From Neisseriaceae bacterium (GTDB lineage Bacteria > Pseudomonadota > Gammaproteobacteria > Burkholderiales > Neisseriaceae), in NCBI GenBank assembly GCA_017934045.1, contig JAGBKK010000024.1, forward strand, positions 1 through 64,000: a stretch of DNA of 64,000 bases. Reading direction: 5' to 3'. Below the pieces are notes generated by a model. That model made no database searches, was not told the DNA's origin, and saw only the letters and a program-made list of their open reading frames with translations. Position 1 is the first letter of the stretch. Every line of letters starts with the position of its first letter. Shown one piece after another: positions 1 through 64,000 of this stretch. A program made the translations under genes and the position numbers.

Positions 1-12
1 CCTGAATAACCG

Positions 13-3000
13 TTAATGCCGCATACGGTGAGTTTTAACGGCTGTTGGCGATTGCATTACCTGTTTTGCCACAACTGGCTGTTGTGTTGTATGTTGTTGG
101 GGTGTAGATAAAGAAACACCGCCATTGGCGGCGGTTGGTTTTTGCGACAGATTTCCCTGTCTTTGTTCTAACACCCTTTGTGCGGCTTGTTGGATTTCGG
201 CTTTGGGGTGTTTGTCGATGACGACTTGTAACCATTCATCTTTCATTCTTGGGCTTTCTAATGCACCACGAATGCTGCTGGGGTGATAATCTTTTAACGC
301 TCGGTTCAGTGTTTGTTTGATCTCCTGTTCAGAAAACACTTTATCACCGCCCACCGCATTGATAGCGTCTAATTGGCTTAAAATACCGCTTTTTTGATAA
401 TGCTCTCGCAACGCTTCTGCTATGCGTTGTGGGCTACTGCGTTGTTCGGTATTCAATACTGCTCCTTGACCTGCATTAGACGGCACTAAATTATGCGGCG
501 TATCGGTTGTGCCAATCACTTCGGTTAATTCGCCTTTGGGCGTAATGGCAAATTCAATCGGTGCTTTTGCTCCGTTAAACGGTTCTTGTGGAAATTCTGA
601 ATAGCGTGCAATATACGGCACACCTTTATCCATTGCCGCTTGCACTCGTTCTTTAATTTCCGATTTCAACGCCGTCAATTCTGCCTGTGCTTGTTCATAC
701 GCCGTTTTGCGTTCGGCATTATTCGGCTGTTTGGCTAATGCCCATTTACTATCTCGCACCTTAATCTCCGCCGCCGACAAGTCTTTGCCGTCTTGTAACG
801 CTTGCTCTTGTGGGGTAAGCGTTTTGGGTGTTTCAGGTTGCGAAAAAGCGTCTTGTTTGATTTCATTCAGGCTGCCTGAAACGCTTTGCGAACGGTGTTT
901 TTCTTGGCTTGCCAAAATATCTAAACGGTGTGTTTTCTGTATTTCAGGACTAAACATATTGTCATATTGCTGCAAACCAACATTCACCGTGTGTTGCAAG
1001 TCGTTGCGTTTTGTAGGTGATTGTTCAGGTGCTTTTTCAGGACGATACATTTTTTTGTATTCTTCCACACCTTTCATCACTGCCAAAGCAATCGCTTGTG
1101 GTGAATGTCTTTCAAAATCTTGTTTGCTGATTTTGAAAATATCAGGCGTTTCAAAATGCTCGTAATTTGCGTCTTTATAAACCAACTCACCGTCTTGATA
1201 ATATAAGGATTTATTGATAAACGGCGTATCCAAAACACTTTCTGTGCCGTGTGTTTCATCGCCATTCCACGCCGTATTCATCACACCGCTTGCCGCAATC
1301 ATATTAAACACTTCTTCTCGTTTTTCAATGCTTGGGCTGGCTGAAATGCTTTCAGGTTGCGTTTCAACTTGATTTTCAGGTTGGCTTTTAACATAATCAT
1401 ATAACGCATTAACATTACGGTCTTGCCTTAATTCATTTATCTGTTCGACAAATTCTTTCAAACCGTATTTTTCAGGTTTATAAATCGGCAAAATAGCATA
1501 ACCGCTGTCTTGACTACCGAATGTTGCTAATCCATAACCGATTGGGTGATTGAAGTAATACAAGTTATATTTTTCTTGACGCAGTTGATTAAACTCGTCT
1601 TCGGAAATTCTTACACTTCCCTCTCTTGTTATGGTATTAAAGATTTCCGCACCCATTTTTTCAAATTTGGCGTTGGCTTTTTTATCTTCAATACCATACA
1701 AGCTTAAATTACCTAATTTGATTGCCTTACCCAATCTTGGCTCGCTTTCAGGTTGCGTTTCTACATTTTTTGTAGGCATACTAACTCCTTGTTTTTCAAT
1801 TTGATTTTGTTTTAATTCCTGAACAAAATCTTTCAAGCCGTAAAATTCGGTATTTTCGATATTGAAAATAGATTGTTCTTTACTGGGATTTTCGGCAAAA
1901 ATCACCACTTCGTTTGTATCAAAACAATAGAAGAAATTAGCCTTTGATTGATGATTTTCAAATTTCAAATAATCATCATAATTCAAAGGAAACCGCTCAC
2001 CTAATGTTCTTGACGCAGTAACAAAATCAGCATTAACCAACTGTTCATCGGCATAAGCACTGATAACAGGTGCAAATGATTTGCCGTTAGTCAAAGTGAT
2101 TATTTCATCACCCAATCTCGGCTCGGTTTCAGTCGTTCCAAAATCATCGAACTTCATATTTTCGGGCATTTTTCTGGGTGCAACACCCAATGCGGCAAGT
2201 GCGAAATTGTTGTTGGCACTCAAATACTGGCGTGCTTGTTCGGTCATATCACCAAAGGGATTGGGATTAGGATTGTTTTTGTCATTCACAAAGGTAATTT
2301 CACCTGTGGCGGTGTTGATTTCCGTTGTTTTATAACGCTGAACTTCACCTGTTCGCCAATCTGGTTTGGTTACGCCTCCAACAAACAGTTTTTCAGGCAC
2401 AAAGGCAACAGCAGGAGCGTTTTTAACTTGTTCCAATGTTTGTTTGTATAAGTTAATCTGCTCAACGATTGCGTTTTCTTGTGGCACAGACACGCCCAAA
2501 GCCATTTTTTGATACTGTTGCAACTGGTTTTCTTGTTGTTCAATCAACAATGCCAAATTCTGTTTCACTTCTTCACGGTTGGCTAATCCGTGTTGCATAC
2601 TGATAACAGGGTTGTCATACACGCCAAACATATCTCGTTTAGACGAATATCTATCCGAAACCATTAAAATCAAATCTTTCTGCACGGCGGCAGGAATTTG
2701 TTTGAAATCAATGATATTTTCAGCACCTCTGTTATACCAACCGCCCTCACTATTTTGGTTTTGCCATTGAGAAAACACTCTATGTTGCTCCTCAATCTTC
2801 ACCATTTCTTGTAACAATTCAGGTGCGTAAGGTGCTAAATTAGAATTGTTATCCAGCCCCATTTCACGCAAGTTTTTATGCGTAAAAATGCTGTTTTTGG
2901 TTAAAAAGTATTCATTAACACGATTTTCTAAACGCCAACCACTCCTTAATTCTCTTCCTCTGGCGATATAAGCCGTCATAGCGTCAATATTATATGAGCG

Positions 3001-3492
3001 AGTAATATCCGTGCTGTTACCACGCCCACGCCACATACTTTGCAAGATAAACAATGCCGCCGTGCGTTTTTCGTGGAAAGATGAAAATTCGCTTTCAATC
3101 ACTTTGGCATACCGATTTCGCAAACTGCTATCATCACGAATACCTTTGTTGGCTAATTCGTTATAGAAAGGATATGCCAAATACGCATTGCTTAATTTTT
3201 CGGCGTTCTCATCGGATTGACTATTCACATAGTCTTTAACCGCTGTGGCAAATTCGTCCCAACCCAACGCTGCGATAATTTCGCTTTCAGGTCTATCTTG
3301 AAATTCAACAAGGCTGCCTTTCACCACATATTTTCTATCAGGCAGTTCCAAGTTTTTGAACGCTTGGGCTAATGCTTGTTTTTCAGTCTCATTCATCGTG
3401 TTTTCCTTTTCAGGTTGCGAAAATGCGTCAAATTTGACGGTGTTTTCAGAAATTTCAGGCGTAGTAGTGCCTTGTTGTTGATTTTTTTCCAT
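13..3492 (-). CDS. Large polyvalent-type protein of the ICE, function unknown
   Basis: Protein of 1159 residues. The start at 3492 is chosen because AAGGAC lies 7-8 nt upstream; an in-frame TTG 24 nt earlier has no such site. No catalytic motif is recognised. The protein is modular: two segments begin with the linker E-[ST]-EPRLG and end with YGL-K-[DE]-FV-[QE], and a later segment (REEVFNMI to VEEYKKM) resembles a segment of the giant primase protein at 16042-21777 (SPQAIALAV versus DPHYIALAV). Linkers are rich in Q, P and E and several encode uptake-sequence peptides. In-frame ATGs with good ribosome-binding sites occur at 3396 and 1779 (AAGGAG). This fits the polyvalent proteins of conjugative elements and phages, thought to enter recipients with the DNA; the function is inference. 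Confidence 0.7.
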   Translation of the reverse strand: MEKNQQQGTTTPEISENTVKFDAFSQPEKENTMNETEKQALAQAFKNLELPDRKYVVKGSLVEFQDRPESEIIAALGWDEFATAVKDYVNSQSDENAEKLSNAYLAYPFYNELANKGIRDDSSLRNRYAKVIESEFSSFHEKRTAALFILQSMWRGRGNSTDITRSYNIDAMTAYIARGRELRSGWRLENRVNEYFLTKNSIFTHKNLREMGLDNNSNLAPYAPELLQEMVKIEEQHRVFSQWQNQNSEGGWYNRGAENIIDFKQIPAAVQKDLILMVSDRYSSKRDMFGVYDNPVISMQHGLANREEVKQNLALLIEQQENQLQQYQKMALGVSVPQENAIVEQINLYKQTLEQVKNAPAVAFVPEKLFVGGVTKPDWRTGEVQRYKTTEINTATGEITFVNDKNNPNPNPFGDMTEQARQYLSANNNFALAALGVAPRKMPENMKFDDFGTTETEPRLGDEIITLTNGKSFAPVISAYADEQLVNADFVTASRTLGERFPLNYDDYLKFENHQSKANFFYCFDTNEVVIFAENPSKEQSIFNIENTEFYGLKDFVQELKQNQIEKQGVSMPTKNVETQPESEPRLGKAIKLGNLSLYGIEDKKANAKFEKMGAEIFNTITREGSVRISEDEFNQLRQEKYNLYYFNHPIGYGLATFGSQDSGYAILPIYKPEKYGLKEFVEQINELRQDRNVNALYDYVKSQPENQVETQPESISASPSIEKREEVFNMIAASGVMNTAWNGDETHGTESVLDTPFINKSLYYQDGELVYKDANYEHFETPDIFKISKQDFERHSPQAIALAVMKGVEEYKKMYRPEKAPEQSPTKRNDLQHTVNVGLQQYDNMFSPEIQKTHRLDILASQEKHRSQSVSGSLNEIKQDAFSQPETPKTLTPQEQALQDGKDLSAAEIKVRDSKWALAKQPNNAERKTAYEQAQAELTALKSEIKERVQAAMDKGVPYIARYSEFPQEPFNGAKAPIEFAITPKGELTEVIGTTDTPHNLVPSNAGQGAVLNTEQRSSPQRIAEALREHYQKSGILSQLDAINAVGGDKVFSEQEIKQTLNRALKDYHPSSIRGALESPRMKDEWLQVVIDKHPKAEIQQAAQRVLEQRQGNLSQKPTAANGGVSLSTPQQHTTQQPVVAKQVMQSPTAVKTHRMRH

Positions 3493-3561
3493 TTCTTTGT
3501 CCTTCTGGTATTGCAATAAATCCTGTTCTGTTTTAATATTGCGGTTAGAAAGGTCATCAAG

Positions 3562-5916
3562 CTAACTTAACCAAGTGGGCAATCGAAGCCCGAAGGAGTT
3601 TGCCAACTGATGACCTTTTGTTGTATGCCAATACAACAAATCGCTCACCTTATTGCCTTGTTTATCAAGGTGTTCCACTGCTTTTTCAATTTGCCAATCC
3701 CAACGCCCATAAACGCTCTTAATATCAATAATTTCAAGCGATTTTGACTTCACTTCTCGCAAATGTAGTGCCGCAATAACAGGTTTTTCTTCTCCCGTTT
3801 TGCGGTCGTATTCAATCAGTTCAGTCAAAACGACATAACCTTTGGGATTGCTTGAAGTATCGGCAGATTTAAAAACAGCAACAGGGTCATTTAACTGTGC
3901 AGGAATTTGTTTCAGCGTTTCAGGCGAAAGATTGTGCTGTCCTTTTTCTGTGCCGTCTCGATAATATTGTGGCGGTAAATTCAGATATTCACCCATTGAC
4001 TTAATCATACAATCAGAATAAATATCAACAGGTCTATCATCAATACCCACTAACTTCCAAGCGTCAGGCGTTGTGCCTAAATGAAAGAAAGTTCCTTTGG
4101 TTTTACCTGTTTTCGCAATATCATCAACCGCTTTGGCAAAATCACTATTGTCTTGGGTATTCAAATCAAACCGCAATCCGCCATTGCGATAGCGGTTGGT
4201 CAATGCAGTTGGATTAACTCGTGGTCTGCCTGAAATAATGGGTTGCTTTGCCACAGTAAAGGGATTATGCTGCCCAACACGCACGGTTTTTTCTAATTTC
4301 TGTTTCCATTCTGGGAATTGATACAGCGACTGTTCCAACTTGCCCAACATAGCAAAAACCGCACTATCAGGTAGGGTTTCAGGTTGCCGTCCGAAAATTT
4401 GCCCAATGCGGTTTTTGGCGGCGTGCCATAGTTTTTCAGCCGTGCCTTGCGGTTGGCGAAATTCCTGCGGAATTTCAACATTATGCCGCTCTGCCAAATA
4501 GTCCCAATTTTGGGTTTTATAGGCAGCAAACACTTCCACCAAAGCCTCTTCGGTTGCGGCAATATCACTCAAAATATTGCCTTTTGACGCATAATGCACT
4601 TGTGCGTGGTCGGCGATTGCTCGCACAGTGGAATTTTGGCGTGCTTTTTCTAACCACTCATTCCACAATTCACGCCCTTGCAATTCAATGCCCCTGTGTC
4701 CCAATTCGTGATAAGCGGTAAATACTGCCAATTCAGGATTATCAATAAAAGCGTCCGCAATCACCACAGTTTTACCGTTTTTCGGCGTAAAAAACCCTGC
4801 TGTGCTTTTAGACAAAGTATCGTGCATATCACGGTCTTCATACCAAATTTGGTGTAGCGTTTTTACTTCAACCATTTCCGCAGGAAAACTCATTTGCGAA
4901 CGCAACAAATCACGGATTTGCGACTGCTTAATAAACGCCTTGTCATCTCGCTCTTGCCAAAATTCTGTTTGGCTTAATGAATACTTAACCGCAGGGGCGA
5001 TTGCGTCAATCGCATTGTGCATAGCATTTTTCAGGCGTTCTGCGTTGGTGATTTCACCTGTTTTGGCTCGTGCAAATTTTTCACCGCCGTCAATATATTC
5101 TGCTCGTAAATCGTTTTCATCAAAAATACGATTACGAATAGTCGCTGCCTGATATTTTGGCGAAATTTTCAAAGCGTGTAAGGCTTTCTTAAAATCTGCC
5201 AATTTTTGTTGGTGATTTTGTTCAAAGTCATTTATCACCGCCATATATTCACGCATATTGTTGGCAAATTCGGGCTTGCAATCCAAAATTGCCGATAATT
5301 CCAAAGGCGAAAACGCCGCAATGCGGTCAAACTGTTTCTGTTCTTCGTATGGAATACCCAAAAAAACTTGCGAGCGTAAATCTTTGGAGCGTTCAGCCGT
5401 TTTCAAAAACGCCAAAACCAATTCTTGACGCTGTGGATTGTTAAAATAAGCAGAAACGCTCCCTGAAAATTCAGGCAGCCCCCTTACATCATAATTCACC
5501 GTGTTTTCAGGATTTTTAGGCGAAGAAAAACCACCTTGTGCGGCGGTTTGTTGAGTTGCTTGTGTTTGTTGCATTGTTTGATTTTCCATTGTTTTATCCT
5601 TTTCTGTTTTTTCCTGTTTGAAGTCTTGTTCAATATCAAACAGGGAATAGAAAATACGGCGATCATCAGGGTTAAAATCACCGTGATTATTAGCGTGTTT
5701 GAAATACGAATTTTCTCGGTCAAAAGCACACACAACCGTACCCTGCATTTTGCGTTTTTTGACACTTTTTTCAAAAAGTGCAACCCCACGCCCACCGTCA
5801 TCATTCAGATTTTCAAAAATAACACTATCAAAACGATGACGGTGTGCTAAATTTGTCGCCCAAAAATTAGTTGTGCCAATATCATTAAATAAACTGGGTG
5901 TGCCGTAACCTAACAT
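3562..5916 (-). CDS. Polyvalent protein: ART C-terminal part, HExxH metallopeptidase-like domain, MuF C-terminal-like domain
   Basis: Open frame of 784 codons. Residues 1-90 look like the C-terminal half of the polyvalent-protein ADP-ribosyltransferase domain (RFDSVIFENLNDDGG, then V-V-C-AFD and HGDFNPDDRRI), whose N-terminal half lies in the upstream frame 5919-6539. Residues 310-470 carry YHELGHRGI (HExxH at about 403-407) with downstream acidic residues (ATEEALVEVF), like a zinc metallopeptidase. Residues about 590-784 match the MuF_C-type module (FHLGTTPDAW, HNLSPETLKQIP, SSNPKGYVVLTEL, IKSVYGRWDW). The ATG at 5916 has no ribosome-binding site. Translation probably arrives by frameshift from upstream or begins at the ATG at 5589, preceded by AAAGGAT. 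Domain names are from recognition, not a search. Confidence 0.7.
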   Translation of the reverse strand: MLGYGTPSLFNDIGTTNFWATNLAHRHRFDSVIFENLNDDGGRGVALFEKSVKKRKMQGTVVCAFDRENSYFKHANNHGDFNPDDRRIFYSLFDIEQDFKQEKTEKDKTMENQTMQQTQATQQTAAQGGFSSPKNPENTVNYDVRGLPEFSGSVSAYFNNPQRQELVLAFLKTAERSKDLRSQVFLGIPYEEQKQFDRIAAFSPLELSAILDCKPEFANNMREYMAVINDFEQNHQQKLADFKKALHALKISPKYQAATIRNRIFDENDLRAEYIDGGEKFARAKTGEITNAERLKNAMHNAIDAIAPAVKYSLSQTEFWQERDDKAFIKQSQIRDLLRSQMSFPAEMVEVKTLHQIWYEDRDMHDTLSKSTAGFFTPKNGKTVVIADAFIDNPELAVFTAYHELGHRGIELQGRELWNEWLEKARQNSTVRAIADHAQVHYASKGNILSDIAATEEALVEVFAAYKTQNWDYLAERHNVEIPQEFRQPQGTAEKLWHAAKNRIGQIFGRQPETLPDSAVFAMLGKLEQSLYQFPEWKQKLEKTVRVGQHNPFTVAKQPIISGRPRVNPTALTNRYRNGGLRFDLNTQDNSDFAKAVDDIAKTGKTKGTFFHLGTTPDAWKLVGIDDRPVDIYSDCMIKSMGEYLNLPPQYYRDGTEKGQHNLSPETLKQIPAQLNDPVAVFKSADTSSNPKGYVVLTELIEYDRKTGEEKPVIAALHLREVKSKSLEIIDIKSVYGRWDWQIEKAVEHLDKQGNKVSDLLYWHTTKGHQLANSFGLRLPTWLS

Positions 5917-5918
5917 AT

Positions 5919-6539
5919 CTAAATTGATAAATTTAGTTTTACGAAAACTCTTATCATTTTGATAATATTGTGGGGCAGTAATTTTAATAAAACTTGGCGT
6001 AGTATCTTTATTGATTGTTTTAATTGCAAGAAAAAAGAAATACCCTCATCTTTTTCATCATTTCGTAAATCAATCGGATATGCTCTATTTTCTTCAAAAT
6101 TATCAGGTTTTTCATTAAAACCTAAATATTCAAAATAGGCTAATTGTTCTGTTACGGTTGTATTTTGTCTAATTTCATTCCAACCTGCCCCATTACAATC
6201 AATTATTGCAGGATTTTGAATATTTAAGAAACCAATCAATACCTTACTGTTTTCTAAATGTTCAACATAAGTTAAAGCCGTATCCAAATCATCAGTAAAA
6301 TATTCACCAACAAAACGACTTTGCTCATTACCATTAACAATATTGTCTAAATTATCAATAGAATTAAGCGTTCTATAAAATAATTTAGGTAAATCATAGT
6401 CATAACATTTAGAATGTGCTTTTTTACTATTAAACCAATTCTTAAAATTGGGTAATTGCGTAATTTCACGAATATCAACATTTTCTACTTGTTGTTCCAA
6501 TTCCGCACGAAATTGATTGCTTTCTTCATACAAAGACAT
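5919..6539 (-). CDS. N-terminal part of ADP-ribosyltransferase-like (ART-PolyVal) domain, frame ends after a TTTTTTC heptamer
   Basis: 206 codons, ATG at 6539 preceded by AAGGAGTATTCATA. The segments KLFYRTLNSIDNL, YFTDDLDTALTYV and LIGFLNIQNPAIIDCNGAGW are typical of ADP-ribosyltransferase domains in polyvalent proteins. After DEGISFF the frame gives an implausible basic tail (QLKQSIKILRQVLLKL). Reading on in the -1 frame instead gives LAIKTINKDTTPSFIKITAP and runs without a stop into the frame at 3562-5916, restoring the rest of the domain. The whole gene would encode about 990 residues. Either a one-base loss in the T run has broken it, or it is made by -1 frameshifting. Confidence 0.65.
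   Translation of the reverse strand: MSLYEESNQFRAELEQQVENVDIREITQLPNFKNWFNSKKAHSKCYDYDLPKLFYRTLNSIDNLDNIVNGNEQSRFVGEYFTDDLDTALTYVEHLENSKVLIGFLNIQNPAIIDCNGAGWNEIRQNTTVTEQLAYFEYLGFNEKPDNFEENRAYPIDLRNDEKDEGISFFLQLKQSIKILRQVLLKLLPHNIIKMIRVFVKLNLSI
6030..6036 (-). other. Slippery heptamer T TTT TTC at the frame junction
   Basis: On the minus strand the zero frame reads TCT TTT TTC TTG, so the heptamer T-TTT-TTC is in exactly the phase needed for -1 slippage. After slippage the frame continues CTT GCA ATT into the downstream open frame. I see no strong hairpin or pseudoknot just downstream, which leaves a simple indel equally possible. Confidence 0.45.
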
Positions 6540-6612
6540 TATGAATACTCCTTGTTTATGGTAAAAATTAAAAACAGAAACAAAAAGGCAATCTGAAAAT
6601 CAGGCTGCCTGA

Positions 6613-6643
6613 AAAAACAAAAACCGCTTGTTTTAAGCGGTTT
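6613..6643 (-). terminator. Rho-independent terminator after the toxin gene
   Basis: AAACCGCTT/AAGCGGTTT stem (6621-6629 with 6635-6643), followed on the minus strand by a T tract. It overlaps the stop codon of the toxin gene and would separate the toxin-antitoxin pair from the polyvalent gene downstream. Confidence 0.7.
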
Positions 6644-6917
6644 AACCAAATAATTCAGAATGTGAGCCTATTCTCGTAAGTTGAATAATATTGCCATTTT
6701 GTTTTTTATAAATCAGCAATAAATCAGGTTGAATATGACACTCTCGATAACCTTTCCAATCACCTTTCAAATCGTGGTCGCAGCGTTCTTTGGACATTTT
6801 GGTGTCATTGGTTAAGCAATCAGCCACTTCAATCCATTCAGGTGATAACAATAATTCAAGCGATTGTTTTTTCTTCATATCTCGCTTAAATGAATTAGCA
6901 GGAATAAGTTTATTCAT
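6642..6917 (-). CDS. yafQ: YafQ-family RelE-like mRNA interferase toxin
   Basis: 91 residues, usual length for the RelE/ParE fold. The signatures KGYRECHIQPDLLLIYKK and TRIGSHSELFG match YafQ; the histidine near residue 86 corresponds to the known catalytic His of the family. YafQ-type toxins cut mRNA on the ribosome and are neutralised by DinJ. Here the start overlaps the 3' end of the antitoxin gene by 8 bp, the usual translational coupling. The gene probably stabilises the ICE. Identification is good; activity in this host is not shown. Confidence 0.9.
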   Translation of the reverse strand: MNKLIPANSFKRDMKKKQSLELLLSPEWIEVADCLTNDTKMSKERCDHDLKGDWKGYRECHIQPDLLLIYKKQNGNIIQLTRIGSHSELFG

Positions 6918-7200
6918 TGGCGAACTCTTTTTTCAAGTCTTCGTACATTTCCTGATTAGAATTATACACTTTCAAGCGTCCTGCGGCGAAATCTTCATCA
7001 GCCTCTCGCATTGCTCGTTGGGTTTCTTCATTTGGCTCATCTGACTTATACCGTAACGACACAGGAATAGCACGAGTTTCGGCAATTTGACGAAAAAACA
7101 TTTTAATCACTTGTGCAGGGGTTAAACCATACTCTTCAATTACACTAAATGCTTGATTTTTAAGATTTTCATCAAGACGAACACTATAATTTACAGACAT
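6910..7200 (-). CDS. dinJ: DinJ/RelB-family antitoxin
   Basis: 96 residues. The N-terminus (SVNYSVRLDENLKNQAFSVI, then YGLTPAQVIKMFFRQIAETR) is the ribbon-helix-helix DNA-binding part typical of DinJ/RelB. The acidic C-terminus (YEDLKKEFANE) would wrap around the toxin. It is the first gene of the pair and lies directly downstream of a promoter with a perfect inverted repeat, as expected for autoregulation. Confidence 0.9.
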   Translation of the reverse strand: MSVNYSVRLDENLKNQAFSVIEEYGLTPAQVIKMFFRQIAETRAIPVSLRYKSDEPNEETQRAMREADEDFAAGRLKVYNSNQEMYEDLKKEFANE

Positions 7201-7223
7201 TGCAATCTCCCAAAAATGACTTT

Positions 7224-7262
7224 AATGTAGTGCAATTATACTATGTTTGCACTACATTACAA
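7224..7262 (-). promoter_or_regulatory. Promoter and operator of the dinJ-yafQ pair
   Basis: A 12-bp perfect inverted repeat, AATGTAGTGCAA and TTGCACTACATT, occupies 7224-7235 and 7247-7258 with an 11-bp centre. On the minus strand TTGTAA (7257-7262) and TATAAT (7235-7240) are 16 bp apart and lie inside the repeat, so a protein bound to it would block RNA polymerase. The antitoxin start is about 35 nt downstream. Operator function is inferred from position. Confidence 0.75.
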
Positions 7263-7285
7263 TCATCGTTTTTCGCTGTAAATAG

Positions 7286-7654
7286 TTAAAATGGAAGATA
7301 CTGATAATCCCATTCAACGGAAAAATAATTGTTTTTAGCATTTTCACCGTCTAATTCAAATTTATCAGAAATCCAACAACAGTATCCTAAATTTTGCAAA
7401 AGATGACAAACTTGTTCATACAGTTTTTCATCATCAGAATTATCAGGCACAGTTAAGCGTAATTTGAATTGACAACTCTTGGCGGTTTCTTCAATTTTTT
7501 GCAAAACTTCTGTTAATAATTGATGAAACTTTGGATTGTTTTTTAATTGATAACTCAAACTTAAACGCCGCATATTATCAGCCGTAAATTCCACAAGACT
7601 TTTCCCATTAACGCTTAATAAGGAAGATAATTCTGCTAAATCTTGTTTTATCAT
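7286..7654 (-). CDS. Hypothetical protein
   Basis: 122 residues from the ATG at 7654 (AAAGGAT, 7 nt upstream); a longer frame to 7762 would run deep into the upstream gene. Predicted soluble and mixed alpha/beta: an N-terminal helical part (LAELSSLLSVNGKSLVEF) and a C-terminal part with several aromatic residues (YFSVEWDYQYLPF). No family recognised. It lies between the unknown gene at 7707-8570 and the toxin-antitoxin pair, in the same direction as the former. Confidence 0.6.
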   Translation of the reverse strand: MIKQDLAELSSLLSVNGKSLVEFTADNMRRLSLSYQLKNNPKFHQLLTEVLQKIEETAKSCQFKLRLTVPDNSDDEKLYEQVCHLLQNLGYCCWISDKFELDGENAKNNYFSVEWDYQYLPF

Positions 7655-7706
7655 TGTGTTATCCTTTCTGTATTTAATTAAAAACAGGAAAAAGGCAATC
7701 TGAAAA

Positions 7707-8570
7707 TCAGGCTGCCCGAATTTTCCATAGCAAACCTTGTTGTTCCAATGACAGACTATCAAATGCTTGTTGTTTGCGTTTATCTGAATACAAAGATGAC
7801 GCTGCTGTATTTACATATTCTAAAACAGGAATGTATTTATTAACAATGACTTGAAACGCTTGCCAATACGGTTGATTATCATCGTAAAATTTCAATTCTT
7901 GCTTTGTTTTCCTGTTTTTATAAAATCTTGCTAATTCAGGTTTGGCAAAGTTTCTATTCAAACGGTCGTGAATTTCTTGTTGTTGTTCAATACCAAACAA
8001 AAACTCTTGACTATCAGAAAAACACAAATTACGCTGTACAACTTTTCTTTTACCTGATTTCGTAACTATTTCGACATAATAACAAATCAGCCGACTAATC
8101 GAATAAGGCTTGTAATTTGGACTATCCGCATTAAGTTTATCTACTAACGCCTGAATTTCCTTTTGAGCGGCTTGCATAACCCATTTTTCATCTCTCCATT
8201 GCATTTTTGGATAATTTTTAGGTTGATTAACAAACAATTCCCTACCATTAAAATGTTTCCGATGATTAAAGTTAAATTTATCAATTAGATAAAAAATAAT
8301 ATGCCATATTTCTTTAATACTGCTTGCGTCAATTTGTATATCGTCATATTTATTTGTTTTATTTAAGTCTTTAATTTCAAAAAAACGATTTTCAATAATG
8401 GTTATCGAATATTTACTATTCTTTAAGTCTAAATTATCAAATAAATCAAAAGAAAAACAACCGTCTGAATAATTATCAATTAACACAGCAACAGGTTGGA
8501 ACTTGTTTTTTATTTTTCTCACCAATAAATCTAATTGTTTTAATTTTTCAGGTTCTTCATATAAACCCAT
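7707..8570 (-). CDS. Hypothetical protein
   Basis: 287 residues, soluble, no signal peptide or membrane segment. The start MGLYEEPEKLKQLD is preceded by GGAGCGAGAA. It resembles the start MSLYEE of the ART protein at 6539, possibly a shared targeting or translation segment. The middle (KSGKRKVVQRNLCFSDSQEFLFG) is basic. The C-terminal residues IRAA are encoded by an uptake sequence. No family recognised. Confidence 0.6.
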   Translation of the reverse strand: MGLYEEPEKLKQLDLLVRKIKNKFQPVAVLIDNYSDGCFSFDLFDNLDLKNSKYSITIIENRFFEIKDLNKTNKYDDIQIDASSIKEIWHIIFYLIDKFNFNHRKHFNGRELFVNQPKNYPKMQWRDEKWVMQAAQKEIQALVDKLNADSPNYKPYSISRLICYYVEIVTKSGKRKVVQRNLCFSDSQEFLFGIEQQQEIHDRLNRNFAKPELARFYKNRKTKQELKFYDDNQPYWQAFQVIVNKYIPVLEYVNTAASSLYSDKRKQQAFDSLSLEQQGLLWKIRAA

Positions 8571-8584
8571 TTCTCGCTCCTAAA

Positions 8585-8620
8585 AAACAAACAGGCAACC
8601 TGAAAATCAGGCTGCCTGAA
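8585..8620. repeat. Inverted pair of uptake sequences
   Basis: AGGCAACCTGA followed after a few bases by TCAGGCTGCCTGAA forms a hairpin between two minus-strand genes. The same arrangement recurs at about 6590, 7693, 8965, 15993, 22037, 26452, 30574, 32608, 41658 and 42232. In Neisseriaceae inverted uptake-sequence pairs often act as terminators. Confidence 0.7.
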
Positions 8621-8936
8621 ATGGCGGATAATAATTTTTCAATCTGTTTTTCAAATGCACATTCAACCAATAATCGTCCAACAGTTTCAAATTACCTGTT
8701 TTATTCCATTTTTCCGCCACTAAATAACATTCTAATCGTTGCTTGGCAAATATTTGTGCGTATTTGCATTGATAGCGTTTTTTCAGGTTGCCTTTTCGAT
8801 TGAATTTACCGTTTTGTTTCATATTTGGCTTATATACACATATTCTCTGTCTTGGAATAGGTAATTTAGGCACACAACTGCTGACACCTTTTCCTGAACG
8901 AATAGAATTAAACATTTGATAAAATAAATTTTCCAT
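8607..8936 (-). CDS. Hypothetical basic protein
   Basis: 109 residues, strongly basic (many K and R between residues 30 and 70, with K/R-rich RKGNLKKRYQ). The last residues (PPFQAA) are written by an uptake sequence overlapping the stop codon. No recognised domain; a nucleic-acid-binding role is only suggested by charge. It sits between trbM and the gene at 7707-8570 with uptake-sequence hairpins on both sides. The ribosome-binding site before the ATG is weak. Confidence 0.5.
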   Translation of the reverse strand: MENLFYQMFNSIRSGKGVSSCVPKLPIPRQRICVYKPNMKQNGKFNRKGNLKKRYQCKYAQIFAKQRLECYLVAEKWNKTGNLKLLDDYWLNVHLKNRLKNYYPPFQAA

Positions 8937-9004
8937 ATCTATTTCTTTCGGATTAAATTAAACATTCAGGCAACCTGAAAATCAGGCTGCCTGAAAAGTT
9001 GCCA

Positions 9005-9874
9005 TTATTTTTTATTCACAAAACGACAGTTGTATTGCTCGGTTCTGGTTTTAGCTTTCAGTTCGCCATTTACTCTTTCCATAACAGGATGACAAAAATT
9101 TTCACCGCCTAATTGCCGACATTCAATAATAGGCACTTGTCTTTCATCGCATTTATATGCCAACCAAATGTGCCAATCGTTACCACAGTATTGATTTAAG
9201 CCTTTTTCATTGTAATAAATCACTCGTCCTCTGTTGTTTTCATCATAACTACGATGACTAAATTTACGATTAACACCTGCGGCAGAACAATCGTTTTCAT
9301 TGCCCATTCCATTGATAATGTTATTGACCGTCTCATCATTGGAAGTGGGACATAAGCGTAAGAAATTACGCCGTTTGGTAACCAGTTGGTGCGGTTTTCT
9401 GGCGGTAATACCGAAATATCGTCTGATTGACTTGGCACATTCCGATGGGCGTGTGGGAGACGCTAAACACAAAATCGCCTCGCACGCCAAGCGAGTATCG
9501 CCTGTTAATTCATTGACGGTGCTGTTTTTTTGGCTCATCAACTCATTAACAAGTTTATCTCTTTTTGCCTGTTGTTCAGGTGTTAATTCTCGCACTTTGG
9601 GCGGATTTTTTTGGCGTTTTTCAATTAACTTTTGTGCCTTTGCTTGCTGTTCAAGCGTTAAATCTTGTTTCTTTTGCGGATTTTTTTTGCGTTCTTCAAT
9701 CAACTTTTGTGCCTTTGCCTGTTGTTCAGGCGTTAAAAAAGAAACAGATTGAGAAACAGGATAATCAGTGCGTGGAATATCCGCCTCTTTTGCCCCTGCT
9801 TGTTGCGATAATGCCACTGCTATTGCAGCACATACCGCAGGTGTCGCAACACCTGATAAAAATTTCAAGTTCAT
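9005..9874 (-). CDS. trbM: TrbM/KikA/MpfK-family conjugal transfer protein
   Basis: 289 residues. Residues 1-28 form a signal peptide ending at AGAKEAD. Residues 47-115 hold three tandem copies of a repeat of the type LT-EQQAKAQKLIE-R-KNP. The TrbM signature CEAILCLASPTRPSEC with RRYFGI and RRNFLRLCP follows at about 130-175, and paired cysteines in the C-terminal part suggest disulfides in the periplasm. TrbM proteins accompany P/T-type mating-pair systems and their exact role is unclear. AGGAAATC precedes the ATG. The repeat region is longer than in typical TrbM and is encoded by near-identical DNA units. Confidence 0.8.
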   Translation of the reverse strand: MNLKFLSGVATPAVCAAIAVALSQQAGAKEADIPRTDYPVSQSVSFLTPEQQAKAQKLIEERKKNPQKKQDLTLEQQAKAQKLIEKRQKNPPKVRELTPEQQAKRDKLVNELMSQKNSTVNELTGDTRLACEAILCLASPTRPSECAKSIRRYFGITARKPHQLVTKRRNFLRLCPTSNDETVNNIINGMGNENDCSAAGVNRKFSHRSYDENNRGRVIYYNEKGLNQYCGNDWHIWLAYKCDERQVPIIECRQLGGENFCHPVMERVNGELKAKTRTEQYNCRFVNKK

Positions 9875-10115
9875 AATGATTTCCTATATAGAAAAATGCC
9901 TTTCAGGCTGCCTGAAACGCTTTCAGGTAGCCTTATTCGGCGTTAAACAACCGTTTAATCGTCATTAAACGGCACAAAAAAACCGCCTGTTTTAAGAAAA
10001 ACAAACGGTCAAAAAAGGCGAAACAACCTACGGCAACCATTAAACAAGGAAACGATTGATGAAAACGGCAACCGCCGTAGGTGTTTCATTGATTTATAAA
10101 GATAATTAGATAATT
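9875..10115. other. Structured intergenic region between virD4 and trbM
   Basis: 241 bp without a convincing gene. It holds an uptake-sequence pair (9903-9935), a perfect 9-bp hairpin CCGTTTAAT-CGTC-ATTAAACGG (9951-9972), a minus-strand terminator (9975-10009, stem ACCG..TGTTTT/AAAACA..CGGT then T7) and a long-loop inverted repeat (10020-10034 with 10074-10087, 39-nt loop). A 16-codon plus-strand frame with AGGAAA starts at 10060, but I do not call it. Confidence 0.6.
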
Positions 10116-12479
10116 TTAAGCGAATATTGGGTTATCCGCTGTATTCTGATAATGCTTATTGAAAAACTGCATTAAGAAAGAAACGCCGCTTTTTCCAAAA
10201 ATTTGGCGTGCCATTCTTTCTTGTTCGGCTTTGTCCCCAACAAAAGAAGTCATACCCAACATTGAAAAAACATAATCCGTTAATTCATTGCTATTAGAAA
10301 ACTGTGTTTCATCGGCAACTTGTTTTTCATCTTCAACAGAATAATCAAACACTTCTGCTGTTTCGTTTATATCTAAAATCATAAAATTATCTTCCTTGAA
10401 ATTAACCATTTCGCCGTTTTCATCAACCATTGGCGGTTGTTCATTCAGGTTAAAATCGCCACTTTCCACAGCGTTTTCAGGCTGCGGTAATTGTTTTTTC
10501 ACTTCACGAGCAGCCAAAAGAATGTCGTGAGTGGGAATTTCTACTGGTGGATTTTTCCCTGTATGGCGGTTATACACTTTGGGCAGAAAGGTTTTCTTTT
10601 CGTTGTAATAACGAATTTTGTTACAAAAAATCGGATACAGTGTTGCCATTGAAATCACGCATTTGTCTAATGACATTCGCTTAATTTCATCGGCGTTCAT
10701 CACTTCTCGTCTTTGTCCGCTTTTGTTTTCACTGCGGTGTCCGCCTTTGCCGAAACTACGGCTTAATGATTTGGTTTGAAAAGTCTCGTTGCCAATAATT
10801 TTGGCGTATGCCTCTGCGTCTTTTTGTTCGTAAGCGGTAAAAAGCACTCTCACAGCAAAGTTACTTAAAAAAGTGCTGACTGCCGCTTTGGAATACACGC
10901 TTTCTAACTGGCTTGGGTTTTGGAAAATCAACAGCATACGCAAGTTATAACCTGCGATATATGCGACACCTTTTTCCAAAACAGGAATATTGCCCAATGC
11001 GGTAAATTCGTCCAATAACAACAAGGTTTGATATTTCAAAGCAGGATTATCATCAGGCAACTGGCGAATATTCTCATTGATTAACTGACTGAAAAACAGG
11101 TTAATCAGCCGCCATTGATTAACCAAATCTCGTGGGTTAATGCCAATATAAATGGTCATTGGTTTTTTGCGTAAATCTCTAAAATCGAAGTCATTTTCAT
11201 CGGTTGTAGCGGCAACTTTGGCGGTTAGAAATTCTGACAATGGAGCAGTTACCGAAGTAACAATATTGTTAGAAGTTTCAATATCACCGTTGGCAAATTT
11301 ACCCAATTCTATACGGCAAGCCTCCGATAATTCGTATTCTTTGCCTGTTTCGTGGTCTTTAATGGTGCGTTTTCCTGCACCGCTAATTTTTACATTATCA
11401 GGAACTGGTTTGCCTAATACACAATAGTTAATCCAGTCATACAAAGATAAGCCATTTTTCGGCGTAAAGAGTTTGTATAACAAAGATAATGATGAATTAC
11501 CGCTATAATCAATCGTTTCATCTCTATCGTTTTCAGTTTCCAACATATACATTGCCATACCGACAAACAACGATTTGGAAGTTGAAGTCCAAAATTGCGT
11601 ATTGCCACTATCATTTGATTTAGTGGTGTACATACTGGCGGCGATGACTTGTAAATCATCTTTCATTTCCGTTTCATTGCGGCTTACATAATGAAATGGG
11701 TTCCAACGGTGCGAACGAACTTGGGAAACTGCCTGTTGTTTTTTCTCATAATCAGGATCATCAGGATTAATTGTCCAATCCGTACCTGCTGGGTTGAATA
11801 AATAAACTTCTTGTCCTAATACGGTTTTACGATAATGCGAAGTCAATTTATAGTTTTCAAATTTAGGGTCAAAGACCACTAACGAGCCTAAAAAGTCTAA
11901 ACAATTTGGAATGGCAATAGAAATACCCTTACCTGTTCTTGTGGGAGCGGCAACATAGCAAAATTCATTACCATACCATTTTAGATATTGATTACCGACT
12001 TTACCGCCAATATAAATATAGGGAAAATCAGGATAAACAGGATATTTAATGTATTCTCTTTTTTCGGCTTTGGCTTGTTTGATAAGTGCTAATTCTTGTT
12101 TTTTCTCATCACGAGATTGTTTAATTTTAGATTTTGGAGCAGATAACAATCCTTTGGCAGCGATTTCACTTCTTGTGGCAAAGCGAGAAGAACCGTGTAA
12201 TTCTCTTTTTTCACGCCCAACAATCAAAATAATTAAACCCACAATCACAGGAAAAAGCGTGGTTAAAATCATTGCGGCGGCGGCTACATTCAAACGCCAA
12301 TGCACACCTTTATAATTTGCCCACTCTGAATTTTTATACTGCCAAAATGTGTTGTATTGCCAATCAGGTAAATTGGCTAATTCGGCAAAAACAAAACTAC
12401 CGACAAATTGTCCTGCAATCGCAAACAATATTAACAATATAATCGGTATCACAACCATTCGTGCAAAATCAAATTTCAT
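10116..12479 (-). CDS. virD4: VirD4/TraG-type coupling protein ATPase
   Basis: 787 residues from the ATG at 12479, preceded by AAGGAAAAAACA; the longer frame to 12653 would cross a terminator and is rejected. Two N-terminal membrane segments (about residues 8-34 and 64-87) anchor it. The Walker A motif APTRTGKG is at about 178-186 and the Walker B LLLDEFTALG follows near the middle. The segment RMLLIFQNPSQLESVY is the conserved TraG/VirD4 motif. It hands relaxosome DNA to the secretion channel. A charged insertion (about 113-145) follows the membrane part and the C-terminal 120 residues are acidic. Confidence 0.95.
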   Translation of the reverse strand: MKFDFARMVVIPIILLILFAIAGQFVGSFVFAELANLPDWQYNTFWQYKNSEWANYKGVHWRLNVAAAAMILTTLFPVIVGLIILIVGREKRELHGSSRFATRSEIAAKGLLSAPKSKIKQSRDEKKQELALIKQAKAEKREYIKYPVYPDFPYIYIGGKVGNQYLKWYGNEFCYVAAPTRTGKGISIAIPNCLDFLGSLVVFDPKFENYKLTSHYRKTVLGQEVYLFNPAGTDWTINPDDPDYEKKQQAVSQVRSHRWNPFHYVSRNETEMKDDLQVIAASMYTTKSNDSGNTQFWTSTSKSLFVGMAMYMLETENDRDETIDYSGNSSLSLLYKLFTPKNGLSLYDWINYCVLGKPVPDNVKISGAGKRTIKDHETGKEYELSEACRIELGKFANGDIETSNNIVTSVTAPLSEFLTAKVAATTDENDFDFRDLRKKPMTIYIGINPRDLVNQWRLINLFFSQLINENIRQLPDDNPALKYQTLLLLDEFTALGNIPVLEKGVAYIAGYNLRMLLIFQNPSQLESVYSKAAVSTFLSNFAVRVLFTAYEQKDAEAYAKIIGNETFQTKSLSRSFGKGGHRSENKSGQRREVMNADEIKRMSLDKCVISMATLYPIFCNKIRYYNEKKTFLPKVYNRHTGKNPPVEIPTHDILLAAREVKKQLPQPENAVESGDFNLNEQPPMVDENGEMVNFKEDNFMILDINETAEVFDYSVEDEKQVADETQFSNSNELTDYVFSMLGMTSFVGDKAEQERMARQIFGKSGVSFLMQFFNKHYQNTADNPIFA

Positions 12480-12558
12480 TGTTTTTTCCTTTGTATTAAG
12501 GTTAGGGCTTTCGCCTATCACTATTTCAGGCTGCCTGAAAAAATAATGAAAAAAACAA

Positions 12559-12586
12559 AAAACACTTGTTTTTACAAGTGTTTTTT
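12559..12586 (-). terminator. Terminator between virB2 and virD4
   Basis: AAAACACTTGT/ACAAGTGTTTT stem with a TTTTTT tract downstream on the minus strand, just after the virB2 stop. virD4 would depend on read-through or a separate promoter. Confidence 0.8.
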
Positions 12587-12606
12587 GTTGTCCAAACATA
12601 GCAAAA

Positions 12607-12921
12607 TTATTGAAATGCTTTCCACGCCCAATTTGCCAATACAACCGCAGCACCGCCGATACCTACTTTAACAGCGTCCATCATAATATCGGAAAACTCT
12701 CGTTTTTTCAGCCACCACAGCATTACCTCAATCACAATAAATGCCACAGCACCTGCACCTAAAATTTTGTATAGCAAATTACCATACTCTTTTGTTTTCG
12801 TTTCAACCTGTTGCAAACCTGCGGCGGTTGCCATTTCAGGCATAAACACAAAAACAGACGCTAACAGCACTGCACCCAAAATTGCCCAAGATTGAGCATT
12901 GACTGATTTAATCAATTTCAT
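12607..12921 (-). CDS. virB2: VirB2/TrbC-family conjugative pilin
   Basis: 104 residues. A long signal peptide ends near MATAAG (about residue 34). The mature part has two hydrophobic helices (ILGAGAVAFIVIEVMLWWL and VKVGIGGAAVVLANWAW) separated by a short basic loop (KKREFSD), the usual VirB2 plan. Pilins of this family polymerise into the conjugative pilus. GAGGTAATTC precedes the ATG. The gene lies after virB4 rather than before virB3, an unusual place, with terminators on both sides. Confidence 0.85.
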   Translation of the reverse strand: MKLIKSVNAQSWAILGAVLLASVFVFMPEMATAAGLQQVETKTKEYGNLLYKILGAGAVAFIVIEVMLWWLKKREFSDIMMDAVKVGIGGAAVVLANWAWKAFQ

Positions 12922-12960
12922 ATTGAATTACCTCAAAAAAAATATCCTTACGGACAGACA

Positions 12961-12991
12961 AAAAAAATCCACTTGTTTCAAAAACAAGTGG
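12961..12991 (-). terminator. Terminator after virB4
   Basis: CCACTTGTTT/AAACAAGTGG stem with a T7 tract downstream on the minus strand, between virB4 and virB2. It would isolate virB2 as a short transcript, fitting a need for high pilin levels if virB2 has its own promoter. Confidence 0.75.
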
Positions 12992-13047
12992 GGTGAAAAA
13001 AAATCAGGCAACCTTTTCAGGCTGCCTGAAACAAAAAAACAAATGAA

Positions 13048-15621
13048 TTACGAATTGCGAACTTTGGCGTAAAACACAGGCAACCAATGTTCTGGATTAT
13101 TATCCGTTTCATTTATTGCCTCTTGCATTTTGAGCAAATTAGCAGAAGTACCTGATAACACAGCAATTTCATCATTAAAGCCGTATAAATCCAATTTTGC
13201 CAAAGCCCATTGCTTACCTTGTTTTACCGCAAAAGTGCGACTTGCCAAATCCAACTTTTTGATTTCATTGAATTGTTTTTCTGTCAAACCAATATGCTTA
13301 TAACCGCCCTTATCGCCATCATCATATTTAGCGTCTGGATTAGGTAAAAGTATTTTGGTTGGTGTTTGTTGCACGATTGTGGCAAAGTTTTCAGAATTGA
13401 TTACGTCCTCTGGCGATTGTGTAACCAAAACAGCAAAACCGCCCAATTTACGGTCGGTTTTCAAAATTTTGACTAAAAAATCAGCCGTTACAGGGTGTCG
13501 CAAGGAATACCAAAACTCTTCAAAAATGGTGCATAACAAACCGTTTTCCTTGCTGATTTTGTTCATCATTATTTCTTTTAATCGAAATAAGTACATCATC
13601 ACAGGCAAGGTTGGCTCATAGTTTTTCTGCAAAATACAAGTCAAATCAATGCCAATACGGAAGAACTGTTCAGGATCAAACAAGTTTTTTGGACTATCCA
13701 AACACCACGCATATTTACCGTCATCGCAATAACACCACTGACTTAAACGAACACGCAAAGAGTTGGGGTCTTCATCTTCAATCGGAATACTCTCCATTAA
13801 GCGAGAAAAACGCCGTTCTTCAAAATCAACACTCATCATCAGCGTATCTACGGCTAATTTGATTTGTTGTCGTTCTTCGGCACTCACTCTACCTTGCTCA
13901 TTCTGTCCGCATAATTCAACCAAAGAATACAGAAAATGGCGATTTTCTTCGGTATTGGGCAGTTGGAATGGATTTAAGCCTGACGGTTTGCCTGTTTCCA
14001 AAGCAAAATATTCACCGCCTAATGCTCTAATCCAAATTTCCATACCTCTGTCCAAATCAAGAGCAAAAATGTAAGGATTAAAGCGTTCCATAAACGACAA
14101 TAAAGCCGTTTGCAAGGTGGTTTTACCTGTACCTGTTGCACCCAAAATAAGCGTATGTCCTGCAATTTTCTTACCACGCGTATCTTCACCCTCTTTGGTA
14201 AAGTGAAAATTGAAGTCATAGCGAGTTTCGGCTTTGGTCATCAAGGGCATAACACTTGAACCGTCTCCGTATGGATTGCCTAATCGCTTACCGTGCGAAT
14301 GATTGAACATTGCAAAACTGGTGGCAATATTGGTGGTTGCTTTGGGAAAACGGCGTGGCATACCTTTAAAACCAAAAATATGCGAAAAATAAGATTGTGG
14401 TGCAGTGATTGTGGCTCGTTTCCACACAAAAGAACCTGCATTCAAAAAGCGTGTTGTTACTTTTTCACAATCTCGTTTCACTTCATCAGGCGTGCGTCCA
14501 TACACAGTTAAAACGCCGTGATAGTCGCCGAACATTAAAAAACCCTCTGAAATATGGTTTTTAGCGTCATTCAAATCAATGTATTGCTGTCCTAAAACTT
14601 CACCCACAGAACGCAATTCATTCATTTTTCTGTCGATTTTTTCTTGCATTTTCATTTGTCCAATATAAACAAATGATTGCGTGAAAAGAAACTCACAATC
14701 TAAATCTAACACTTGATTGAGTGCTTTGATTTTAGATTGTCCAAACTCTTTTAAGTCATACAAGGTGGCAAACTTGGTTTGATTAGTGGCACGAATTTCA
14801 ACAATTTCGTTACCAAAATGCAAATCAGAAGAACCAATTACGGTATAAGCGTCTTTGGCAGATAACGGTACTTGTTCAAACACGCCGTTAGATAATAATC
14901 CCACATACTCATATACTTCGGAAAAGTAAATATCATCAGGTGTGGGCATTAGTTTGCGAATTTTTTCTGCTGTTTCACTAAAATCGTCATCAGCAGGTTT
15001 TTCAGGCAGCGTATTGAGTGTATATTTTTGATTATCACGAGTGTAATACACACTCAACACTTCTGGCGAATACGCTGCAAGACTGCCTTTGAGTTTGTTT
15101 TTGTAACGGTGAATTTGCACTTTACCATTAGTGAAATCATCGTATTTGTAAATCACCGCAATGTAATACACATTTTCAAAAAAGTCGCCGTTTTCAAATT
15201 GTTTCATATATCGCTGTGCAAATTTTTTGGTAAATGGATTATGAAACTTCATTTCATTATTAGCAGTAATACGACTGCGGTGCAAAGTGAGCCACATTCC
15301 TAATTTACTTCTGCCGTCTTTACCCAAATCGGCAAAAGTTTGATTAAGATTAGCAAATTGAGTAATCAAAGTATGGTCATCAACACCTTCAAAATACACA
15401 CCGTCTAATCGCAACACAAAACCCATTCTACCGTCTGCAAAATGCACAATCTCATCATCAATATGCTGTGTAATTTTGGGTAAAACCTCTTCTTGGGCGG
15501 TTTGTGCTTTCAGACGACTAAAAAAAGTGCCTGTGATATTGCCTTTTTTAGCGTTCGTATGGTTTGTATTCGTATTGTTCTGTTTTGCCGTTGATTTTTT
15601 CAAAAAATTGAGCATAGTCAT
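13048..15621 (-). CDS. virB4: VirB4-family conjugation ATPase
   Basis: About 857 residues. I choose the ATG at 15621 (MTMLNF) because GGAAG lies 9 nt upstream; the frame is open to 15669. Walker A GATGTGKTT is at about residues 494-502, after the CagE/TrbE/VirB4 N-terminal domain (about 60-300). EEFWYSLRHP and AVLVTQSPEDVI are the Walker B region and the following conserved segment. VirB4 powers pilus assembly and substrate transfer at the inner membrane. The start lies inside the end of virB3, so the two are translationally coupled. Confidence 0.95.
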   Translation of the reverse strand: MTMLNFLKKSTAKQNNTNTNHTNAKKGNITGTFFSRLKAQTAQEEVLPKITQHIDDEIVHFADGRMGFVLRLDGVYFEGVDDHTLITQFANLNQTFADLGKDGRSKLGMWLTLHRSRITANNEMKFHNPFTKKFAQRYMKQFENGDFFENVYYIAVIYKYDDFTNGKVQIHRYKNKLKGSLAAYSPEVLSVYYTRDNQKYTLNTLPEKPADDDFSETAEKIRKLMPTPDDIYFSEVYEYVGLLSNGVFEQVPLSAKDAYTVIGSSDLHFGNEIVEIRATNQTKFATLYDLKEFGQSKIKALNQVLDLDCEFLFTQSFVYIGQMKMQEKIDRKMNELRSVGEVLGQQYIDLNDAKNHISEGFLMFGDYHGVLTVYGRTPDEVKRDCEKVTTRFLNAGSFVWKRATITAPQSYFSHIFGFKGMPRRFPKATTNIATSFAMFNHSHGKRLGNPYGDGSSVMPLMTKAETRYDFNFHFTKEGEDTRGKKIAGHTLILGATGTGKTTLQTALLSFMERFNPYIFALDLDRGMEIWIRALGGEYFALETGKPSGLNPFQLPNTEENRHFLYSLVELCGQNEQGRVSAEERQQIKLAVDTLMMSVDFEERRFSRLMESIPIEDEDPNSLRVRLSQWCYCDDGKYAWCLDSPKNLFDPEQFFRIGIDLTCILQKNYEPTLPVMMYLFRLKEIMMNKISKENGLLCTIFEEFWYSLRHPVTADFLVKILKTDRKLGGFAVLVTQSPEDVINSENFATIVQQTPTKILLPNPDAKYDDGDKGGYKHIGLTEKQFNEIKKLDLASRTFAVKQGKQWALAKLDLYGFNDEIAVLSGTSANLLKMQEAINETDNNPEHWLPVFYAKVRNS

Positions 15622-15967
15622 CTTTTTGTCTTCCATATTTAGTTGCGAGAATAGTGTTGGTTTTGCCAAAGAGATAATAATTTCTTCGCATTAACAACCA
15701 TTTCAAGGTGTAGCCCATAATGGTTAGGGCTTGATCATCGTCTTTGGTTGCCACCCAAATAAAGCCTAATGTGGGAATACAAATCAGCATAATCAAATAG
15801 GCTTTGATTTGTAAAAACGGCATAGCCGCCATTGTGATAAACAACGGAAACACAATACTGATTAAAGTCGGCACAAGTGGCATACCTAATTTTGGTATCA
15901 AACCTGCTCTTTCTAACGCCTGATAACTGGGTAACGGCGTATTGACAGTTATTTCTTCATCACTCAT
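15548..15967 (-). CDS. virB3: VirB3-like type IV secretion protein
   Basis: 139 residues with two close hydrophobic segments (VPTLISIVFPLFITMAAM and AYLIMLICIPTLGFIWVA), then DDQALTIMGYTLKW, typical of VirB3/TrbD. It is a small inner-membrane protein that works with VirB4. AAGGATTTTAAA precedes the ATG. Its 3' end overlaps the virB4 start by about 74 bp. Confidence 0.85.
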   Translation of the reverse strand: MSDEEITVNTPLPSYQALERAGLIPKLGMPLVPTLISIVFPLFITMAAMPFLQIKAYLIMLICIPTLGFIWVATKDDDQALTIMGYTLKWLLMRRNYYLFGKTNTILATKYGRQKDDYAQFFEKINGKTEQYEYKPYER

Positions 15968-16041
15968 TTTAAAATCCTTATGGTTAAAGAAAAGGCAACC
16001 TGAACGGCGTTCAGGCTGCCTGAAAAATAAAAAAACACAAA

Positions 16042-19000
16042 TTACATTTTGTGTTTTCTTGGTTTTGACAATGTCGGTTGTTGCATTTGCGGTTTAGGCT
16101 GTTGCGTTTGCGACTGCGTGAGTTGTTTCATCATCTGTTTGGCTTGTTCAAGTGGAATAGGTTTAGGTAAATTCAACTTACCGTCCTTTATTCGAGCCGA
16201 AACATATTGATAATAATGCTGCCACGCCAACATTTTTTTATCATTTTTTTCTCGTGCAATCGTTTGTGCCACAGTGTCTTGATACATTTTCAACCGCACC
16301 TTGTCTTGTCCATTCAAGGTTTTGGCAAGTGTTTTGTAGGTCTCTTTGGCGGCTAATAACTGCTGTTTCTGCACCGCATACGGTAAATTTTTTGATTTAC
16401 CCTGTTTTAGGCTACCTTTTTGGGGTGTTGCCACAGACGGCGTACGCATTGTATTAGCCATTGTTTGTACGCTATCAACAGCGTGTCGCACTTCGGACGG
16501 CGTTTCACCACCTGCAATACCGTTATGATGAATATCGGTAAAAGAGCGTTCAGCAGTTTCTTCACCTGATAACAAGTGATTATCGGTCGGCATATCAGAT
16601 ACCAAATTCAGCGTATTGCTGTTTTCTGACGCAACATTGGCTTTGAGTTGCTCAACTTCATCTCTAAACGCAGAATTTGTCTCCATTTTCAACGGCTGTT
16701 CAGGATTGTTCAGCATTTGTTTTACATCTGCCGTAGCCTGTTGCTTACGATTATCTATATCTGCTGTTTTTTCAACAGATTGCAAGCCTTTATCAATCAC
16801 ATAATTTTGTACGGCAACCAAACCCACCGCCGCCGCACCGCCAACCGCACCCCCTGCGGCGACACCTGCACCTATGGTTACAGCGTCTTTCACTTTCAAC
16901 GCCGTATAAACACCTTTGCGTGCCACGCTTGCGTCTTCATCAGGGCGTTTGCCAAAAATCGCCTCATCAACCTTTTGGGAGAGTTCGGCAGGATTTTGTT
17001 CAGGCTGCCCCATTAAGTCGTGTTTGATTAACTTTTCTTGTGGCAAGTCTTCCTGTTTGCCTTGTGCTTGTGGCACTTCTTGGGCTTTCTCGTATAACTC
17101 TGCTTGCCACTTCATTCTCTCACGCATTACTTCTTCTATAATCGGATTGCCGTCATCGTCTAACACAGTTTTGCCGTGTTCATCTTTGACTTCTTCCTCT
17201 ACTCGCACGGTTTCTTGTCCGACTTTTTTAAGCGAAATACGGTCGCCGTTATCAATGCCGCTTTCCTGAATGGCTCGTTCAATATCCACGCCCCAATAGG
17301 TTTTTTCTTCACCATTGGGTTTTTGAATGGTTGCGAAATAACTTTCATTGCCGTTTTCTTTGAACTGATACGGTGCTTTGCCGTGAGCCAATAAAATACC
17401 GCCTTTGAGTTTATCGGCGGTGTCTTGCTTGGTTTCTTGTTTGGGGCTGCCTGAAAGGTCTTTTTGCGGTGTTTTGTCTGCCTGTTTTTCCGCTTGTGGC
17501 GTATTTTCAGGCTGTGTTCCCTGTTTTTTGGCTTGTTCGACACTGTTCAAAGAGCGTTCTTCACGCATTCTTTCAAGCATTGCTTTGTCTTCTGGACTGG
17601 GCGAATAACCTTTGGTTTTAATGCCTTGACTTTCTGCCGCCAACCACGCTTGGCGTTTGAACTCACGATTACCGCTTAATTTAAGCGTTGTCCAACCTTT
17701 TGCTTTCGCTACTTCAACCATATCAGCAGCGGTTTGTGGGTCGTTTTTGGCAGTGGTTAATTTACTGCCTTTGTCGGTAAATAAAACAGTTTTGCCGTTT
17801 TCACTATCGACATAATCCACACGATGAGTTAATCGCAAGTTGGTTTTGGTATCTAAAAACTTGCGTTCAACCGCATTGTAGCGTTCAGACAAATCAGACG
17901 GCGGTGCTTCTGGCGGCGTTAATTTTGCCGTTTTGCTTTTTGCTGTGCGGATTGTTTCTTCAAGGCTATCACCTGCTTTATCAATGGTTTTTTTCTGTTC
18001 ATTATCAGGAAATTTACCTTGATTTTGGGCGATTGTTTGTTGATACTGTTGGTAATCTTTATCCACAGCCAATGCTATGTAATGTGGGTCTAAATTAGAA
18101 AAATGCGTATCAGCAACTTCTTCTCGCCCTTGTGTTTGTGGATTAACCGCACTCAACACAATTCGTTCTTGTGTTGGGTCAAAATGCAGCATTTCTTTGT
18201 TTTTACCATTCGGTAAATACATTACACTATCAAGGCTATTGTATTCACCATAGCCTTGATAATGCGTTTTCAATTCTTCAAAAACGGCGTTGGCTTTCTC
18301 TTTCGGCGTAGCAAAAACCGCTTGTGGTTTATTGATTTCTTCGGCGGTGATAATCTCATCACTTTCGCCAAAATAAATGCTGTTTTCTTCATTCAGGTTC
18401 TCTGAAATATCGGCTTGTCCCAAAACCTGACGGCGTTCGATTTGCAATTCATCAGTTTGACGGTCTAACTCGGCTTGCTTTGCGTAGATTTCTTCAAACT
18501 TTTTGTCGATTTCATCTAACTGTTCTTGCGTTAATTGAACTTGCAGATTATCCATCGCCTCTTTTTGCCTGTACATTTCATCTAACTTGTTTTGCCATTC
18601 GGCTTTTTGGCGATTGAGTTCGGCTTGCCGTTCGGCAAAATCTTTGTCGATTTGTGGCTTGGCAGATTGTTCAGGGCTGCCTGAAAGGTCTTTTTCAGTA
18701 TTATCAACTGCTTGTGTAATAGTTTCATCTACTTTTTGTGCAGTTTCGCCGTCAAGGTGCTTATGTTCCAAACCATTTTCAGGTTGCCAAGTGTCAGGTT
18801 GAAACTTATCAGGCGTAAAAGAACTTGCTTGTAAGCCTTGTTGTTGTTCGTCCATAGAATTTTCCTTTGAATTTGAATTTTCAGGTTGCCTGTTTTCATC
18901 AGATTGATTGATGGCAGGCAAAACAAAACCGCCTTGCGGCGGTCGTGGTTTTTCGTTGTCAGGACTTAACGATTTATCCTTATCTGTGGCGGTAACTTTG

Positions 19001-21777
19001 GTTTGCACTTGACCGTTTTTATCCACATAAATTTTGGCTTTATCGCCTACTTGAAGTGAAACGCTCAAATCTTGTTTATTCCACGCTTGGAAATAACGGC
19101 TGTTATCGGTAACTTGTTGAATAACAAAATTTTCCGTTTCATAGAAAACACGCCCATTGCTCATATCTTTGGGCGTTTCTAAACGCAGTACATTGTTGGG
19201 ATTATTGCCTTTCATTTCCCTAATGACTGCGTGAAGTTCTTTGGGGATAATTTCTGCCGTTGCAGTTCCTGTTTGATAAATTTGTCCGTTTCCTGAAATG
19301 ATTTCCTGAGCGATACGATTTCGGATTGAGACAAAATCATTTCCTTTGGATAAAACGACCGCCTCGCTGTTGGTGAGTTGGTTAATGCCATAATTAAACT
19401 CCTTTTGCCAATATTCGTTTAGTTCTTCGCCAAATTTATGATTGATATTGTGCAATATTTCAGGCGTGGGTGCAAGTTGCAAAGAGTGTTCTTTGGCACT
19501 TAACACCGCAACACCAATCACTTTACCGCCACGATTGTTGATATAGCCACGCAAAGACGCAACAGTGCCGCCTTGTATCAGTGTGTCATCAACAATCAGA
19601 TAATTGCGATTAGGCAAAACTTCACCTGCAAATGCAGGTTGAAACACCAAACGATAATCCGCACTTTTGCGTGTGCGTGCTACTTTGGTTGCCTGAACAA
19701 TATCCGTATGAACTTCCAATCCTAAACGGTCTGCCAGAACACGAGCAAAGACTTGTGGTATATGATTTTCACCTGCTTGTTCTAACGCATTAACAGGCAC
19801 AATCAGCGTATCTTTATCAATCGCAAAATTGCGTTTGATTTGCTCAACGGTATCATCAGTTAATGCGTATTGCACCATTTTTAAGGCTGCGATTGCGTCC
19901 CCTGATTTAGCGTCCTTGTAATTTGGCAAATCAATCAAATTGCCTTTTAAGTCGTTGGTAACGGCTTGGGGAAAGTCTTTCTCCCATTCGGCTCGTTCAG
20001 GGCGTGGCATTTCGTTATTCATTGTTACTGTCTCACTGTTTTGAGAAACAGTAAGTGTATTATTTTCAACTGCATTCAGGCTGCCTGAAACTTTACTCAT
20101 CACCGTGCCGTCCATATTTATATCAAATCTGGGCAATGCAATATGATTTAGCTCGGCAAAGCGTTGCCATTGTTGGCTGACACCGATTTGATTGATTAAC
20201 TCTTCAACAGCAATCCCTCGTTCAAAATGAATGGGGTGTTTGCCTTTCATCATTTCAATCAACTGTTCTTGAATGGCAAGGCTTTCTTCTTTGCCGTGAA
20301 TGCGTCCTGTCATTGAAAAGTGTTGCAAACTTTCAAAATTATGACGCAACAAGATATTGATATGCGGTATTTTATCGCTTTGTGCGGCAATATCGTGCAA
20401 TGCGGCTTTTTGGTGTTCAGGGGCGTAGATGATACCTAATGCCGTTGGGCTATCGGTAATCACAATATTAGCGTGATTTAATGCCGCTTGCTCACGGCGT
20501 AATTGTTCTCCTGTTACAAAAACTTGGTCTTTTAATTCATCGTTTCTGCCTTGATGAATTAACTCTGTTGCGTATTCGCTAACATAAACACAATCAATAC
20601 CGTTCTCTTGCAATAATGTCGTAAGGTTTTGTGCGGTGAAAGATTTACCTGTGGCAGGGCTGCCATACACATTGATAAGCAATTTATCTTGTGTATTCTC
20701 CGTAGCAATATTGTTCAAGTCTCGCAATGACGAAGTGTTATTCAGGCTGCCTGAAAGTGCTTTTGCCACACCGTCAATACCACGAATGGCTTGCAAATCA
20801 TTAAAATCCGTAGGTTTTTTACCGTTGGCTGCCTGAAATGCTTGGATTTCATCAGCGGTAAAATCAGGTATTATCACTTGGGCATTGTTGCCAAAAATTT
20901 CGGCAGCAATTTTGGCTGAATGTTCGCCTTTGCCGTTTTCGTCTTTATCGGCACAAAACACCACAGGGGCGTTGTGTTTAGCAACAAAGCCTTTCAAACT
21001 TTGCATTGCGGCTGGCAAATTACCTGCGTCAATCGCCATTACACACGGCTTGCCTGTGGCTTGCACAATACTTGCCGCCGTAGCAAAACCCTCTGCCACA
21101 AAAAACCCTTGCGGCATTAACGCACGGTTGCCAATGGTAATGGCACTGCCTTTTTTATCAATACCAGCATTAAATTTTTTGTCGCCGTCTGCTTTAATAA
21201 ATTGCAGCCCAACAATATTTCCCTTGTTTTTCAAAGGAACAACCAAAGAATTAAAGCGTGGGTGATAACGAATACTTTGCAAAACATTAGGGTCGCTAAT
21301 GCCTTTTTTCTGCAAATAGGGGTGATTGGCATTGATTGGTGTGGTTTTGTTTTTCCAAATATCATTCGCTTTTTGGGCAGCAATAACGGCTTTTTTTCGC
21401 CGTTCCTGTTCTTCTTTGGCGGCTCGTTTAGCATTTTGGCGATTGCGTTCGGCAATTTCTGCGGAACTCATCGGTTTTACATTCTGACGAACAAAACCAT
21501 TTTCTTTGGCTCTATTTACAAGGAAACCGATATTATTTTTGGTAATATCAGCACCACGCCACTGACTGTCGCAATCACTGGCTTTGTAGTTGTCCGCTCT
21601 CTTACTCCATTCAAAATACAGGGCTTTACCCTGTTCTCCAAATTCTGACTTTAATGCCGCCGCCATTTTGTACCAAATTTCACGGTCGGTGCTATCAATA
21701 TAAGTCAGCATTAAGCGAGCCTCTTTCAAAGTTGGCGGCACATATTCTTTTTGAGAATTGCGATTGTATTGAGCCAT
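16042..21777 (-). CDS. Giant primase-TOPRIM-P-loop-phosphoribosyltransferase polyvalent protein
   Basis: 1911 residues from the ATG at 21777 (AAAGGTG upstream). Order of parts: PriCT_2-like primase C-terminal domain (about 13-95, EIWYKMAAALKSEFG and DCDSQWRG); a CHC2-less TOPRIM primase segment (about 150-310, FFVAEGFATAASI and VVFCADKDENGKG); a P-loop NTPase (GSPATGKS, 372-379); a type I phosphoribosyltransferase with the PRPP loop LIVDDTLIQGGT (727-738); a coiled coil (about 1040-1120); an LPD7-like domain (about 1297-1400); a relaxase-C-terminus-like segment (LAHGKAPYQF to TYWGVDIERA, about 1460-1505); and a glycine/alanine membrane-like stretch (about 1633-1655). An internal ATG with AAAGGA lies at 18855. 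It probably primes the transferred strand in the recipient, as IncP TraC does; the nucleotide-metabolism parts are inference. Confidence 0.85.
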   Translation of the reverse strand: MAQYNRNSQKEYVPPTLKEARLMLTYIDSTDREIWYKMAAALKSEFGEQGKALYFEWSKRADNYKASDCDSQWRGADITKNNIGFLVNRAKENGFVRQNVKPMSSAEIAERNRQNAKRAAKEEQERRKKAVIAAQKANDIWKNKTTPINANHPYLQKKGISDPNVLQSIRYHPRFNSLVVPLKNKGNIVGLQFIKADGDKKFNAGIDKKGSAITIGNRALMPQGFFVAEGFATAASIVQATGKPCVMAIDAGNLPAAMQSLKGFVAKHNAPVVFCADKDENGKGEHSAKIAAEIFGNNAQVIIPDFTADEIQAFQAANGKKPTDFNDLQAIRGIDGVAKALSGSLNNTSSLRDLNNIATENTQDKLLINVYGSPATGKSFTAQNLTTLLQENGIDCVYVSEYATELIHQGRNDELKDQVFVTGEQLRREQAALNHANIVITDSPTALGIIYAPEHQKAALHDIAAQSDKIPHINILLRHNFESLQHFSMTGRIHGKEESLAIQEQLIEMMKGKHPIHFERGIAVEELINQIGVSQQWQRFAELNHIALPRFDINMDGTVMSKVSGSLNAVENNTLTVSQNSETVTMNNEMPRPERAEWEKDFPQAVTNDLKGNLIDLPNYKDAKSGDAIAALKMVQYALTDDTVEQIKRNFAIDKDTLIVPVNALEQAGENHIPQVFARVLADRLGLEVHTDIVQATKVARTRKSADYRLVFQPAFAGEVLPNRNYLIVDDTLIQGGTVASLRGYINNRGGKVIGVAVLSAKEHSLQLAPTPEILHNINHKFGEELNEYWQKEFNYGINQLTNSEAVVLSKGNDFVSIRNRIAQEIISGNGQIYQTGTATAEIIPKELHAVIREMKGNNPNNVLRLETPKDMSNGRVFYETENFVIQQVTDNSRYFQAWNKQDLSVSLQVGDKAKIYVDKNGQVQTKVTATDKDKSLSPDNEKPRPPQGGFVLPAINQSDENRQPENSNSKENSMDEQQQGLQASSFTPDKFQPDTWQPENGLEHKHLDGETAQKVDETITQAVDNTEKDLSGSPEQSAKPQIDKDFAERQAELNRQKAEWQNKLDEMYRQKEAMDNLQVQLTQEQLDEIDKKFEEIYAKQAELDRQTDELQIERRQVLGQADISENLNEENSIYFGESDEIITAEEINKPQAVFATPKEKANAVFEELKTHYQGYGEYNSLDSVMYLPNGKNKEMLHFDPTQERIVLSAVNPQTQGREEVADTHFSNLDPHYIALAVDKDYQQYQQTIAQNQGKFPDNEQKKTIDKAGDSLEETIRTAKSKTAKLTPPEAPPSDLSERYNAVERKFLDTKTNLRLTHRVDYVDSENGKTVLFTDKGSKLTTAKNDPQTAADMVEVAKAKGWTTLKLSGNREFKRQAWLAAESQGIKTKGYSPSPEDKAMLERMREERSLNSVEQAKKQGTQPENTPQAEKQADKTPQKDLSGSPKQETKQDTADKLKGGILLAHGKAPYQFKENGNESYFATIQKPNGEEKTYWGVDIERAIQESGIDNGDRISLKKVGQETVRVEEEVKDEHGKTVLDDDGNPIIEEVMRERMKWQAELYEKAQEVPQAQGKQEDLPQEKLIKHDLMGQPEQNPAELSQKVDEAIFGKRPDEDASVARKGVYTALKVKDAVTIGAGVAAGGAVGGAAAVGLVAVQNYVIDKGLQSVEKTADIDNRKQQATADVKQMLNNPEQPLKMETNSAFRDEVEQLKANVASENSNTLNLVSDMPTDNHLLSGEETAERSFTDIHHNGIAGGETPSEVRHAVDSVQTMANTMRTPSVATPQKGSLKQGKSKNLPYAVQKQQLLAAKETYKTLAKTLNGQDKVRLKMYQDTVAQTIAREKNDKKMLAWQHYYQYVSARIKDGKLNLPKPIPLEQAKQMMKQLTQSQTQQPKPQMQQPTLSKPRKHKM

Positions 21778-21796
21778 AATATCACCTTTACGCAAT

Positions 21797-21823
21797 AAAA
21801 AAATCCCTGAAAAACAGGGGATT
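21797..21823 (-). terminator. Terminator/attenuator hairpin just before the primase gene
   Basis: On the minus strand AATCCCCTG-TTTTT-CAGGGATT is followed by T7, and the primase ribosome-binding site begins only about 10 nt later. No promoter fits between hairpin and start codon, so transcription of the giant gene must read through this hairpin. Confidence 0.7.
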
Positions 21824-21894
21824 GAGAAAATGGGCGGCATTGTTTTTTGTCCGTAAATGAGAAGAACACCTTTTTTGCAAAATACAAAGAACAA

Positions 21895-22142
21895 TGCCTA
21901 AAAAGGCGGCGAAACTCTTTGAGGAAGAAAGTATTTGTTGAAAAGAAAGGATTAAGAGTTTCGCCAAAAAAGGTTAGCAAAGCCCAAAATAGGAAACGCA
22001 AACAAGAAAAGATAGGACTTTGCTAAAAAAAGCGTTTCAGGCTGCCTGAAAAGTTATTTCAAGGCAACCTGAAAGAATAAAAAAAGCCTGTGGAGATAAC
22101 AGGCTAAAAAGCGGAATAATCCGCAATGCTTTCAAACTAACT
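21895..22142. other. Region with two long-loop inverted repeats upstream of the primase gene
   Basis: Together with the leader of the primase gene, 365 bp lack a gene. A perfect 12-bp repeat GGCGAAACTCTT/AAGAGTTTCGCC lies at 21908-21919 and 21954-21965. A second, 11 of 12 matching, TTAGCAAAGCCC/GGACTTTGCTAA, lies at 21974-21985 and 22015-22026. On the minus strand each is followed by a CCTTTTT-type tract. An uptake-sequence pair follows at 22037-22072. Candidate roles are terminators, a regulatory RNA or part of oriT. Confidence 0.5.
22079..22105 (-). terminator. Terminator after virB10
   Basis: AGCCTG/CAGGCT stem (22085-22090 with 22100-22105) followed on the minus strand by a T7 tract; a small GCGG/CCGC hairpin lies just before it. 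It closes the virB7-virB10 block. Confidence 0.75.
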
Positions 22143-23438
22143 TTACGGCAATAGGCTATCGAACTCGGAAATATCCACTCGGTCATACACTTGGCTGAAA
22201 TCAATGTCTCGTGCCACCATAATGTTGAGCAATGCACCTTGATTGATTGTGCCTGTGGGCGGTATGTTGATTGAGTTGCGTAATGCCTCGGTTGCCATTT
22301 CGTCCATATTGTCGGCACTTTCTTCTAATGTGAAGTCATTAGATCCACTTTTACGGCTAATGCGTTTGGATAAACCGTTAGAAAAATCGCCAATAAGACT
22401 AATCATAATGCTGCCGCCAAAGCGTTTCCAAAAATGGTGATTAACCCACGCAGGATTACCGCTTGCACCTAATTGTCCGACACTTGGGCTATCAATATCC
22501 ACAATCACACCTTTTGGCGTTTCGGCTTGTGTCCAACGCACGGCTACTCGTGCTTGTCCTTGTAGCATTGCGGCGGTTTGTTCGCCCATAAAAATCGTAC
22601 CTCGTTCAAACAGAACGGTTTTGCCGTTGGCACTCCACACATTTTTGGTGGCTTGGCATTTGGTTAGTCCTGCGTGGTCGGTAACACTCTTGGTTACTAA
22701 AACACAAGGAATGGTTGTGCCTTTGGCAAGTAACAGCGTTCTATCGCCTCGTTTGCTTGCCACTCGTACCGCAAATGTTGTGCCTGTGAAATTCAAACTT
22801 CGTTCATTACTATTGCTTTCACTGCCAAAACCTTGTGGCACACCGCCGCCGTATGACGCTTGGGCTGTATTGCCTTGTTCAGGTTGCCCAATATTACTGC
22901 CGTCATTCACCAACACACCGCCGCCTAATCGCCGTTCAAGAATGGGATCGATTTTGGGTTCTTCGGCAGGTGGTGGTGCGTCAGGCATAGTTGTGTTTGA
23001 ATTATCAACAACAGGCATATTTGCATTTGTCGTCCCTGCGATTTGTGGCGACTGCGTTTGATTTTCACCTAAATCAATCTGCGGTTTAGGCGGCAATGTA
23101 TCAGGAAAAGTATGTCGTTTTACTTTTTCTGAACTTACTTCAACTTTTGCTTTTTCTACTTTTTGTTGTGCAGGTTTTTCTTTACCTTTCCAAGAAATAA
23201 AAGCAATAATCAAAAAAGCAAAAGCAACAAAAATACCCAAGCCGCCAATCACTAATTTAGCATTGTTTTTTGAGCTATCGCTTTGGTCTTGTGGTGCGGC
23301 TCGTCCGCCGTTTTCATCACCGTCTCCTTGTTGTTTGGAATGGTCAAGTTGTGTGTAATCCTTAACTTCCTCATTATTTTCTTCAACTGGTGCAATACTA
23401 TTATTTTCGTAATGTTTTGGGTCTAAATTGATACTCAT
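22143..23438 (-). CDS. virB10: VirB10/TrbI-family type IV secretion protein
   Basis: 431 residues. Cytoplasmic N-terminus, one membrane segment (about 61-83, LVIGGLGIFVAFAFLIIAFI), a proline-rich periplasmic linker (about 100-200) and the C-terminal beta-barrel domain with DRTLLLAKGTTIPCVLVTKS and the VFERGTIFMGEQ region. VirB10 spans the envelope and gates the channel. AGGAG precedes the ATG and is formed by the last codons of virB9 (2-bp gap), so the two are coupled. Confidence 0.95.
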   Translation of the reverse strand: MSINLDPKHYENNSIAPVEENNEEVKDYTQLDHSKQQGDGDENGGRAAPQDQSDSSKNNAKLVIGGLGIFVAFAFLIIAFISWKGKEKPAQQKVEKAKVEVSSEKVKRHTFPDTLPPKPQIDLGENQTQSPQIAGTTNANMPVVDNSNTTMPDAPPPAEEPKIDPILERRLGGGVLVNDGSNIGQPEQGNTAQASYGGGVPQGFGSESNSNERSLNFTGTTFAVRVASKRGDRTLLLAKGTTIPCVLVTKSVTDHAGLTKCQATKNVWSANGKTVLFERGTIFMGEQTAAMLQGQARVAVRWTQAETPKGVIVDIDSPSVGQLGASGNPAWVNHHFWKRFGGSIMISLIGDFSNGLSKRISRKSGSNDFTLEESADNMDEMATEALRNSINIPPTGTINQGALLNIMVARDIDFSQVYDRVDISEFDSLLP

Positions 23439-23439
23439 C

Positions 23440-24285
23440 TTATTCTTCTCCTTTCACCAACCGCACCGCATTGTTTTTGTCGGTATTTAAGCGATTAAAT
23501 TCACCTGTTTTGTAAGCACCGTTTCTAACACCCAAAACGCTTTTGCCTAAACGCAAAACAAAGTTTTCAGCAGTTTCGTGGATTACCAGTGTGTCATCTT
23601 CCAAATGCGTATTGACTAACATTTCAGAACCGTCAGGCATTGTTTTATACACCGCAGGTAAATCACGGTTATCGGCGTATTGAATATAGGTAAAGCGGTT
23701 ATCGTCCCACATTGCGGTGGGGGCGATTGCTTTATCGCCTTTACCGTAATACACATAATTGAGTGGCGTTTGATTGCCGTTTAAGCCGTATTTGATACGA
23801 AACTGCAAAGCTCTCGCTTGGCGGCGTGCGGCTAATAATTTTTCTTTGGCAATCTCATCAGGATAAGTAAAACGCAACAAATAAGTGGGCGGTGTGCAGA
23901 CTTTTTTGCCTTGTTTGTTGTAAGAACAACCTGCCAAACCTAAATCAAACACATAAGTGCGTTTATTGGTAATTACCGTTAGATTTGTATTCAAACCTTT
24001 TTCGGCAGCAGGTTTGAAAATCAAATTATTACCTTTGGTTTCCATTGCCCAAGCTTGATTATCACCTGTAACCACAACACCTTGCTCGGCACTCTCGCCC
24101 TTATCTAATTGTACTGTTACCGTATAACCAATCTTGGCACGAATTTTGACAACATTGTCTTCATCGTATTCCACATATTGAATGCGACCGTCCTTTTCCG
24201 TTCCCTCTGGAATAACGGCGGCAGAAAGGCTGCCTGAAAGGCATAAAAAAACCGCCAACGGCGGTAATATGAGTTGTTTTTTCAT
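23440..24285 (-). CDS. virB9: VirB9/TrbG-family type IV secretion protein
   Basis: 281 residues from the ATG at 24285 (AAGGA upstream). A signal peptide ends at SLSAA. The N-terminal part (KIRAKIGYTVTVQLDKGE, AWAMETKGNNLIFKPA, TNLTVITNKRTYVFDL) and the C-terminal part (FTYIQYADNRDLPAVY, LGKSVLGVRNGAY) match VirB9. It forms the outer-membrane core with VirB7 and VirB10. The signal peptide is partly written by an uptake sequence (SGSL). Cysteines at about 139 and 146 could pair with VirB7. Confidence 0.95.
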   Translation of the reverse strand: MKKQLILPPLAVFLCLSGSLSAAVIPEGTEKDGRIQYVEYDEDNVVKIRAKIGYTVTVQLDKGESAEQGVVVTGDNQAWAMETKGNNLIFKPAAEKGLNTNLTVITNKRTYVFDLGLAGCSYNKQGKKVCTPPTYLLRFTYPDEIAKEKLLAARRQARALQFRIKYGLNGNQTPLNYVYYGKGDKAIAPTAMWDDNRFTYIQYADNRDLPAVYKTMPDGSEMLVNTHLEDDTLVIHETAENFVLRLGKSVLGVRNGAYKTGEFNRLNTDKNNAVRLVKGEE

Positions 24286-24345
24286 AAAACTATCCTTGTG
24301 AAAATTCAAGTTCAGGCTGCCTGAAAAATACAGCCTGATTGTGTG

Positions 24346-24750
24346 TTAGAAAGGATTTTCATCATCATCAAGTGGCGGTTTTTCAGGTGTATTATTATTT
24401 CCTGTATTCACTTTTTTCCGCAAAATTTCAACTTGATTACCAATAATCTCAAAGGCTACTGCCTTTGTACCTATTTTGGTTTCAAATTGACGAACACGAA
24501 TTTCACCCTCAACAAAAATATTATCGCCCATACCGATATATTCCTTGATGAAATTCACCGTTTTACCGTAAAAACAAATCGTATGAAAAGTTGTATTGGT
24601 TTTGACTTCACCTGTTTCTTTGTCGATATAGTCTTTATGTGTTGCCATACTGAAACGACAAGCAGGACGATTTTCATCACCGTTGATATAAGCAACTTCA
24701 ATTTCCGTACTCACAAAACCCATTAACATAACACGGTTCATATCTGCCAT
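24346..24750 (-). CDS. ssb: Single-stranded DNA-binding protein
   Basis: 134 residues. OB-fold start MNRVMLMGFVSTEIEV, then CRFSMATHKDY, HTICFYGKTVNFIKEYIGMGDNIFVEGEIRVRQFE, and the acidic tip DDDENPF that recruits partner proteins. It probably coats transferred single strands in the recipient. AAGGAG precedes the ATG. Its place between virB9 and a ParA-like gene, inside the secretion block, is unusual. Confidence 0.95.
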   Translation of the reverse strand: MADMNRVMLMGFVSTEIEVAYINGDENRPACRFSMATHKDYIDKETGEVKTNTTFHTICFYGKTVNFIKEYIGMGDNIFVEGEIRVRQFETKIGTKAVAFEIIGNQVEILRKKVNTGNNNTPEKPPLDDDENPF

Positions 24751-24761
24751 TTTGATACTCC

Positions 24762-25499
24762 TTATGCCACAACTTCATTATTTTGCTGAAACAACTTCAT
24801 CAACGACAACTGATTAGCAATGCTGTTATAAAAAATCTTAATGCGTTGCTTGCTCATCAGTTGAAAATCTAATGATTTCATCACTTCGGCAATGGTTAGA
24901 TGATTTTCAGTCATTCGTTTAATATCCTTACCAAAAGTATCAGGATTGCGTTCTTCGATATGAATAACGCTTACAATTTTGTCTTTGTTGCCTTGAATAA
25001 TCTTCTCAACCTGTCCGTCTAACAAGATTTTTCCCATATGGTCATTTAACCACACCACAATTTTAACTGGCAGCGATTGTAAGATTGAAACAAGTCCTGC
25101 AAGCGTATCGTTCAAACCTTGTCCGCCTTGCAGTGGAATATGAAAATACACTTCCGCACCGCTATCTTTCAACATATCCACAGCGGCATTTTCTTTCAAA
25201 TACGACATTAAAGGAATAAAAGTGGCTGCACCATTATCAATAATGGCAGAACCGTCTTCACTCAATAGCGTATTCATCAGAATATCAAATTTACCGCTAT
25301 CAATATTATTGTGTTCGTCCAAAATATCGATCGTTTCAACATTCAACGCTTGATAACGGCTAAAAGTCTGATTAACAGGGTCGGTATCGAAACATAGCAA
25401 TTTGTCTTTGCGTTCATTGAAAAATTGAGCCATAACAGCGGCAATAAAAGATTTACCTACACCGCCTTTACCTTGCACAATGAAATGAATGTCTTGCAT
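24762..25499 (-). CDS. ParA/TraL-like P-loop ATPase
   Basis: 245 residues from the ATG at 25499 (GGAG 9 nt upstream; the earlier TTG is rejected). The deviant Walker A motif QGKGGVGKSFIAAVMAQF is near the N-terminus, and CFDTDPVNQTFSRYQAL follows. It resembles the short ParA-type ATPases of conjugative plasmids (TraL/StbB), which help position or transfer DNA. It lies between virB8 and ssb in the same operon. Confidence 0.75.
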   Translation of the reverse strand: MQDIHFIVQGKGGVGKSFIAAVMAQFFNERKDKLLCFDTDPVNQTFSRYQALNVETIDILDEHNNIDSGKFDILMNTLLSEDGSAIIDNGAATFIPLMSYLKENAAVDMLKDSGAEVYFHIPLQGGQGLNDTLAGLVSILQSLPVKIVVWLNDHMGKILLDGQVEKIIQGNKDKIVSVIHIEERNPDTFGKDIKRMTENHLTIAEVMKSLDFQLMSKQRIKIFYNSIANQLSLMKLFQQNNEVVA

Positions 25500-25520
25500 T
25501 TTTGTAATCTCCAAAAAAAT

Positions 25521-26264
25521 TTACGGTAACAATTCAGGGTCGGCACGATACGAAGTTACTTGAAAACCCAATGGATTAACCAAAAAATCTTCTTCTCGTG
25601 TGGGTTGATTTTGGTAAGAAAACGCAATGGTGGCAATATAGTTGAGCGTTTCTCTATCACCTGTATTTTGCGGCACAGTTGGTGCTTTTGTTTTAGAAAA
25701 CCGCACCTGTGCGGTATCGCCAACAAACGCAATATTGCGAATTTTTACTGAAACTCGATAATTGTTTTCTAACACTTTATCAGGGGACGCAGGACTGCTG
25801 TAAATTGCCGAAAAACGAGCTTGTTCATCTTCCGATGACAACAGCATAGTTGTATCGTAAGTTGCTTGAATGGTTTGAAAATCATAAGTTTCACGATTGC
25901 GTACATAAGTGGCTAACCAATATTTATCCATTACTTCTTGGTTTTCAACCGTTGCATTTTTGCGTGTAGCAACCACATCAGTAACGCCTGTATTGTTATC
26001 TACACGCACAACAAACGGCTCAACTGTTTTCAATGGTGTTAAACCTGCCAATGCAATCGCTAAACACACCACAGCCACACAAGCCGCACCTGCAACACCT
26101 AAAAATACTTTGGATTGCAATTTTGTGCGTTCAATATCTGATTTCGCAAATTTCTCCGCCTCTCGCACAAAAGCACTGGCAGCATTTTGCGGTTTTGCGT
26201 TATCCCAATCCATTTCTTTGGGTGGCGGTGGATTATCTGCCTGTTTTCTTTTACCAAAAGCCAT
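25521..26264 (-). CDS. virB8: VirB8-family type IV secretion protein
   Basis: 247 residues. Cytoplasmic N-terminus, one membrane segment (about 53-75, VFLGVAGAACVAVVCLAIALAG), LTPLKTVEPFVVRVDNNTG, then the NTF2-like periplasmic domain with YVRNRETYDFQTIQATYD and the C-terminal NPLGFQVTSYRADPE. VirB8 is an assembly platform at the inner membrane. Its ATG shares one base with the stop codon of the VirB7-like gene upstream. Confidence 0.95.
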   Translation of the reverse strand: MAFGKRKQADNPPPPKEMDWDNAKPQNAASAFVREAEKFAKSDIERTKLQSKVFLGVAGAACVAVVCLAIALAGLTPLKTVEPFVVRVDNNTGVTDVVATRKNATVENQEVMDKYWLATYVRNRETYDFQTIQATYDTTMLLSSEDEQARFSAIYSSPASPDKVLENNYRVSVKIRNIAFVGDTAQVRFSKTKAPTVPQNTGDRETLNYIATIAFSYQNQPTREEDFLVNPLGFQVTSYRADPELLP

Positions 26265-26425
26265 TATTCTGCCTTTCTAATACTGTTTGATTGATTATTA
26301 TGTTTAGATTGTTGATAGTATTTACTATCGTTAATCTGAAACTCACTGCCGCTCGGTTGCGGCGGCTTGTGCGAACACGCACATAAAAAAACCGTTGCAA
26401 TGAACGGTAAAAAAAGTTTTTTCAT
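26264..26425 (-). CDS. virB7: VirB7-like small lipoprotein
   Basis: 53 residues. MKKLFLPFIATVFLCAC gives a signal peptide with lipobox LCAC, then a short polar tail (SHKPPQPSGSEFQ). AAGGACA lies upstream of the ATG. Its TAA overlaps the ATG of virB8. Size, lipobox and position directly before virB8 fit VirB7, the outer-membrane lipoprotein that stabilises VirB9. Sequence alone is too short for proof. Confidence 0.75.
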   Translation of the reverse strand: MKKLFLPFIATVFLCACSHKPPQPSGSEFQINDSKYYQQSKHNNQSNSIRKAE

Positions 26426-26568
26426 CTGAATGTCCTTATGTTAAAAAACGAAAAGGCAACCTGAAACTATTTCAGGTTGCCTGAAAAAAGCGAAATGTTT
26501 GTGCGAAAATTATCCTTGTTCTTTATAAACGCCTATCTAATGAATGGACTGTGTTTTCTTGGGTTATA

Positions 26569-26745
26569 TCACCTATCATCTTTCTCCGAAGATGAGCCAT
26601 ATAAACCATAACAGAGAAGTGCAATAAACAAAGATAAATCTGTTATGATAGCAATTAGTATGCTGTCTTCGGGGCTGTAATGAGCAAAAACTATTCCGAC
26701 TACTATAATAACGACAAAAGCAAAATTAAGATCTCCGACAGTCAT
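26569..26745 (-). CDS. Small membrane protein, paralogue of 26946-27158
   Basis: 58 residues: MTVGDLNFAFVVIIVV with two hydrophobic segments and the tail GSSSEKDDR. AAAGGATTAGAAG precedes the ATG. It matches the gene at 26946-27158 in plan: MT--[DE][VL]N start, a short Y-[SI]-PE[SD] loop between the membrane segments and an acidic tail. Function unknown; it lies between the nuclease gene and the secretion block. Confidence 0.6.
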   Translation of the reverse strand: MTVGDLNFAFVVIIVVGIVFAHYSPEDSILIAIITDLSLFIALLCYGLYGSSSEKDDR

Positions 26746-26761
26746 CTTCTAATCCTTTTAT

Positions 26762-26962
26762 TTATGTTTCATAACCTTTGTAAAAGATTACCCACTGAAC
26801 AACAAGCATTGAGAACACTGAAATAGCCGCCCAAAATTTGACAAAATTAAACTCAAAACCAAACTCGCTTGAAATAGCAAGTATTAAAAATGTAACAAGG
26901 CAGTCGAAAACAATCGCCACAACACACATAAAAACTATATCGTCTTTACTCAACTTGTTCAT
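26762..26962 (-). CDS. Small membrane protein
   Basis: 66 residues with two hydrophobic segments (VFMCVVAIVFDCLVTFLILAI and FWAAISVFSMLVVQWVIFY). GGAGACATAA precedes the ATG. The start overlaps the end of the gene at 26946-27158 by 17 bp. No family recognised. Confidence 0.6.
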   Translation of the reverse strand: MNKLSKDDIVFMCVVAIVFDCLVTFLILAISSEFGFEFNFVKFWAAISVFSMLVVQWVIFYKGYET

Positions 26963-27158
26963 TTATGTCTCCAATTTTCGGATTTGATGATTTATCATCA
27001 TCTTCCCCCAAAGATAACCAATAAGCGGTAAGTGAAATCAATATAAAAACACCTGCCGCCGTGCCAATTAGTTTGCTACTTTCTGGTATGTGATAAACAA
27101 AAAATGCTCCGATTACTGCGATACAAAAAACAGCGACATTAACTTCACGGAATGTCAT
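26946..27158 (-). CDS. Small membrane protein, paralogue of 26569-26745
   Basis: 70 residues, two hydrophobic segments (VAVFCIAVIGAFFVYHI and LIGTAAGVFILISLTAYWLSL) and an acidic polar tail. AAGGAG precedes the ATG. Alternating with 26762-26962 it suggests local duplication of small membrane genes. Function unknown. Confidence 0.6.
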   Translation of the reverse strand: MTFREVNVAVFCIAVIGAFFVYHIPESSKLIGTAAGVFILISLTAYWLSLGEDDDKSSNPKIGDINEQVE

Positions 27159-27168
27159 CTTCTACTCC

Positions 27169-27621
27169 TTATTTATGTCTCCAATTTTCAGGCTTAATAA
27201 TCTTGCCTTTATCCGCCCACAGCCCACGCCGTCCTTTTTGTGCTTGTCGCATTGCGGCGGCGTATTCTGCGTTGTTTGAATAGCGTTCATAGTGCCAAGC
27301 GTAACCTTGTTCTATCATCGCCAAATTCACATTTGTGCTGCCTGAATAAACAGTGGCAACGGTTCTGCCGTATTTATCCTGTTTTGTGTTTTTTAGCGTA
27401 ACCATTTGCTTATAAATCAACTTATTCAGGGCTTTTCGTGCTTGGTTGCCGTATGCTTGTCCGCTTTCAGGTGCGTCAATATCCGCTAATCGCACTTGCA
27501 TATTGCGTCCTTGTTTGCGGCAAGTAAAAGTGTCGCCGTCTGATACTTTCACAGCCACACAAACCGTATCAGCCAATGCAAAAACAGGTACGAAACAGGT
27601 GATTAAAAATAATTGTTTCAT
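27169..27621 (-). CDS. Secreted thermonuclease-family (SNase) protein of the ICE
   Basis: 150 residues. Signal peptide to ALADT. The SNase fold motifs are present: VSDGDTFTCR, MQVRLADIDAPE, YGNQARKAL, YGRTVATVYSG, NLAMIEQGYAWHYERYS and GLWA. The usual catalytic Arg-Glu-Arg positions appear kept (VRLADIDAPE, DKYGRT). It would act on DNA or RNA in the periplasm or outside. Similar nucleases sit on IncP-like and other conjugative plasmids. A chromosomal homologue is at 54020-54532. The start overlaps the stop of the upstream gene (ATGA). Confidence 0.9.
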   Translation of the reverse strand: MKQLFLITCFVPVFALADTVCVAVKVSDGDTFTCRKQGRNMQVRLADIDAPESGQAYGNQARKALNKLIYKQMVTLKNTKQDKYGRTVATVYSGSTNVNLAMIEQGYAWHYERYSNNAEYAAAMRQAQKGRRGLWADKGKIIKPENWRHK

Positions 27622-28154
27622 AACTTCAACACCATAAACAACAATAAAAACACACTAACAAACTGCAAAGCAAACACACCAATGAGCAGATAATTGTTTT
27701 TCGTGTGCAGATTTTTCAGGCTGCCTGAAACCGTTTCACCCAATTTATCAAGGCTGCCTGAAATTTGCTGTTTGATTTCATTGCTCACATTCTTTTTAGC
27801 CAGTTCTTCACTTCTTGCCGTAAGTAAGGTGAGCAACTCTTTCTGAAAAACTTGAAAGGTTGTAATATCTTGTTTTAATGTCTTATCTTTTTCATCAATC
27901 AACGCTACCGTTTTCGTCAAATCGTTAATCATCGGCGACAAAGCGGTATATACTTCTTGTGCATTTTTATTATCGAGTTCGCTTTGTTGCGAATAAAAAT
28001 CTTCCAACCAACGATGAAAAACAATAAACATTACAATACTGGGGTCGTTGTCATCAAGTGTAATGCCTGTTTTTTTCCAAATTGCCTCTTTATATTTCAT
28101 TGCGTCTTGTGTATTTTGCATTTGCAATTCTTCATATCGTTGTTGGTCGTTCAT
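27618..28154 (-). CDS. TraM-like coiled-coil membrane protein
   Basis: 178 residues. GITLDDNDPSIVMFIVFHRWLEDF near residue 31, a long helical coiled-coil stretch (about 55-145), then one C-terminal membrane helix (NYLLIGVFALQFVSVFLLLFMVL). This plan resembles TraM of IncP plasmids (GV-V-RDDP motif, helical middle, hydrophobic end). The assignment is tentative. Two SGSL motifs come from embedded uptake sequences. Confidence 0.5.
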   Translation of the reverse strand: MNDQQRYEELQMQNTQDAMKYKEAIWKKTGITLDDNDPSIVMFIVFHRWLEDFYSQQSELDNKNAQEVYTALSPMINDLTKTVALIDEKDKTLKQDITTFQVFQKELLTLLTARSEELAKKNVSNEIKQQISGSLDKLGETVSGSLKNLHTKNNYLLIGVFALQFVSVFLLLFMVLKL

Positions 28155-28372
28155 TGCAATGTTCTTTCTTGTTTTGTTTGAAAAAGCAAACCCAAATCTT
28201 TTTTAATTTGCTCTCGTTTTTCATCATCACCGATAAGATAATCCATAATAAACAAATTTTGCTGCATAATAATTTGCTGATTTTCCAAAATCATATTGAT
28301 TTGTCTTTCCATCACTTCTTGTTTTAATCGCAAACGATTAAATGCCACGCTTAAATCTGTTTTAGTAGCCAT
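28151..28372 (-). CDS. Hypothetical helical protein
   Basis: 73 residues from the ATG at 28372 (GGAG 8 nt upstream). Almost wholly helical (AFNRLRLKQEVMERQINMILENQQIIMQ). The stop overlaps the start of the TraM-like gene (ATGA), so they are probably made together. No family recognised. Confidence 0.5.
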   Translation of the reverse strand: MATKTDLSVAFNRLRLKQEVMERQINMILENQQIIMQQNLFIMDYLIGDDEKREQIKKDLGLLFQTKQERTLQ

Positions 28373-28386
28373 TTCAATCACTCCAT

Positions 28387-28482
28387 TCAATTAAAATTAC
28401 TTAATCCGTCTCGTTCTTTTAAGGCATTTTGCATAATGCTTTTGCGTTCTTCTTCGCTATAAAAATGATAATTGTCTGTCAT
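28387..28482 (-). CDS. Very small hypothetical protein
   Basis: 31 residues, MTDNYHFYSEEERKSIMQNA and onward, charged and soluble. AGGAT lies upstream of the ATG. It ends 14 nt before the next start. Kept because spacing, start and ribosome-binding site fit the operon; function unknown. Confidence 0.4.
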   Translation of the reverse strand: MTDNYHFYSEEERKSIMQNALKERDGLSNFN

Positions 28483-28498
28483 TTTTTATCCTATCTTT

Positions 28499-28684
28499 TT
28501 AATCATCACCGAACATAACTGCCGCAATAATAAAAACAAACAATACAAAAAACAAACCAAATACTGCTGCCACTCCCCCAAACCCCCAATCTAAATCACT
28601 AATATTGAGTTGAAGTTTGTTCATTAACAAAGGAATAACCATAGCCCAAAAGCCAATGGCACAGACAATACTCATCATTTTCAT
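28499..28684 (-). CDS. Small membrane protein
   Basis: 61 residues with an N-terminal hydrophobic segment (MSIVCAIGFWAMVIPLLM) and a C-terminal one (GVAAVFGLFFVLFVFIIAAVMF). AAAGGATTAACA precedes the ATG. No family recognised. Confidence 0.55.
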   Translation of the reverse strand: MKMMSIVCAIGFWAMVIPLLMNKLQLNISDLDWGFGGVAAVFGLFFVLFVFIIAAVMFGDD

Positions 28685-28709
28685 TGTTAATCCTTTCAGG
28701 CTGCCTGAA

Positions 28710-29069
28710 TTAAGGTTGTGTTCCTAAATCTGAAAAAACGAACTGCAATTCTTTTTGGAGCGTAGGAAATGACCACAATTCTTTAACTTTCGCCGCTCCG
28801 ACTTTGTCTGTAAGAAAATACAGCAAAATAATAATTGGCTGTTGGTATAAAAAGATTTCACTGCTGTTTTCTTTTACCTTTTCAATAATATAAGGCTTGG
28901 ATTGAACAAACTCTTTAATGACTGCCCCCACTTCTTTGCCGTCAAACAATGCACCAAATAGCGGCTTATAGTCTGATAACACGCAAGCATTAACTATGCT
29001 GTTTGTTTTCGGTTCAATATCAAATAATTCCTGATACAACCGTTCAAAAAAGAAAATCCACATTTTCAT
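28710..29069 (-). CDS. Hypothetical protein
   Basis: 119 residues, mostly helical, soluble. AAAGGA directly abuts the first ATG, so the second ATG two codons on (29063, MWIFFFERL) is better placed and may be the true start. The first ATG overlaps the stop of the 33-residue gene upstream. No family recognised. Confidence 0.55.
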   Translation of the reverse strand: MKMWIFFFERLYQELFDIEPKTNSIVNACVLSDYKPLFGALFDGKEVGAVIKEFVQSKPYIIEKVKENSSEIFLYQQPIIILLYFLTDKVGAAKVKELWSFPTLQKELQFVFSDLGTQP

Positions 29070-29167
29070 TCCTTTTGTTGATTAAGTTGATTAAGAAGTT
29101 CAACATATTTTTTGAATTGTTTTTTATTGAATTTTGTGATGATTTTTTGTATTTTATAATCACTCAC
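29066..29167 (-). CDS. Very small basic protein with GTG start
   Basis: 33 residues (VSDYKIQKIITKFNKKQFKK and onward). AAGGA lies about 9 nt before the GTG. The GTG overlaps the stop of 29164-29706 and its TGA overlaps the ATG of the next gene, so it is linked on both sides. Function unknown; the double overlap is the main support. Confidence 0.45.
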   Translation of the reverse strand: MSDYKIQKIITKFNKKQFKKYVELLNQLNQQKE

Positions 29168-29706
29168 CGTATTTGTTCCTTAATTTCTTTATCAATTATT
29201 TTTTTGTATGAATACAAACAAAATTCATTCCATATTAAATGAAAGACACTAAACAATACAAAAAAAGGTGCTAAAAACCATAATGAAAATCTGCCCAATC
29301 CAGCAATAATCATTTTCATATAAATTTTTTCATTCTCAATTTCGAGAATGCTAATCGGAAACATAGTGTCGATAATAGATAAATGAGAAACAATAGTTAA
29401 AAATATACCCACGCCGATAAATACATAAACTAAATGAAAACTCCGTTCAGCGGCTCTGGTATGAAGTTTTATTTCTGAAAGAGTGAATTTTTTATCTAAT
29501 TCTCTCTTAAAAAAATTCTCATCTATACTGCCTTGTCTTTTTAATATCAATAATCTGCCTATTTTTATTTCATCATCTTCTTCTGATAATTCAATTTTAG
29601 GCGGATCAAGAGTTTCGTAAATATATGCTATAAACGTATAAATACCCCAAAGAAATAAACCAAAACAAACTAATACTAATAATAAAACATTCCAATTCAT
29701 TATCAA
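29164..29706 (-). CDS. Membrane protein, unknown function
   Basis: 180 residues: an N-terminal membrane helix (VLLLVLVCFGLFLWGIYTFIAYIY), a charged middle (EEDDEIKIGRLLILKRQGSI), and further membrane segments (VFIGVGIFLTIVSHL and FSLWFLAPFFVLFSVFHLIW). The segment LILKRQGSIDENFFKRELDK is reminiscent of SHOCT-like short helices, but that is not firm. GGATTGATA precedes the ATG. Confidence 0.55.
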   Translation of the reverse strand: MIMNWNVLLLVLVCFGLFLWGIYTFIAYIYETLDPPKIELSEEDDEIKIGRLLILKRQGSIDENFFKRELDKKFTLSEIKLHTRAAERSFHLVYVFIGVGIFLTIVSHLSIIDTMFPISILEIENEKIYMKMIIAGLGRFSLWFLAPFFVLFSVFHLIWNEFCLYSYKKIIDKEIKEQIR

Positions 29707-29765
29707 TCCAATTACTCTTTAATTGACCTTAATCTTGACAAAATATATTCAATGACACGCTCTTC

Positions 29766-29828
29766 TCAATTTATTAAATAAAACCTCTTATGGGCTTTTC
29801 TTCTTAATTTTCTGATATTCATACTCAT
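29766..29828 (-). CDS. Possible 20-residue basic peptide
   Basis: MSMNIRKLRRKAHKRFYLIN. The ATG overlaps the stop of the preceding gene (ATGA). It would fill part of an otherwise empty gap of about 120 bp. Support is only the overlap and TGGAG upstream; it may be chance. Confidence 0.2.
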   Translation of the reverse strand: MSMNIRKLRRKAHKRFYLIN

Positions 29829-30322
29829 CTCCATTCGGCAATAATTTTTTCCGTTGCCACGCATTTTCCCTTATCCCAAGCAACAGGTAGCGAGCGAATT
29901 AAAAACAGAAACGAATACAATCTATGGTCGCATAATTTGTATTCAATATGCGAAGACAGGCAATTAAATTGTTCGTTTTTAAATTTGGAAATATTTTGAA
30001 AAAACTCTGTTTTGTTTCGTCCAAAGTTGGGTTCTTCTTTATAAAAATCTTCTCTAAAAAAAGTAGGTTCATATCCTGATAAAATATCAGGATATTCTCC
30101 TAATCGTGTTTTCTGCCGCCCACCCCAATCAAGCAGTTCATCAATAAAACAGTTTTTAATAACTTCAAGCAAAGCGGCAATATCCACAACTTCAAATTCA
30201 AAGCAATCATCAGTGTTTGGATTAAAAGTTAAACCCTGCCGTTTTAATTCATCTAAAACGGCTGTGGGCAATAAATGATTTTCAAATACTTGAAAATCAT
30301 TCAGATAAAAACGCATACTCAT
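29825..30322 (-). CDS. Hypothetical protein
   Basis: 165 residues, soluble, acidic N-terminal half (FEFEVVDIAALLEVIKNCFIDELLDWGG). No signal peptide or known motif. The ribosome-binding site before the ATG is weak. It lies between two small membrane-protein genes. Confidence 0.55.
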   Translation of the reverse strand: MSMRFYLNDFQVFENHLLPTAVLDELKRQGLTFNPNTDDCFEFEVVDIAALLEVIKNCFIDELLDWGGRQKTRLGEYPDILSGYEPTFFREDFYKEEPNFGRNKTEFFQNISKFKNEQFNCLSSHIEYKLCDHRLYSFLFLIRSLPVAWDKGKCVATEKIIAEWR

Positions 30323-30341
30323 TGTTTTATCTCATCAGCAT

Positions 30342-30548
30342 TTATTTATCAACAGCATTTATTTTATTGCAATTACAAAATATTCCTTTTGAAACTTGAA
30401 CGCACTCCACGCCGTTAATAGTGAAATATTTTTCTTTTGGAAAATAAATTTTATTAACAGTAATCGCAATAAACAACATAACAAGTGCCACTCCAATAAC
30501 AGGTATTGAGTGCTTACTCACTTCAAATGCTAAAATTCGTTTGTCCAT
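30342..30548 (-). CDS. Small membrane-anchored protein
   Basis: 68 residues, one membrane segment (VIGVALVMLFIAITVNKIYF) and an extracytoplasmic C-terminus with three cysteines (VECVQVSKGIFCNCNKI). AAGGATTTTAAA precedes the ATG. Cysteine spacing suggests disulfides; family unknown. Confidence 0.55.
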   Translation of the reverse strand: MDKRILAFEVSKHSIPVIGVALVMLFIAITVNKIYFPKEKYFTINGVECVQVSKGIFCNCNKINAVDK

Positions 30549-30610
30549 TTTAAAATCCTTATGGTTAAAGAAAAGGCAACCTGAAAAAGTTTCAGGCTGC
30601 CTGAAAAAGG

Positions 30611-30679
30611 GGAATGGTTGTGGGCGGTTTGGTTTGTTTTTTTCTCATCAAAGAAAGGGATATAACCCACAAACATTCC
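30611..30679 (-). other. Long-loop inverted repeat upstream of 30342-30548
   Basis: GGAATGGTTGTGGG (30611-30624) pairs with CCCACAAACATTCC (30666-30679) with one mismatch around a 41-nt loop. On the minus strand it is followed by CCCCTTTTTC and an uptake-sequence pair. Similar plan to the hairpins at 10020 and 21908-22026. Confidence 0.5.
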
Positions 30680-30684
30680 ATTAT

Positions 30685-31623
30685 TTAGTGAAATAAGTCG
30701 TGCTGTAAGCCGCCAAATTCCTCGGTTAAATCATCGAGCATTTTGCCGATATAGAACATTGTCAAACCTTTACTATCATCACCAAATTGTGGATTTAAGT
30801 CTTCTAACTGCCTTAAATCAATTAGTTTGAAAGAAGAAAAAACCAAATTCGGCGAAAAATCAAATTTGAAAATGTCTTGATATTCGCAGCCAACCTTTTC
30901 AATATCCAAAGAAAAGCAATCAATCAGATTGTGGATATTCTGACCTAAAATATCATCGTGAATAATATTGATTTTTTCATTGCTCTCTTTATTTTTTGCA
31001 ACTAACCGCTTTTGAAAAGAGAACTTGTCCAAATCTTCACGAGTTTTAATTTTCTGCGGCAGAATATCAAATGGCGATTGCTCTGTTAAGGCGTAACGGA
31101 AACCGATTGCAAAAACACGCTCCTCAATCCACTTTAATATTTCGGCTACCTTGTTTTTATTTGAATTATCCACAATGAGATAATTTGTGCCGTATTTGTT
31201 TTTAATAATATAGCAACGATAAAAACTGCTCTTACACAATGCTTTTTTTCGCAATTCCTTTTCAAAGTTGGTTTTAATTTCTAACTGCCGTTCTTTGGAA
31301 ACTTTTAACTTATATTCTTCAACAGATGAATATGTGCTGATGATATATTTTTCAAATTCGTTTTCCAAAATACCTTTGGATAAAACCTTTTCCTCTTTTT
31401 TGATAATAAAATGCTTGTAATAATGAGCAGGATATAAAAACATTTTTTTATCTTGCAAAAAAGGGAACTTTTCAAAAACAATCGGGTGTGTATCAAACTC
31501 AATAAATCCCATTGTGCTGTTTTCATTCTCACCAATCGGCTTAAATTGCCATTTACTCAAAGCCTGATTAAAATCAAACAGATTAAATTCAGGAACAATA
31601 AAGACGCAAAAACTGCTAATCAT
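30685..31623 (-). CDS. RdgC-like recombination-associated protein
   Basis: 312 residues. The layout follows RdgC: FNQALSKWQFKPIGENENSTMGFIE near the start (compare the family's ALAKHRF-P-G--E--S-GWV), a charged helix, KNKYGTNYLIVDNSNKNKVAEIL (compare the 'VDT-S-KRAE-L' segment), and the C-terminal FYIGKMLDDLTEEFGG (compare 'L--L---L-EALGG'). RdgC is a ring-shaped DNA-binding protein that modulates RecA. On a mobile element it could protect incoming DNA. Divergent, so the family call is moderate. GAAAGGAAATT precedes the ATG. Confidence 0.6.
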   Translation of the reverse strand: MISSFCVFIVPEFNLFDFNQALSKWQFKPIGENENSTMGFIEFDTHPIVFEKFPFLQDKKMFLYPAHYYKHFIIKKEEKVLSKGILENEFEKYIISTYSSVEEYKLKVSKERQLEIKTNFEKELRKKALCKSSFYRCYIIKNKYGTNYLIVDNSNKNKVAEILKWIEERVFAIGFRYALTEQSPFDILPQKIKTREDLDKFSFQKRLVAKNKESNEKINIIHDDILGQNIHNLIDCFSLDIEKVGCEYQDIFKFDFSPNLVFSSFKLIDLRQLEDLNPQFGDDSKGLTMFYIGKMLDDLTEEFGGLQHDLFH

Positions 31624-31636
31624 TTTAATTTCCTTT

Positions 31637-31873
31637 CTATCCCAAAATATATTCCACTAATTCAATTCCCCAACGAACAAAAAGTGGTAACATAAACATT
31701 AAAAAGCCAGCATAAAATTCCCAAAAAAATGTATAACCCCATAATCCGCTATCATAAGCACTCAATAAAGTTCCACAAACCACAGCAATAGTGGGCAGTA
31801 ATGCAATCACAAATATTATGGTACACGCTAATATTTCGCAAAATCTTTCAACGATTTTTTCTTTATTAAACAT
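31637..31873 (-). CDS. Small membrane protein
   Basis: 78 residues with two membrane segments (ILACTIIFVIALLPTIAVVCG and FFWEFYAGFLMFMLPLFV). GAAAGGATAAAA precedes the ATG. No family recognised. Confidence 0.55.
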   Translation of the reverse strand: MFNKEKIVERFCEILACTIIFVIALLPTIAVVCGTLLSAYDSGLWGYTFFWEFYAGFLMFMLPLFVRWGIELVEYILG

Positions 31874-31907
31874 TTTTATCCTTTCAGGCTGCCTGAATAG
31901 ATTTATT

Positions 31908-32279
31908 TTATTTTCTTAATATTCTTTCCTGTTGCGTAATTTCCCAAAAATTATTTTTAACAGTAGAAAAAGTCATATCAATATATTCTTCATTAAATTT
32001 AACACTGCCGTAATAATTAAAAAACACAATCGGCTCTTTCGGATTGTATCGCTGATAACCTGCCAAATTAAAATCAAAATCAGGATTTTTGAGCAGGATA
32101 TTGACTAATTCCTCTTTGGGGAAATCTTTATCCCTTTTCAATAAATCGCTAATTAACACACTAAAAGCACCATAAAAATTTCTCAATCCTTTGGTTAAAT
32201 AACTATGGATACAATACTCTTGCGGCGTATGATTTGGTTTATCATCGTAGATATAAATATAAATGCTTTCAAACACCAT
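31908..32279 (-). CDS. Hypothetical protein
   Basis: 123 residues from the ATG at 32279 (AAAGGA upstream; a longer frame to 32303 lacks one). Soluble, many tyrosines (VFESIYIYIYDDKPNHTPQE). No motif recognised. Confidence 0.55.
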   Translation of the reverse strand: MVFESIYIYIYDDKPNHTPQEYCIHSYLTKGLRNFYGAFSVLISDLLKRDKDFPKEELVNILLKNPDFDFNLAGYQRYNPKEPIVFFNYYGSVKFNEEYIDMTFSTVKNNFWEITQQERILRK

Positions 32280-32317
32280 TTTTATTCCTTTCAGTGAAAA
32301 CACGCTGATTTTTTATT

Positions 32318-32593
32318 CTAAAAAAGTTCTTCTTGTTTTAATTCATCGAATAATGCCGCATATTTTTTGTCATCAGGTTGAATGGCTTGCACTATTTTAT
32401 CGCCAACAAAGCGATATTCATCATCAGAATGTTTCAAAAATACCCGATGAACTAAATAAATCGTATCGTCAAGCAAGCAAAATTTTCTATATAATTTTAT
32501 TATTTTATCTGTTCCATTTTTGCTAATACTTTCACCGATAATTATTTCCTGAAAAGGCTTGATTTCAACTCTTTTTCTTTTTGGAGTATTCAT
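32318..32593 (-). CDS. Hypothetical protein
   Basis: 91 residues, basic N-terminus (MNTPKRKRVEIKPFQEIIIG), acidic C-terminus (YAALFDELKQEELF). AAGGAATAGGC precedes the ATG. No family recognised. Confidence 0.55.
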   Translation of the reverse strand: MNTPKRKRVEIKPFQEIIIGESISKNGTDKIIKLYRKFCLLDDTIYLVHRVFLKHSDDEYRFVGDKIVQAIQPDDKKYAALFDELKQEELF

Positions 32594-32647
32594 TGCCTAT
32601 TCCTTATTAAAAAGGCTGCCTGAAAATAGTTTTCAGGTAGCCTAAAT

Positions 32648-33127
32648 TTAATAAATTTTAATAGCATAATATTCTTCACACATAAAAACACCGAGAAAGT
32701 GGCATTTTTGTTTTATATTTTTTATCGAAGAAAATCCACTATTTTTTAACAAACCAACGATTTGATTGTATTCACTTTGGCGACTAAATGAAAAAAAGTC
32801 ATTAGGCATAGTAATTTCAACCATATCGTTTTCATATTGTCTATCAACAGTATTCAGAATTTCGTTAATGCGTTCTTTAACATATTGATTTTTAATATTA
32901 ACGCTTTTGTTTTTTAATTGTGCGTGATATTCCATTCTGTGTTTTTTTGCGGTGCTGATTATTTCAATTTGTTTATCAATAGCGTGATTTTGAAATTGCA
33001 CAAGTCCCGAAAAAAGAAGAATTATTGTCAGTACAGGTAGATAAAAACCAAATTCACCAGTCTGCCACATTAAAATAGCAACCGCCAAAAAAGCAACTAC
33101 TGTTAAAAGCGTAATTAACATAGACAT
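32648..33127 (-). CDS. Membrane protein sharing a C-terminal domain with 40672-41637
   Basis: 159 residues. Two N-terminal membrane segments (LLTVVAFLAVAILMW and FYLPVLTIILLFSGLV), then a soluble domain of about 90 residues. That domain (LKNKSVNIKNQYVKERINEI, then PNDFFSFSRQSEYNQIVGLLKNSGF and EYYAIKIY) is plainly related to the C-terminus of 40672-41637 (LKNKSIHIENQYVKDIIDEV, PKDFNSPNRKNEYDETMNLL, EYSAIRIW). Function unknown; the repeat use of one domain on different membrane anchors suggests a sensor or binding module. Confidence 0.65.
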   Translation of the reverse strand: MSMLITLLTVVAFLAVAILMWQTGEFGFYLPVLTIILLFSGLVQFQNHAIDKQIEIISTAKKHRMEYHAQLKNKSVNIKNQYVKERINEILNTVDRQYENDMVEITMPNDFFSFSRQSEYNQIVGLLKNSGFSSIKNIKQKCHFLGVFMCEEYYAIKIY

Positions 33128-33140
33128 TATTTTTCTCCAT

Positions 33141-33171
33141 AAAAAAAACCACTTTCCTATCGAAAGTGGTT
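33141..33171 (-). terminator. Terminator after the DUF29 gene
   Basis: AACCACTTT/AAAGTGGTT stem with a T tract on the minus strand, between the DUF29 gene and the membrane-protein gene downstream. Confidence 0.75.
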
Positions 33172-33188
33172 TATTTAATTATTTTCCG

Positions 33189-33638
33189 TTACTCAACTGG
33201 CGGAAAAAAGTCGCTATCTAAAATTTGTTCAACCGTCCAAATAGATTGTTGTGGAAAAGTGTTTTTGGGCAGGTTTGTTTCATCGACAGCGTCTCGAACA
33301 GCACGAGACCACGCTTTTTGTAACCATTCAGAACTTTTTAAATCACCTTTCAAACTGGGCATATCATCGCAAGCGTCTTCAATTTTATGGCGTTGTTCTC
33401 GAACGGTATTTGTCCAACTGCTGCTACGCCGTTCAGGTTGAAATTGCCATTTCAATAAATGCGAGATAAGCACTTGCATACGGCTCATTAAATCTCGGTG
33501 TTCTGCTTTGCCCATACTTTCAATCTCTTCAATAATGTCGTCCCAGTCGATTTGGTCGAACTTACGGTCTTTCAACAATGCGGCTTGCTGAAACGCCCAC
33601 GCCGCAAAGTCGGTATGATACAAAGATTTATTTGCCAT
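33189..33638 (-). CDS. DUF29-family protein
   Basis: 149 residues. YHTDFAAWAFQQAALLKDRKFDQIDW, then EEIESMGKAEHRDLMSRMQVLISHLLKWQFQP and RSSSWTNTVREQR are the family signatures. DUF29 proteins are small helical proteins of unknown function, common in cyanobacteria and on mobile elements. AAAGGAAACGCAC precedes the ATG. A terminator follows and a 361-bp gap with possible control sites precedes it, so it may be its own transcription unit. Confidence 0.85.
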   Translation of the reverse strand: MANKSLYHTDFAAWAFQQAALLKDRKFDQIDWDDIIEEIESMGKAEHRDLMSRMQVLISHLLKWQFQPERRSSSWTNTVREQRHKIEDACDDMPSLKGDLKSSEWLQKAWSRAVRDAVDETNLPKNTFPQQSIWTVEQILDSDFFPPVE

Positions 33639-33999
33639 TGTGCGTTTCCTTTATTACTGGTCTTTGATTGCATTATAACACTGTATAGGCAAACAGTAGC
33701 AAAATGGGTGCTATTTTGAAATTTTAATAACAAAAACAGGTAAGTAAGATTAAGTTTCAGGCTGCCTGAAAATTGTGTGTGTTTTTTTTCCAAGAAACAC
33801 ACTAAAACTTTTGCACTATCGCTTGCACGGCGGCATTGGTTTCGTATTTTCCCAATCTTAACAAATGCTAAAAAACGGAACTTAACCGAGTTATCTTTTT
33901 TGCTGTATCGCAGGGGAAAAACACGGCTCGTTACTTACAACACCCCACAAATCAATCTGATATATCAGATTGCATTTGTTCTTAAATTATCAAAGGAAA
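33639..33999. other. Gene-free stretch with a perfect 20-bp palindrome
   Basis: No convincing gene. A minus-strand TATAAT-like -10 lies near 33673-33678 (possible DUF29 promoter, -35 weak). One uptake sequence lies at about 33758-33771. A TGTGTTT/AAACACA imperfect hairpin lies around 33780-33803. A perfect 20-bp palindrome made of CAATCTGATA and its complement lies at 33953-33972. Confidence 0.5.
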
Positions 34000-34305
34000 C
34001 TAATCAAAAGTAATCCACGCATATTCTCTTTGTTTATCAGTTCCCAATACTCTAAATCCTTGATTTTTTAGAAACCTAATATAAAAATCAGGTCGCCAAA
34101 TAATAGCGACCCACGCATATTCTCTATTTCGTTTCAAAAAATCACACAAAATAAAAAATCCTTGCCAACGGCAATAACCACTCATCTTTTTATTGCCTTT
34201 TAGTTGTTCGTATTTTTCATACAAAATAACTTGTGCGGCGTGGTGGTCTATTTTCTTTTCACGGCACTCTTTAATAAACTGCGGCGTGGGAAAGTAGGTC
34301 AGCAT
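34000..34305 (-). CDS. Hypothetical protein
   Basis: 101 residues from the ATG at 34305 (GGAG 6 nt upstream); an earlier GTG frame to 34317 is also open. Two similar short segments end in REYAW (NREYAWVAIIW and QREYAWITF), a small internal repeat. It lies 46 nt downstream of the tRNA(CAT) gene on the same strand. No family recognised. Confidence 0.5.
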   Translation of the reverse strand: MLTYFPTPQFIKECREKKIDHHAAQVILYEKYEQLKGNKKMSGYCRWQGFFILCDFLKRNREYAWVAIIWRPDFYIRFLKNQGFRVLGTDKQREYAWITFD

Positions 34306-34350
34306 ATTCATCTCCACGATATTTAGGTTTCCATTTTGGGCTACCTGAAA

Positions 34351-34425
34351 TGGTGGGCGATACAGGAATTGAACCTGTATTCAAGCAATTATGAGTTGCC
34401 TGTTTTACCATTAAACTAATCGCCC
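34351..34425 (-). tRNA. tRNA with anticodon CAT, probably tRNA-Ile2
   Basis: 75 nt including an encoded CCA. Acceptor GGGCGAT pairs with ATCGCCC; D arm GTTT/AAAC; anticodon stem GGCAA/TTGCT around the loop CTCATAA; T arm ACAGG-TTCAATT-CCTGT; discriminator A. The anticodon arm (AGGCAACTCATAATTGCTTG) is closer to tRNA-Ile2, which carries lysidine and reads AUA, than to elongator tRNA-Met. The 5' end overlaps the last 10 bp of the gene at 34416-34838, whose TAG stop lies inside the tRNA. Confidence 0.88.
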
Positions 34426-34838
34426 TCAAAATCACAAAACCAATTTGAAAACTCGGCTTTATCCAATTTTCTATGACACCGTCTTACCCAATGTTGCTTG
34501 CCCAATCTTCTGCGTTCTTGGTTCTGTTCTCGAATAAAAAAGCCATTTTCTTCTTCTTTTGGGTTGTCCAAATGCAAATTGATGACAAAATCAAAACCGT
34601 CATCTTTTTTAGGCTTTGGTATAAAACGAAAACCGTGAAATCGTACTAAAAGAGTAATCAATATTTCAGGGCAAAGCGTGCCACTGTTTTCCATATAAGG
34701 AATGTGAAAATAAAGGTCTTGACACAACTCTTTGATTGTTTCAAAGCCGCTAAATTCAGTACTCGTATCAATCGCATATTCTCCGATATAAACCAGAATA
34801 TAAGCGTATGTGCAATTCCACTCTTCAACCGTAATCAT
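34416..34838 (-). CDS. Hypothetical protein overlapping a tRNA gene
   Basis: 140 residues, soluble. Basic C-terminal part (REQNQERRRLGKQHWVRRCHRKLD). GGAGAACCTGA precedes the ATG. The last codons (GAG GGC GAT TAG) are also the 5' end of the tRNA(CAT), so processing of the tRNA by RNase P would cut this mRNA before its stop codon. No family recognised. Confidence 0.55.
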   Translation of the reverse strand: MITVEEWNCTYAYILVYIGEYAIDTSTEFSGFETIKELCQDLYFHIPYMENSGTLCPEILITLLVRFHGFRFIPKPKKDDGFDFVINLHLDNPKEEENGFFIREQNQERRRLGKQHWVRRCHRKLDKAEFSNWFCDFEGD

Positions 34839-34851
34839 TCAGGTTCTCCAA

Positions 34852-35700
34852 TCAAAACTCTGCAAAATCCCCAAAAATATCCCATTCTCTTTTGGGCGTT
34901 TGTTTTTCTGCTGCGGCTGCCTGTGCCACTGTTGCCTGTGCAATCACTTGTGTATTTTCTTGCGGCGGTTGGTTTGCTACTGTTGCCATAACAGGCGGTT
35001 TATTCGCTTTGGGCGGTGCTTTTTTCTTTGTTATCACCACATTTGGCACTGGCACGCTTGTGTCGATTTTCGGCACGCTCACCTGCTGTGTTTTAGGTTT
35101 TGCCGTTGTTGCTTTGGGTGGATTGATAATTTGGCTATCTTTATTCAATCGTGCATTATCAACCACTCGTTTCACATAATTGTCGCTCGACTTAAAGCCT
35201 GTGCGAAAATTGCCACTGTAATAGCAACTTAACGCTTGCTGTAAGCGTTGCTGTTCATCGCCTTTGGCACGGCTAAAACAATCTTTCAAAATCTCGCCGC
35301 CTGCACGCAGGTTTTCGCAAATATCAAAAATGCTCTCATCGGTTAAACCGTAGGCGGTCATATTTTTAACATTCACCTGCACCAAGCCCATAGAAAAGTT
35401 TTTGCCCTGTTGTCGCAATGTTTTAACCGCTGCAACAGCGTCTTTTAAATTGCGTGGCTGTTCTTTCAGGCTGCCTTTAACGACACCAATGGCAAATTGA
35501 TTAAAACTACTTTCTGTTCTCGCAACTGCTTGGAAAGTATCTGGGTCAATACCTTTCGCACACTGTTTAACGGCAGCATTAAAATTCACCGCTTTGGGTG
35601 TCGGTTGCGTTAAAACCGTTTTCATCATCTGCGGTTGATTTTCCGCACAAACAAAAAACGGCATTGCTAACAACGCCGTGAGAATAAGTTTATTTGTCAT
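34852..35700 (-). CDS. virB1: VirB1-like lytic transglycosylase
   Basis: 282 residues. Signal peptide to FFVCAEN. SLT domain: IDPDTFQAVARTESSFNQFAIG contains the catalytic Glu (ARTESS), FSMGLVQVNVKNMTAYGL and FDICENLRAGGEILKDCF follow, then ALSCYYSGNF. The C-terminal 100 residues are P/A/K-rich. It cuts peptidoglycan to let the secretion channel assemble. It lies 8.5 kb from virB7-B10, among unknown genes. Confidence 0.93.
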   Translation of the reverse strand: MTNKLILTALLAMPFFVCAENQPQMMKTVLTQPTPKAVNFNAAVKQCAKGIDPDTFQAVARTESSFNQFAIGVVKGSLKEQPRNLKDAVAAVKTLRQQGKNFSMGLVQVNVKNMTAYGLTDESIFDICENLRAGGEILKDCFSRAKGDEQQRLQQALSCYYSGNFRTGFKSSDNYVKRVVDNARLNKDSQIINPPKATTAKPKTQQVSVPKIDTSVPVPNVVITKKKAPPKANKPPVMATVANQPPQENTQVIAQATVAQAAAAEKQTPKREWDIFGDFAEF

Positions 35701-35953
35701 TTTTTATCTTTCTTTTTCTTTCATCTTCTTCTTCGCAAAATTCAATCATCTCTTTATACAATAAACCAACTATAATATAAGTAGCACAAACGATAAATGC
35801 CGCAATTTTTAGTGCAATAGTTTCAGAAATCACAATATAGAGATAAGAAACTAATGCACACACAGCACAATAACAAATCAAAAATATTTCTTTTCCACTA
35901 AATGCTTGTCCGCCAATAACATAAATCTTTTTCTTTTTATGCGTGTCTTTCAT
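35690..35953 (-). CDS. Small membrane protein
   Basis: 87 residues, two or three hydrophobic segments (IFLICYCAVCALVSYLYIVI and ALKIAAFIVCATYIIVGLLY) with a charged C-terminus. Its stop overlaps the start of virB1 by 11 bp, so it may be co-translated with it. Similar small membrane partners are found near VirB1 genes, but no family is recognised. Confidence 0.55.
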   Translation of the reverse strand: MKDTHKKKKIYVIGGQAFSGKEIFLICYCAVCALVSYLYIVISETIALKIAAFIVCATYIIVGLLYKEMIEFCEEEDERKRKIKNDK

Positions 35954-35997
35954 TCTATATCCCTATAAAACAGGCTGCCTGAATTTATTTACTGTTT

Positions 35998-36528
35998 TCA
36001 TTTTTCATTTTCTTTTCCCGACTTGTCAATAAATTCAATATTGACTTTAATTGAAAACTGCTCACCGAAATTATTATAATTTTTTTCGATACTTTTTTCT
36101 TTTCTATCTGTTTTCCAATAATGACACCGCAAATTTGCAAACCACATTAAATCCATTAAGTCTGCATTTGGGTTTTCTGAAATGTTTTGTTTCACATTAT
36201 GCAGTCGATAAAATTGAATTAAAGCCTTTTCGTATGCGTCTTCCGTAGTCAATTTAAGTTCTCTACCTAAACGATAATACAACCAAATTTCATATCCCAA
36301 CATAACCGACAGAATAATAAAAAGTGGTAGTGCTAACAATCCACAAATAATACCAACACCAACAAACCAAAAAGGCACTTGTATATTCAAAAACTTAAAA
36401 CAGACAAGAGTAACAAAAAACACCAATGTAACAATAAAAATACAAGGTAATATAAACTTTGAAAAGAATTTATTATTTCTTTCTGCACTTTTTTCTAATC
36501 TATTTGTTAATTCTGACATTTTTGACAT
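35998..36528 (-). CDS. Membrane protein, unknown function
   Basis: 176 residues with two membrane segments (FILPCIFIVTLVFFVTLVCF and FVGVGIICGLLALPLFIILSV) and a soluble C-terminal half. The AAGGA for its start is within the 3' end of the next gene upstream. No family recognised. Confidence 0.55.
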   Translation of the reverse strand: MSKMSELTNRLEKSAERNNKFFSKFILPCIFIVTLVFFVTLVCFKFLNIQVPFWFVGVGIICGLLALPLFIILSVMLGYEIWLYYRLGRELKLTTEDAYEKALIQFYRLHNVKQNISENPNADLMDLMWFANLRCHYWKTDRKEKSIEKNYNNFGEQFSIKVNIEFIDKSGKENEK

Positions 36529-36531
36529 ATA

Positions 36532-36720
36532 TTATTTTTCCTTATACCATTTATCAATCAAAAAACCGCCCCAAAAATAAACGGCAGCGGCGATTAAATT
36601 GATTGCATTACATAATAATTTGACTTCCACATTTTTCGATAAAAGCGAAGTAATACACAAAATCACAATCACATAAGCACTGGTGATTTTGACTTGCCTT
36701 TTTAATTTATCTTTATTCAT
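36532..36720 (-). CDS. Small membrane protein
   Basis: 62 residues from the ATG at 36720, which overlaps the end of the gene at 36713-37216. Two hydrophobic segments (VKITSAYVIVILCITSLLS and CNAINLIAAAVYFWGGFLI). No family recognised. Confidence 0.5.
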   Translation of the reverse strand: MNKDKLKRQVKITSAYVIVILCITSLLSKNVEVKLLCNAINLIAAAVYFWGGFLIDKWYKEK

Positions 36721-37216
36721 TTTCGCTGCCTGAATTTGACCAATCAATGCTGATTTTATAGATAAGTTTTTGTGGAAAACAATCTATATTAGTATGAAAT
36801 CCTTTTTTACTTAATTCATCAGCCACGCATTTTAATTCATCTTTGGTGAAACCATTTTTTGTTGTTGCTTTCAATAATAAATAACCAAGCAAAAACGCTG
36901 CACCTGATGACACAAAAGGTATTAAATTTTGCGACCGCCAAGCAAACAAGGTAGGCAAAACAACGAAAACAAACACAAGTCCTATAATGGTTTTTACTTT
37001 CGTACTGCTATCTGCATTTGCATTTGCATTAACAAGTTGATAACAATGCGTTTTACCGTCTTTGCTTACCTTATCAATAATGTTTTCCAGTTCCTTAATC
37101 TTCTTTTGCACTTTGGGTGTTTGCAAAAGTTCTGCTTGCTTTTGCTGTCTGATTACTTCCGCTTGTTGCCGTGCGGCTTGTGCATTAGCGGCGGCGATTT
37201 GTGCTGTCATTTCCAT
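36713..37216 (-). CDS. Membrane protein with N-terminal coiled coil
   Basis: 167 residues. N-terminal A/Q-rich helix (TAQIAAANAQAARQQAEVIR), coiled coil to about residue 60, two membrane segments (IIGLVFVFVVLPTLFAW and FVSSGAAFLLGYLLL), soluble C-terminus ending in residues written by an uptake sequence (SGSENE). ATGGAGATTAAC precedes the ATG. Function unknown. Confidence 0.55.
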   Translation of the reverse strand: MEMTAQIAAANAQAARQQAEVIRQQKQAELLQTPKVQKKIKELENIIDKVSKDGKTHCYQLVNANANADSSTKVKTIIGLVFVFVVLPTLFAWRSQNLIPFVSSGAAFLLGYLLLKATTKNGFTKDELKCVADELSKKGFHTNIDCFPQKLIYKISIDWSNSGSENE

Positions 37217-37265
37217 TTGTTAATCTCCATAAAAAAAGCAAGCCTTTCAGGCTGCCTGAAAAAAG

Positions 37266-37814
37266 TTAAAACGGTAAATATTCATCATCTGTATCATCAT
37301 CGGCTTTATCAACAGGCGAAATTTTAATTGTATGTTGTCGTCCTTTAATCGAATGGCTAATACAAAACGGCGGCAATTCATTATGAATTTTCCATTGCAC
37401 CGAAATATTCCCACGATTAAAAAACTTGTGGGATAAATACGCAATTAAACCAGTGCCAACTAACATTATGACAAACGCTAATAAATCATCAATCGTTGCG
37501 GGTCGTTTCAAAGAACCTATGAAAACATACACAACAGAAAAATACATTAACGCAAATAATGTTAATAAAAAATATAATTTGGATAACCAAACTTTATCAT
37601 TGCTTTTTTGGAATAAAACATAAATAATAAAGCCGCACACCACATTCAATAAATTACTCAATTCATTTGTTGCGTTGCTTGTAAGCAAAACATATAAATT
37701 CGCCATTGCCCACAGTAATTGAGCAACGATAAAAATCCAACCAAAAGCAAGCAATAATTTATCGCTTATCGGCGATTTTTCATCTTCCCATTCTTTTTGC
37801 ATTTTCAATCCCAT
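37266..37814 (-). CDS. Membrane protein, unknown function
   Basis: 182 residues with four hydrophobic segments (LLLAFGWIFIVAQLLWAM, LLNVVCGFIIYVLF, LYFLLTLFALMYFSVVYVF, LLAFVIMLVGTGLIAYLS) and an acidic tail (DKADDDTDDEYLPF). The ATG four codons on (37802) has a better GGGA and may be the start. The gene follows the tRNA-Ser directly. Confidence 0.55.
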   Translation of the reverse strand: MGLKMQKEWEDEKSPISDKLLLAFGWIFIVAQLLWAMANLYVLLTSNATNELSNLLNVVCGFIIYVLFQKSNDKVWLSKLYFLLTLFALMYFSVVYVFIGSLKRPATIDDLLAFVIMLVGTGLIAYLSHKFFNRGNISVQWKIHNELPPFCISHSIKGRQHTIKISPVDKADDDTDDEYLPF

Positions 37815-37824
37815 TTATATTCAA

Positions 37825-37916
37825 TGGCGGTGAGTATAGGATTTGAACCTATGAGCCGTTTTACAACGACTGACGGTTTAGCAAACCGCTGCATTAAACC
37901 ACTCTGCCAACTCACC
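37825..37916 (-). tRNA. tRNA-Ser (anticodon GCT)
   Basis: 92 nt including an encoded CCA. Acceptor GGTGAGT pairs with ACTCACC; the anticodon stem encloses TTGCTAA; a long variable arm follows, as in tRNA-Ser; T arm ATAGG-TTCAAAT-CCTAT; discriminator G, normal for serine. It reads AGC/AGU codons and lies among minus-strand ICE genes. Confidence 0.92.
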
Positions 37917-37956
37917 TTATTCATCGGCGAACAAATCTGCCGCCACAATTAAATCC

Positions 37957-38298
37957 TTATTTTTTCACACCAATACCCAACGCTTTTTGAGATTGAGAAA
38001 AAAATTCATCTCTACCGTCCTTTGTGCATTGGTGTTTAATACAAAACTCATCTACGGTTAAATTACCGTAATCAGCAATAACTTCCCTTGCTTTTTTAGA
38101 ACGGAATTTAGGAATTAACCAATGCTGATATACAAACTTGTATGCACTTTCCCATTCATCAATAAAAAAATCAATTAACAACTTCGGTAAATCATAAATC
38201 AATAAAAATAACAAAGAAAACGGCAAAAACACAATAAACCAAAATACCTGCCGCAATCTAAAATTAAATCGCACCCAATAAACTTCCTTTGTTTTCAT
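37957..38298 (-). CDS. Small membrane-associated protein
   Basis: 113 residues. One hydrophobic segment (VFWFIVFLPFSLLFLLIY), then a soluble C-terminus (ADYGNLTVDEFCIKHQCTKDGRDEFF). AAGGATTAGGCG precedes the ATG. No family recognised. Confidence 0.55.
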   Translation of the reverse strand: MKTKEVYWVRFNFRLRQVFWFIVFLPFSLLFLLIYDLPKLLIDFFIDEWESAYKFVYQHWLIPKFRSKKAREVIADYGNLTVDEFCIKHQCTKDGRDEFFSQSQKALGIGVKK

Positions 38299-38347
38299 CG
38301 CCTAATCCTTAATTAAGGAAAAGACAACCTTTTCAGGTTGCCTACTT

Positions 38348-38743
38348 TTAATTATCTGTTATTTCTGTAATTCTTTCATCAGAAAGAACAAATTTTGTAT
38401 CTTTAATCGTTCTTTCTATTGTTTCTTTTTTGAATACTCTAATTTTAATTTGTTCTTTTATTAAAACGATTTCAATATAAAAATCGTAATCATCTGTAAA
38501 ATAAGAGTATTCCAAATCGAAAAAATTACTGTCTGCAAAGCGATTTAATATTGCTTTTTCATCAAGTCGCCCATTCTGCCATTTTTCTGGGCTTGATTTT
38601 AAATCATCAATAATTCGTTCGATTTGCTTAATAACTTTTTCAAGTGCTGATGAATTGTCATCATTCTTTTTTAATACCCATTCTTCACCTTTGTCATTCA
38701 ACGAAAACCAATAACCACAAATGTAAAGAAAATATTTATCCAT
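38348..38743 (-). CDS. Hypothetical protein
   Basis: 131 residues from the ATG at 38743 (GGAG 9 nt upstream). Soluble and charged (KKNDDNSSALEKVIKQIERIIDDL), C-terminal beta-rich part. No family recognised. Confidence 0.55.
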   Translation of the reverse strand: MDKYFLYICGYWFSLNDKGEEWVLKKNDDNSSALEKVIKQIERIIDDLKSSPEKWQNGRLDEKAILNRFADSNFFDLEYSYFTDDYDFYIEIVLIKEQIKIRVFKKETIERTIKDTKFVLSDERITEITDN

Positions 38744-38759
38744 TTTCACACACTCCATT

Positions 38760-38924
38760 CTATTCATCGTTTTTATTGATAGCCGATTTCTCTGGTGGCA
38801 GCGGCGTAAAAACTTTGTGAATAATCACCTGTTCAAGCACCAAATAATAGATAGCATAAACCACATACGCCACAATGCTTACAGACAAGACAAAACCCAA
38901 CAAAATAAAAAATAGGTCATTCAT
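38760..38924 (-). CDS. Small membrane protein
   Basis: 54 residues (MNDLFFILLGFVLSVSIVAYV and onward), one long hydrophobic N-terminal segment and a short polar tail. AAAGGATTGGCG precedes the ATG. Its stop overlaps an upstream in-frame ATG of the next gene. Confidence 0.55.
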   Translation of the reverse strand: MNDLFFILLGFVLSVSIVAYVVYAIYYLVLEQVIIHKVFTPLPPEKSAINKNDE

Positions 38925-38958
38925 CGCCAATCCTTTCTTTCAGGCTGCCTGAAAAACA

Positions 38959-38985
38959 AAAACCGCTTTTATCAAGCGGTTTTAT
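38959..38985 (-). terminator. Terminator after 38972-39226
   Basis: AAACCGCTT/AAGCGGTTT stem with a short T tract on the minus strand, overlapping the end of the gene. Same stem as at 6621, 40649 and 42594. Confidence 0.7.
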
Positions 38986-39226
38986 CTTCTATTCTTCTCA
39001 TTTCCAACACATACGGCAAATTGCCATAGCGAATGTTGTAACGCCCAGTTTGTTCTTTATCGTTTTCAATCTTTTGCATAAACCACTGAAACACCACGCT
39101 CAATACCTCATCGGTTAAATCAACAGGCTTTCCAGTCGCACGATAAACACCGTTGGTATTCTCTTTAACAGACACCCAATGTATTTGATGAGTTATCGGT
39201 GTGAGTAGTAGTTTTTTCATCATCAT
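38972..39226 (-). CDS. Hypothetical protein
   Basis: 84 residues. The start lies 62 bp inside the upstream ATPase-like gene. Soluble (VDLTDEVLSVVFQWFMQKIEND). No family recognised. The overlap suggests a translational link with the decoy-like protein at 39165-39713. Confidence 0.5.
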   Translation of the reverse strand: MMMKKLLLTPITHQIHWVSVKENTNGVYRATGKPVDLTDEVLSVVFQWFMQKIENDKEQTGRYNIRYGNLPYVLEMRRIEDKTA

Positions 39227-39713
39227 TCCATTTCATTTCGTAAAGTAAATTAAACTCGTCCATAATCGTATCGCTTGCCATATCCACAGGCTCTGCGTTA
39301 ATTAAACGAGTTTCGTTATCAAGCATATCTGTTACCGTATCCCCTGATACAAAATATGCCTGAACTTCGTCAAAGTTCAGCCAATATCGCTCGGGTATTA
39401 CTTCATTTATCTTTTCTCGCAAACCTTTTCTTTTCTTCTTGTCATTTGCCAAATCGTAGGCGTAAATCAAATTGTTCAGTATCGTGTAAAAATAGGGACT
39501 ATTCGTCCATACAAGCAAAGAACTATCCGCTTTACTGCTGTGATAAAGGCTCACTAATTGCCTAACTTTTTCAACTTGCAACAGCGGAAAATCGTTTGCG
39601 TCAAATTGATGATAACAAGGCTTTTTTCCCTGTTCTTTACATTGCTTTTCAAACTTTTCTCTGACTTTGAAGTAAGCACTGCCGTTTTCATAAAATGCAA
39701 CACAGAAAAACAT
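39165..39713 (-). CDS. Homologue of only the C-terminal part of an OLD/AAA-type ATPase
   Basis: 182 residues from the ATG at 39713 (GGAG 8 nt upstream). Residues about 40-164 align with residues about 281-404 of the chromosomal ATPase at 58416-59630: TNSPYFYTILNNLIYAYDL versus THSPYILTVVNNLLYADEL, and both end in LYEMKWN. About half the residues over the last 90 are identical by eye. It lacks the nucleotide-binding N-terminal half, the acidic Walker B and the switch histidine (N71 instead of H). It therefore cannot hydrolyse ATP alone. Possible dominant-negative partner or immunity factor; also possibly an independent family or a degraded gene. Confidence 0.75.
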   Translation of the reverse strand: MFFCVAFYENGSAYFKVREKFEKQCKEQGKKPCYHQFDANDFPLLQVEKVRQLVSLYHSSKADSSLLVWTNSPYFYTILNNLIYAYDLANDKKKRKGLREKINEVIPERYWLNFDEVQAYFVSGDTVTDMLDNETRLINAEPVDMASDTIMDEFNLLYEMKWNDDEKTTTHTDNSSNTLGVC

Positions 39714-39835
39714 ATTCAAGTCTCCATAAAAAATAGGCAACCAAAAGGCTACCTGAACTATGTTTTAAGAACTGTAACTATTTGTTTTATCATTAAAAAC
39801 AAATAGTTAAATAGGGCGAAGAACTCCTTTTTTGG

Positions 39836-39984
39836 TATAATAAAGCGTTATCTCGCAGTTACATTTCCTGTTAGAGCAGGAAAATAATAGTAACCACTTG
39901 ATAACGATTAACTTTCAAACAAACCAAGAAGAGTGAAAGGTTTTGTTTGATTTTTTACCAACCAACTTTTCATAAGGAGTTCTT
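39836..39984 (+). promoter_or_regulatory. Promoter and structured leader RNA before the plus-strand gene
   Basis: Extended -10 TGGTATAAT ends at 39841. The predicted transcript then starts with nested stems: CGTTATC/GATAACG (39846-39852, 39900-39906), GTTAC/GTAAC (39858-39862, 39890-39894) and TTTCCTG/CAGGAAA (39864-39870, 39877-39883, 6-nt loop). Two mutually exclusive or pseudoknotting stems follow: CTTTCA/TGAAAG (39912-39917, 39934-39939) and CAAACAAACC/GGTTTTGTTTG (39916-39925, 39939-39949). AAGGAG lies at 39974-39979. A 12-bp copy of the ribosome-binding region in inverse orientation (GAAGAACTCCTT, 39818-39829) precedes the promoter. Confidence 0.5.
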
Positions 39985-39992
39985 CAATAAAC

Positions 39993-40643
39993 ATTAAACC
40001 TGATTTACTGCGTGAAATCATCGCAGGTAGTCTTTTGACTACTTTTTTAGTATTTCCACAACACTATAAATTAGAGTGGATTGCCTTTGTTATTTTTTCG
40101 ATTACAATTGCTATGATTGAAAAAGATAAAGTCTATAAAATCATCAGCAATGTTTTGTTTTTACCCATTACGGCTATTCTTTGGACGGTAAGTTTTTTCT
40201 TTGCCAAATCATCTGCTACTGATTATTTCAATATTAAGTATGGTATTTTTGCCGAAAACTTAAACTACTCCATTCAATTAAAAGCAGGAATTATCGCCAC
40301 AGTATCTGTAATATCAATCTATTGCATATTACTGATGATTTATTTCACTATAAAAATGTGGAAAACTCGCAAACAACCATTACAAGAATGGTTTGCTCAT
40401 TTTCCTGAATTAGCCATTCATTCATTTTCCTGTGCTTTTGTTTTTGCCTTTGTTGTATCTTTATCGCAAATAGCAGACGCAGCCGATACAACAATATTGC
40501 ATTTAGACGCATATCAACATTCCGACTGCCAAACACCTGAAAATGAAATTGCTATTCGTAAAAATGACAATACCTGCTATTCATTTTCACCCACTGGAAT
40601 TGTGAATTGGGAATTAAAAGAATACCCACGCAACAAGCATTAA
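39993..40643 (+). CDS. Membrane protein with a non-AUG start, only plus-strand gene of the ICE part
   Basis: The open frame begins at 39951, but no ATG or GTG occurs before the body of the protein. AAGGAG at 39974 points to ATA (39987) or ATT (39993); a TTG at 40035 is the first conventional alternative. About 216 residues: several membrane segments (LLTTFLVFPQHYKLEWIAFVIF region, then ISNVLFLPITAILWTVSFFF and GIIATVSVISIYCILLMIYF), a further hydrophobic segment and a C-terminal extracytoplasmic tail with two cysteines. No family recognised. Start position is uncertain. Confidence 0.6.
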   Translation: MKPDLLREIIAGSLLTTFLVFPQHYKLEWIAFVIFSITIAMIEKDKVYKIISNVLFLPITAILWTVSFFFAKSSATDYFNIKYGIFAENLNYSIQLKAGIIATVSVISIYCILLMIYFTIKMWKTRKQPLQEWFAHFPELAIHSFSCAFVFAFVVSLSQIADAADTTILHLDAYQHSDCQTPENEIAIRKNDNTCYSFSPTGIVNWELKEYPRNKH

Positions 40644-40648
40644 AACAA

Positions 40649-40673
40649 AAAACCGCTTAAATTAAGCGGTTTT
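40649..40673. terminator. Bidirectional terminator between convergent genes
   Basis: AAAACCGCTTAA/TTAAGCGGTTTT stem with A and T tracts on both sides, between the plus-strand gene ending at 40643 and the minus-strand gene ending at 40672. Confidence 0.8.
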
Positions 40674-41637
40674 AATCCCAAATCCGAATAGCGGAATATT
40701 CATTATTACAACCACTATTACCGTGAAGACAATCACGGTCTGTATAATAATAATCGACTTTAAGAAAACCACTATCTTTTAATAAGTTCATTGTTTCATC
40801 GTATTCATTTTTACGATTAGGCGAGTTAAAATCTTTTGGGACAAAAATTTCAATAACAATTTTTTCATCAACCTGCAAATAAACTTGTTTTATTACTTCA
40901 TCAATTATATCTTTAACATATTGATTTTCAATATGAATACTTTTATTTTTTAACTCAACATAATTAAACATTCGCTGTTTAACCGATTTACTTTGCTTTT
41001 GTGCTATTTTCTTTGTGCCGTCTATTGCTGAAATGGAAGTCAAAACACCCAAAATAAATGCAAAAACAATTAAAATCTTATTCAAATCTTTATTGATTTT
41101 TTCAGAAAGCAAAAGAGTAACAATGATAAACAGACACCCCAAAGCAGAACCAAAGAATAAACCATAATTCATTGTTTCGATATTCAATGAATGATAAAAT
41201 TTAATTATTCCAAAAATAAGAATAAATAACAAAAATAATGTTACCAAAAATAGAAAAAGAGCAACAATAATACTTATAGGTTGCTCGGGAATTTCTTCCT
41301 TTTGTTCTTGTTCTTTTTCTTCATTAGTTGTCCGTAATGATTTTAATTGAGCGGTTTTATCTTTTGCAAAAAATAATTTTAGACAATCTGCAATAAAATC
41401 AATCATACTTATTAAAAAAAAGAAACAACCTGCAACTCCCGTACCCAAACCCACAGTATAATTGTGATTAGACAGCAATGCTAATGTTGGCATTTGAGTA
41501 AAATCTGCATATCCCCTAATATATAAAGAGACAGGAAAGGATAAAAAGAATACAGTGATAAGAACAACTTTTAATAATTGACCTGCCAAATATTTTGCAA
41601 TTTCGTGATTTTGCGTATTAACCACTTCGTTTTTCAT
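40672..41637 (-). CDS. Multi-pass membrane protein with a C-terminal domain shared with 32648-33127
   Basis: 321 residues. About six membrane segments in the first 215 residues with a charged KTAQLKSLRTTNEEKEQEQ loop, then the soluble domain (LKNKSIHIENQYVKDIIDEV, VPKDFNSPNRKNEYDETMNLL, CNNEYSAIRIWD) also found at 32648-33127. A close cysteine pair (DCLHGNSGC) lies near the end. TGGGG precedes the ATG. Function unknown. Confidence 0.65.
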   Translation of the reverse strand: MKNEVVNTQNHEIAKYLAGQLLKVVLITVFFLSFPVSLYIRGYADFTQMPTLALLSNHNYTVGLGTGVAGCFFFLISMIDFIADCLKLFFAKDKTAQLKSLRTTNEEKEQEQKEEIPEQPISIIVALFLFLVTLFLLFILIFGIIKFYHSLNIETMNYGLFFGSALGCLFIIVTLLLSEKINKDLNKILIVFAFILGVLTSISAIDGTKKIAQKQSKSVKQRMFNYVELKNKSIHIENQYVKDIIDEVIKQVYLQVDEKIVIEIFVPKDFNSPNRKNEYDETMNLLKDSGFLKVDYYYTDRDCLHGNSGCNNEYSAIRIWD

Positions 41638-41678
41638 TTCAAAACCCCATAAAAAAGCAACCTGAAAATCTTTTCAGG

Positions 41679-42212
41679 CTACCTATAATCAAATTCAACC
41701 ACAATTTTAAGTGCAATAAACATACTTACAAACACAACTGCAATACCACGCCATTGCAAAAAAGAAAAATCAGGTAATCCATATTTTTCATTAAACCAAT
41801 ATATCGCATATGCAATACTACTCATTATCGAAATAGCACCCACTGACAACGATATTATTCTCCAACCAAGATAACTCATTACATTATCAAAAATTGTCAT
41901 AACAGCCGAAAAAGCAACTATTACCAAAACAACCGTAGTAAATTTTAATAAAGGTGCGTATTCAGTAATGCCTGTCAAACCTAATGAATTGAAAATATTT
42001 CCAGAGCGAAAGGCAAAAATCCCTATTGCCGTAAAAAATAAGGAAATTGCAACGATAAAACACCCAAAAGCATATCGAAAGCATTTTTCATTTTGCTCTT
42101 TTCGATACGAACTAATAAATAAATCATCTTTAATTAGCATATTAAAGAAAGAAGATAAAAACAGCAAAATAAATCCGCCAATCACGCTTGCCCAAAAAGC
42201 AATAGTAGCCAT
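41679..42212 (-). CDS. Multi-pass membrane protein
   Basis: 177 residues with five hydrophobic segments (AFWASVIGGFILLFLSSFF, FGCFIVAISLFFTAIGIFAF, LLKFTTVVLVIVAFSAVM, IISLSVGAISIMSSIAYAI, GIAVVFVSMFIALKIVV). GGAGTAAAGAA precedes the ATG. No family recognised. Confidence 0.55.
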   Translation of the reverse strand: MATIAFWASVIGGFILLFLSSFFNMLIKDDLFISSYRKEQNEKCFRYAFGCFIVAISLFFTAIGIFAFRSGNIFNSLGLTGITEYAPLLKFTTVVLVIVAFSAVMTIFDNVMSYLGWRIISLSVGAISIMSSIAYAIYWFNEKYGLPDFSFLQWRGIAVVFVSMFIALKIVVEFDYR

Positions 42213-42266
42213 TTCTTTACTCCGTTAAAAAGGCAACCTGAAAAGGCTGCCTGAACACAAATAAAC

Positions 42267-42575
42267 TTATTTTTTCTCTTTGGAAACGCTATCTTTTTTC
42301 TCTTGCTTTTCCTGTTTTTTCGGCGGCGGACGGCGTGCTTTGTATTTATCGTTAAAGTCGCATTGCATAGCGATACCGCCTCTGCTCTCCCCATATCTAT
42401 CATTTTCAAATTTAGCAATCACACAAAATGCTCCGTCAATTTCAACAGTCTGCAAGCCGTCAAAAAACACTTTACCATACGATTGATAATTAACCGTTTG
42501 CAGTGCCTTATAATCCGCATTAGCCACAGCGACAACACTCATCACCGCCGCAAGTAAGCATATTTTGAATTTCAT
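42267..42575 (-). CDS. Periplasmic protein with charged C-terminus
   Basis: 102 residues from the ATG at 42575. Signal peptide to VAVANA, a short mature domain with two cysteines (GAFCVIAKFENDRYG and IAMQCDFNDKY), then a K/E-rich tail. No family recognised. Confidence 0.55.
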   Translation of the reverse strand: MKFKICLLAAVMSVVAVANADYKALQTVNYQSYGKVFFDGLQTVEIDGAFCVIAKFENDRYGESRGGIAMQCDFNDKYKARRPPPKKQEKQEKKDSVSKEKK

Positions 42576-42593
42576 TCCCAATCCCCCAAAAAC

Positions 42594-42620
42594 AAAACCG
42601 CTTAAATTAAGCGGTTTTTT
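42594..42620 (-). terminator. Terminator after the last ICE gene on the right
   Basis: AAAACCGCTTAA/TTAAGCGGTTTT stem with T tract; A tract on the minus-strand side as well. It ends the short transcript of 42627-42842. Confidence 0.75.
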
Positions 42621-42626
42621 TAATGA

Positions 42627-42842
42627 TTACACAATGCTATCAATAAAGCGGTCAAAAAGACTTCGATTATCACGCTGTTGAACTTGGATTTTAGAAATGT
42701 TGTAACTTAAATTAGCCAATTCTGCTGAAACAGCGGCACATACCTGTAACTTCTTATTTTCAAAATCCTTTTCTGCCAATTCAACATTTTTCTTTTCAAT
42801 TTCCAATTTCAATCGTTCAATTTCAAGTTCTTGTTCTGTCAT
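42627..42842 (-). CDS. Small coiled-coil protein at the ICE right end
   Basis: 71 residues from the ATG at 42842 (GGAG 7 nt upstream). The first half is a perfect heptad-type helix (TEQELEIERLKLEIEKKNVE). No family recognised. It is the outermost gene at this end and may be the first transcribed from the junction side. Confidence 0.55.
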   Translation of the reverse strand: MTEQELEIERLKLEIEKKNVELAEKDFENKKLQVCAAVSAELANLSYNISKIQVQQRDNRSLFDRFIDSIV

Positions 42843-43054
42843 TTTTTTACTCCATAAAACAAAAAACAAAAACCCCCTTGCGAGCGATGATTTCATAAAA
42901 AATCAACTCGTCAAATCAAAGAAATTTGTGTTTTTTGCCTGTGTAAAACTGTGCCAAATTTGTGCCGTAATGTGCCGTTTTTTACCGTTTTTTGGCGTTT
43001 CGTGCAAACGGTCTTTTAGTTAAAAATCAAAAGGTTAGATTAGAGAAATGTCTT
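42843..43054. other. ICE right end with direct repeats TGTGCC
   Basis: No gene. Three TGTGCC copies at 42950, 42961 and 42971 (10-11 bp apart) and an ACCGTTTTTTGGCG-rich stretch lie within 110 bp of the att core. Such spaced repeats are typical arm-type binding sites for tyrosine integrases. Two more copies lie on the far side (43169 and 43179). Confidence 0.5.
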
Positions 43055-43099
43055 CTCTTAATCCGTAGGTCGTGAGTTCGAGCCTCACACAACCTACCA
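43055..43099 (+). other. attR: duplicated 3' end of tRNA-Lys(CTT)
   Basis: The sequence reads as anticodon loop CTCTTAA, stem half TCCGT, T arm GTGAG-TTCGAGC-CTCAC, acceptor half ACAACCT, discriminator A and CCA. The 5' half of the tRNA is missing: the bases before the loop cannot pair. This is the usual product of integration into a tRNA 3' end, with the intact gene beyond the left edge. A terminator hairpin (43108-43133) follows, as after a normal tRNA gene. Confidence 0.8.
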
Positions 43100-43464
43100 A
43101 ATTTTTTACAGTGTAATCAATGGATTACACTGTTTTTGTTTTTGTAGGTTTGTTAAATTAAAACTCTTTGTGCCTTGTTGTGCCAAATCAAGTAATAGCA
43201 ACGGTTTTGGCGGTTTTTTATTTTACTTACAAGCAATCATTAAGTAAAGCAGAATGCTTATGCTCATATCTACCAGTTTTGCAGGTCTTTCGTTCAGGCA
43301 GCCTGAAAACGACCATAGCCGTTAATGGCTATGCCATTTACGGATATGTCATTGCAAGCCGTGATGAAATCACGGCTTGGCAATCTCCCACTTTAACCCC
43401 TTTCAGGCAGCCTGAAAATAGTGTATAAACACAAACTTATTTCATTGTACAAGGAAAAACCATT
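43100..43464. other. Junction between attR and the chromosomal metallopeptidase gene
   Basis: No gene. It holds a terminator hairpin ACAGTGTAATC/GATTACACTGT (43108-43133), two TGTGCC copies (43169, 43179), a CCAGTTTTGCAGG copy (43273-43285) related to the 45030 element, two uptake sequences and a TCATTGC-type palindromic repeat (43348-43389). Confidence 0.6.
43313..43389. repeat. Interspersed palindromic repeat, copy a
   Basis: CATAGCCGTTAA..TTACGG..TATGTCATTGC followed by a CCGTGAT-GAA-ATCACGG hairpin and GGCAATCTCCC. The left half matches the copy at 51089 and the right half matches 58270 and 60811. An uptake sequence follows at 43402. Confidence 0.65.
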
Positions 43465-44313
43465 ATGAAATGGGAAGGTCGCAGAAGAAGCACAAATTTT
43501 GAAGATCATCGTGGCGGTATGTCCAAGAAAATGGGCGGCGGCATTATCGGCATTATTTTGCTGTTGGTGGGTGCGTATTTTGGTGTGGATTTATCAGGTG
43601 TTGCCCCCTTGTTAGAAGGTGGCAATACGGTGGTTACCAACCAGCCTGTACAAGAATCCGCCCAAGAAGAACGCTTGCGTGAGTTTTCGCAAACTGTGTT
43701 GGCAGAAACCGAAAATACTTGGGGCAGATTGTTTGCCCAGTCAGGCAAAAATTATATTCAACCTGTGATGGTTGCCTATCGCGACCGTGATAATACAGGC
43801 TGTGGCTTGGGGCAAGCGGCAATGGGACCATTCTACTGCCCTGCCGACCAACGCGTGTATTTAGACTTCTCGTTTTATAACGATATGAAAACACAACTGA
43901 AAGCAGACGGCGAATTTGCTTGGGCGTATGTGATTGCCCACGAAGTTGGCCACCATGTGCAGAATTTGTTGGGGATTAGCCGTCAAACACAAATGGCACA
44001 GCGGCAAACCGACCAAGTGTCGGCAAACAAAATTTCGGTTATGGTGGAATTGCAAGCCGACTGTTTTGCAGGCGTGTGGGCACATGATGTGCAAGGTCAA
44101 GGCTTGTTAGAAGCAGGCGATGTGGAAAAAGCCTTTAACGCCGCCCAAGCGGTGGGTGATGACCGCTTGCAACAACAAGCACAAGGCAGAGTAATACCTG
44201 ACGCTTTCACACACGGCTCATCAGCCCAACGCTTGGCGTGGTTTCAAAAAGGCTTACGCACAGGCGACCCCAGAGCGTGCGATACTTTTGACGGACAAAT
44301 TCGTTACTGGTAA
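43465..44313 (+). CDS. ypfJ: Neutral zinc metallopeptidase (YpfJ family)
   Basis: 282 residues. Basic N-terminus (MKWEGRRRSTNFEDHRGG), one membrane segment (about 24-45, MGGGIIGIILLLVGAYFGV), then the peptidase domain with CGLGQAAMGPFYCPADQRVYLDFSFY and the zinc motif HEVGHHVQ, and further ELQADCFAGVWA with the third-ligand Glu. The family is common in proteobacteria; its substrate is not known. AAGGAAAAACC precedes the ATG. First chromosomal gene after the ICE. Confidence 0.93.
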   Translation: MKWEGRRRSTNFEDHRGGMSKKMGGGIIGIILLLVGAYFGVDLSGVAPLLEGGNTVVTNQPVQESAQEERLREFSQTVLAETENTWGRLFAQSGKNYIQPVMVAYRDRDNTGCGLGQAAMGPFYCPADQRVYLDFSFYNDMKTQLKADGEFAWAYVIAHEVGHHVQNLLGISRQTQMAQRQTDQVSANKISVMVELQADCFAGVWAHDVQGQGLLEAGDVEKAFNAAQAVGDDRLQQQAQGRVIPDAFTHGSSAQRLAWFQKGLRTGDPRACDTFDGQIRYW

Positions 44314-44320
44314 TTGATCA

Positions 44321-44351
44321 AAAAACGGAAGTGAATCACACTTCCGTTTTT
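44321..44351. terminator. Bidirectional terminator
   Basis: AAAAACGGAAGTG/CACTTCCGTTTTT stem with a 5-nt loop, between the convergent metallopeptidase gene and the gene at 44351-44770. Confidence 0.85.
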
Positions 44352-44770
44352 TATTCTGCCACCCAAATCGGACACACACCGTTATCTTCTTGGTGCAGAA
44401 CGATACGGATTTCAGGCTGCCTGAATGGGCGTTTGTGTTGTGTTGCAAAGGTTTTGGCACGCAGTATGGCGGTTTTGATTGTTTTTAAGTTGTGTGGGGC
44501 AATTTCCAAACGGCGAATATTTAACACCAACATTCGTGCGGCGAACCAGTCGGCAGGTTCGGTAAAAATATCGGGCGAATGCATCTCGTCTGTCCAGCGT
44601 TGGGCAGCGATTAGGCACGCTATGGTGCGGATTTCAGGAAAATTCGCTTCGCTTAACACATTACTTGCGTCAAGTTTAACAGGGATTGGGCTGTGTGCAT
44701 TGCCGTTTAATAACAATAACTTGCGTTGCAATACGGCTTGTGGTATGGGTTTTAATAGTGTGTTGTTCAT
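44351..44770 (-). CDS. Hypothetical protein
   Basis: 139 residues, soluble. MNNTLLKPIPQAVLQRKLLL, SPDIFTEPADWFAARMLVLN and a C-terminal HQEDNGVCPIWVAE. Uptake-sequence-derived residues occur in the middle (FRQPE). AAGGAAGAAC precedes the ATG. No family recognised; similar short proteins are expected in other Neisseriaceae. Confidence 0.65.
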   Translation of the reverse strand: MNNTLLKPIPQAVLQRKLLLLNGNAHSPIPVKLDASNVLSEANFPEIRTIACLIAAQRWTDEMHSPDIFTEPADWFAARMLVLNIRRLEIAPHNLKTIKTAILRAKTFATQHKRPFRQPEIRIVLHQEDNGVCPIWVAE

Positions 44771-44810
44771 TTTTGTTCTTCCTTAAAATTTAATCCATTC
44801 AAACCAATAA

Positions 44811-44837
44811 AAAAACCGCCCATTGGGGGCGGTTTTT
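44811..44837. terminator. Terminator hairpin
   Basis: AAAAACCGCC/GGCGGTTTTT stem around CATTGGG, with T tract. It lies upstream of the minus-strand gene 44351-44770 and may end a transcript coming from the right. Confidence 0.6.
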
Positions 44838-45190
44838 CGTTTTATCTGTTCTTAAAAGTCAATATCGACCATTGCTTTTGGAAACGACAAAACGCACCGC
44901 CCGTGGGCTGTGCCAGTAATAGTAAAAAAAGGAAAATGCGTTTTGTGTTTTCATAGTTTGCCCACGATAATGGATTTTTGCATAACTGTCAATGCCTATC
45001 TTTGCAAACAGTGTGCCATAAATCTTTCAGAAACCCCTGCAAAACTGGCATCTGTGGCACATTTCTTCGTTATGCGTTGCTCGAAAACATAGCCTAACTA
45101 ATTGTTATGTCTTCATTTTCTGTGCTACTATAACTTTGAAATCTACCACATCTACCAGTTTTGCAGGGGTTTCTTTCAGGCAGCCTGAAA
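44838..45190. repeat. Gene-free region with a 144-bp inverted-repeat element
   Basis: GAAACCCCTGCAAAACTGG at 45030-45048 has a perfect 19-bp inverted copy at 45155-45173. The interior is AT-rich and non-coding. An uptake sequence follows at once. A second inverted repeat ACAAAACGCA/TGCGTTTTGT lies at 44887-44896 and 44937-44946. The element resembles a miniature inverted-repeat transposable element but is not the Correia type. A 60-codon frame at 44910 crosses these repeats and is not called. Confidence 0.6.
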
Positions 45191-45811
45191 CTAATCGCCC
45201 CAACGATAAGCATTATCTGCCTTAATATTTAAATGTTGCAAAATGCGATTGACTACAAAATTCACCATATTATCAATGGTTTGCGGGTGATGATAAAACG
45301 CAGGAGACGGCGGCAATATAGTTGCCCCGCTTTCTGCCAAACGAGTTAAATTGCGTAGATGAATTAAGGAAAACGGCGTTTCGCGTGGCACGATAATCAG
45401 CGGTTTTTTTTCTTTTAAGCACACATCGGCGGCGCGTTCAATCAAATTATCCGACAAACCATTGGCAATGGCAGCCACACAGCCCATAGACGCAGGACAC
45501 ACCACCATAGCGTCAGGAAAAGCCGAACCGCTGGCAATACGCGAAAACCAGTCGTTTTTATCCACCACCATCAGTTGCTCACAGGCTGCCTGAAACTCAT
45601 CGCATAAGGCTTGGTTGGTTAAGGAAATATCATCATCTAACTGCCAATCGCATTCTTGCCGTGCCACAATTTGTGCGGCAGATGAATACAATAAATAAAC
45701 CTTAACTTGCTCTTTGATTAAGCACTGTAACAAACGGCGAGCGTAAGGGATTCCAGATGCCCCCGTGATTGCCAAAATAATTGATTTTTCTTGATTATAT
45801 TGAGAAAACAT
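45191..45811 (-). CDS. ubiX: UbiX flavin prenyltransferase
   Basis: 206 residues. IILAITGASGIPYARRLLQ is the FMN-binding start; VVCPASMGCVAAIANGLSDNLIERAADVCLKE and PLIIVPRETPFSLIHLRNLTRL are family signatures. UbiX makes the prenylated flavin needed by UbiD in ubiquinone synthesis. The C-terminus is slightly extended. The gene stands alone on the minus strand, divergent from the lipoprotein gene. Confidence 0.96.
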   Translation of the reverse strand: MFSQYNQEKSIILAITGASGIPYARRLLQCLIKEQVKVYLLYSSAAQIVARQECDWQLDDDISLTNQALCDEFQAACEQLMVVDKNDWFSRIASGSAFPDAMVVCPASMGCVAAIANGLSDNLIERAADVCLKEKKPLIIVPRETPFSLIHLRNLTRLAESGATILPPSPAFYHHPQTIDNMVNFVVNRILQHLNIKADNAYRWGD

Positions 45812-45898
45812 ATTATCATTGCTCGTTTTTTTAAGGGAAGTTTAAAACGCTGTGCGTATTCTACACGATTGTTCGTCTGCGTTTGGAGTATTCAAATA

Positions 45899-46366
45899 AT
45901 GTTCAAAAATATCAATAACTTAACTTTGGTTGTTATGGCAACACTCACTTTAACCGCCTGTGCCGATATAATGTATTCTTTGGGTTTAGATGGCAAAAAA
46001 ACTACCCCCAAACCACAAGCAAGCAACAGTGCAACACAACCTGTACAGCCTGCACAACCGAAATCCTTTTTACCGCAACGCGATGAGCAACCGATTAACA
46101 CTGTGCGTTCGCAACGCAATGTTTTTGATGCCGCACAGTGCTTGGTGCAACACATTCAAAGCGATTTTAACCTGCCTGAAAACTTTTACCAAGCCATAGG
46201 CTACGATGACGGTGCGGCAACCGTGGCGTTGGTCAATCCCAACACAGGCAAAAATGGCTTATATATTGACATTGTGCCGAATAACAACGGTTCGCAATTA
46301 CTGTTGTATCAAAACCGTGCCACCATTTCAACATTATGGCGGAAATTGCCTGAAAAATGTCGTTAA
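45899..46366 (+). CDS. Small lipoprotein of unknown function
   Basis: 155 residues from the ATG at 45899 (GGAG 10 nt upstream; a longer frame is rejected). Signal peptide with lipobox LTAC, a Q/P-rich linker, then a small domain with two cysteines (AAQCLVQHIQSDF and LPEKCR). No family recognised. Confidence 0.75.
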   Translation: MFKNINNLTLVVMATLTLTACADIMYSLGLDGKKTTPKPQASNSATQPVQPAQPKSFLPQRDEQPINTVRSQRNVFDAAQCLVQHIQSDFNLPENFYQAIGYDDGAATVALVNPNTGKNGLYIDIVPNNNGSQLLLYQNRATISTLWRKLPEKCR

Positions 46367-46439
46367 ATGCTTGTAAAAATATGTCATTTTGTGGGAAAAT
46401 TGCACCTTATTTTTTTATTTCTTATTCAAGGAAATTGTA

Positions 46440-46865
46440 ATGGCAAAAGAAACTTCAATGGGCTTGGCGTTAAAAGCCGCCGTTGGCACATTGAGCCGTA
46501 AAAAGCAAACCGAACTGATTGCTGAATATATTTACAAAAAATACGAAGTATTTGCTCGTTTCAAACCGTTAGCCGTGGGCATAGATCAAGATTTAATCAA
46601 AGCCATGCCCCAATACGACGCAACGCTGATTTTGCGTGTTTTGTCTAACCACTGTCGCCGTCCGCGTTATATCAAAGCATTGGCAAAAGGCGGCAAACGC
46701 TTTGATTTACACAACCGTTTCAAAGGCGAAGTAACGGCGGAAGAACAAGCCATTGCTAATCAACATTCTTGTCTGAAACCACAAACAACTGAATCACACA
46801 ACGATACAGCCACGCAAACAGCAACGACACAAGGGGACGACACTCTTGACAATTCACCTGAATAA
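46440..46865 (+). CDS. proQ: ProQ/FinO-family RNA chaperone
   Basis: 141 residues from the ATG at 46440. The FinO domain is present: SRKKQTELIAEYIYKKYEVF, RFKPLAVGIDQDLIKAMP, LILRVLSNHCRRPRYIKALAKGGKRFDL. The disordered T/Q-rich tail is acidic. This is the minimal ProQ type known from Neisseria, which binds many structured small RNAs and 3' ends. A T-rich leader precedes it. Confidence 0.95.
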   Translation: MAKETSMGLALKAAVGTLSRKKQTELIAEYIYKKYEVFARFKPLAVGIDQDLIKAMPQYDATLILRVLSNHCRRPRYIKALAKGGKRFDLHNRFKGEVTAEEQAIANQHSCLKPQTTESHNDTATQTATTQGDDTLDNSPE

Positions 46866-46908
46866 ACATACAATTTAAGTCTCCTTTTTAAAACAGTTAA
46901 AAGTTGGT

Positions 46909-46934
46909 AGCCGTCAGTCAAGACGGCTTTTTTT
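46909..46934 (+). terminator. Terminator after proQ
   Basis: AGCCGTC/GACGGCT stem with a 6-nt loop and T8. It lies between proQ and tatD. Confidence 0.85.
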
Positions 46935-46946
46935 TAAGTTTTTTCT

Positions 46947-47696
46947 ATGATAGACACTCATTGCCATTTAACTGAATTTGATGTATTCAGGCTGCCTGAA
47001 ATCATACAAAATGCCCAACAGAACGGCATACAACACTTGATTAGTGTTTCGGCAGCGTTTGATGATTGGGCAAAAAATCAAATCATTTCACGACAATATC
47101 CACAAGTGTCGCCTGCTTTTGGTATTCACCCCAAGTTTCGCCAAAATCTGCCTGATGATTGGCAAGAAATACTTGGCACCTGTCTGAAAAGTTTTCCACA
47201 AGCAATTGTCGGCGAAATAGGTTTGGATTTTTATCATTCACCGAATGAACAACAAAAACAGCAACAAATGGATTTATTGAGACAACAACTACACATTGCA
47301 CAAGAATATCACCGCCCTATTTCCTTGCATTGTGTGAAAGCACACAGTGAATGTATTGCTTTGATAAAAAAGCATAAATTTAACTGCGGCGGTTTTATTC
47401 ACGGTTTTTCAGGCAGCCTGAATATCGCATTGGAATGGATTAAATTGGGCTTTGTAATAGGTATTGGCACTGTTTTATTAAAAACCAACAGCACATTACG
47501 CAAAATATTCGCACAACTGCCCGCAAACGCTTGGGTATTGGAAAGCGATGCCCCATTTATGCTGCCTGAAAACACACCTGCGGTTATCCAACAAATTGCC
47601 CATACTGCCGCACAATTAAGCCAACAATCACTTGTTTCTATTCAACAACAAAGTACGCAAAATACCGTTCAGTTTCTAAAAAGGTGCGAATGGTAA
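46947..47696 (+). CDS. tatD: TatD-family metal-dependent deoxyribonuclease
   Basis: 249 residues. MIDTHCHL (metal-binding HxH), GIHPKF, VGEIGLDFYHS, ISLHCVKAH and LESDAPFMLPE are the TatD signatures, a TIM-barrel nuclease. FIHGFSGSL is written over an uptake sequence. It follows the proQ terminator and precedes the LPS cluster. Confidence 0.9.
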   Translation: MIDTHCHLTEFDVFRLPEIIQNAQQNGIQHLISVSAAFDDWAKNQIISRQYPQVSPAFGIHPKFRQNLPDDWQEILGTCLKSFPQAIVGEIGLDFYHSPNEQQKQQQMDLLRQQLHIAQEYHRPISLHCVKAHSECIALIKKHKFNCGGFIHGFSGSLNIALEWIKLGFVIGIGTVLLKTNSTLRKIFAQLPANAWVLESDAPFMLPENTPAVIQQIAHTAAQLSQQSLVSIQQQSTQNTVQFLKRCEW

Positions 47697-47774
47697 AAAA
47701 TGTTTGCATAGCGGCTTAATAAGCGTTAAATTCAAACCTTTTTCAGGCTGCCTGAAACCATTAAAGGAAATGCA

Positions 47775-48749
47775 ATGAATGCAAATGAATATGCTCAAAT
47801 AGCAGCTAAAGTGTTATCGGTCGAAAGTGCGGTTTTATTGTCGTTGGCAGAAAATTTGGACAAAACCGCTTTTGCCTGTGCGATTGATGCCATTCTGTCC
47901 TGCACAGGGCGTGTGGTGGTTACGGGTATGGGTAAATCTGGGCATATTGCACGCAAGATTTCAGCCACATTAGCATCCACAGGCACTGCGTCTTTTTACA
48001 TACACCCAGCAGAAGCCGCCCATGGCGATTTAGGTATGGTATTGCCAGAAGACATTGTCTTGGCATTATCACATTCAGGTGAAAGCAATGAATTAACTAT
48101 GATTTTGCCTGCACTCAAACATAAAGGCGTAAAAATTATTGCCCTGACAGGCAACCTGAAATCCACCTTGGCAGACAAAGCCGATGTGGTTTTGCATACC
48201 CAAGTGGATCGTGAAGCCTGTCCGTTAAATTTAGCTCCCACCGCCAGCACCACTGCTGCGTTAGCTATGGGCGACGCAATGGCCATGACATTAGCCAAAG
48301 CCAAAAACTTCACCCGTAATGAATTTGCCGTATCGCACCCTGCTGGACGATTAGGCAAACGCTTACTGATGAAAGTATCTGATGTTATGCGAACAGGTGA
48401 TGATCTACCCGTTTTATCGCCCACTACACCCATTCGCGAAGCCATTTTATGTATGAGTAACAAAACTATGGGTATGGTGTTGATTGCCGATGAAACACAA
48501 CACTTATTGGGCATTTTTACGGACGGCGATTTACGGCGTGTGTTTGAAAAATATGACAATATTGCCCATTTATCATTATCGGAAGTGATGAGTACACACC
48601 CCAAAACCACCACGGCAAACACTTCTGCCGAAGAAGCACTCAATACAATGTTACAATACAACATCACGGTATTGGCTGTGATTGATACGCTTTCAGGTTG
48701 CCTGAAAGGTGCCGTTAGCCTGTACGATATTCAACGCGAAGGACTATAA
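47775..48749 (+). CDS. kdsD: KdsD, D-arabinose 5-phosphate isomerase
   Basis: 324 residues. SIS domain (VVVTGMGKSGHIARKISATLASTGT, HPAEAAHGDLGM, SHSGESNEL) and two CBS domains (VMRTGDDLP and VMSTHPKT). First enzyme for KDO synthesis, converting ribulose 5-phosphate to arabinose 5-phosphate. AAAGGAAATGC precedes the ATG. First gene of kdsD-kdsC-lptC-lptA-lptB. Confidence 0.96.
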   Translation: MNANEYAQIAAKVLSVESAVLLSLAENLDKTAFACAIDAILSCTGRVVVTGMGKSGHIARKISATLASTGTASFYIHPAEAAHGDLGMVLPEDIVLALSHSGESNELTMILPALKHKGVKIIALTGNLKSTLADKADVVLHTQVDREACPLNLAPTASTTAALAMGDAMAMTLAKAKNFTRNEFAVSHPAGRLGKRLLMKVSDVMRTGDDLPVLSPTTPIREAILCMSNKTMGMVLIADETQHLLGIFTDGDLRRVFEKYDNIAHLSLSEVMSTHPKTTTANTSAEEALNTMLQYNITVLAVIDTLSGCLKGAVSLYDIQREGL

Positions 48750-48750
48750 A

Positions 48751-49275
48751 ATGACCACCACCTTTATCACCGAACATCGTTTAAAAAACATCAAAATGCT
48801 GATTTTGGATATTGACGGTGTTTTGACAGACGGTCGCATTTATCTTCTACCTGACGGTAATGAAGTAAAAGTGTTCAACACTTTGGACGGACACGGCATT
48901 AAAATGCTGCAACGCGCAGGCGTAGAAGTAGCAGTGATTTCAGGGCGTTCATCGCCTGCGGCAGAACATCGTATGCAGCAGTTGGGGGTGCAACATTATT
49001 ATTCAGGGGTTACCAATAAAATCGCTGCATTCAAAGAATTACTGAAAAAAACCCACATTACCGCCGAAGAATGTGCCTATGTGGGTGATGATTTACCTGA
49101 TTTGCCGATTATGAACGAAGTGGGGTTTTGTGCCGCACCACCGAATGCGTGCGAAGCCGTGTTGCATTCGGCACATTTTATTACGCGTAAAGGCGGTGGC
49201 GAAGGTGCCGTGCGTGAAATTTGCGATTTTATCATCGCTGCCCAAAACATGGATACCGAACCTTTTTTAGCTTAA
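48751..49275 (+). CDS. kdsC: KdsC, KDO-8-phosphate phosphatase
   Basis: 174 residues from the ATG at 48751, one base after the kdsD stop. HAD motifs: LILDIDGVLTDG with the nucleophile Asp, VISGRSSPAAEHR and YVGDDLPDLPIM. Catalyses the last step of KDO formation. Confidence 0.96.
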   Translation: MTTTFITEHRLKNIKMLILDIDGVLTDGRIYLLPDGNEVKVFNTLDGHGIKMLQRAGVEVAVISGRSSPAAEHRMQQLGVQHYYSGVTNKIAAFKELLKKTHITAEECAYVGDDLPDLPIMNEVGFCAAPPNACEAVLHSAHFITRKGGGEGAVREICDFIIAAQNMDTEPFLA

Positions 49276-49291
49276 ATACTTTGACACAACC

Positions 49292-49837
49292 ATGAAACGC
49301 ACTTCGTCCGCCCTACTCTTTCCCTTAACCCTATCATTGCTGTTAGGGGGAACAGGGTTTTGGTTAAATCGTGCCACCGATTTAGAAATCAGCGAAGTGA
49401 AATTAGACCCCACCCAACCACAATATGAAATGAATGGCATTAGTGCTGCTCGTTATGATTCGCAAGGTTTATTGCAAGATAATTTAACCGCACAGAACGC
49501 AAAAATGTATCCAGACAGCGATCACATTTTCTTTGAAAAACCGCAAGCTACCGTGCGAGAAAACGGCAAACCGTTATACAATCTTGTTTCTGAAAAAGGC
49601 ATTTACGACAGCAAAAGCAAACAAGCAGATTTTTCAGGCAGCGTGGTAATTACGCATTATGACGATAACGGCGGTATTGCTGGACAAATGAATACCCCTG
49701 CTTTGCATATTGATGAATTAGGTGCAAATACACAACTGCCTACGCTGTCGCAAATTCAACAACAAGTACAACAAAACGACAACAACACACAACGCATTAA
49801 AACGGTGATATACAATGTGGAACAAATTAAAAAATAG
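49292..49837 (+). CDS. lptC: LptC, LPS export protein
   Basis: 181 residues. One N-terminal membrane anchor (LFPLTLSLLLGGTGFWL) and the beta-jellyroll domain of about 140 residues (EMNGISAARYDSQGLLQ, LYNLVSEKGIYDSKSK). It passes LPS from the LptBFG transporter to LptA. The end overlaps lptA by 23 bp. Confidence 0.93.
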   Translation: MKRTSSALLFPLTLSLLLGGTGFWLNRATDLEISEVKLDPTQPQYEMNGISAARYDSQGLLQDNLTAQNAKMYPDSDHIFFEKPQATVRENGKPLYNLVSEKGIYDSKSKQADFSGSVVITHYDDNGGIAGQMNTPALHIDELGANTQLPTLSQIQQQVQQNDNNTQRIKTVIYNVEQIKK

Positions 49838-50344
49838 TTTATTTTTAATGACTTGCTTGTTTTCAGGCAGCCTGATGGCAATGGAAGCCGACCGTAAACA
49901 ACCAGTGGAAATTGAAGCTGATTCCGCCTCATTTGTGCAAGAAAACAAACGCACGGAATTTTCAGGGAATGTGATTGTTACACAAGGCAGCCTGAAAATC
50001 ACTGCCGCCAATGTCATCGCAGAACGAGATGACAACGGTGGTCAGCATATTAGTGCAAACGGTTCGCCTGTGCGTTTTCAGCAACATTTGGACGAAAAAA
50101 ATGCCAACGGTACCCATCAACTAATTAAAGGACACGCCAATCACATCACTTTCGACCACCCCAAAAACTTGGTTACGCTGTCAGGCAATGCGATGATCGA
50201 CCGTGAAGGCGACACCGTTTCAGGCAACGAAATTTCGTATAACACGCAAACTTCGGTTTATACCGTCAAAGGCGGCAAAAACGCAGGCAAAAAAGGACGC
50301 GTTAGCGTGGTGTTACAACCTTCAACCGTAGGCGGAAAAAAATA

Positions 50345-50345
<1 letters not shown>
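49815..50345 (+). CDS. lptA: LptA, periplasmic LPS-binding bridge protein
   Basis: 176 residues, signal peptide to LMAMEA, OstA/LptA repeats ([55 protein letters not shown]). Its stop overlaps the lptB start. An uptake sequence lies in the signal-peptide coding part (FSGSLM). Confidence 0.95.
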
Positions 50346-51082
<737 letters not shown>

Positions 51083-51088
51083 AATGAC

Positions 51089-51163
51089 ATAGCCGTTAAG
51101 CAATTGATTGCTTACGGCTATGTCATTGCGAGTATTGATGATAGCCAAGGCGTGGCAATCCCC
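51089..51163. repeat. Interspersed palindromic repeat, copy b
   Basis: CATAGCCGTTAA, a CAATTGATTG loop and TTACGGCTATGTCATTGCGAG, then GCGTGGCAATCCCC. It matches copy a at 43313 in its left part. An uptake sequence follows at 51195. Confidence 0.65.
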
Positions 51164-51292
51164 TTACCATTGAAGTAGGTTATAATGAAGATTTTTCAGG
51201 CAGCCTGAAAATACAAGATAAATCAAACATTGCATGGAAAAAATCTATATTTTTTTAAATAACCATATAAAAAATAACAGGATTTTTATCTT

Positions 51293-52711
51293 ATGGACAC
51301 CAACAAGCTCACCCAACAGCAGGCGTTGAAACAAACCCTGAAACTCACGCCGCAACTGCGGCAGACGATGAATTTGTTGCAATTATCCACACTCGATTTA
51401 GAACGCGAAATTGAAAACGAATTACAAAAAAATCCGATGCTCGAACGCACCGACAACGAGCAAGATTTTGAAATGCCTGAACCCACCGCCGCTATTGCCA
51501 AAAACGCACGCCATCAAAAAGACGATGACAATTTAGAAGACGCTTTGGCAAATGTGATTGACGAGCCTGATTTTTACGAAATGTTGCACGCCCAAGTGTG
51601 CGAACTGGCTCAAACTGAACGCCAATCGCAACTGTTACATTTATTGATTGAATATTTAGACGAACACGGTTATTTAACCGATAGCCTTGAATACATTATC
51701 GACAATTCCCCTTTGGAATGGCTGTTGGAAGAAGAAGAACTCGCAGACGCTTTGAAATTATTGCAACAATTCGACCCCGCAGGCGTGGGGGCAAGCAATC
51801 TGCAAGAATCGTTAATCTTGCAAATTAACAGGCTGCCTGAAAGCGATACCACTTATTATGCTATTGAAATTATTAACAAATATTTTCATTTAATGTCCAT
51901 GGCGAATGCCGAAACTTTGCTGATTGCCGAATTTCGCAAAGCATTGAAAGAAAAAAAACCCAATATTCGCATTAAAACCGAAATGCGCGAACACGCCGTA
52001 ACCCACATTAAAGCTGCCATTGCCTTGATTAAATCGCTGAATCCTTATCCTGATATGGGTGCATCAGACGGCGAACAATCCGCTTATGTGCGACCTGATG
52101 TGCGTGTCTATAAAAAAAATGACAAATGGATTGCGTTAGCCGAACCACATTTACGCCCCCAAGTGGTGGTGAATAAATCCTACGAACAAAACGCCCTACT
52201 CATCGAAAGAGGTGTCAGCAGCGACTGGAAAAAAATGCTGCACGACGCACGCAATTTCGTCAAAAATTTAGAATGGCGAGAAAACACCATTTTTTCAGTC
52301 GCCAAACTGATTGTCGAACACCAACAAGCGTTTTTTGAATTTGGCGATGCGGCATTAGAACCTTTGGATATGCAATCGGTGGCAGATAAATTAGGCATTC
52401 ACGCCAGCACGGTGAGTCGCAGTGCTAACCAAAAATATTTATCCTGTCCGCATGGTATTTATGAACTGCGACACTTTTTTCAAGCCAAAGTCGGACACAC
52501 AGACGACAATGACGAAGGTATGACCAACACCGCCATTAAAACCCACTTGGCAGAATGGATTGCAGGCGAAGACAAAAATAAACCTTTGTCGGACAATGCC
52601 TTGCAAGAAAAATTAGCCAGTGTTGGTATCAATATCGCACGCCGCACCGTTGCGAAATACCGCGAAGCCGCAGGCATTCCAGCCGCCGCTAGACGCAGAT
52701 TGCGAAGTTAA
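51293..52711 (+). CDS. rpoN: RpoN, sigma-54 factor
   Basis: 472 residues. N-terminal activator-interaction region (QALKQTLKLTPQLRQTMNLLQLSTLDLEREI region), core-binding domain, helix-turn-helix (MQSVADKLGIHASTVSRS) and the RpoN box ARRTVAKYRE near the C-terminus. The gene appears whole. In pathogenic Neisseria the rpoN locus is degenerate, so an intact copy next to lptB is worth noting. Confidence 0.95.
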   Translation: MDTNKLTQQQALKQTLKLTPQLRQTMNLLQLSTLDLEREIENELQKNPMLERTDNEQDFEMPEPTAAIAKNARHQKDDDNLEDALANVIDEPDFYEMLHAQVCELAQTERQSQLLHLLIEYLDEHGYLTDSLEYIIDNSPLEWLLEEEELADALKLLQQFDPAGVGASNLQESLILQINRLPESDTTYYAIEIINKYFHLMSMANAETLLIAEFRKALKEKKPNIRIKTEMREHAVTHIKAAIALIKSLNPYPDMGASDGEQSAYVRPDVRVYKKNDKWIALAEPHLRPQVVVNKSYEQNALLIERGVSSDWKKMLHDARNFVKNLEWRENTIFSVAKLIVEHQQAFFEFGDAALEPLDMQSVADKLGIHASTVSRSANQKYLSCPHGIYELRHFFQAKVGHTDDNDEGMTNTAIKTHLAEWIAGEDKNKPLSDNALQEKLASVGINIARRTVAKYREAAGIPAAARRRLRS

Positions 52712-52858
52712 AATTAGGCTGCCTGAAAACCCACAATTCTGTTCATTTTTATCTTTCAGGCTGCCTGAATATTTGTTCTTCAACAAAGTTTTATCGTACA
52801 ATAACGCCTTTATTGGCAAATATTGTTCAGGTAGCCTAAAACCAATCTACTTTTCAAA

Positions 52859-54019
52859 ATGAATAAAAAAAGCAAAATTTCACGGCGACAGTTGTTGGCA
52901 TTAGCGTCAGGCAGTGCGATTTTAACTGCCTGTCAAGTCGTGCCAGAAGTGCCTGTCGCTCCCCAAGAACCACCCAAAGAAAGCAAAATCATCGTGAATC
53001 CAGATAGTTACAATTCCGTTCATTTATTTGCCTCATCGGGCTATGCCCAAGACCATTCGCGTATTGAATTGGGCATTAACCGCCTATCGCAAGCGGGTTT
53101 TTCGTTGGCGAATATTAACGCCGCTTATCGCCGTTATCAACGCTTTGCAGGTTCAGACAGCGAACGCGCCAACGACTTAATTCCCATTGCCAACGGTGCT
53201 TTGCCTATGCCGAAAATGTTGTTGGGCTTGCGTGGCGGTTATGGTGCAATGCGTTTTCTGCCTGATATTAACTGGGCTTCATTAGGCGATAGAATGAGAG
53301 AACGCGGCACGCTGTTGTTTGGTTTTAGCGATGTGTGTGCCATTCAGTTAGCCCTACTCGCACAAGGCAAAATGATGAGTTTTGCGGGTCCGATGTTGTA
53401 TAGCGAATTTGGCAAACCGCAAGCTCCTGAATACACTTTCCAAAGTTTTGTGAATGGTATGAGTAACGATACCATTACCGTTGATGTGCCGTCTTTCACA
53501 GGCAAACATTTGAATATGGAAGGCGTGTTTTGGGGCGGAAATTTAAGCGTGTTGGTGTCGCTCATCGGCACGCCTTATTTTCCGCAAATTGACGGCGGTA
53601 TTTTGTTTTTGGAAGATGTGGGCGAGCAGCCTTATCGTTTGGACAGAATGTTCCAGCAACTGGCACTTTCAGGCTGCCTGAAAAAACAACAGGCGATTGT
53701 GTTGGGCAATTTCCGTATGAACTCGAAAAACACCGATATTTATGATTCTTCATACGATTTGCCGACTGTCATCGCCGATTTACGCCGCGTGGCGAATATT
53801 CCTGTGCTGTTGGATTTTCCGTTTGGGCATATTGTCAATAAAACCACATTCCCATTAGGTGCAGTGGCAAAACTGACTTCAAACGGCGAACGCTATACCG
53901 TAACATTTTCAGGCTACCCACGCTTGGAAGCCGAACGCTTGAATTTAACCGCCCTATTGCCTGCGGTTGGTTTTTCAAGTGGTTTATTTGAAGAAGATAG
54001 CGGCGTGTATATAGAATAA
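52859..54019 (+). CDS. ldcA: LD-carboxypeptidase (peptidase family S66), lipoprotein
   Basis: 386 residues. N-terminus SRRQLLALASGSAILTAC has a twin-arginine-like start and a lipobox. S66 signatures: LLGLRGGYGAMR, FGFSDVCAIQLALLAQG with the serine nucleophile, MEGVFWGGNLSVLVSLIGTP with the Glu, and LDFPFGHIVNKTTFPLG with the His. It trims the terminal D-Ala from tetrapeptide murein. The chain contains SGCLKKQ written by an uptake sequence. Confidence 0.92.
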   Translation: MNKKSKISRRQLLALASGSAILTACQVVPEVPVAPQEPPKESKIIVNPDSYNSVHLFASSGYAQDHSRIELGINRLSQAGFSLANINAAYRRYQRFAGSDSERANDLIPIANGALPMPKMLLGLRGGYGAMRFLPDINWASLGDRMRERGTLLFGFSDVCAIQLALLAQGKMMSFAGPMLYSEFGKPQAPEYTFQSFVNGMSNDTITVDVPSFTGKHLNMEGVFWGGNLSVLVSLIGTPYFPQIDGGILFLEDVGEQPYRLDRMFQQLALSGCLKKQQAIVLGNFRMNSKNTDIYDSSYDLPTVIADLRRVANIPVLLDFPFGHIVNKTTFPLGAVAKLTSNGERYTVTFSGYPRLEAERLNLTALLPAVGFSSGLFEEDSGVYIE

Positions 54020-54532
54020 ATGATTTTTCTGCACCGCACACAAAGCCGCAACAATCGCCTATTTTTAATGCTGATTGTTGTGGTTGCGTGTTTTCAGGCA
54101 GCCTGCACAACGCCTGCAAACGCTACGAGTTGCACGGTGATTAAAGTTTCAGACGGCGATTCTTTTACCTGTCGAATGAAGAGCGGCAAAAAGCAATTTA
54201 TCAGAATGTCAGGCATAGACGCACCTGAAATCACCCAAGCCTATGGCAAAAACGCCCGTAATGCCTTAAAAACCGCCCTACTCGGCAAAAAAGTGCGTTT
54301 AGAAAATATTTCCCAAGACCGCTACGGCAGAACGCTGGCTACGGTTTATTTAGGCAACAAAGACCAAAATCTACAAATGATCAAACAAGGCAATGCGTGG
54401 GTTTATCGGCGTTATAATAAAAATCCACACTATATTCAAGCCGAACAAATCGCACGAGAACAACGATTGGGCTTATGGCAGAAAAATAATCCAGTCTATC
54501 CAGAAGATTATCGGCACACAAATAAACATTGA
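54020..54532 (+). CDS. Thermonuclease-family (SNase) lipoprotein
   Basis: 170 residues, N-terminal hydrophobic segment ending in FQAAC, a lipobox. SNase motifs VSDGDSFTCR, IRMSGIDAPEITQAYGKNARNAL, DRYGRTLATVYLG and QGNAWVYRRYNKNP. Homologous to the ICE nuclease at 27169-27621. Starts one base after the ldcA stop. Confidence 0.88.
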   Translation: MIFLHRTQSRNNRLFLMLIVVVACFQAACTTPANATSCTVIKVSDGDSFTCRMKSGKKQFIRMSGIDAPEITQAYGKNARNALKTALLGKKVRLENISQDRYGRTLATVYLGNKDQNLQMIKQGNAWVYRRYNKNPHYIQAEQIAREQRLGLWQKNNPVYPEDYRHTNKH

Positions 54533-54566
54533 TTTTTCTTTGAATAACCTGCAAACTTACACCACT

Positions 54567-55427
54567 ATGCAAACTTTAACTTTAATTGGCATTGGCTTAA
54601 TTGGCGGCTCTGTTGCCGCAGACATAAAACGCACAAGCGACATTTACATTTACGGCGTTGATGCGTCTGATGAACACTTACGCACAGCGATTGACCATAA
54701 ATTGATTGACCAAGCCTTGCCCCAACTGACCGATGAAGCCGCTAATGCGGATATGGTGATGATTGCCACGCCTGTGATGGCAATGACACAGGTTATGCAA
54801 GAATTAGCCCAACGCACACACAGCACAGGCAACACTGTCATTACCGATGTGGGCAGCACCAAGCAATCTACGATTACAGCTTTTCAGCATTTTCTGCCAC
54901 AACATTTGCCTTATTGTGTTGCCGCCCACCCTATTGCAGGCTCGCACCAAAGCGGAGCCACCGCCGCTCAACTGGGTTTGTTCGCCGACAAAAAAGTGGT
55001 TCTGTGTCCGCATGACACACAACATTCAGGCAGCCTGAAAAAAGTGGCTGATTTATGGCAAAGCATTGGTGCAAAAGTATTTTCAATGTCTGCCGAAGAA
55101 CACGACCGTATTTTTGCCGCTGTTAGCCACCTGCCTCATTTACTATCGTTTGCCTTTATGCAGCAAATCGCACAGAATAAAGACAAAACACAATTATTAG
55201 ACTTTGCTGCCACAGGATTTCGCGATTTTACGCGTTTGGCAGGCAGTAATCCTGATGTATGGACAGAAATCTGTCTTGCCAACACAAAAGAAATTTTATC
55301 TTGTTTGAATGATCATCAAAATGCACTACAACAATTAGAAAACTTATTAAAAAACAAAGATAAAGACGCATTGCATACATTTTTCAGCCAAGCACAAAAC
55401 ATACGCCAAGCGTGGGAAAATAAATGA
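54567..55427 (+). CDS. tyrA: Prephenate dehydrogenase
   Basis: 286 residues from the ATG at 54567. NAD-binding LTLIGIGLIGGSVAADI, then VMIATPVMAMTQVMQEL, ITDVGSTKQSTITAF, AHPIAGSHQSGA and HDRIFAAVSHLPHLLSFAF, all TyrA signatures. Oxidises prephenate in tyrosine synthesis. Confidence 0.95.
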   Translation: MQTLTLIGIGLIGGSVAADIKRTSDIYIYGVDASDEHLRTAIDHKLIDQALPQLTDEAANADMVMIATPVMAMTQVMQELAQRTHSTGNTVITDVGSTKQSTITAFQHFLPQHLPYCVAAHPIAGSHQSGATAAQLGLFADKKVVLCPHDTQHSGSLKKVADLWQSIGAKVFSMSAEEHDRIFAAVSHLPHLLSFAFMQQIAQNKDKTQLLDFAATGFRDFTRLAGSNPDVWTEICLANTKEILSCLNDHQNALQQLENLLKNKDKDALHTFFSQAQNIRQAWENK

Positions 55428-55597
55428 AATACAGTTGATTAACCTTTCAATTTCTTACCAAGATATTTTTTTAATTTTGTTGAAATTTCATTTCAGGCAG
55501 CCTGAAACCCCCTTAAACTCAACCCAAAAGATTTCGCGAACAATATTTTTGATTAAATGAAACAAGAATTTTTTAATGTTCTTCGCCATCACAAACT
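55428..55597. other. Intergenic region before dusB
   Basis: 170 bp between tyrA and dusB. Contains one uptake sequence (about 55492-55507) and an AT-rich leader. No gene or clear promoter seen. Confidence 0.5.
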
Positions 55598-56569
55598 ATG
55601 AACATTGCCCATTTTCAACTTTCTTCGCCTACCGCTCTCGCTCCTATGGCAGGTTTGTCGGACAACCCTATGCGGCGTTTATGTCGGCAATTCGCTTGTG
55701 GATTAACCGTGGGCGAAATGATTTCAGGCGACCCTGCGTTAAGGCACACACGAAAAACCCGTAACCGCATTGATTTTTCAGGTGAAACAAGCCCGATTGT
55801 GGTACAAATTGTGGGCGTTGAACCTGAACAAATGGCACAATCGGCTGTGTATTATCAAGGCTTAGGCGTGGATATAATTGATATAAATATGGGCTGTCCT
55901 GCAAAAAAAGTATGCAAACGAGAAGCAGGCAGTGCGTTGATGAAAAACGAGACATTAGTAGCAGATATTTTAAGCACAGTTGTGCAAAGTGTGGCTATTC
56001 CTGTAACACTCAAAACGCGTTTAGGTTGGGACGATCTGCACTTAAATGTTGTTAAAATCGCCGAAATTGCCGAAAAATCGGGGATTTCAGCAATTGCCAT
56101 TCACGGTCGAAGTCGTACACAAATGTTTCAAGGTCAAGCCCAATACGATTTAATTGGTGAAGTCAAAAAAGCGATTTCCTTGCCTGTGTGGGTGAATGGC
56201 GACATAAACAGCCCAAAAAAAGCCGCCCAAGTATTAGAACAAACAGGGGCAGACGGCGTAATGATTGGGCGTGCGGCAATAGGTCGTTCTTGGCTGTTTG
56301 CTGAAATCAATCATTATTTGCGTTCAGGCTGCCTGAAAAGTATTGATTTTTCTGTAAAAACTTCGGCGATTTTGCAGCATCTTCGCTTATTATACGACTT
56401 CTACGGCGAAAATCACGGTGTCAAAATCGCTCGCAAACACCTTGCCCAATATCTTGCTGATTTAGAAAATAGCGACAAGATACGGCAACAAATCAATCAA
56501 ATTCAAATGGCGAATGAACAATTTGAATGCGTGGCAGCATTTTTATCGCATTATCCGCACAACACATAG
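55598..56569 (+). CDS. dusB: tRNA-dihydrouridine synthase B
   Basis: 323 residues. ALAPMAGLSDNPMRRLC, NMGCPAKKVCKREAGSALM with the catalytic Cys, VTLKTRLGWDD, AIHGRSRTQMFQG and GVMIGRAAIGRSWLF are DusB signatures. Reduces uridines in the tRNA D loop using FMN. The usual partner fis is not downstream. Confidence 0.95.
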   Translation: MNIAHFQLSSPTALAPMAGLSDNPMRRLCRQFACGLTVGEMISGDPALRHTRKTRNRIDFSGETSPIVVQIVGVEPEQMAQSAVYYQGLGVDIIDINMGCPAKKVCKREAGSALMKNETLVADILSTVVQSVAIPVTLKTRLGWDDLHLNVVKIAEIAEKSGISAIAIHGRSRTQMFQGQAQYDLIGEVKKAISLPVWVNGDINSPKKAAQVLEQTGADGVMIGRAAIGRSWLFAEINHYLRSGCLKSIDFSVKTSAILQHLRLLYDFYGENHGVKIARKHLAQYLADLENSDKIRQQINQIQMANEQFECVAAFLSHYPHNT

Positions 56570-56693
56570 TCGATAAACGCAGCAAATCTCTTTATGTGCT
56601 GAAAAGACGAATAAAACAAAGTCGTTAATAGTATTCAGGCTGCCTGAAAAGCGTTAAAATAACCCTTTTGTCAATCTGATTAGGAACACAAAA

Positions 56694-58217
56694 ATGACTG
56701 TCATTAAGCAAGAAGATTTTATTCAAAGCGTTGCTGATGCGTTTCAGTTCATCAGTTATTATCACCCCAAAGATTTTATCCAAGCGATGAAAAAGGCGTT
56801 AGATAAGGAAGAAAATCCTGCCGCCAAAGATGCGATTACGCAGATTTTGGCAAATAGCCGTTTGTGTGCGGAAGGTCATCGTCCGATTTGTCAGGATACG
56901 GGCATTGCTTTGGTGTTTGTTAAAGTGGGTATGAATGTTCAGTGGGACGCACAAATGACGGTGCAGGAAATGGTGAATGAGGGCGTGCGGCGTGCTTATA
57001 CGCTGCCTGAAAATAAATTGCGTGCGTCTGTTCTGCTTGACCCTGCGGGCAAACGGCAGAATAGCCGTGATAACACGCCTGCGGTTGTGCATTACGAAAT
57101 TGTGGCAGGCGATAAAGTGGAAGTGATTTGTGCAGCCAAAGGCGGCGGCTCGGAAAATAAATCGAAAATGGTGATGCTTAATCCGTCTGATTCGATTGTC
57201 GATTGGGTTTTGGAAACCGTGCCGCATATGGGTGCTGGCTGGTGTCCGCCTGGTATTTTGGGTATTGGCATTGGCGGCACGCCTGAAAAAGCCGCCCTGC
57301 TTGCCAAAGAGTCTTTAATGTCGCACATTGATATTCACGAATTGCAAGATAAAGCCAAGTCTGGTGCGGAATTAAGCACAGTCGAAAAACTGCGTTTGGA
57401 ATTGTATGAAAAAGTCAATGCCTTAGGCATTGGCGCACAAGGCTTGGGCGGTTTGACCACTGTTTTAGATGTGAAAATTTTGGATTATCCCACGCATGCA
57501 GCGTCCAAACCTGTGGCGATGATTCCCAACTGTGCGGCAACGCGTCATATTCACTTTACGCTTGACGGCACAGGGGCAGCCAAATTAGAACCGCCGTCTT
57601 TGGAAGATTGGCCTGATATTCAATACGAAAACAAAAACGGCAAACGGGTGAATGTTGATGAATTGACACCTGACGAAGTGGCATCGTGGAAAATTGGCGA
57701 TGTGTTGTTGTTAAACGGCAAAATTTTGACAGGCAGAGACGCTGCCCACAAAAAAATGACCGATATGCTGAATAACGGCGAAAAATTGCCAGTCGATTTT
57801 ACCAACCGCTTGATTTACTATGTGGGACCCGTTGATCCTGTGCGTGATGAAGCAGTCGGACCCGCAGGTCCAACCACTGCCACACGCATGGATAAATTCA
57901 CACGGCAAATGTTAGAACAAACAGGCTTACTCGGTATGATTGGCAAATCCGAACGCGGCAAGATTGCGGTAGAAGCGATTAAAGATAACAAAGCGGTGTA
58001 TTTAATGGCAACAGGCGGTGCGGCGTATTTGGTATCCAAAGCGATTAAATCCGCCAAAGTGCTGGCATTCCCCGAATTGGGCATGGAAGCGATTTACGAA
58101 TTTGAAGTCAAAGATATGCCCGTAACCGTTGCGGTTGATAGCACAGGCACTTCGGTACACGCCATCGCCCCCAAAATCTGGCAGAAAAAAATAGGCATTT
58201 TGCCTGTGAAAGATTGA
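56694..58217 (+). CDS. fumA: Fumarate hydratase, class I
   Basis: 507 residues, the full one-chain class I length. PICQDTGIALVFVKVGM and CPPGILGIGIGG with conserved Cys for the Fe-S cluster, MIPNCAATRHIHF, then the beta half with VGPAGPTTATRMDKFT and MIGKSERG. Converts fumarate to malate. GGAACACAAAA precedes the ATG. Confidence 0.95.
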   Translation: MTVIKQEDFIQSVADAFQFISYYHPKDFIQAMKKALDKEENPAAKDAITQILANSRLCAEGHRPICQDTGIALVFVKVGMNVQWDAQMTVQEMVNEGVRRAYTLPENKLRASVLLDPAGKRQNSRDNTPAVVHYEIVAGDKVEVICAAKGGGSENKSKMVMLNPSDSIVDWVLETVPHMGAGWCPPGILGIGIGGTPEKAALLAKESLMSHIDIHELQDKAKSGAELSTVEKLRLELYEKVNALGIGAQGLGGLTTVLDVKILDYPTHAASKPVAMIPNCAATRHIHFTLDGTGAAKLEPPSLEDWPDIQYENKNGKRVNVDELTPDEVASWKIGDVLLLNGKILTGRDAAHKKMTDMLNNGEKLPVDFTNRLIYYVGPVDPVRDEAVGPAGPTTATRMDKFTRQMLEQTGLLGMIGKSERGKIAVEAIKDNKAVYLMATGGAAYLVSKAIKSAKVLAFPELGMEAIYEFEVKDMPVTVAVDSTGTSVHAIAPKIWQKKIGILPVKD

Positions 58218-58225
58218 TATTGTGC

Positions 58226-58249
58226 GTGGGGCTTTGCCCCACTTTTTCA
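58226..58249 (+). terminator. Terminator after the fumarase gene
   Basis: GTGGGGC/GCCCCAC stem with a TTT loop and a T5 tract, followed by an uptake sequence. Confidence 0.8.
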
Positions 58250-58269
58250 GGCAGCCTGAAAAAGTTACT

Positions 58270-58313
58270 GTCATTGCGAGATTTTTTCGATAGAAAAAAT
58301 CGTGGCAATCTCC
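58270..58313. repeat. Interspersed palindromic repeat, copy c
   Basis: GTCATTGCGAG, hairpin ATTTTTTCGAT-AGAAAAAAT, then CGTGGCAATCTCCC. An uptake sequence follows at 58348 and then the ATPase gene. Confidence 0.65.
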
Positions 58314-58415
58314 CAAGTTCGGAGAACGGATTTTACAAAACCTTTTCAGGCTGCCTGAAACTTGCGTATAATCCCCAAAATCACCCTTTCAACCGCTTTT
58401 TTTAAGAGAAAAAAC

Positions 58416-59630
58416 ATGCAAAAACTGATTATCAAAAATTTAGGTCCGATTAAAAACTGCGAAATGGAAGTTCGCCCCTTTACCATTTTTATAGGTGAAA
58501 GCGGCAGCGGCAAAAGCATTTTGTTGCGGACGATTAGTATGTTGAAGTGGGTTTATAAAAAAATGCACCAAAATAAGTTATTTCAAGACATGGGCATAAA
58601 GCATAGTAATCATTTTGATTTATCAAAAATATCAAAAGAATCTATGTTAGATGACTATATTGATAACAACACTTATATTGAATTTTTAATAAATAATAAA
58701 CCATTAATTATTATAGCAAATAAAAAGTTAAAATCAGAATACGATAATATTCCCATATCTCAATTTTTATTAAGTAAAATTTTGTTTTTAAATGAAAATA
58801 GAACTGTTATCCCTGAAGTCTTGTCATCGTTTTCAGGTCGAGGAGTAAATTTTTCTTACTATACTATGGAAATCATTCAAGAATTTCGTAAGGCATTTGA
58901 CATAATAGGAAAAGATTTTGAAATTGAATCTATACAGGATATTAAATTAGACAGTAAAAAAACGAGATATGGGTATGAACAAATTTATCTCAATCGTAAT
59001 AGTGTAGAAATTAAATTCGAAAACACCAGTTCAGGAGAAAAAAGTGTATCAATTATTGAATTATTAACTTATTATTTTGCAAAACATTATGATTTTATTC
59101 AAAATATTCCTGACGCAATTAGAATGTTGTTAGATATTAGATTTGATAAAAAATTATTTTCCGAATTATCTACGAGTAAAAATCATGGTCAAATGTTATT
59201 GTATGATGATGAAGAATACAGTTTTAAAAAATCCCTTACACTTTTAATCGAAGAACCCGAATCCAACTTATTTCCAACCAACCAAAAGGCTTTAACTTGT
59301 TTTCTATCGTCTTTACGGAAAAAGAAAAATAATCCTGAAATTATTTTTTCAACCCACAGTCCTTATATTTTAACTGTGGTGAATAATTTATTGTATGCTG
59401 ATGAATTAGTAAATAAAAACAGTGAATTAAAAGAAGAAGTTAATAAAGTTATTCCTGAAAAATCTCAATTAAGTATTGATGATTTATCGGCTTATGTGGT
59501 TGAAAATGGAACAGTAGAAAGTATTATTGATACGGAAACTAACTTAATCAATGGTGAATATATTGATAGAGTTTCTGATAAACTAATGAGCGATTTTGAT
59601 AAACTTTATGAGATGAAATGGAACAAATGA
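58416..59630 (+). CDS. AAA/ABC-type ATPase, probable defence-system component
   Basis: 404 residues from the ATG at 58416. Walker A GESGSGKS (27-34), ABC-type signature TSSGEKS (about 204-210), Walker B TLLIEEPESNLFP (about 275-286) and switch STHSPYIL (His 314). The plan is that of AAA_15/OLD-like ATPases without a Toprim domain. AT-rich, lacking uptake sequences in the coding part, unlike its neighbours. A TATAAT lies at 58367-58372. The stop overlaps the next gene (ATGA). The C-terminal third is homologous to the ICE protein 39165-39713. Defence function is inferred from family and pairing. Confidence 0.8.
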   Translation: MQKLIIKNLGPIKNCEMEVRPFTIFIGESGSGKSILLRTISMLKWVYKKMHQNKLFQDMGIKHSNHFDLSKISKESMLDDYIDNNTYIEFLINNKPLIIIANKKLKSEYDNIPISQFLLSKILFLNENRTVIPEVLSSFSGRGVNFSYYTMEIIQEFRKAFDIIGKDFEIESIQDIKLDSKKTRYGYEQIYLNRNSVEIKFENTSSGEKSVSIIELLTYYFAKHYDFIQNIPDAIRMLLDIRFDKKLFSELSTSKNHGQMLLYDDEEYSFKKSLTLLIEEPESNLFPTNQKALTCFLSSLRKKKNNPEIIFSTHSPYILTVVNNLLYADELVNKNSELKEEVNKVIPEKSQLSIDDLSAYVVENGTVESIIDTETNLINGEYIDRVSDKLMSDFDKLYEMKWNK

Positions 59631-60154
59631 AAAGATTATTAGACTATCATTCTTTAAAAGAGAATAAAAGAAACGATTGTGTAGAACAGGATGGAATATC
59701 ATGTTCTAATTGTAATGGTCGTTTGTTTAATAATAAAATTTCTTGCGAAGAAAAAGGGAAAACGCTACAGTTTTCTTGCAATGGTTATTCTTTTTATAAA
59801 ATTAAGTTAGATGACAACGACCGATATAGTTTTTTAAAAGATATAAAACGCTGTGATTTTATTATTATATCTGAAGAATTAACAAAAATTGCTTTATGGG
59901 TTGAATTAAAAAAAGGAGGAGAGGAGGGTATAAATGACGCATTAGAACAACTTGGAAACTCAATAATTATGTTTGGGAGAAATATTCAAAACAAGTATGC
60001 AGCTATTGTTTGTTCAAGATTTCCTAAAAGTGGTAGTAGTACTACTCTCTATAAAGAAAAATGTAAAAAAAAATATGATACTTTACTATTTATTGAAACA
60101 AGACTATTAAATCTCAAATACAATCCTAATGATAACACCATATCAAAAACTTAA
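59627..60154 (+). CDS. Zinc-finger protein with PD-(D/E)XK-like nuclease motif, partner of the ATPase
   Basis: 175 residues from the ATG at 59627, in ATGA overlap with the ATPase stop (an ATG nine bases earlier is also open). Cysteines C26-x2-C29, C40 and C51 could bind zinc. A possible nuclease core: RCDFIII with D77 and IALWVELKKGG with E93-L-K95, the D...ExK order of PD-(D/E)XK enzymes. An adjacent helix-forming stretch (INDALEQLGNSIIMF) fits that fold. Together with the ATPase it resembles ATPase-nuclease defence pairs such as Septu in layout, though the nuclease type differs. Not matched to a named system. Confidence 0.6.
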   Translation: MKRLLDYHSLKENKRNDCVEQDGISCSNCNGRLFNNKISCEEKGKTLQFSCNGYSFYKIKLDDNDRYSFLKDIKRCDFIIISEELTKIALWVELKKGGEEGINDALEQLGNSIIMFGRNIQNKYAAIVCSRFPKSGSSTTLYKEKCKKKYDTLLFIETRLLNLKYNPNDNTISKT

Positions 60155-60275
60155 TTTTTTAATCGAATAATAACTTTCAGGCAGCCTGAAACCCATAAAT
60201 AACACTAAAAAATCACATTTTTCCTACGAAAAATGTGAAAACTAAAATATTCTCATTAACACAAGGACATTCAAA

Positions 60276-60767
60276 ATGACTCAACAAACTTTTGCTACTG
60301 CCGATTTAATCGACATTGCTCCTGAAACGCCGTCTTGTGAAGTGCAGTTTAGAACCTTTGGCAAACGCCGCCGTTTTTGTGGGCGGGTTCGCACGGTTCG
60401 TTGCTTAAAAGACAATGGCTTGGTCAAAAAAATGCTGAATACGCAGTCTTTCGGCGAAGTGTTGGTTGTCGATGGACACGGCTCTTTATACAGTGCCTTA
60501 ATCGGCGATCAAATTGCCGAAGCAGGTCGCAAAAACGGCTGGGCAGGTGCGGTTGTATTTGGCGTAATCCGTGATAGTGCCACAATCGAAACTATGGATT
60601 TTGGCATTAAAGCATTAGGCACCAACCCCAAAAAATCCGCCAAAGACGGCATGGGCGAAGTGGATACGCCTGTATCATTCGGCAATGTGGTCTTTCACGC
60701 AGGCGATTTTGTCTATTGCGATGAGGACGGCGTGTTGGTGTCAGCAGATGAAATTGTAGAAAAATAA
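60276..60767 (+). CDS. rraA: RraA, regulator of ribonuclease E activity / RraA-like aldolase
   Basis: 163 residues, normal length. TADLIDIAPETPSCEVQFRTFG, FGEVLVVDGHGSLYSALIGD, WAGAVVFGVIRDSATIE, FGIKALGTNPKKS and HAGDFVYCDEDGVLVS are RraA signatures. It may inhibit RNase E or act as an HMG/CHA aldolase. AAGGACATTC precedes the ATG. Confidence 0.95.
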   Translation: MTQQTFATADLIDIAPETPSCEVQFRTFGKRRRFCGRVRTVRCLKDNGLVKKMLNTQSFGEVLVVDGHGSLYSALIGDQIAEAGRKNGWAGAVVFGVIRDSATIETMDFGIKALGTNPKKSAKDGMGEVDTPVSFGNVVFHAGDFVYCDEDGVLVSADEIVEK

Positions 60768-60784
60768 GGCGTTCAGGCTGCCTG

Positions 60785-60892
60785 AAAGCACTTCCCGTGC
60801 GGGGAATTCGCCATTGCGAGCCGTGATAAAATCACGGCGTAACAATCTTCCTGCTACGGAGAAAGGACTTTTTAAAGATTTTCAGGTAGCCT
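60785..60892. repeat. Interspersed palindromic repeat, copy d
   Basis: A TTCCCGTGCGGGGAA-type hairpin, then CCATTGCGAG, CCGTGAT-AAA-ATCACGG and ACAATCTTCC at 60811-60851, and an uptake-sequence variant at 60881-60892. It precedes the AT-rich gene at 60929. Confidence 0.6.
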
Positions 60893-60928
60893 GAAAAATA
60901 TTTCTGTTTATGAAAAAGGATTATTATT

Positions 60929-61765
60929 ATGCAACAAACATATTCATATCAATTCCCAGAAAATTTTGAACAAAAACTTAATGATATTCTTGAAGAAAAA
61001 TGTTTGGTAAAAAAATTAAAAGTTAATCGTATTAAAAATGAAGATATAACAATAGATAACTCGCATGAGCATCGAGTTAATTTTAAAATTTTAGTAACTG
61101 AACCAGATGATATAACGCAATTAGTCAATTTTTTTCCTAAATTGATAACAGAAACGAATAATATATTAAAAAATACTGGACTTTTTGTTAATACAGATAG
61201 TATAGATTTTCGATATTCACAAGTTTTAAGCACAAAAAATAATGATTTGCGTATAGAAGGAAAATTAGCACTTAATGAATTTAAAAAAAGAAATAAAAGT
61301 TATATTTCCCTACCAGCAGTAACTAACGATGACAATTTAAAAACACTTCATCAAGAAATTCAAGAAAAGCTTTATCAAGGGCAGCCTGAACTTGCTCTTG
61401 ACCGTTTGCATACATTTGCAACAACATATTTGAGAAAAATATGTACAAAATATCAAATTGACACAATCAATAAAAGTAATGGTGATAATTTACCTTTACA
61501 CAGTTTAATAGGGAGTTTGGTTAGAAAATATGAACAACAAAACTGTTTATCAGAATTTTCCACTAATGCTTTAAAAAATAGTATTTCTATATTTGAGAAA
61601 TACAATACAATAAGAAATGACCAAAGTTATGCTCACGATAATGAAGAAATATTAAATAAAAATGAAGCACAATTCGTGGTTACAGTCATTATCAATTTAT
61701 TAAATTTTATTGACAGTATTGAAAACAATCAATCTTATACTTCATTATTTTATAGCCCAAAATAA
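60929..61765 (+). CDS. Abi_C/HEPN-like protein, probable defence gene
   Basis: 278 residues, AT-rich, soluble. The C-terminal 130 residues resemble the Abi_C (abortive infection C-terminus) domain: LHSLIGSLVRKY, ALKNSISIFEKYNTIRNDQSYAHDNE and the following helix FVVTVIINLLNFIDSIE. R229-x6-H236 fits the HEPN RNase motif RX4-6H. N-terminal 130 residues are of unknown fold. AAAAGGATTATT precedes the ATG. It ends 1 bp before mnmE, so it has been inserted between rraA and mnmE without damage. Activity is inference. Confidence 0.65.
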   Translation: MQQTYSYQFPENFEQKLNDILEEKCLVKKLKVNRIKNEDITIDNSHEHRVNFKILVTEPDDITQLVNFFPKLITETNNILKNTGLFVNTDSIDFRYSQVLSTKNNDLRIEGKLALNEFKKRNKSYISLPAVTNDDNLKTLHQEIQEKLYQGQPELALDRLHTFATTYLRKICTKYQIDTINKSNGDNLPLHSLIGSLVRKYEQQNCLSEFSTNALKNSISIFEKYNTIRNDQSYAHDNEEILNKNEAQFVVTVIINLLNFIDSIENNQSYTSLFYSPK

Positions 61766-61766
61766 T

Positions 61767-63116
61767 ATGAACAACACACAACACACCGACACCATAGCCG
61801 CTATTGCCACTGCCACAGGCGGGGGCGTGGGAATTGTGCGGGTTTCGGGCAAAAATTTATTGCCGCTTGCCCAAGAAATCAGCCATAAGCAAAATATTTC
61901 GCCACGAAAAGCGGAATTTTGTTCGTTTTTTGATGAGCAAAACGAAGTTTTAGATCAAGGCTTGTTGCTGTTTTTTCCAGCCCCCCACTCTTTTACGGGC
62001 GAAGATGTGATTGAGTTACACGGACATGGCGGAGGAGTTGTGCTGAATTTGCTTTTGCAACGCGTTTTGCAACTTGGGGCAAGAATGGCAGAAGCAGGCG
62101 AATTTTCTCGCCGTGCGTTTTTAAACGGCAAAATGGATTTAGCCCAAGCCGAAAGTGTGGCAGATTTAATCGCCGCGTCAGGCGAAAAAGCGGCACGCAT
62201 GGCGGCTCGTTCGTTAAGTGGTATATTTTCTAATAAAATCAATGTCTTATTGCGAAAATTGATTGATTTACGCATGTTGGTCGAAGCAGTCATGGATTTT
62301 CCCGAAGAAGACGAAGATTTTTTACAAAACGCAAATATAAGCAAACAAATCAAAGACTTAAAAGCAGAAATTGAAGCCATATTCGCCACAGCACGGCAAG
62401 GGGCGGTGTTGCGAGAGGGCTTGCATATTGTGTTAGTGGGAGCCCCAAATGTGGGCAAATCGTCTTTGCTCAACGCCTTATCGGGCGAAGATACGGCGAT
62501 TGTAACCGATATTGCAGGCACAACGCGTGATATGGTGCGTGAGCAAATTTTAATAGACGGCGTGCCTGTCTTTATTACCGACACCGCAGGTTTGCGGCAA
62601 ACTACTGATATTATTGAACAAAAAGGTATAGAACGCGGACTTTCCACTGCCAAAAACGCAGACGCTGTACTGATTTTAAGCGAAAGCAAACAAGCCTTAT
62701 CCGCTGAAACCGCACAATTATTAGCCGATATTCCGCAGGAAATTCAACGCATTTTTGTGGTGAATAAAATCGACAAAACAAATGAGCCGCCTGCGTTAGA
62801 GAGCAACGACAAGGGCGATACAATCAAACTGTCCGCCAAAACAGGGGCAGGTTTAAACTTATTAAAACAAGTTTTATTGAACATTATCGGAAAAACGCCA
62901 AATGACGAAGGCTTATTTTTAGCCCGCACCCGCCATTTAGAAGCCTTGCAAAACGCTTTGAGCGAATTAGATAACGCATTGATTTATCTACAACAAAACG
63001 ACTTACTCGCCGAACACTTACGCCACACGCAAAATGAATTAGGCAAAATCACAGGCGAATTTAGCCCTGACGATTTATTAGGCGAAATTTTTAGTAGATT
63101 TTGTATTGGGAAGTAG
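61767..63116 (+). CDS. mnmE: MnmE (TrmE), tRNA-modifying GTPase
   Basis: 449 residues from the ATG at 61767. N-terminal DTIAAIATATGGGVGIVRVSG, G1 GAPNVGKSSLLN, DIAGTTRD, DTAGLRQT and NKID motifs of the inserted G domain, and the C-terminal FCIGK with the essential Cys. Acts with MnmG at the wobble uridine of tRNAs. Confidence 0.97.
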   Translation: MNNTQHTDTIAAIATATGGGVGIVRVSGKNLLPLAQEISHKQNISPRKAEFCSFFDEQNEVLDQGLLLFFPAPHSFTGEDVIELHGHGGGVVLNLLLQRVLQLGARMAEAGEFSRRAFLNGKMDLAQAESVADLIAASGEKAARMAARSLSGIFSNKINVLLRKLIDLRMLVEAVMDFPEEDEDFLQNANISKQIKDLKAEIEAIFATARQGAVLREGLHIVLVGAPNVGKSSLLNALSGEDTAIVTDIAGTTRDMVREQILIDGVPVFITDTAGLRQTTDIIEQKGIERGLSTAKNADAVLILSESKQALSAETAQLLADIPQEIQRIFVVNKIDKTNEPPALESNDKGDTIKLSAKTGAGLNLLKQVLLNIIGKTPNDEGLFLARTRHLEALQNALSELDNALIYLQQNDLLAEHLRHTQNELGKITGEFSPDDLLGEIFSRFCIGK

Positions 63117-63138
63117 TTTTTTTCAGGCAGCCTGAAAA

Positions 63139-63166
63139 AAAACGGCAGTTTTTTGACTGCCGTTTT
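63139..63166. terminator. Bidirectional terminator
   Basis: AAAACGGCAGT/ACTGCCGTTTT stem with T tract on both sides, between convergent mnmE and the sugar-binding gene; an uptake sequence lies next to it. Confidence 0.85.
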
Positions 63167-63182
63167 CATTACTGGATAAAAA

Positions 63183-64000
63183 TTATTTATCGCCTTTAAC
63201 AATGATGGCGTAAGGCACATTCAGCGTTGTGCCACCATCAAAGGGAATGTCAATGCCGTCACTGGCACTTTTGCCCAAAGCCAAGTTTTCCGCAATTTGA
63301 TACGCCAATTTCGATTGACCAACCACATCTTGCAGTACTGTACCAGCCATTTCGCCGTTTTTCACCGCTTCTTGGGCTTCGTCAATGGCGTTCATACCAA
63401 ACAAGGGTAAAGGTTTCATATTGGCTTCTTTGAATGCGTCCAAAGCACCCAACACCAAGTCATCGGTATTACCCACCATCACTTCCATTTTTTTGATTTG
63501 TCCTGACTTAATCCAGCCAGCAACAATTTCTTTGGCTTTATCGCGTTCAGTGTTGGTGTCTTCGGTCATTGGAATGCGTTCAATATTCAAACCAGAATCA
63601 TTGACGGTACGCATAAAGAACTGCGAACGCACTTGCATTTTCTTATTGTCTTTCGCACCTTCAATAATGACAAATTGCATTTTGCCATCGGTATTCAAAT
63701 CCCATTCAGGGTGTTTTTTCCATTGATCAACCACCATTCTGCCTTGATAAGCACCTGCTTGCTCGGCAGATGAAGCCACCGAAATCACATTATCAAAACG
63801 AGAATGAATGGCTTTGGAAGCAGGACGGCGTGCAGCAATAATGGTTACGCCTTTTTCTTTGGCATATTGCAACACTTCTTGTATCGGTGTTTCAGCATCT
63901 TTGCCTTTAATGGCTTTGAACACCACCACCACCGATTTTGCACCGTTATCAATCATACCTTTCACTTGATTGACTTGATTCATTAAATCGTCTTTGGTTT
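63183..64000 (-). CDS. mglB: Galactose/glucose-binding ABC transporter protein (MglB-like), partial
   Basis: The frame is open through the right edge, so the N-terminus with its signal peptide is missing. VKGMIDNGAKSVVVVFKAI, GVTIIAARRPASKAI, MRTVNDSGLNIERI, VMVGNTDDLVLGALDAFKEANM and the C-terminal GGTTLNVPYAIIVKGDK match periplasmic galactose-binding proteins. The last gene codes end just after the terminator. Confidence 0.88.
   Translation of the reverse strand, partial: TKDDLMNQVNQVKGMIDNGAKSVVVVFKAIKGKDAETPIQEVLQYAKEKGVTIIAARRPASKAIHSRFDNVISVASSAEQAGAYQGRMVVDQWKKHPEWDLNTDGKMQFVIIEGAKDNKKMQVRSQFFMRTVNDSGLNIERIPMTEDTNTERDKAKEIVAGWIKSGQIKKMEVMVGNTDDLVLGALDAFKEANMKPLPLFGMNAIDEAQEAVKNGEMAGTVLQDVVGQSKLAYQIAENLALGKSASDGIDIPFDGGTTLNVPYAIIVKGDK

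Follow-up and report, generated by a model that had tools for sequence, protein, structure and literature searches.

In the window considered here (the whole stretch of 64,000 nucleotides analysed from a Neisseriaceae contig), a conjugative element (ICE) encodes a 182-residue protein related to a putative defence ATPase of the same genome, and this ICE protein is a structured pseudo-ATPase whose active site has been specifically erased and whose C-terminal part has been retained. Judging from its sequence, it may represent a domesticated, catalytically dead mini-ATPase that descended from a PDC-M29-type ATPase and that would act through its preserved tail as a decoy in trans, an idea for and against which we consider the balance to be about even. 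The gene and the parts of its product are the following:

39165-39713, minus strand: ICE-encoded pseudo-ATPase, the main feature (182 aa, ATG at 39713)
39720-39725, minus strand: ribosome-binding-like GGAGAC, a few bases 5' of that ATG
39615-39713, minus strand: residues 1-33, predicted as a strand and a helix with the beginning of a further strand (DSSP of the model)
39576-39614, minus strand: degenerate Walker B segment, residues 34-46, YHQFDANDFPLLQ (E279H, E280Q, P281F, E282D and L285D relative to the family)
39501-39503, minus strand: Asn71 replacing the invariant switch His (TNSPY for THSPY; alignment with the family)
39225-39431, minus strand: kept linker and C-terminal domain, residues 95-163, last motif LYEMKWN (34/70 residues identical to the resident ATPase P0002)
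39168-39224, minus strand: extra 19-residue tail, residues 164-182 (pLDDT about 45), overlapping the P0004 gene
38972-39226, minus strand: P0004, a DUF7446 protein of 84 aa (Pfam DUF7446, E 2e-07, above cut-off)

Upstream of the gene, a perfect 14-base inverted repeat (39775-39809) is followed by a terminator-like hairpin (39735-39754) placed between the repeat and the ribosome-binding site; the leader RNA folds better than 200/200 shuffles (z -3.6), and the repeat and the hairpin are possibly an operator plus attenuator. The divergent intergenic region also contains GAAGAACTCCTT and its reverse complement AAGGAGTTCTTC (39821-39832 and 39975-39986, ~140 bases apart), the second copy of the pair resembling the ribosome-binding region of the plus-strand gene.

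Homology to the resident ATPase-partner pair

The chromosomal locus to which the ICE protein is related comprises these features:

58416-59630, plus strand: resident ATPase P0002, 404 aa, ATPase motifs all intact (PADLOC PDC-M29A, Pfam AAA_21 and AAA_15)
59618-60154, plus strand: partner P0003, PD-(D/E)XK-nuclease-like, 178 aa (residue pattern across partners)
58381-60217, plus strand: AT-rich insertion carrying the ATPase-nuclease pair, 1.8 kb, 27% GC; the sister genome G059 has here a gap of ~40 bases

P0002 matches the PDC-M29A profile over its whole length (E 6.8e-38, residues 1-400 to model positions 1-406 of 410). As for the partner, the alignment of ten proteins adjoining this ATPase revealed invariant D65, C79, D80, E96-L97-K98 and Q111, with which P0003 aligns and from which we infer a PD-(D/E)XK nuclease fold for it; Pfam support for this fold comes from a sub-threshold PDDEXK_9 match of one relative only, and P0003 itself matches PDC-M47B alone, and weakly (E 4.3e-05). 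The partner of a related ATPase (L083) matches PDC-M29B (E 1.9e-07), and this match, together with the residue pattern of the partners, would place the resident pair in the PDC-M29 type, so that it can be regarded as a candidate defence system. The same ATPase-partner anatomy was also observed in prophage contigs, plasmids and other genomes, including the viral contigs L049, L050 and L051, which carry the complete pair, 38-42% identical to its resident counterpart, and, in two of the three, an endonuclease-like gene directly upstream of it. The sister species (G059) lacks the insertion. Close to the resident pair and before mnmE lies a gene for an Abi_C-domain protein (abortive infection C-terminal; 60929-61765, E 9.4e-09), perhaps a second defence gene of this locus.

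The sequence-only reading had aligned about 125 residues of the ICE protein with the C-terminal third of the chromosomal ATPase, and BLASTP bore this out: residues 38-163 match P0002 residues 282-403, both ending in an identical LYEMKWN, with 52 of 126 positions identical (41%) and 79 of 126 similar (E 2e-28). The PADLOC profile PDC-M29A, built independently of both proteins, matches the ICE protein as well (E 7.4e-07, model positions 281-368 of 410); the two matches together indicate homology and not chance, and the C-terminal domain of the PDC-M29A family is thus present in the ICE protein, with 34 of 70 residues of the linker and C-terminal part identical to P0002.

P0002 displays the motifs GESGSGKS, SSGEKS, EEPE and THSPY. 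None of Walker A, the SSG signature, the EEPE of Walker B and the switch His persists in the ICE protein, each being absent or replaced, and the middle region of the ATPase is missing. The same reading had described a protein without Walker A and with Asn for the switch His, and had considered the acidic Walker B lost; all of this is correct, since TNSPY replaces THSPY and HQFD stands for EEPE, D38 (at the position of E282) being the one acidic residue left.

Selective loss of the catalytic residues and predicted fold

The conservation of the ICE protein was evaluated against 23 full-length relatives, in all of which (23/23) five Walker B columns are invariant. All six invariant catalytic-loop positions are changed (E279H, E280Q, P281F, E282D, L285D and H314N) and the other conserved positions are retained in 18 of 23 cases (Fisher p 0.001), although these counts (0/6 versus 18/23) come from a single sequence and the analyst picked the six catalytic columns from known motifs. 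A similar partition emerges from the comparison with P0002: the Walker B zone is identical at 6 of 32 positions (19%), whereas the linker and C-terminal part (P0002 residues 334-403) reaches the 49% given by the 34/70 above (p 0.005). The closest orthologues, L049 and L051, lean the opposite way, with 20-21 of 33 residues identical to P0002 in the Walker B zone (about 62%) and 29-30 of 70 in the linker and C-terminal part (about 42%). Moreover, residues common to the ICE protein and P0002 and absent in L049 or L051 number 22 (vs. 5-8), and 19 of these 22 sit in the linker and C-terminal part.

This pattern bears on the possibility that the ICE protein is a decaying remnant, that is, that an ICE-borne pair lost its nuclease together with two thirds of the ATPase, counted from the N-terminus, and that the rest is non-functional. 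Decay would not be expected to leave scaffold and C-terminal residues in place and yet remove all the catalytic ones (p 0.001); besides, the open reading frame is intact and preceded by a ribosome-binding site, and no trace of the missing parts of the ATPase or of the nuclease lies alongside. The features of a pseudogene are therefore not those observed, the catalytic positions being lost, the other conserved columns largely retained and the missing N-terminal part not nearby. Indeed, remains of that part just upstream, which the sequence-only reading had named among what would refute its proposal, are lacking in the ICE, where a tblastn search with P0002 residues 1-275 detected no remnant upstream of the gene (best E 0.03). 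In favor of decay, only a single copy of the stand-alone protein is known, its Walker B zone has diverged further than that of any functional member, and a truly split, more distant ATPase gene exists in the same bacterial family. The 19-residue read-through tail, which extends past the end of the ATPase family and overlaps the P0004 gene, could also be, with that overlap, a sign of decay. However, the split gene (genome G022, same bacterial family; L008, 1315-2690) is unlike the ICE case: it is broken by a frameshift or stop into adjoining frames of 300 and 139 aa, and its Walker B acids and switch His are intact across the halves. On the whole, we consider a decaying remnant rather unlikely.

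The predicted structure agrees with a folded protein. The AlphaFold2 model, built from six sequences, is one compact domain (pLDDT 80.3, pTM 0.73), and the 37 residues preceding the homologous match are predicted to be a strand-helix-strand unit of the same fold and not a random leader (DSSP: E3-8, H13-27, E31-37). In VIA structural alignments, residue 1 of the model falls shortly before what we take to be the P-loop positions of GajA, KaiC and MutS, and residues 1-33 occupy the place of the P-loop strand and helix in solved P-loop ATPases. An origin of residues 1-37 from a worn P-loop was considered and discarded: the ungapped register was about the fifth best of 260 and the local alignment gave p 0.47, so that, this sequence homology test being negative, the placement is kept as topology only. 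The model matches GajA with Z 6.1 (99 residues, rmsd 4.4), the best Z among P-loop ATPases being 7.1, and a match of this order (Z 6) is only a general fold resemblance at most. Foldseek with the model retrieved no PDB match below E 0.001; small phage proteins that it found in the viral library (AR9, PspYZU05) were rejected as relatives, their genomes giving no profile match. The predicted structure of the full ATPase P0002 was unusable (pLDDT 43).

A further possibility is that the fold has been repurposed as a scaffold that works with the overlapping DUF7446 neighbour, in a function unrelated to defence. P0004 starts before the pseudo-ATPase gene has ended, which suggests a possible translational coupling, and the two genes are alike in composition. 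This explanation leaves the retention of the P0002-specific C-terminal residues unaccounted for and relies on a domain, DUF7446, without known function, and it appears to us quite improbable. No relatives of P0004 were found in plasmids or phages.

Origin, distribution and the conjugative element

According to the sequence-only reading, the ICE carries a copied half of the resident ATPase; this part of it did not hold, since both the tree and the composition point to an older split and to a long residence in the ICE. In a tree of 24 rows the ICE protein occupies one of the longer branches, in a group with P0002 and the prophage orthologues (83/83); the test also allows a sister relationship of the ICE protein and P0002 alone (p 0.30), and a smaller tree paired the two (80/86). 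The GC3 of the pseudo-ATPase gene (0.37) falls within that of the ICE backbone (0.34-0.38), versus 0.23 for P0002 and 0.17 for P0003, and suggests a long residence in the ICE. This ICE-like composition and the AT-rich nature of a resident insertion absent from the sister species argue against a fresh copy of the resident gene, and a recent copy was accordingly rejected, the tree joining the ICE protein to P0002 and the prophage orthologues together; the pseudo-ATPase is more likely an old ICE gene.

The search for homologues covered 83 genomes at the family level, 398 for the phylum, 399 for the order and 369 for the class (the samples overlap, giving about 1,200 different genomes), and the phylum search, when repeated around another genome, returned identical genomes. 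Within these genomes, phage and plasmid records and viral contigs, no other stand-alone copy was found, and every other relative of this ATPase subfamily in the genomes and in the phage, plasmid and viral collections is full length; the ICE protein is thus a singleton in these collections. The check proposed earlier, whether homologues lacking the ATPase half occur on other mobile elements, gave full-length relatives only elsewhere, no stand-alone copy on the mobile elements searched and no related ICE for comparison. Close relatives of the ICE protein were likewise absent from genome contigs, viral contigs and plasmids, and the two phage records matched, MT838931 and MT836320, encode full-length ATPases and the partner gene.

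The element itself can be recognized from its conjugation genes:

10116-26264, minus strand: VirD4, VirB4, VirB10, VirB9, SSB, ParA and VirB8 (Pfam)

An SLT transglycosylase is encoded as well, these genes being on one strand with the pseudo-ATPase, and the homologues of VirD4, VirB4, VirB8, VirB9, VirB10, SLT, SSB and ParA identify the element as conjugative. Apart from uptake-sequence repeats and short matches, the DNA of its accessory region has no counterpart in the 83 family genomes. Two accessory genes (32648-33127 and 40672-41637) share a C-terminal domain (LKNKS...NQYVK...), their DNA being 67% similar over ~190 bases; the ICE also encodes an RdgC-like protein (30685-31623, Pfam RdgC, E 3e-14), and staphylococcal-nuclease-like proteins are encoded both on the ICE (27169-27621, Pfam SNase) and on the chromosome (54020-54532, by eye).

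The gene content of the ICE is relevant to another explanation, in which the protein is a self-immunity or regulatory subunit, an antitoxin-like restraint of the PDC-M29 system of its own or of a partner element, now without its own ICE target. Such a subunit would have the same anatomy and surface as a decoy, and the C-terminal match to P0002 exceeds the expectation from the tree. The conjugative region reaches the contig start, so that an ATPase-nuclease pair of the ICE itself might lie on a missing part. However, no such pair was found on the ICE portion within the window, nor was a precedent in the about 1,200 genomes, and we regard this explanation as decidedly improbable.

A possible decoy and its relation to known systems

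A remaining question concerns what the ICE protein might do. The sequence-only reading had proposed a decoy or dominant-negative role, of which the stand-alone intact reading frame, the predicted fold, the erased active site, the kept C-terminal part and the intact resident target stand, and recurrence on other mobile elements was not found. Indeed, a homologue of a defence component, devoid of the catalytic residues, is encoded alone on a mobile element. A decoy is preferred because the catalytic loss is selective, the C-terminal part is P0002-like, a compact fold is predicted, no N-terminal remnant exists and the reading frame is intact, and also because of the ICE-like composition, of the intact candidate target pair in the same genome and of the analogy in domain order with OLD. 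The ATPase of OLD-family proteins is continued at its C-terminus by the nuclease (Toprim) domain (PMC10568477), which by analogy makes the C-terminal part of a split ATPase a plausible docking site for the nuclease.

If so, the retained C-terminal part would correspond to the surface used by the ATPase for recruiting its separate nuclease or for self-pairing. The ICE protein might occupy this surface in trans and tie up the nuclease (or the ATPase) in unproductive complexes. Such dead complexes would prevent the defence from firing, both on entry of the ICE into a cell carrying a PDC-M29-type system and during its residence there. Binding to PDC-M29 components and inhibition of defence are thus what we would infer for the ICE protein. 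Two points temper this decoy model: the lack of a second stand-alone homologue means no recurrence, which counts against it, and the ICE gene may predate the arrival of the resident pair, in which case their co-residence may be due to chance.

The ICE protein is homologous to the C-terminal part of PDC-M29A, and the resident pair shares the two-gene anatomy of PDC-M29; the ICE protein is nevertheless no working member of that type, as it lacks Walker A, the SSG middle region, the Walker B glutamates, the switch His and an adjoining nuclease. By profile, the resident ATPase belongs to the same superfamily as the OLD-family/AAA_21 proteins (Old, GajA of Gabija, PtuA of Septu and AriA of PARIS), and it is with GajA that the ICE protein model aligns (Z 6.1, as above); those proteins, however, are complete ATPases more than twice as long as the ICE protein, from which the ATPase motifs are missing. 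Defence-derived counter-defence proteins have been described, such as the Cas4 homologues of archaeal viruses and a phage Cas9 with an inactivated RuvC, and inhibitors derived from the defence's own parts are called rare among anti-CRISPRs (PMC11656645). If our interpretation is right, the likeness lies in a crippled homologue that a mobile element sets in competition with a defence component, and the difference in the parent, here the OLD-like ATPase of a non-CRISPR pair, and in the putative nature of the inhibition.

A dead OLD-like mini-ATPase acting as a defence inhibitor was not found in the open-access literature searched. We tentatively suggest, at somewhat short of an even chance, that the ICE has domesticated a miniaturised, dead OLD-like ATPase for anti-defence, this protein capturing the nuclease of PDC-M29-type systems or poisoning their ATPase, outside CRISPR-Cas. 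Counter-defence built from the defence's own parts is expected on evolutionary grounds; if this suggestion is true, a dead mini-ATPase on an ICE would extend that route to the large OLD-like ATPase-nuclease class and would single out the ATPase C-terminal part as what matters for nuclease coupling. It also suggests a rule for further searches, namely to look for short mobile-element proteins with similarity to a defence ATPase's tail and with their catalytic residues erased.
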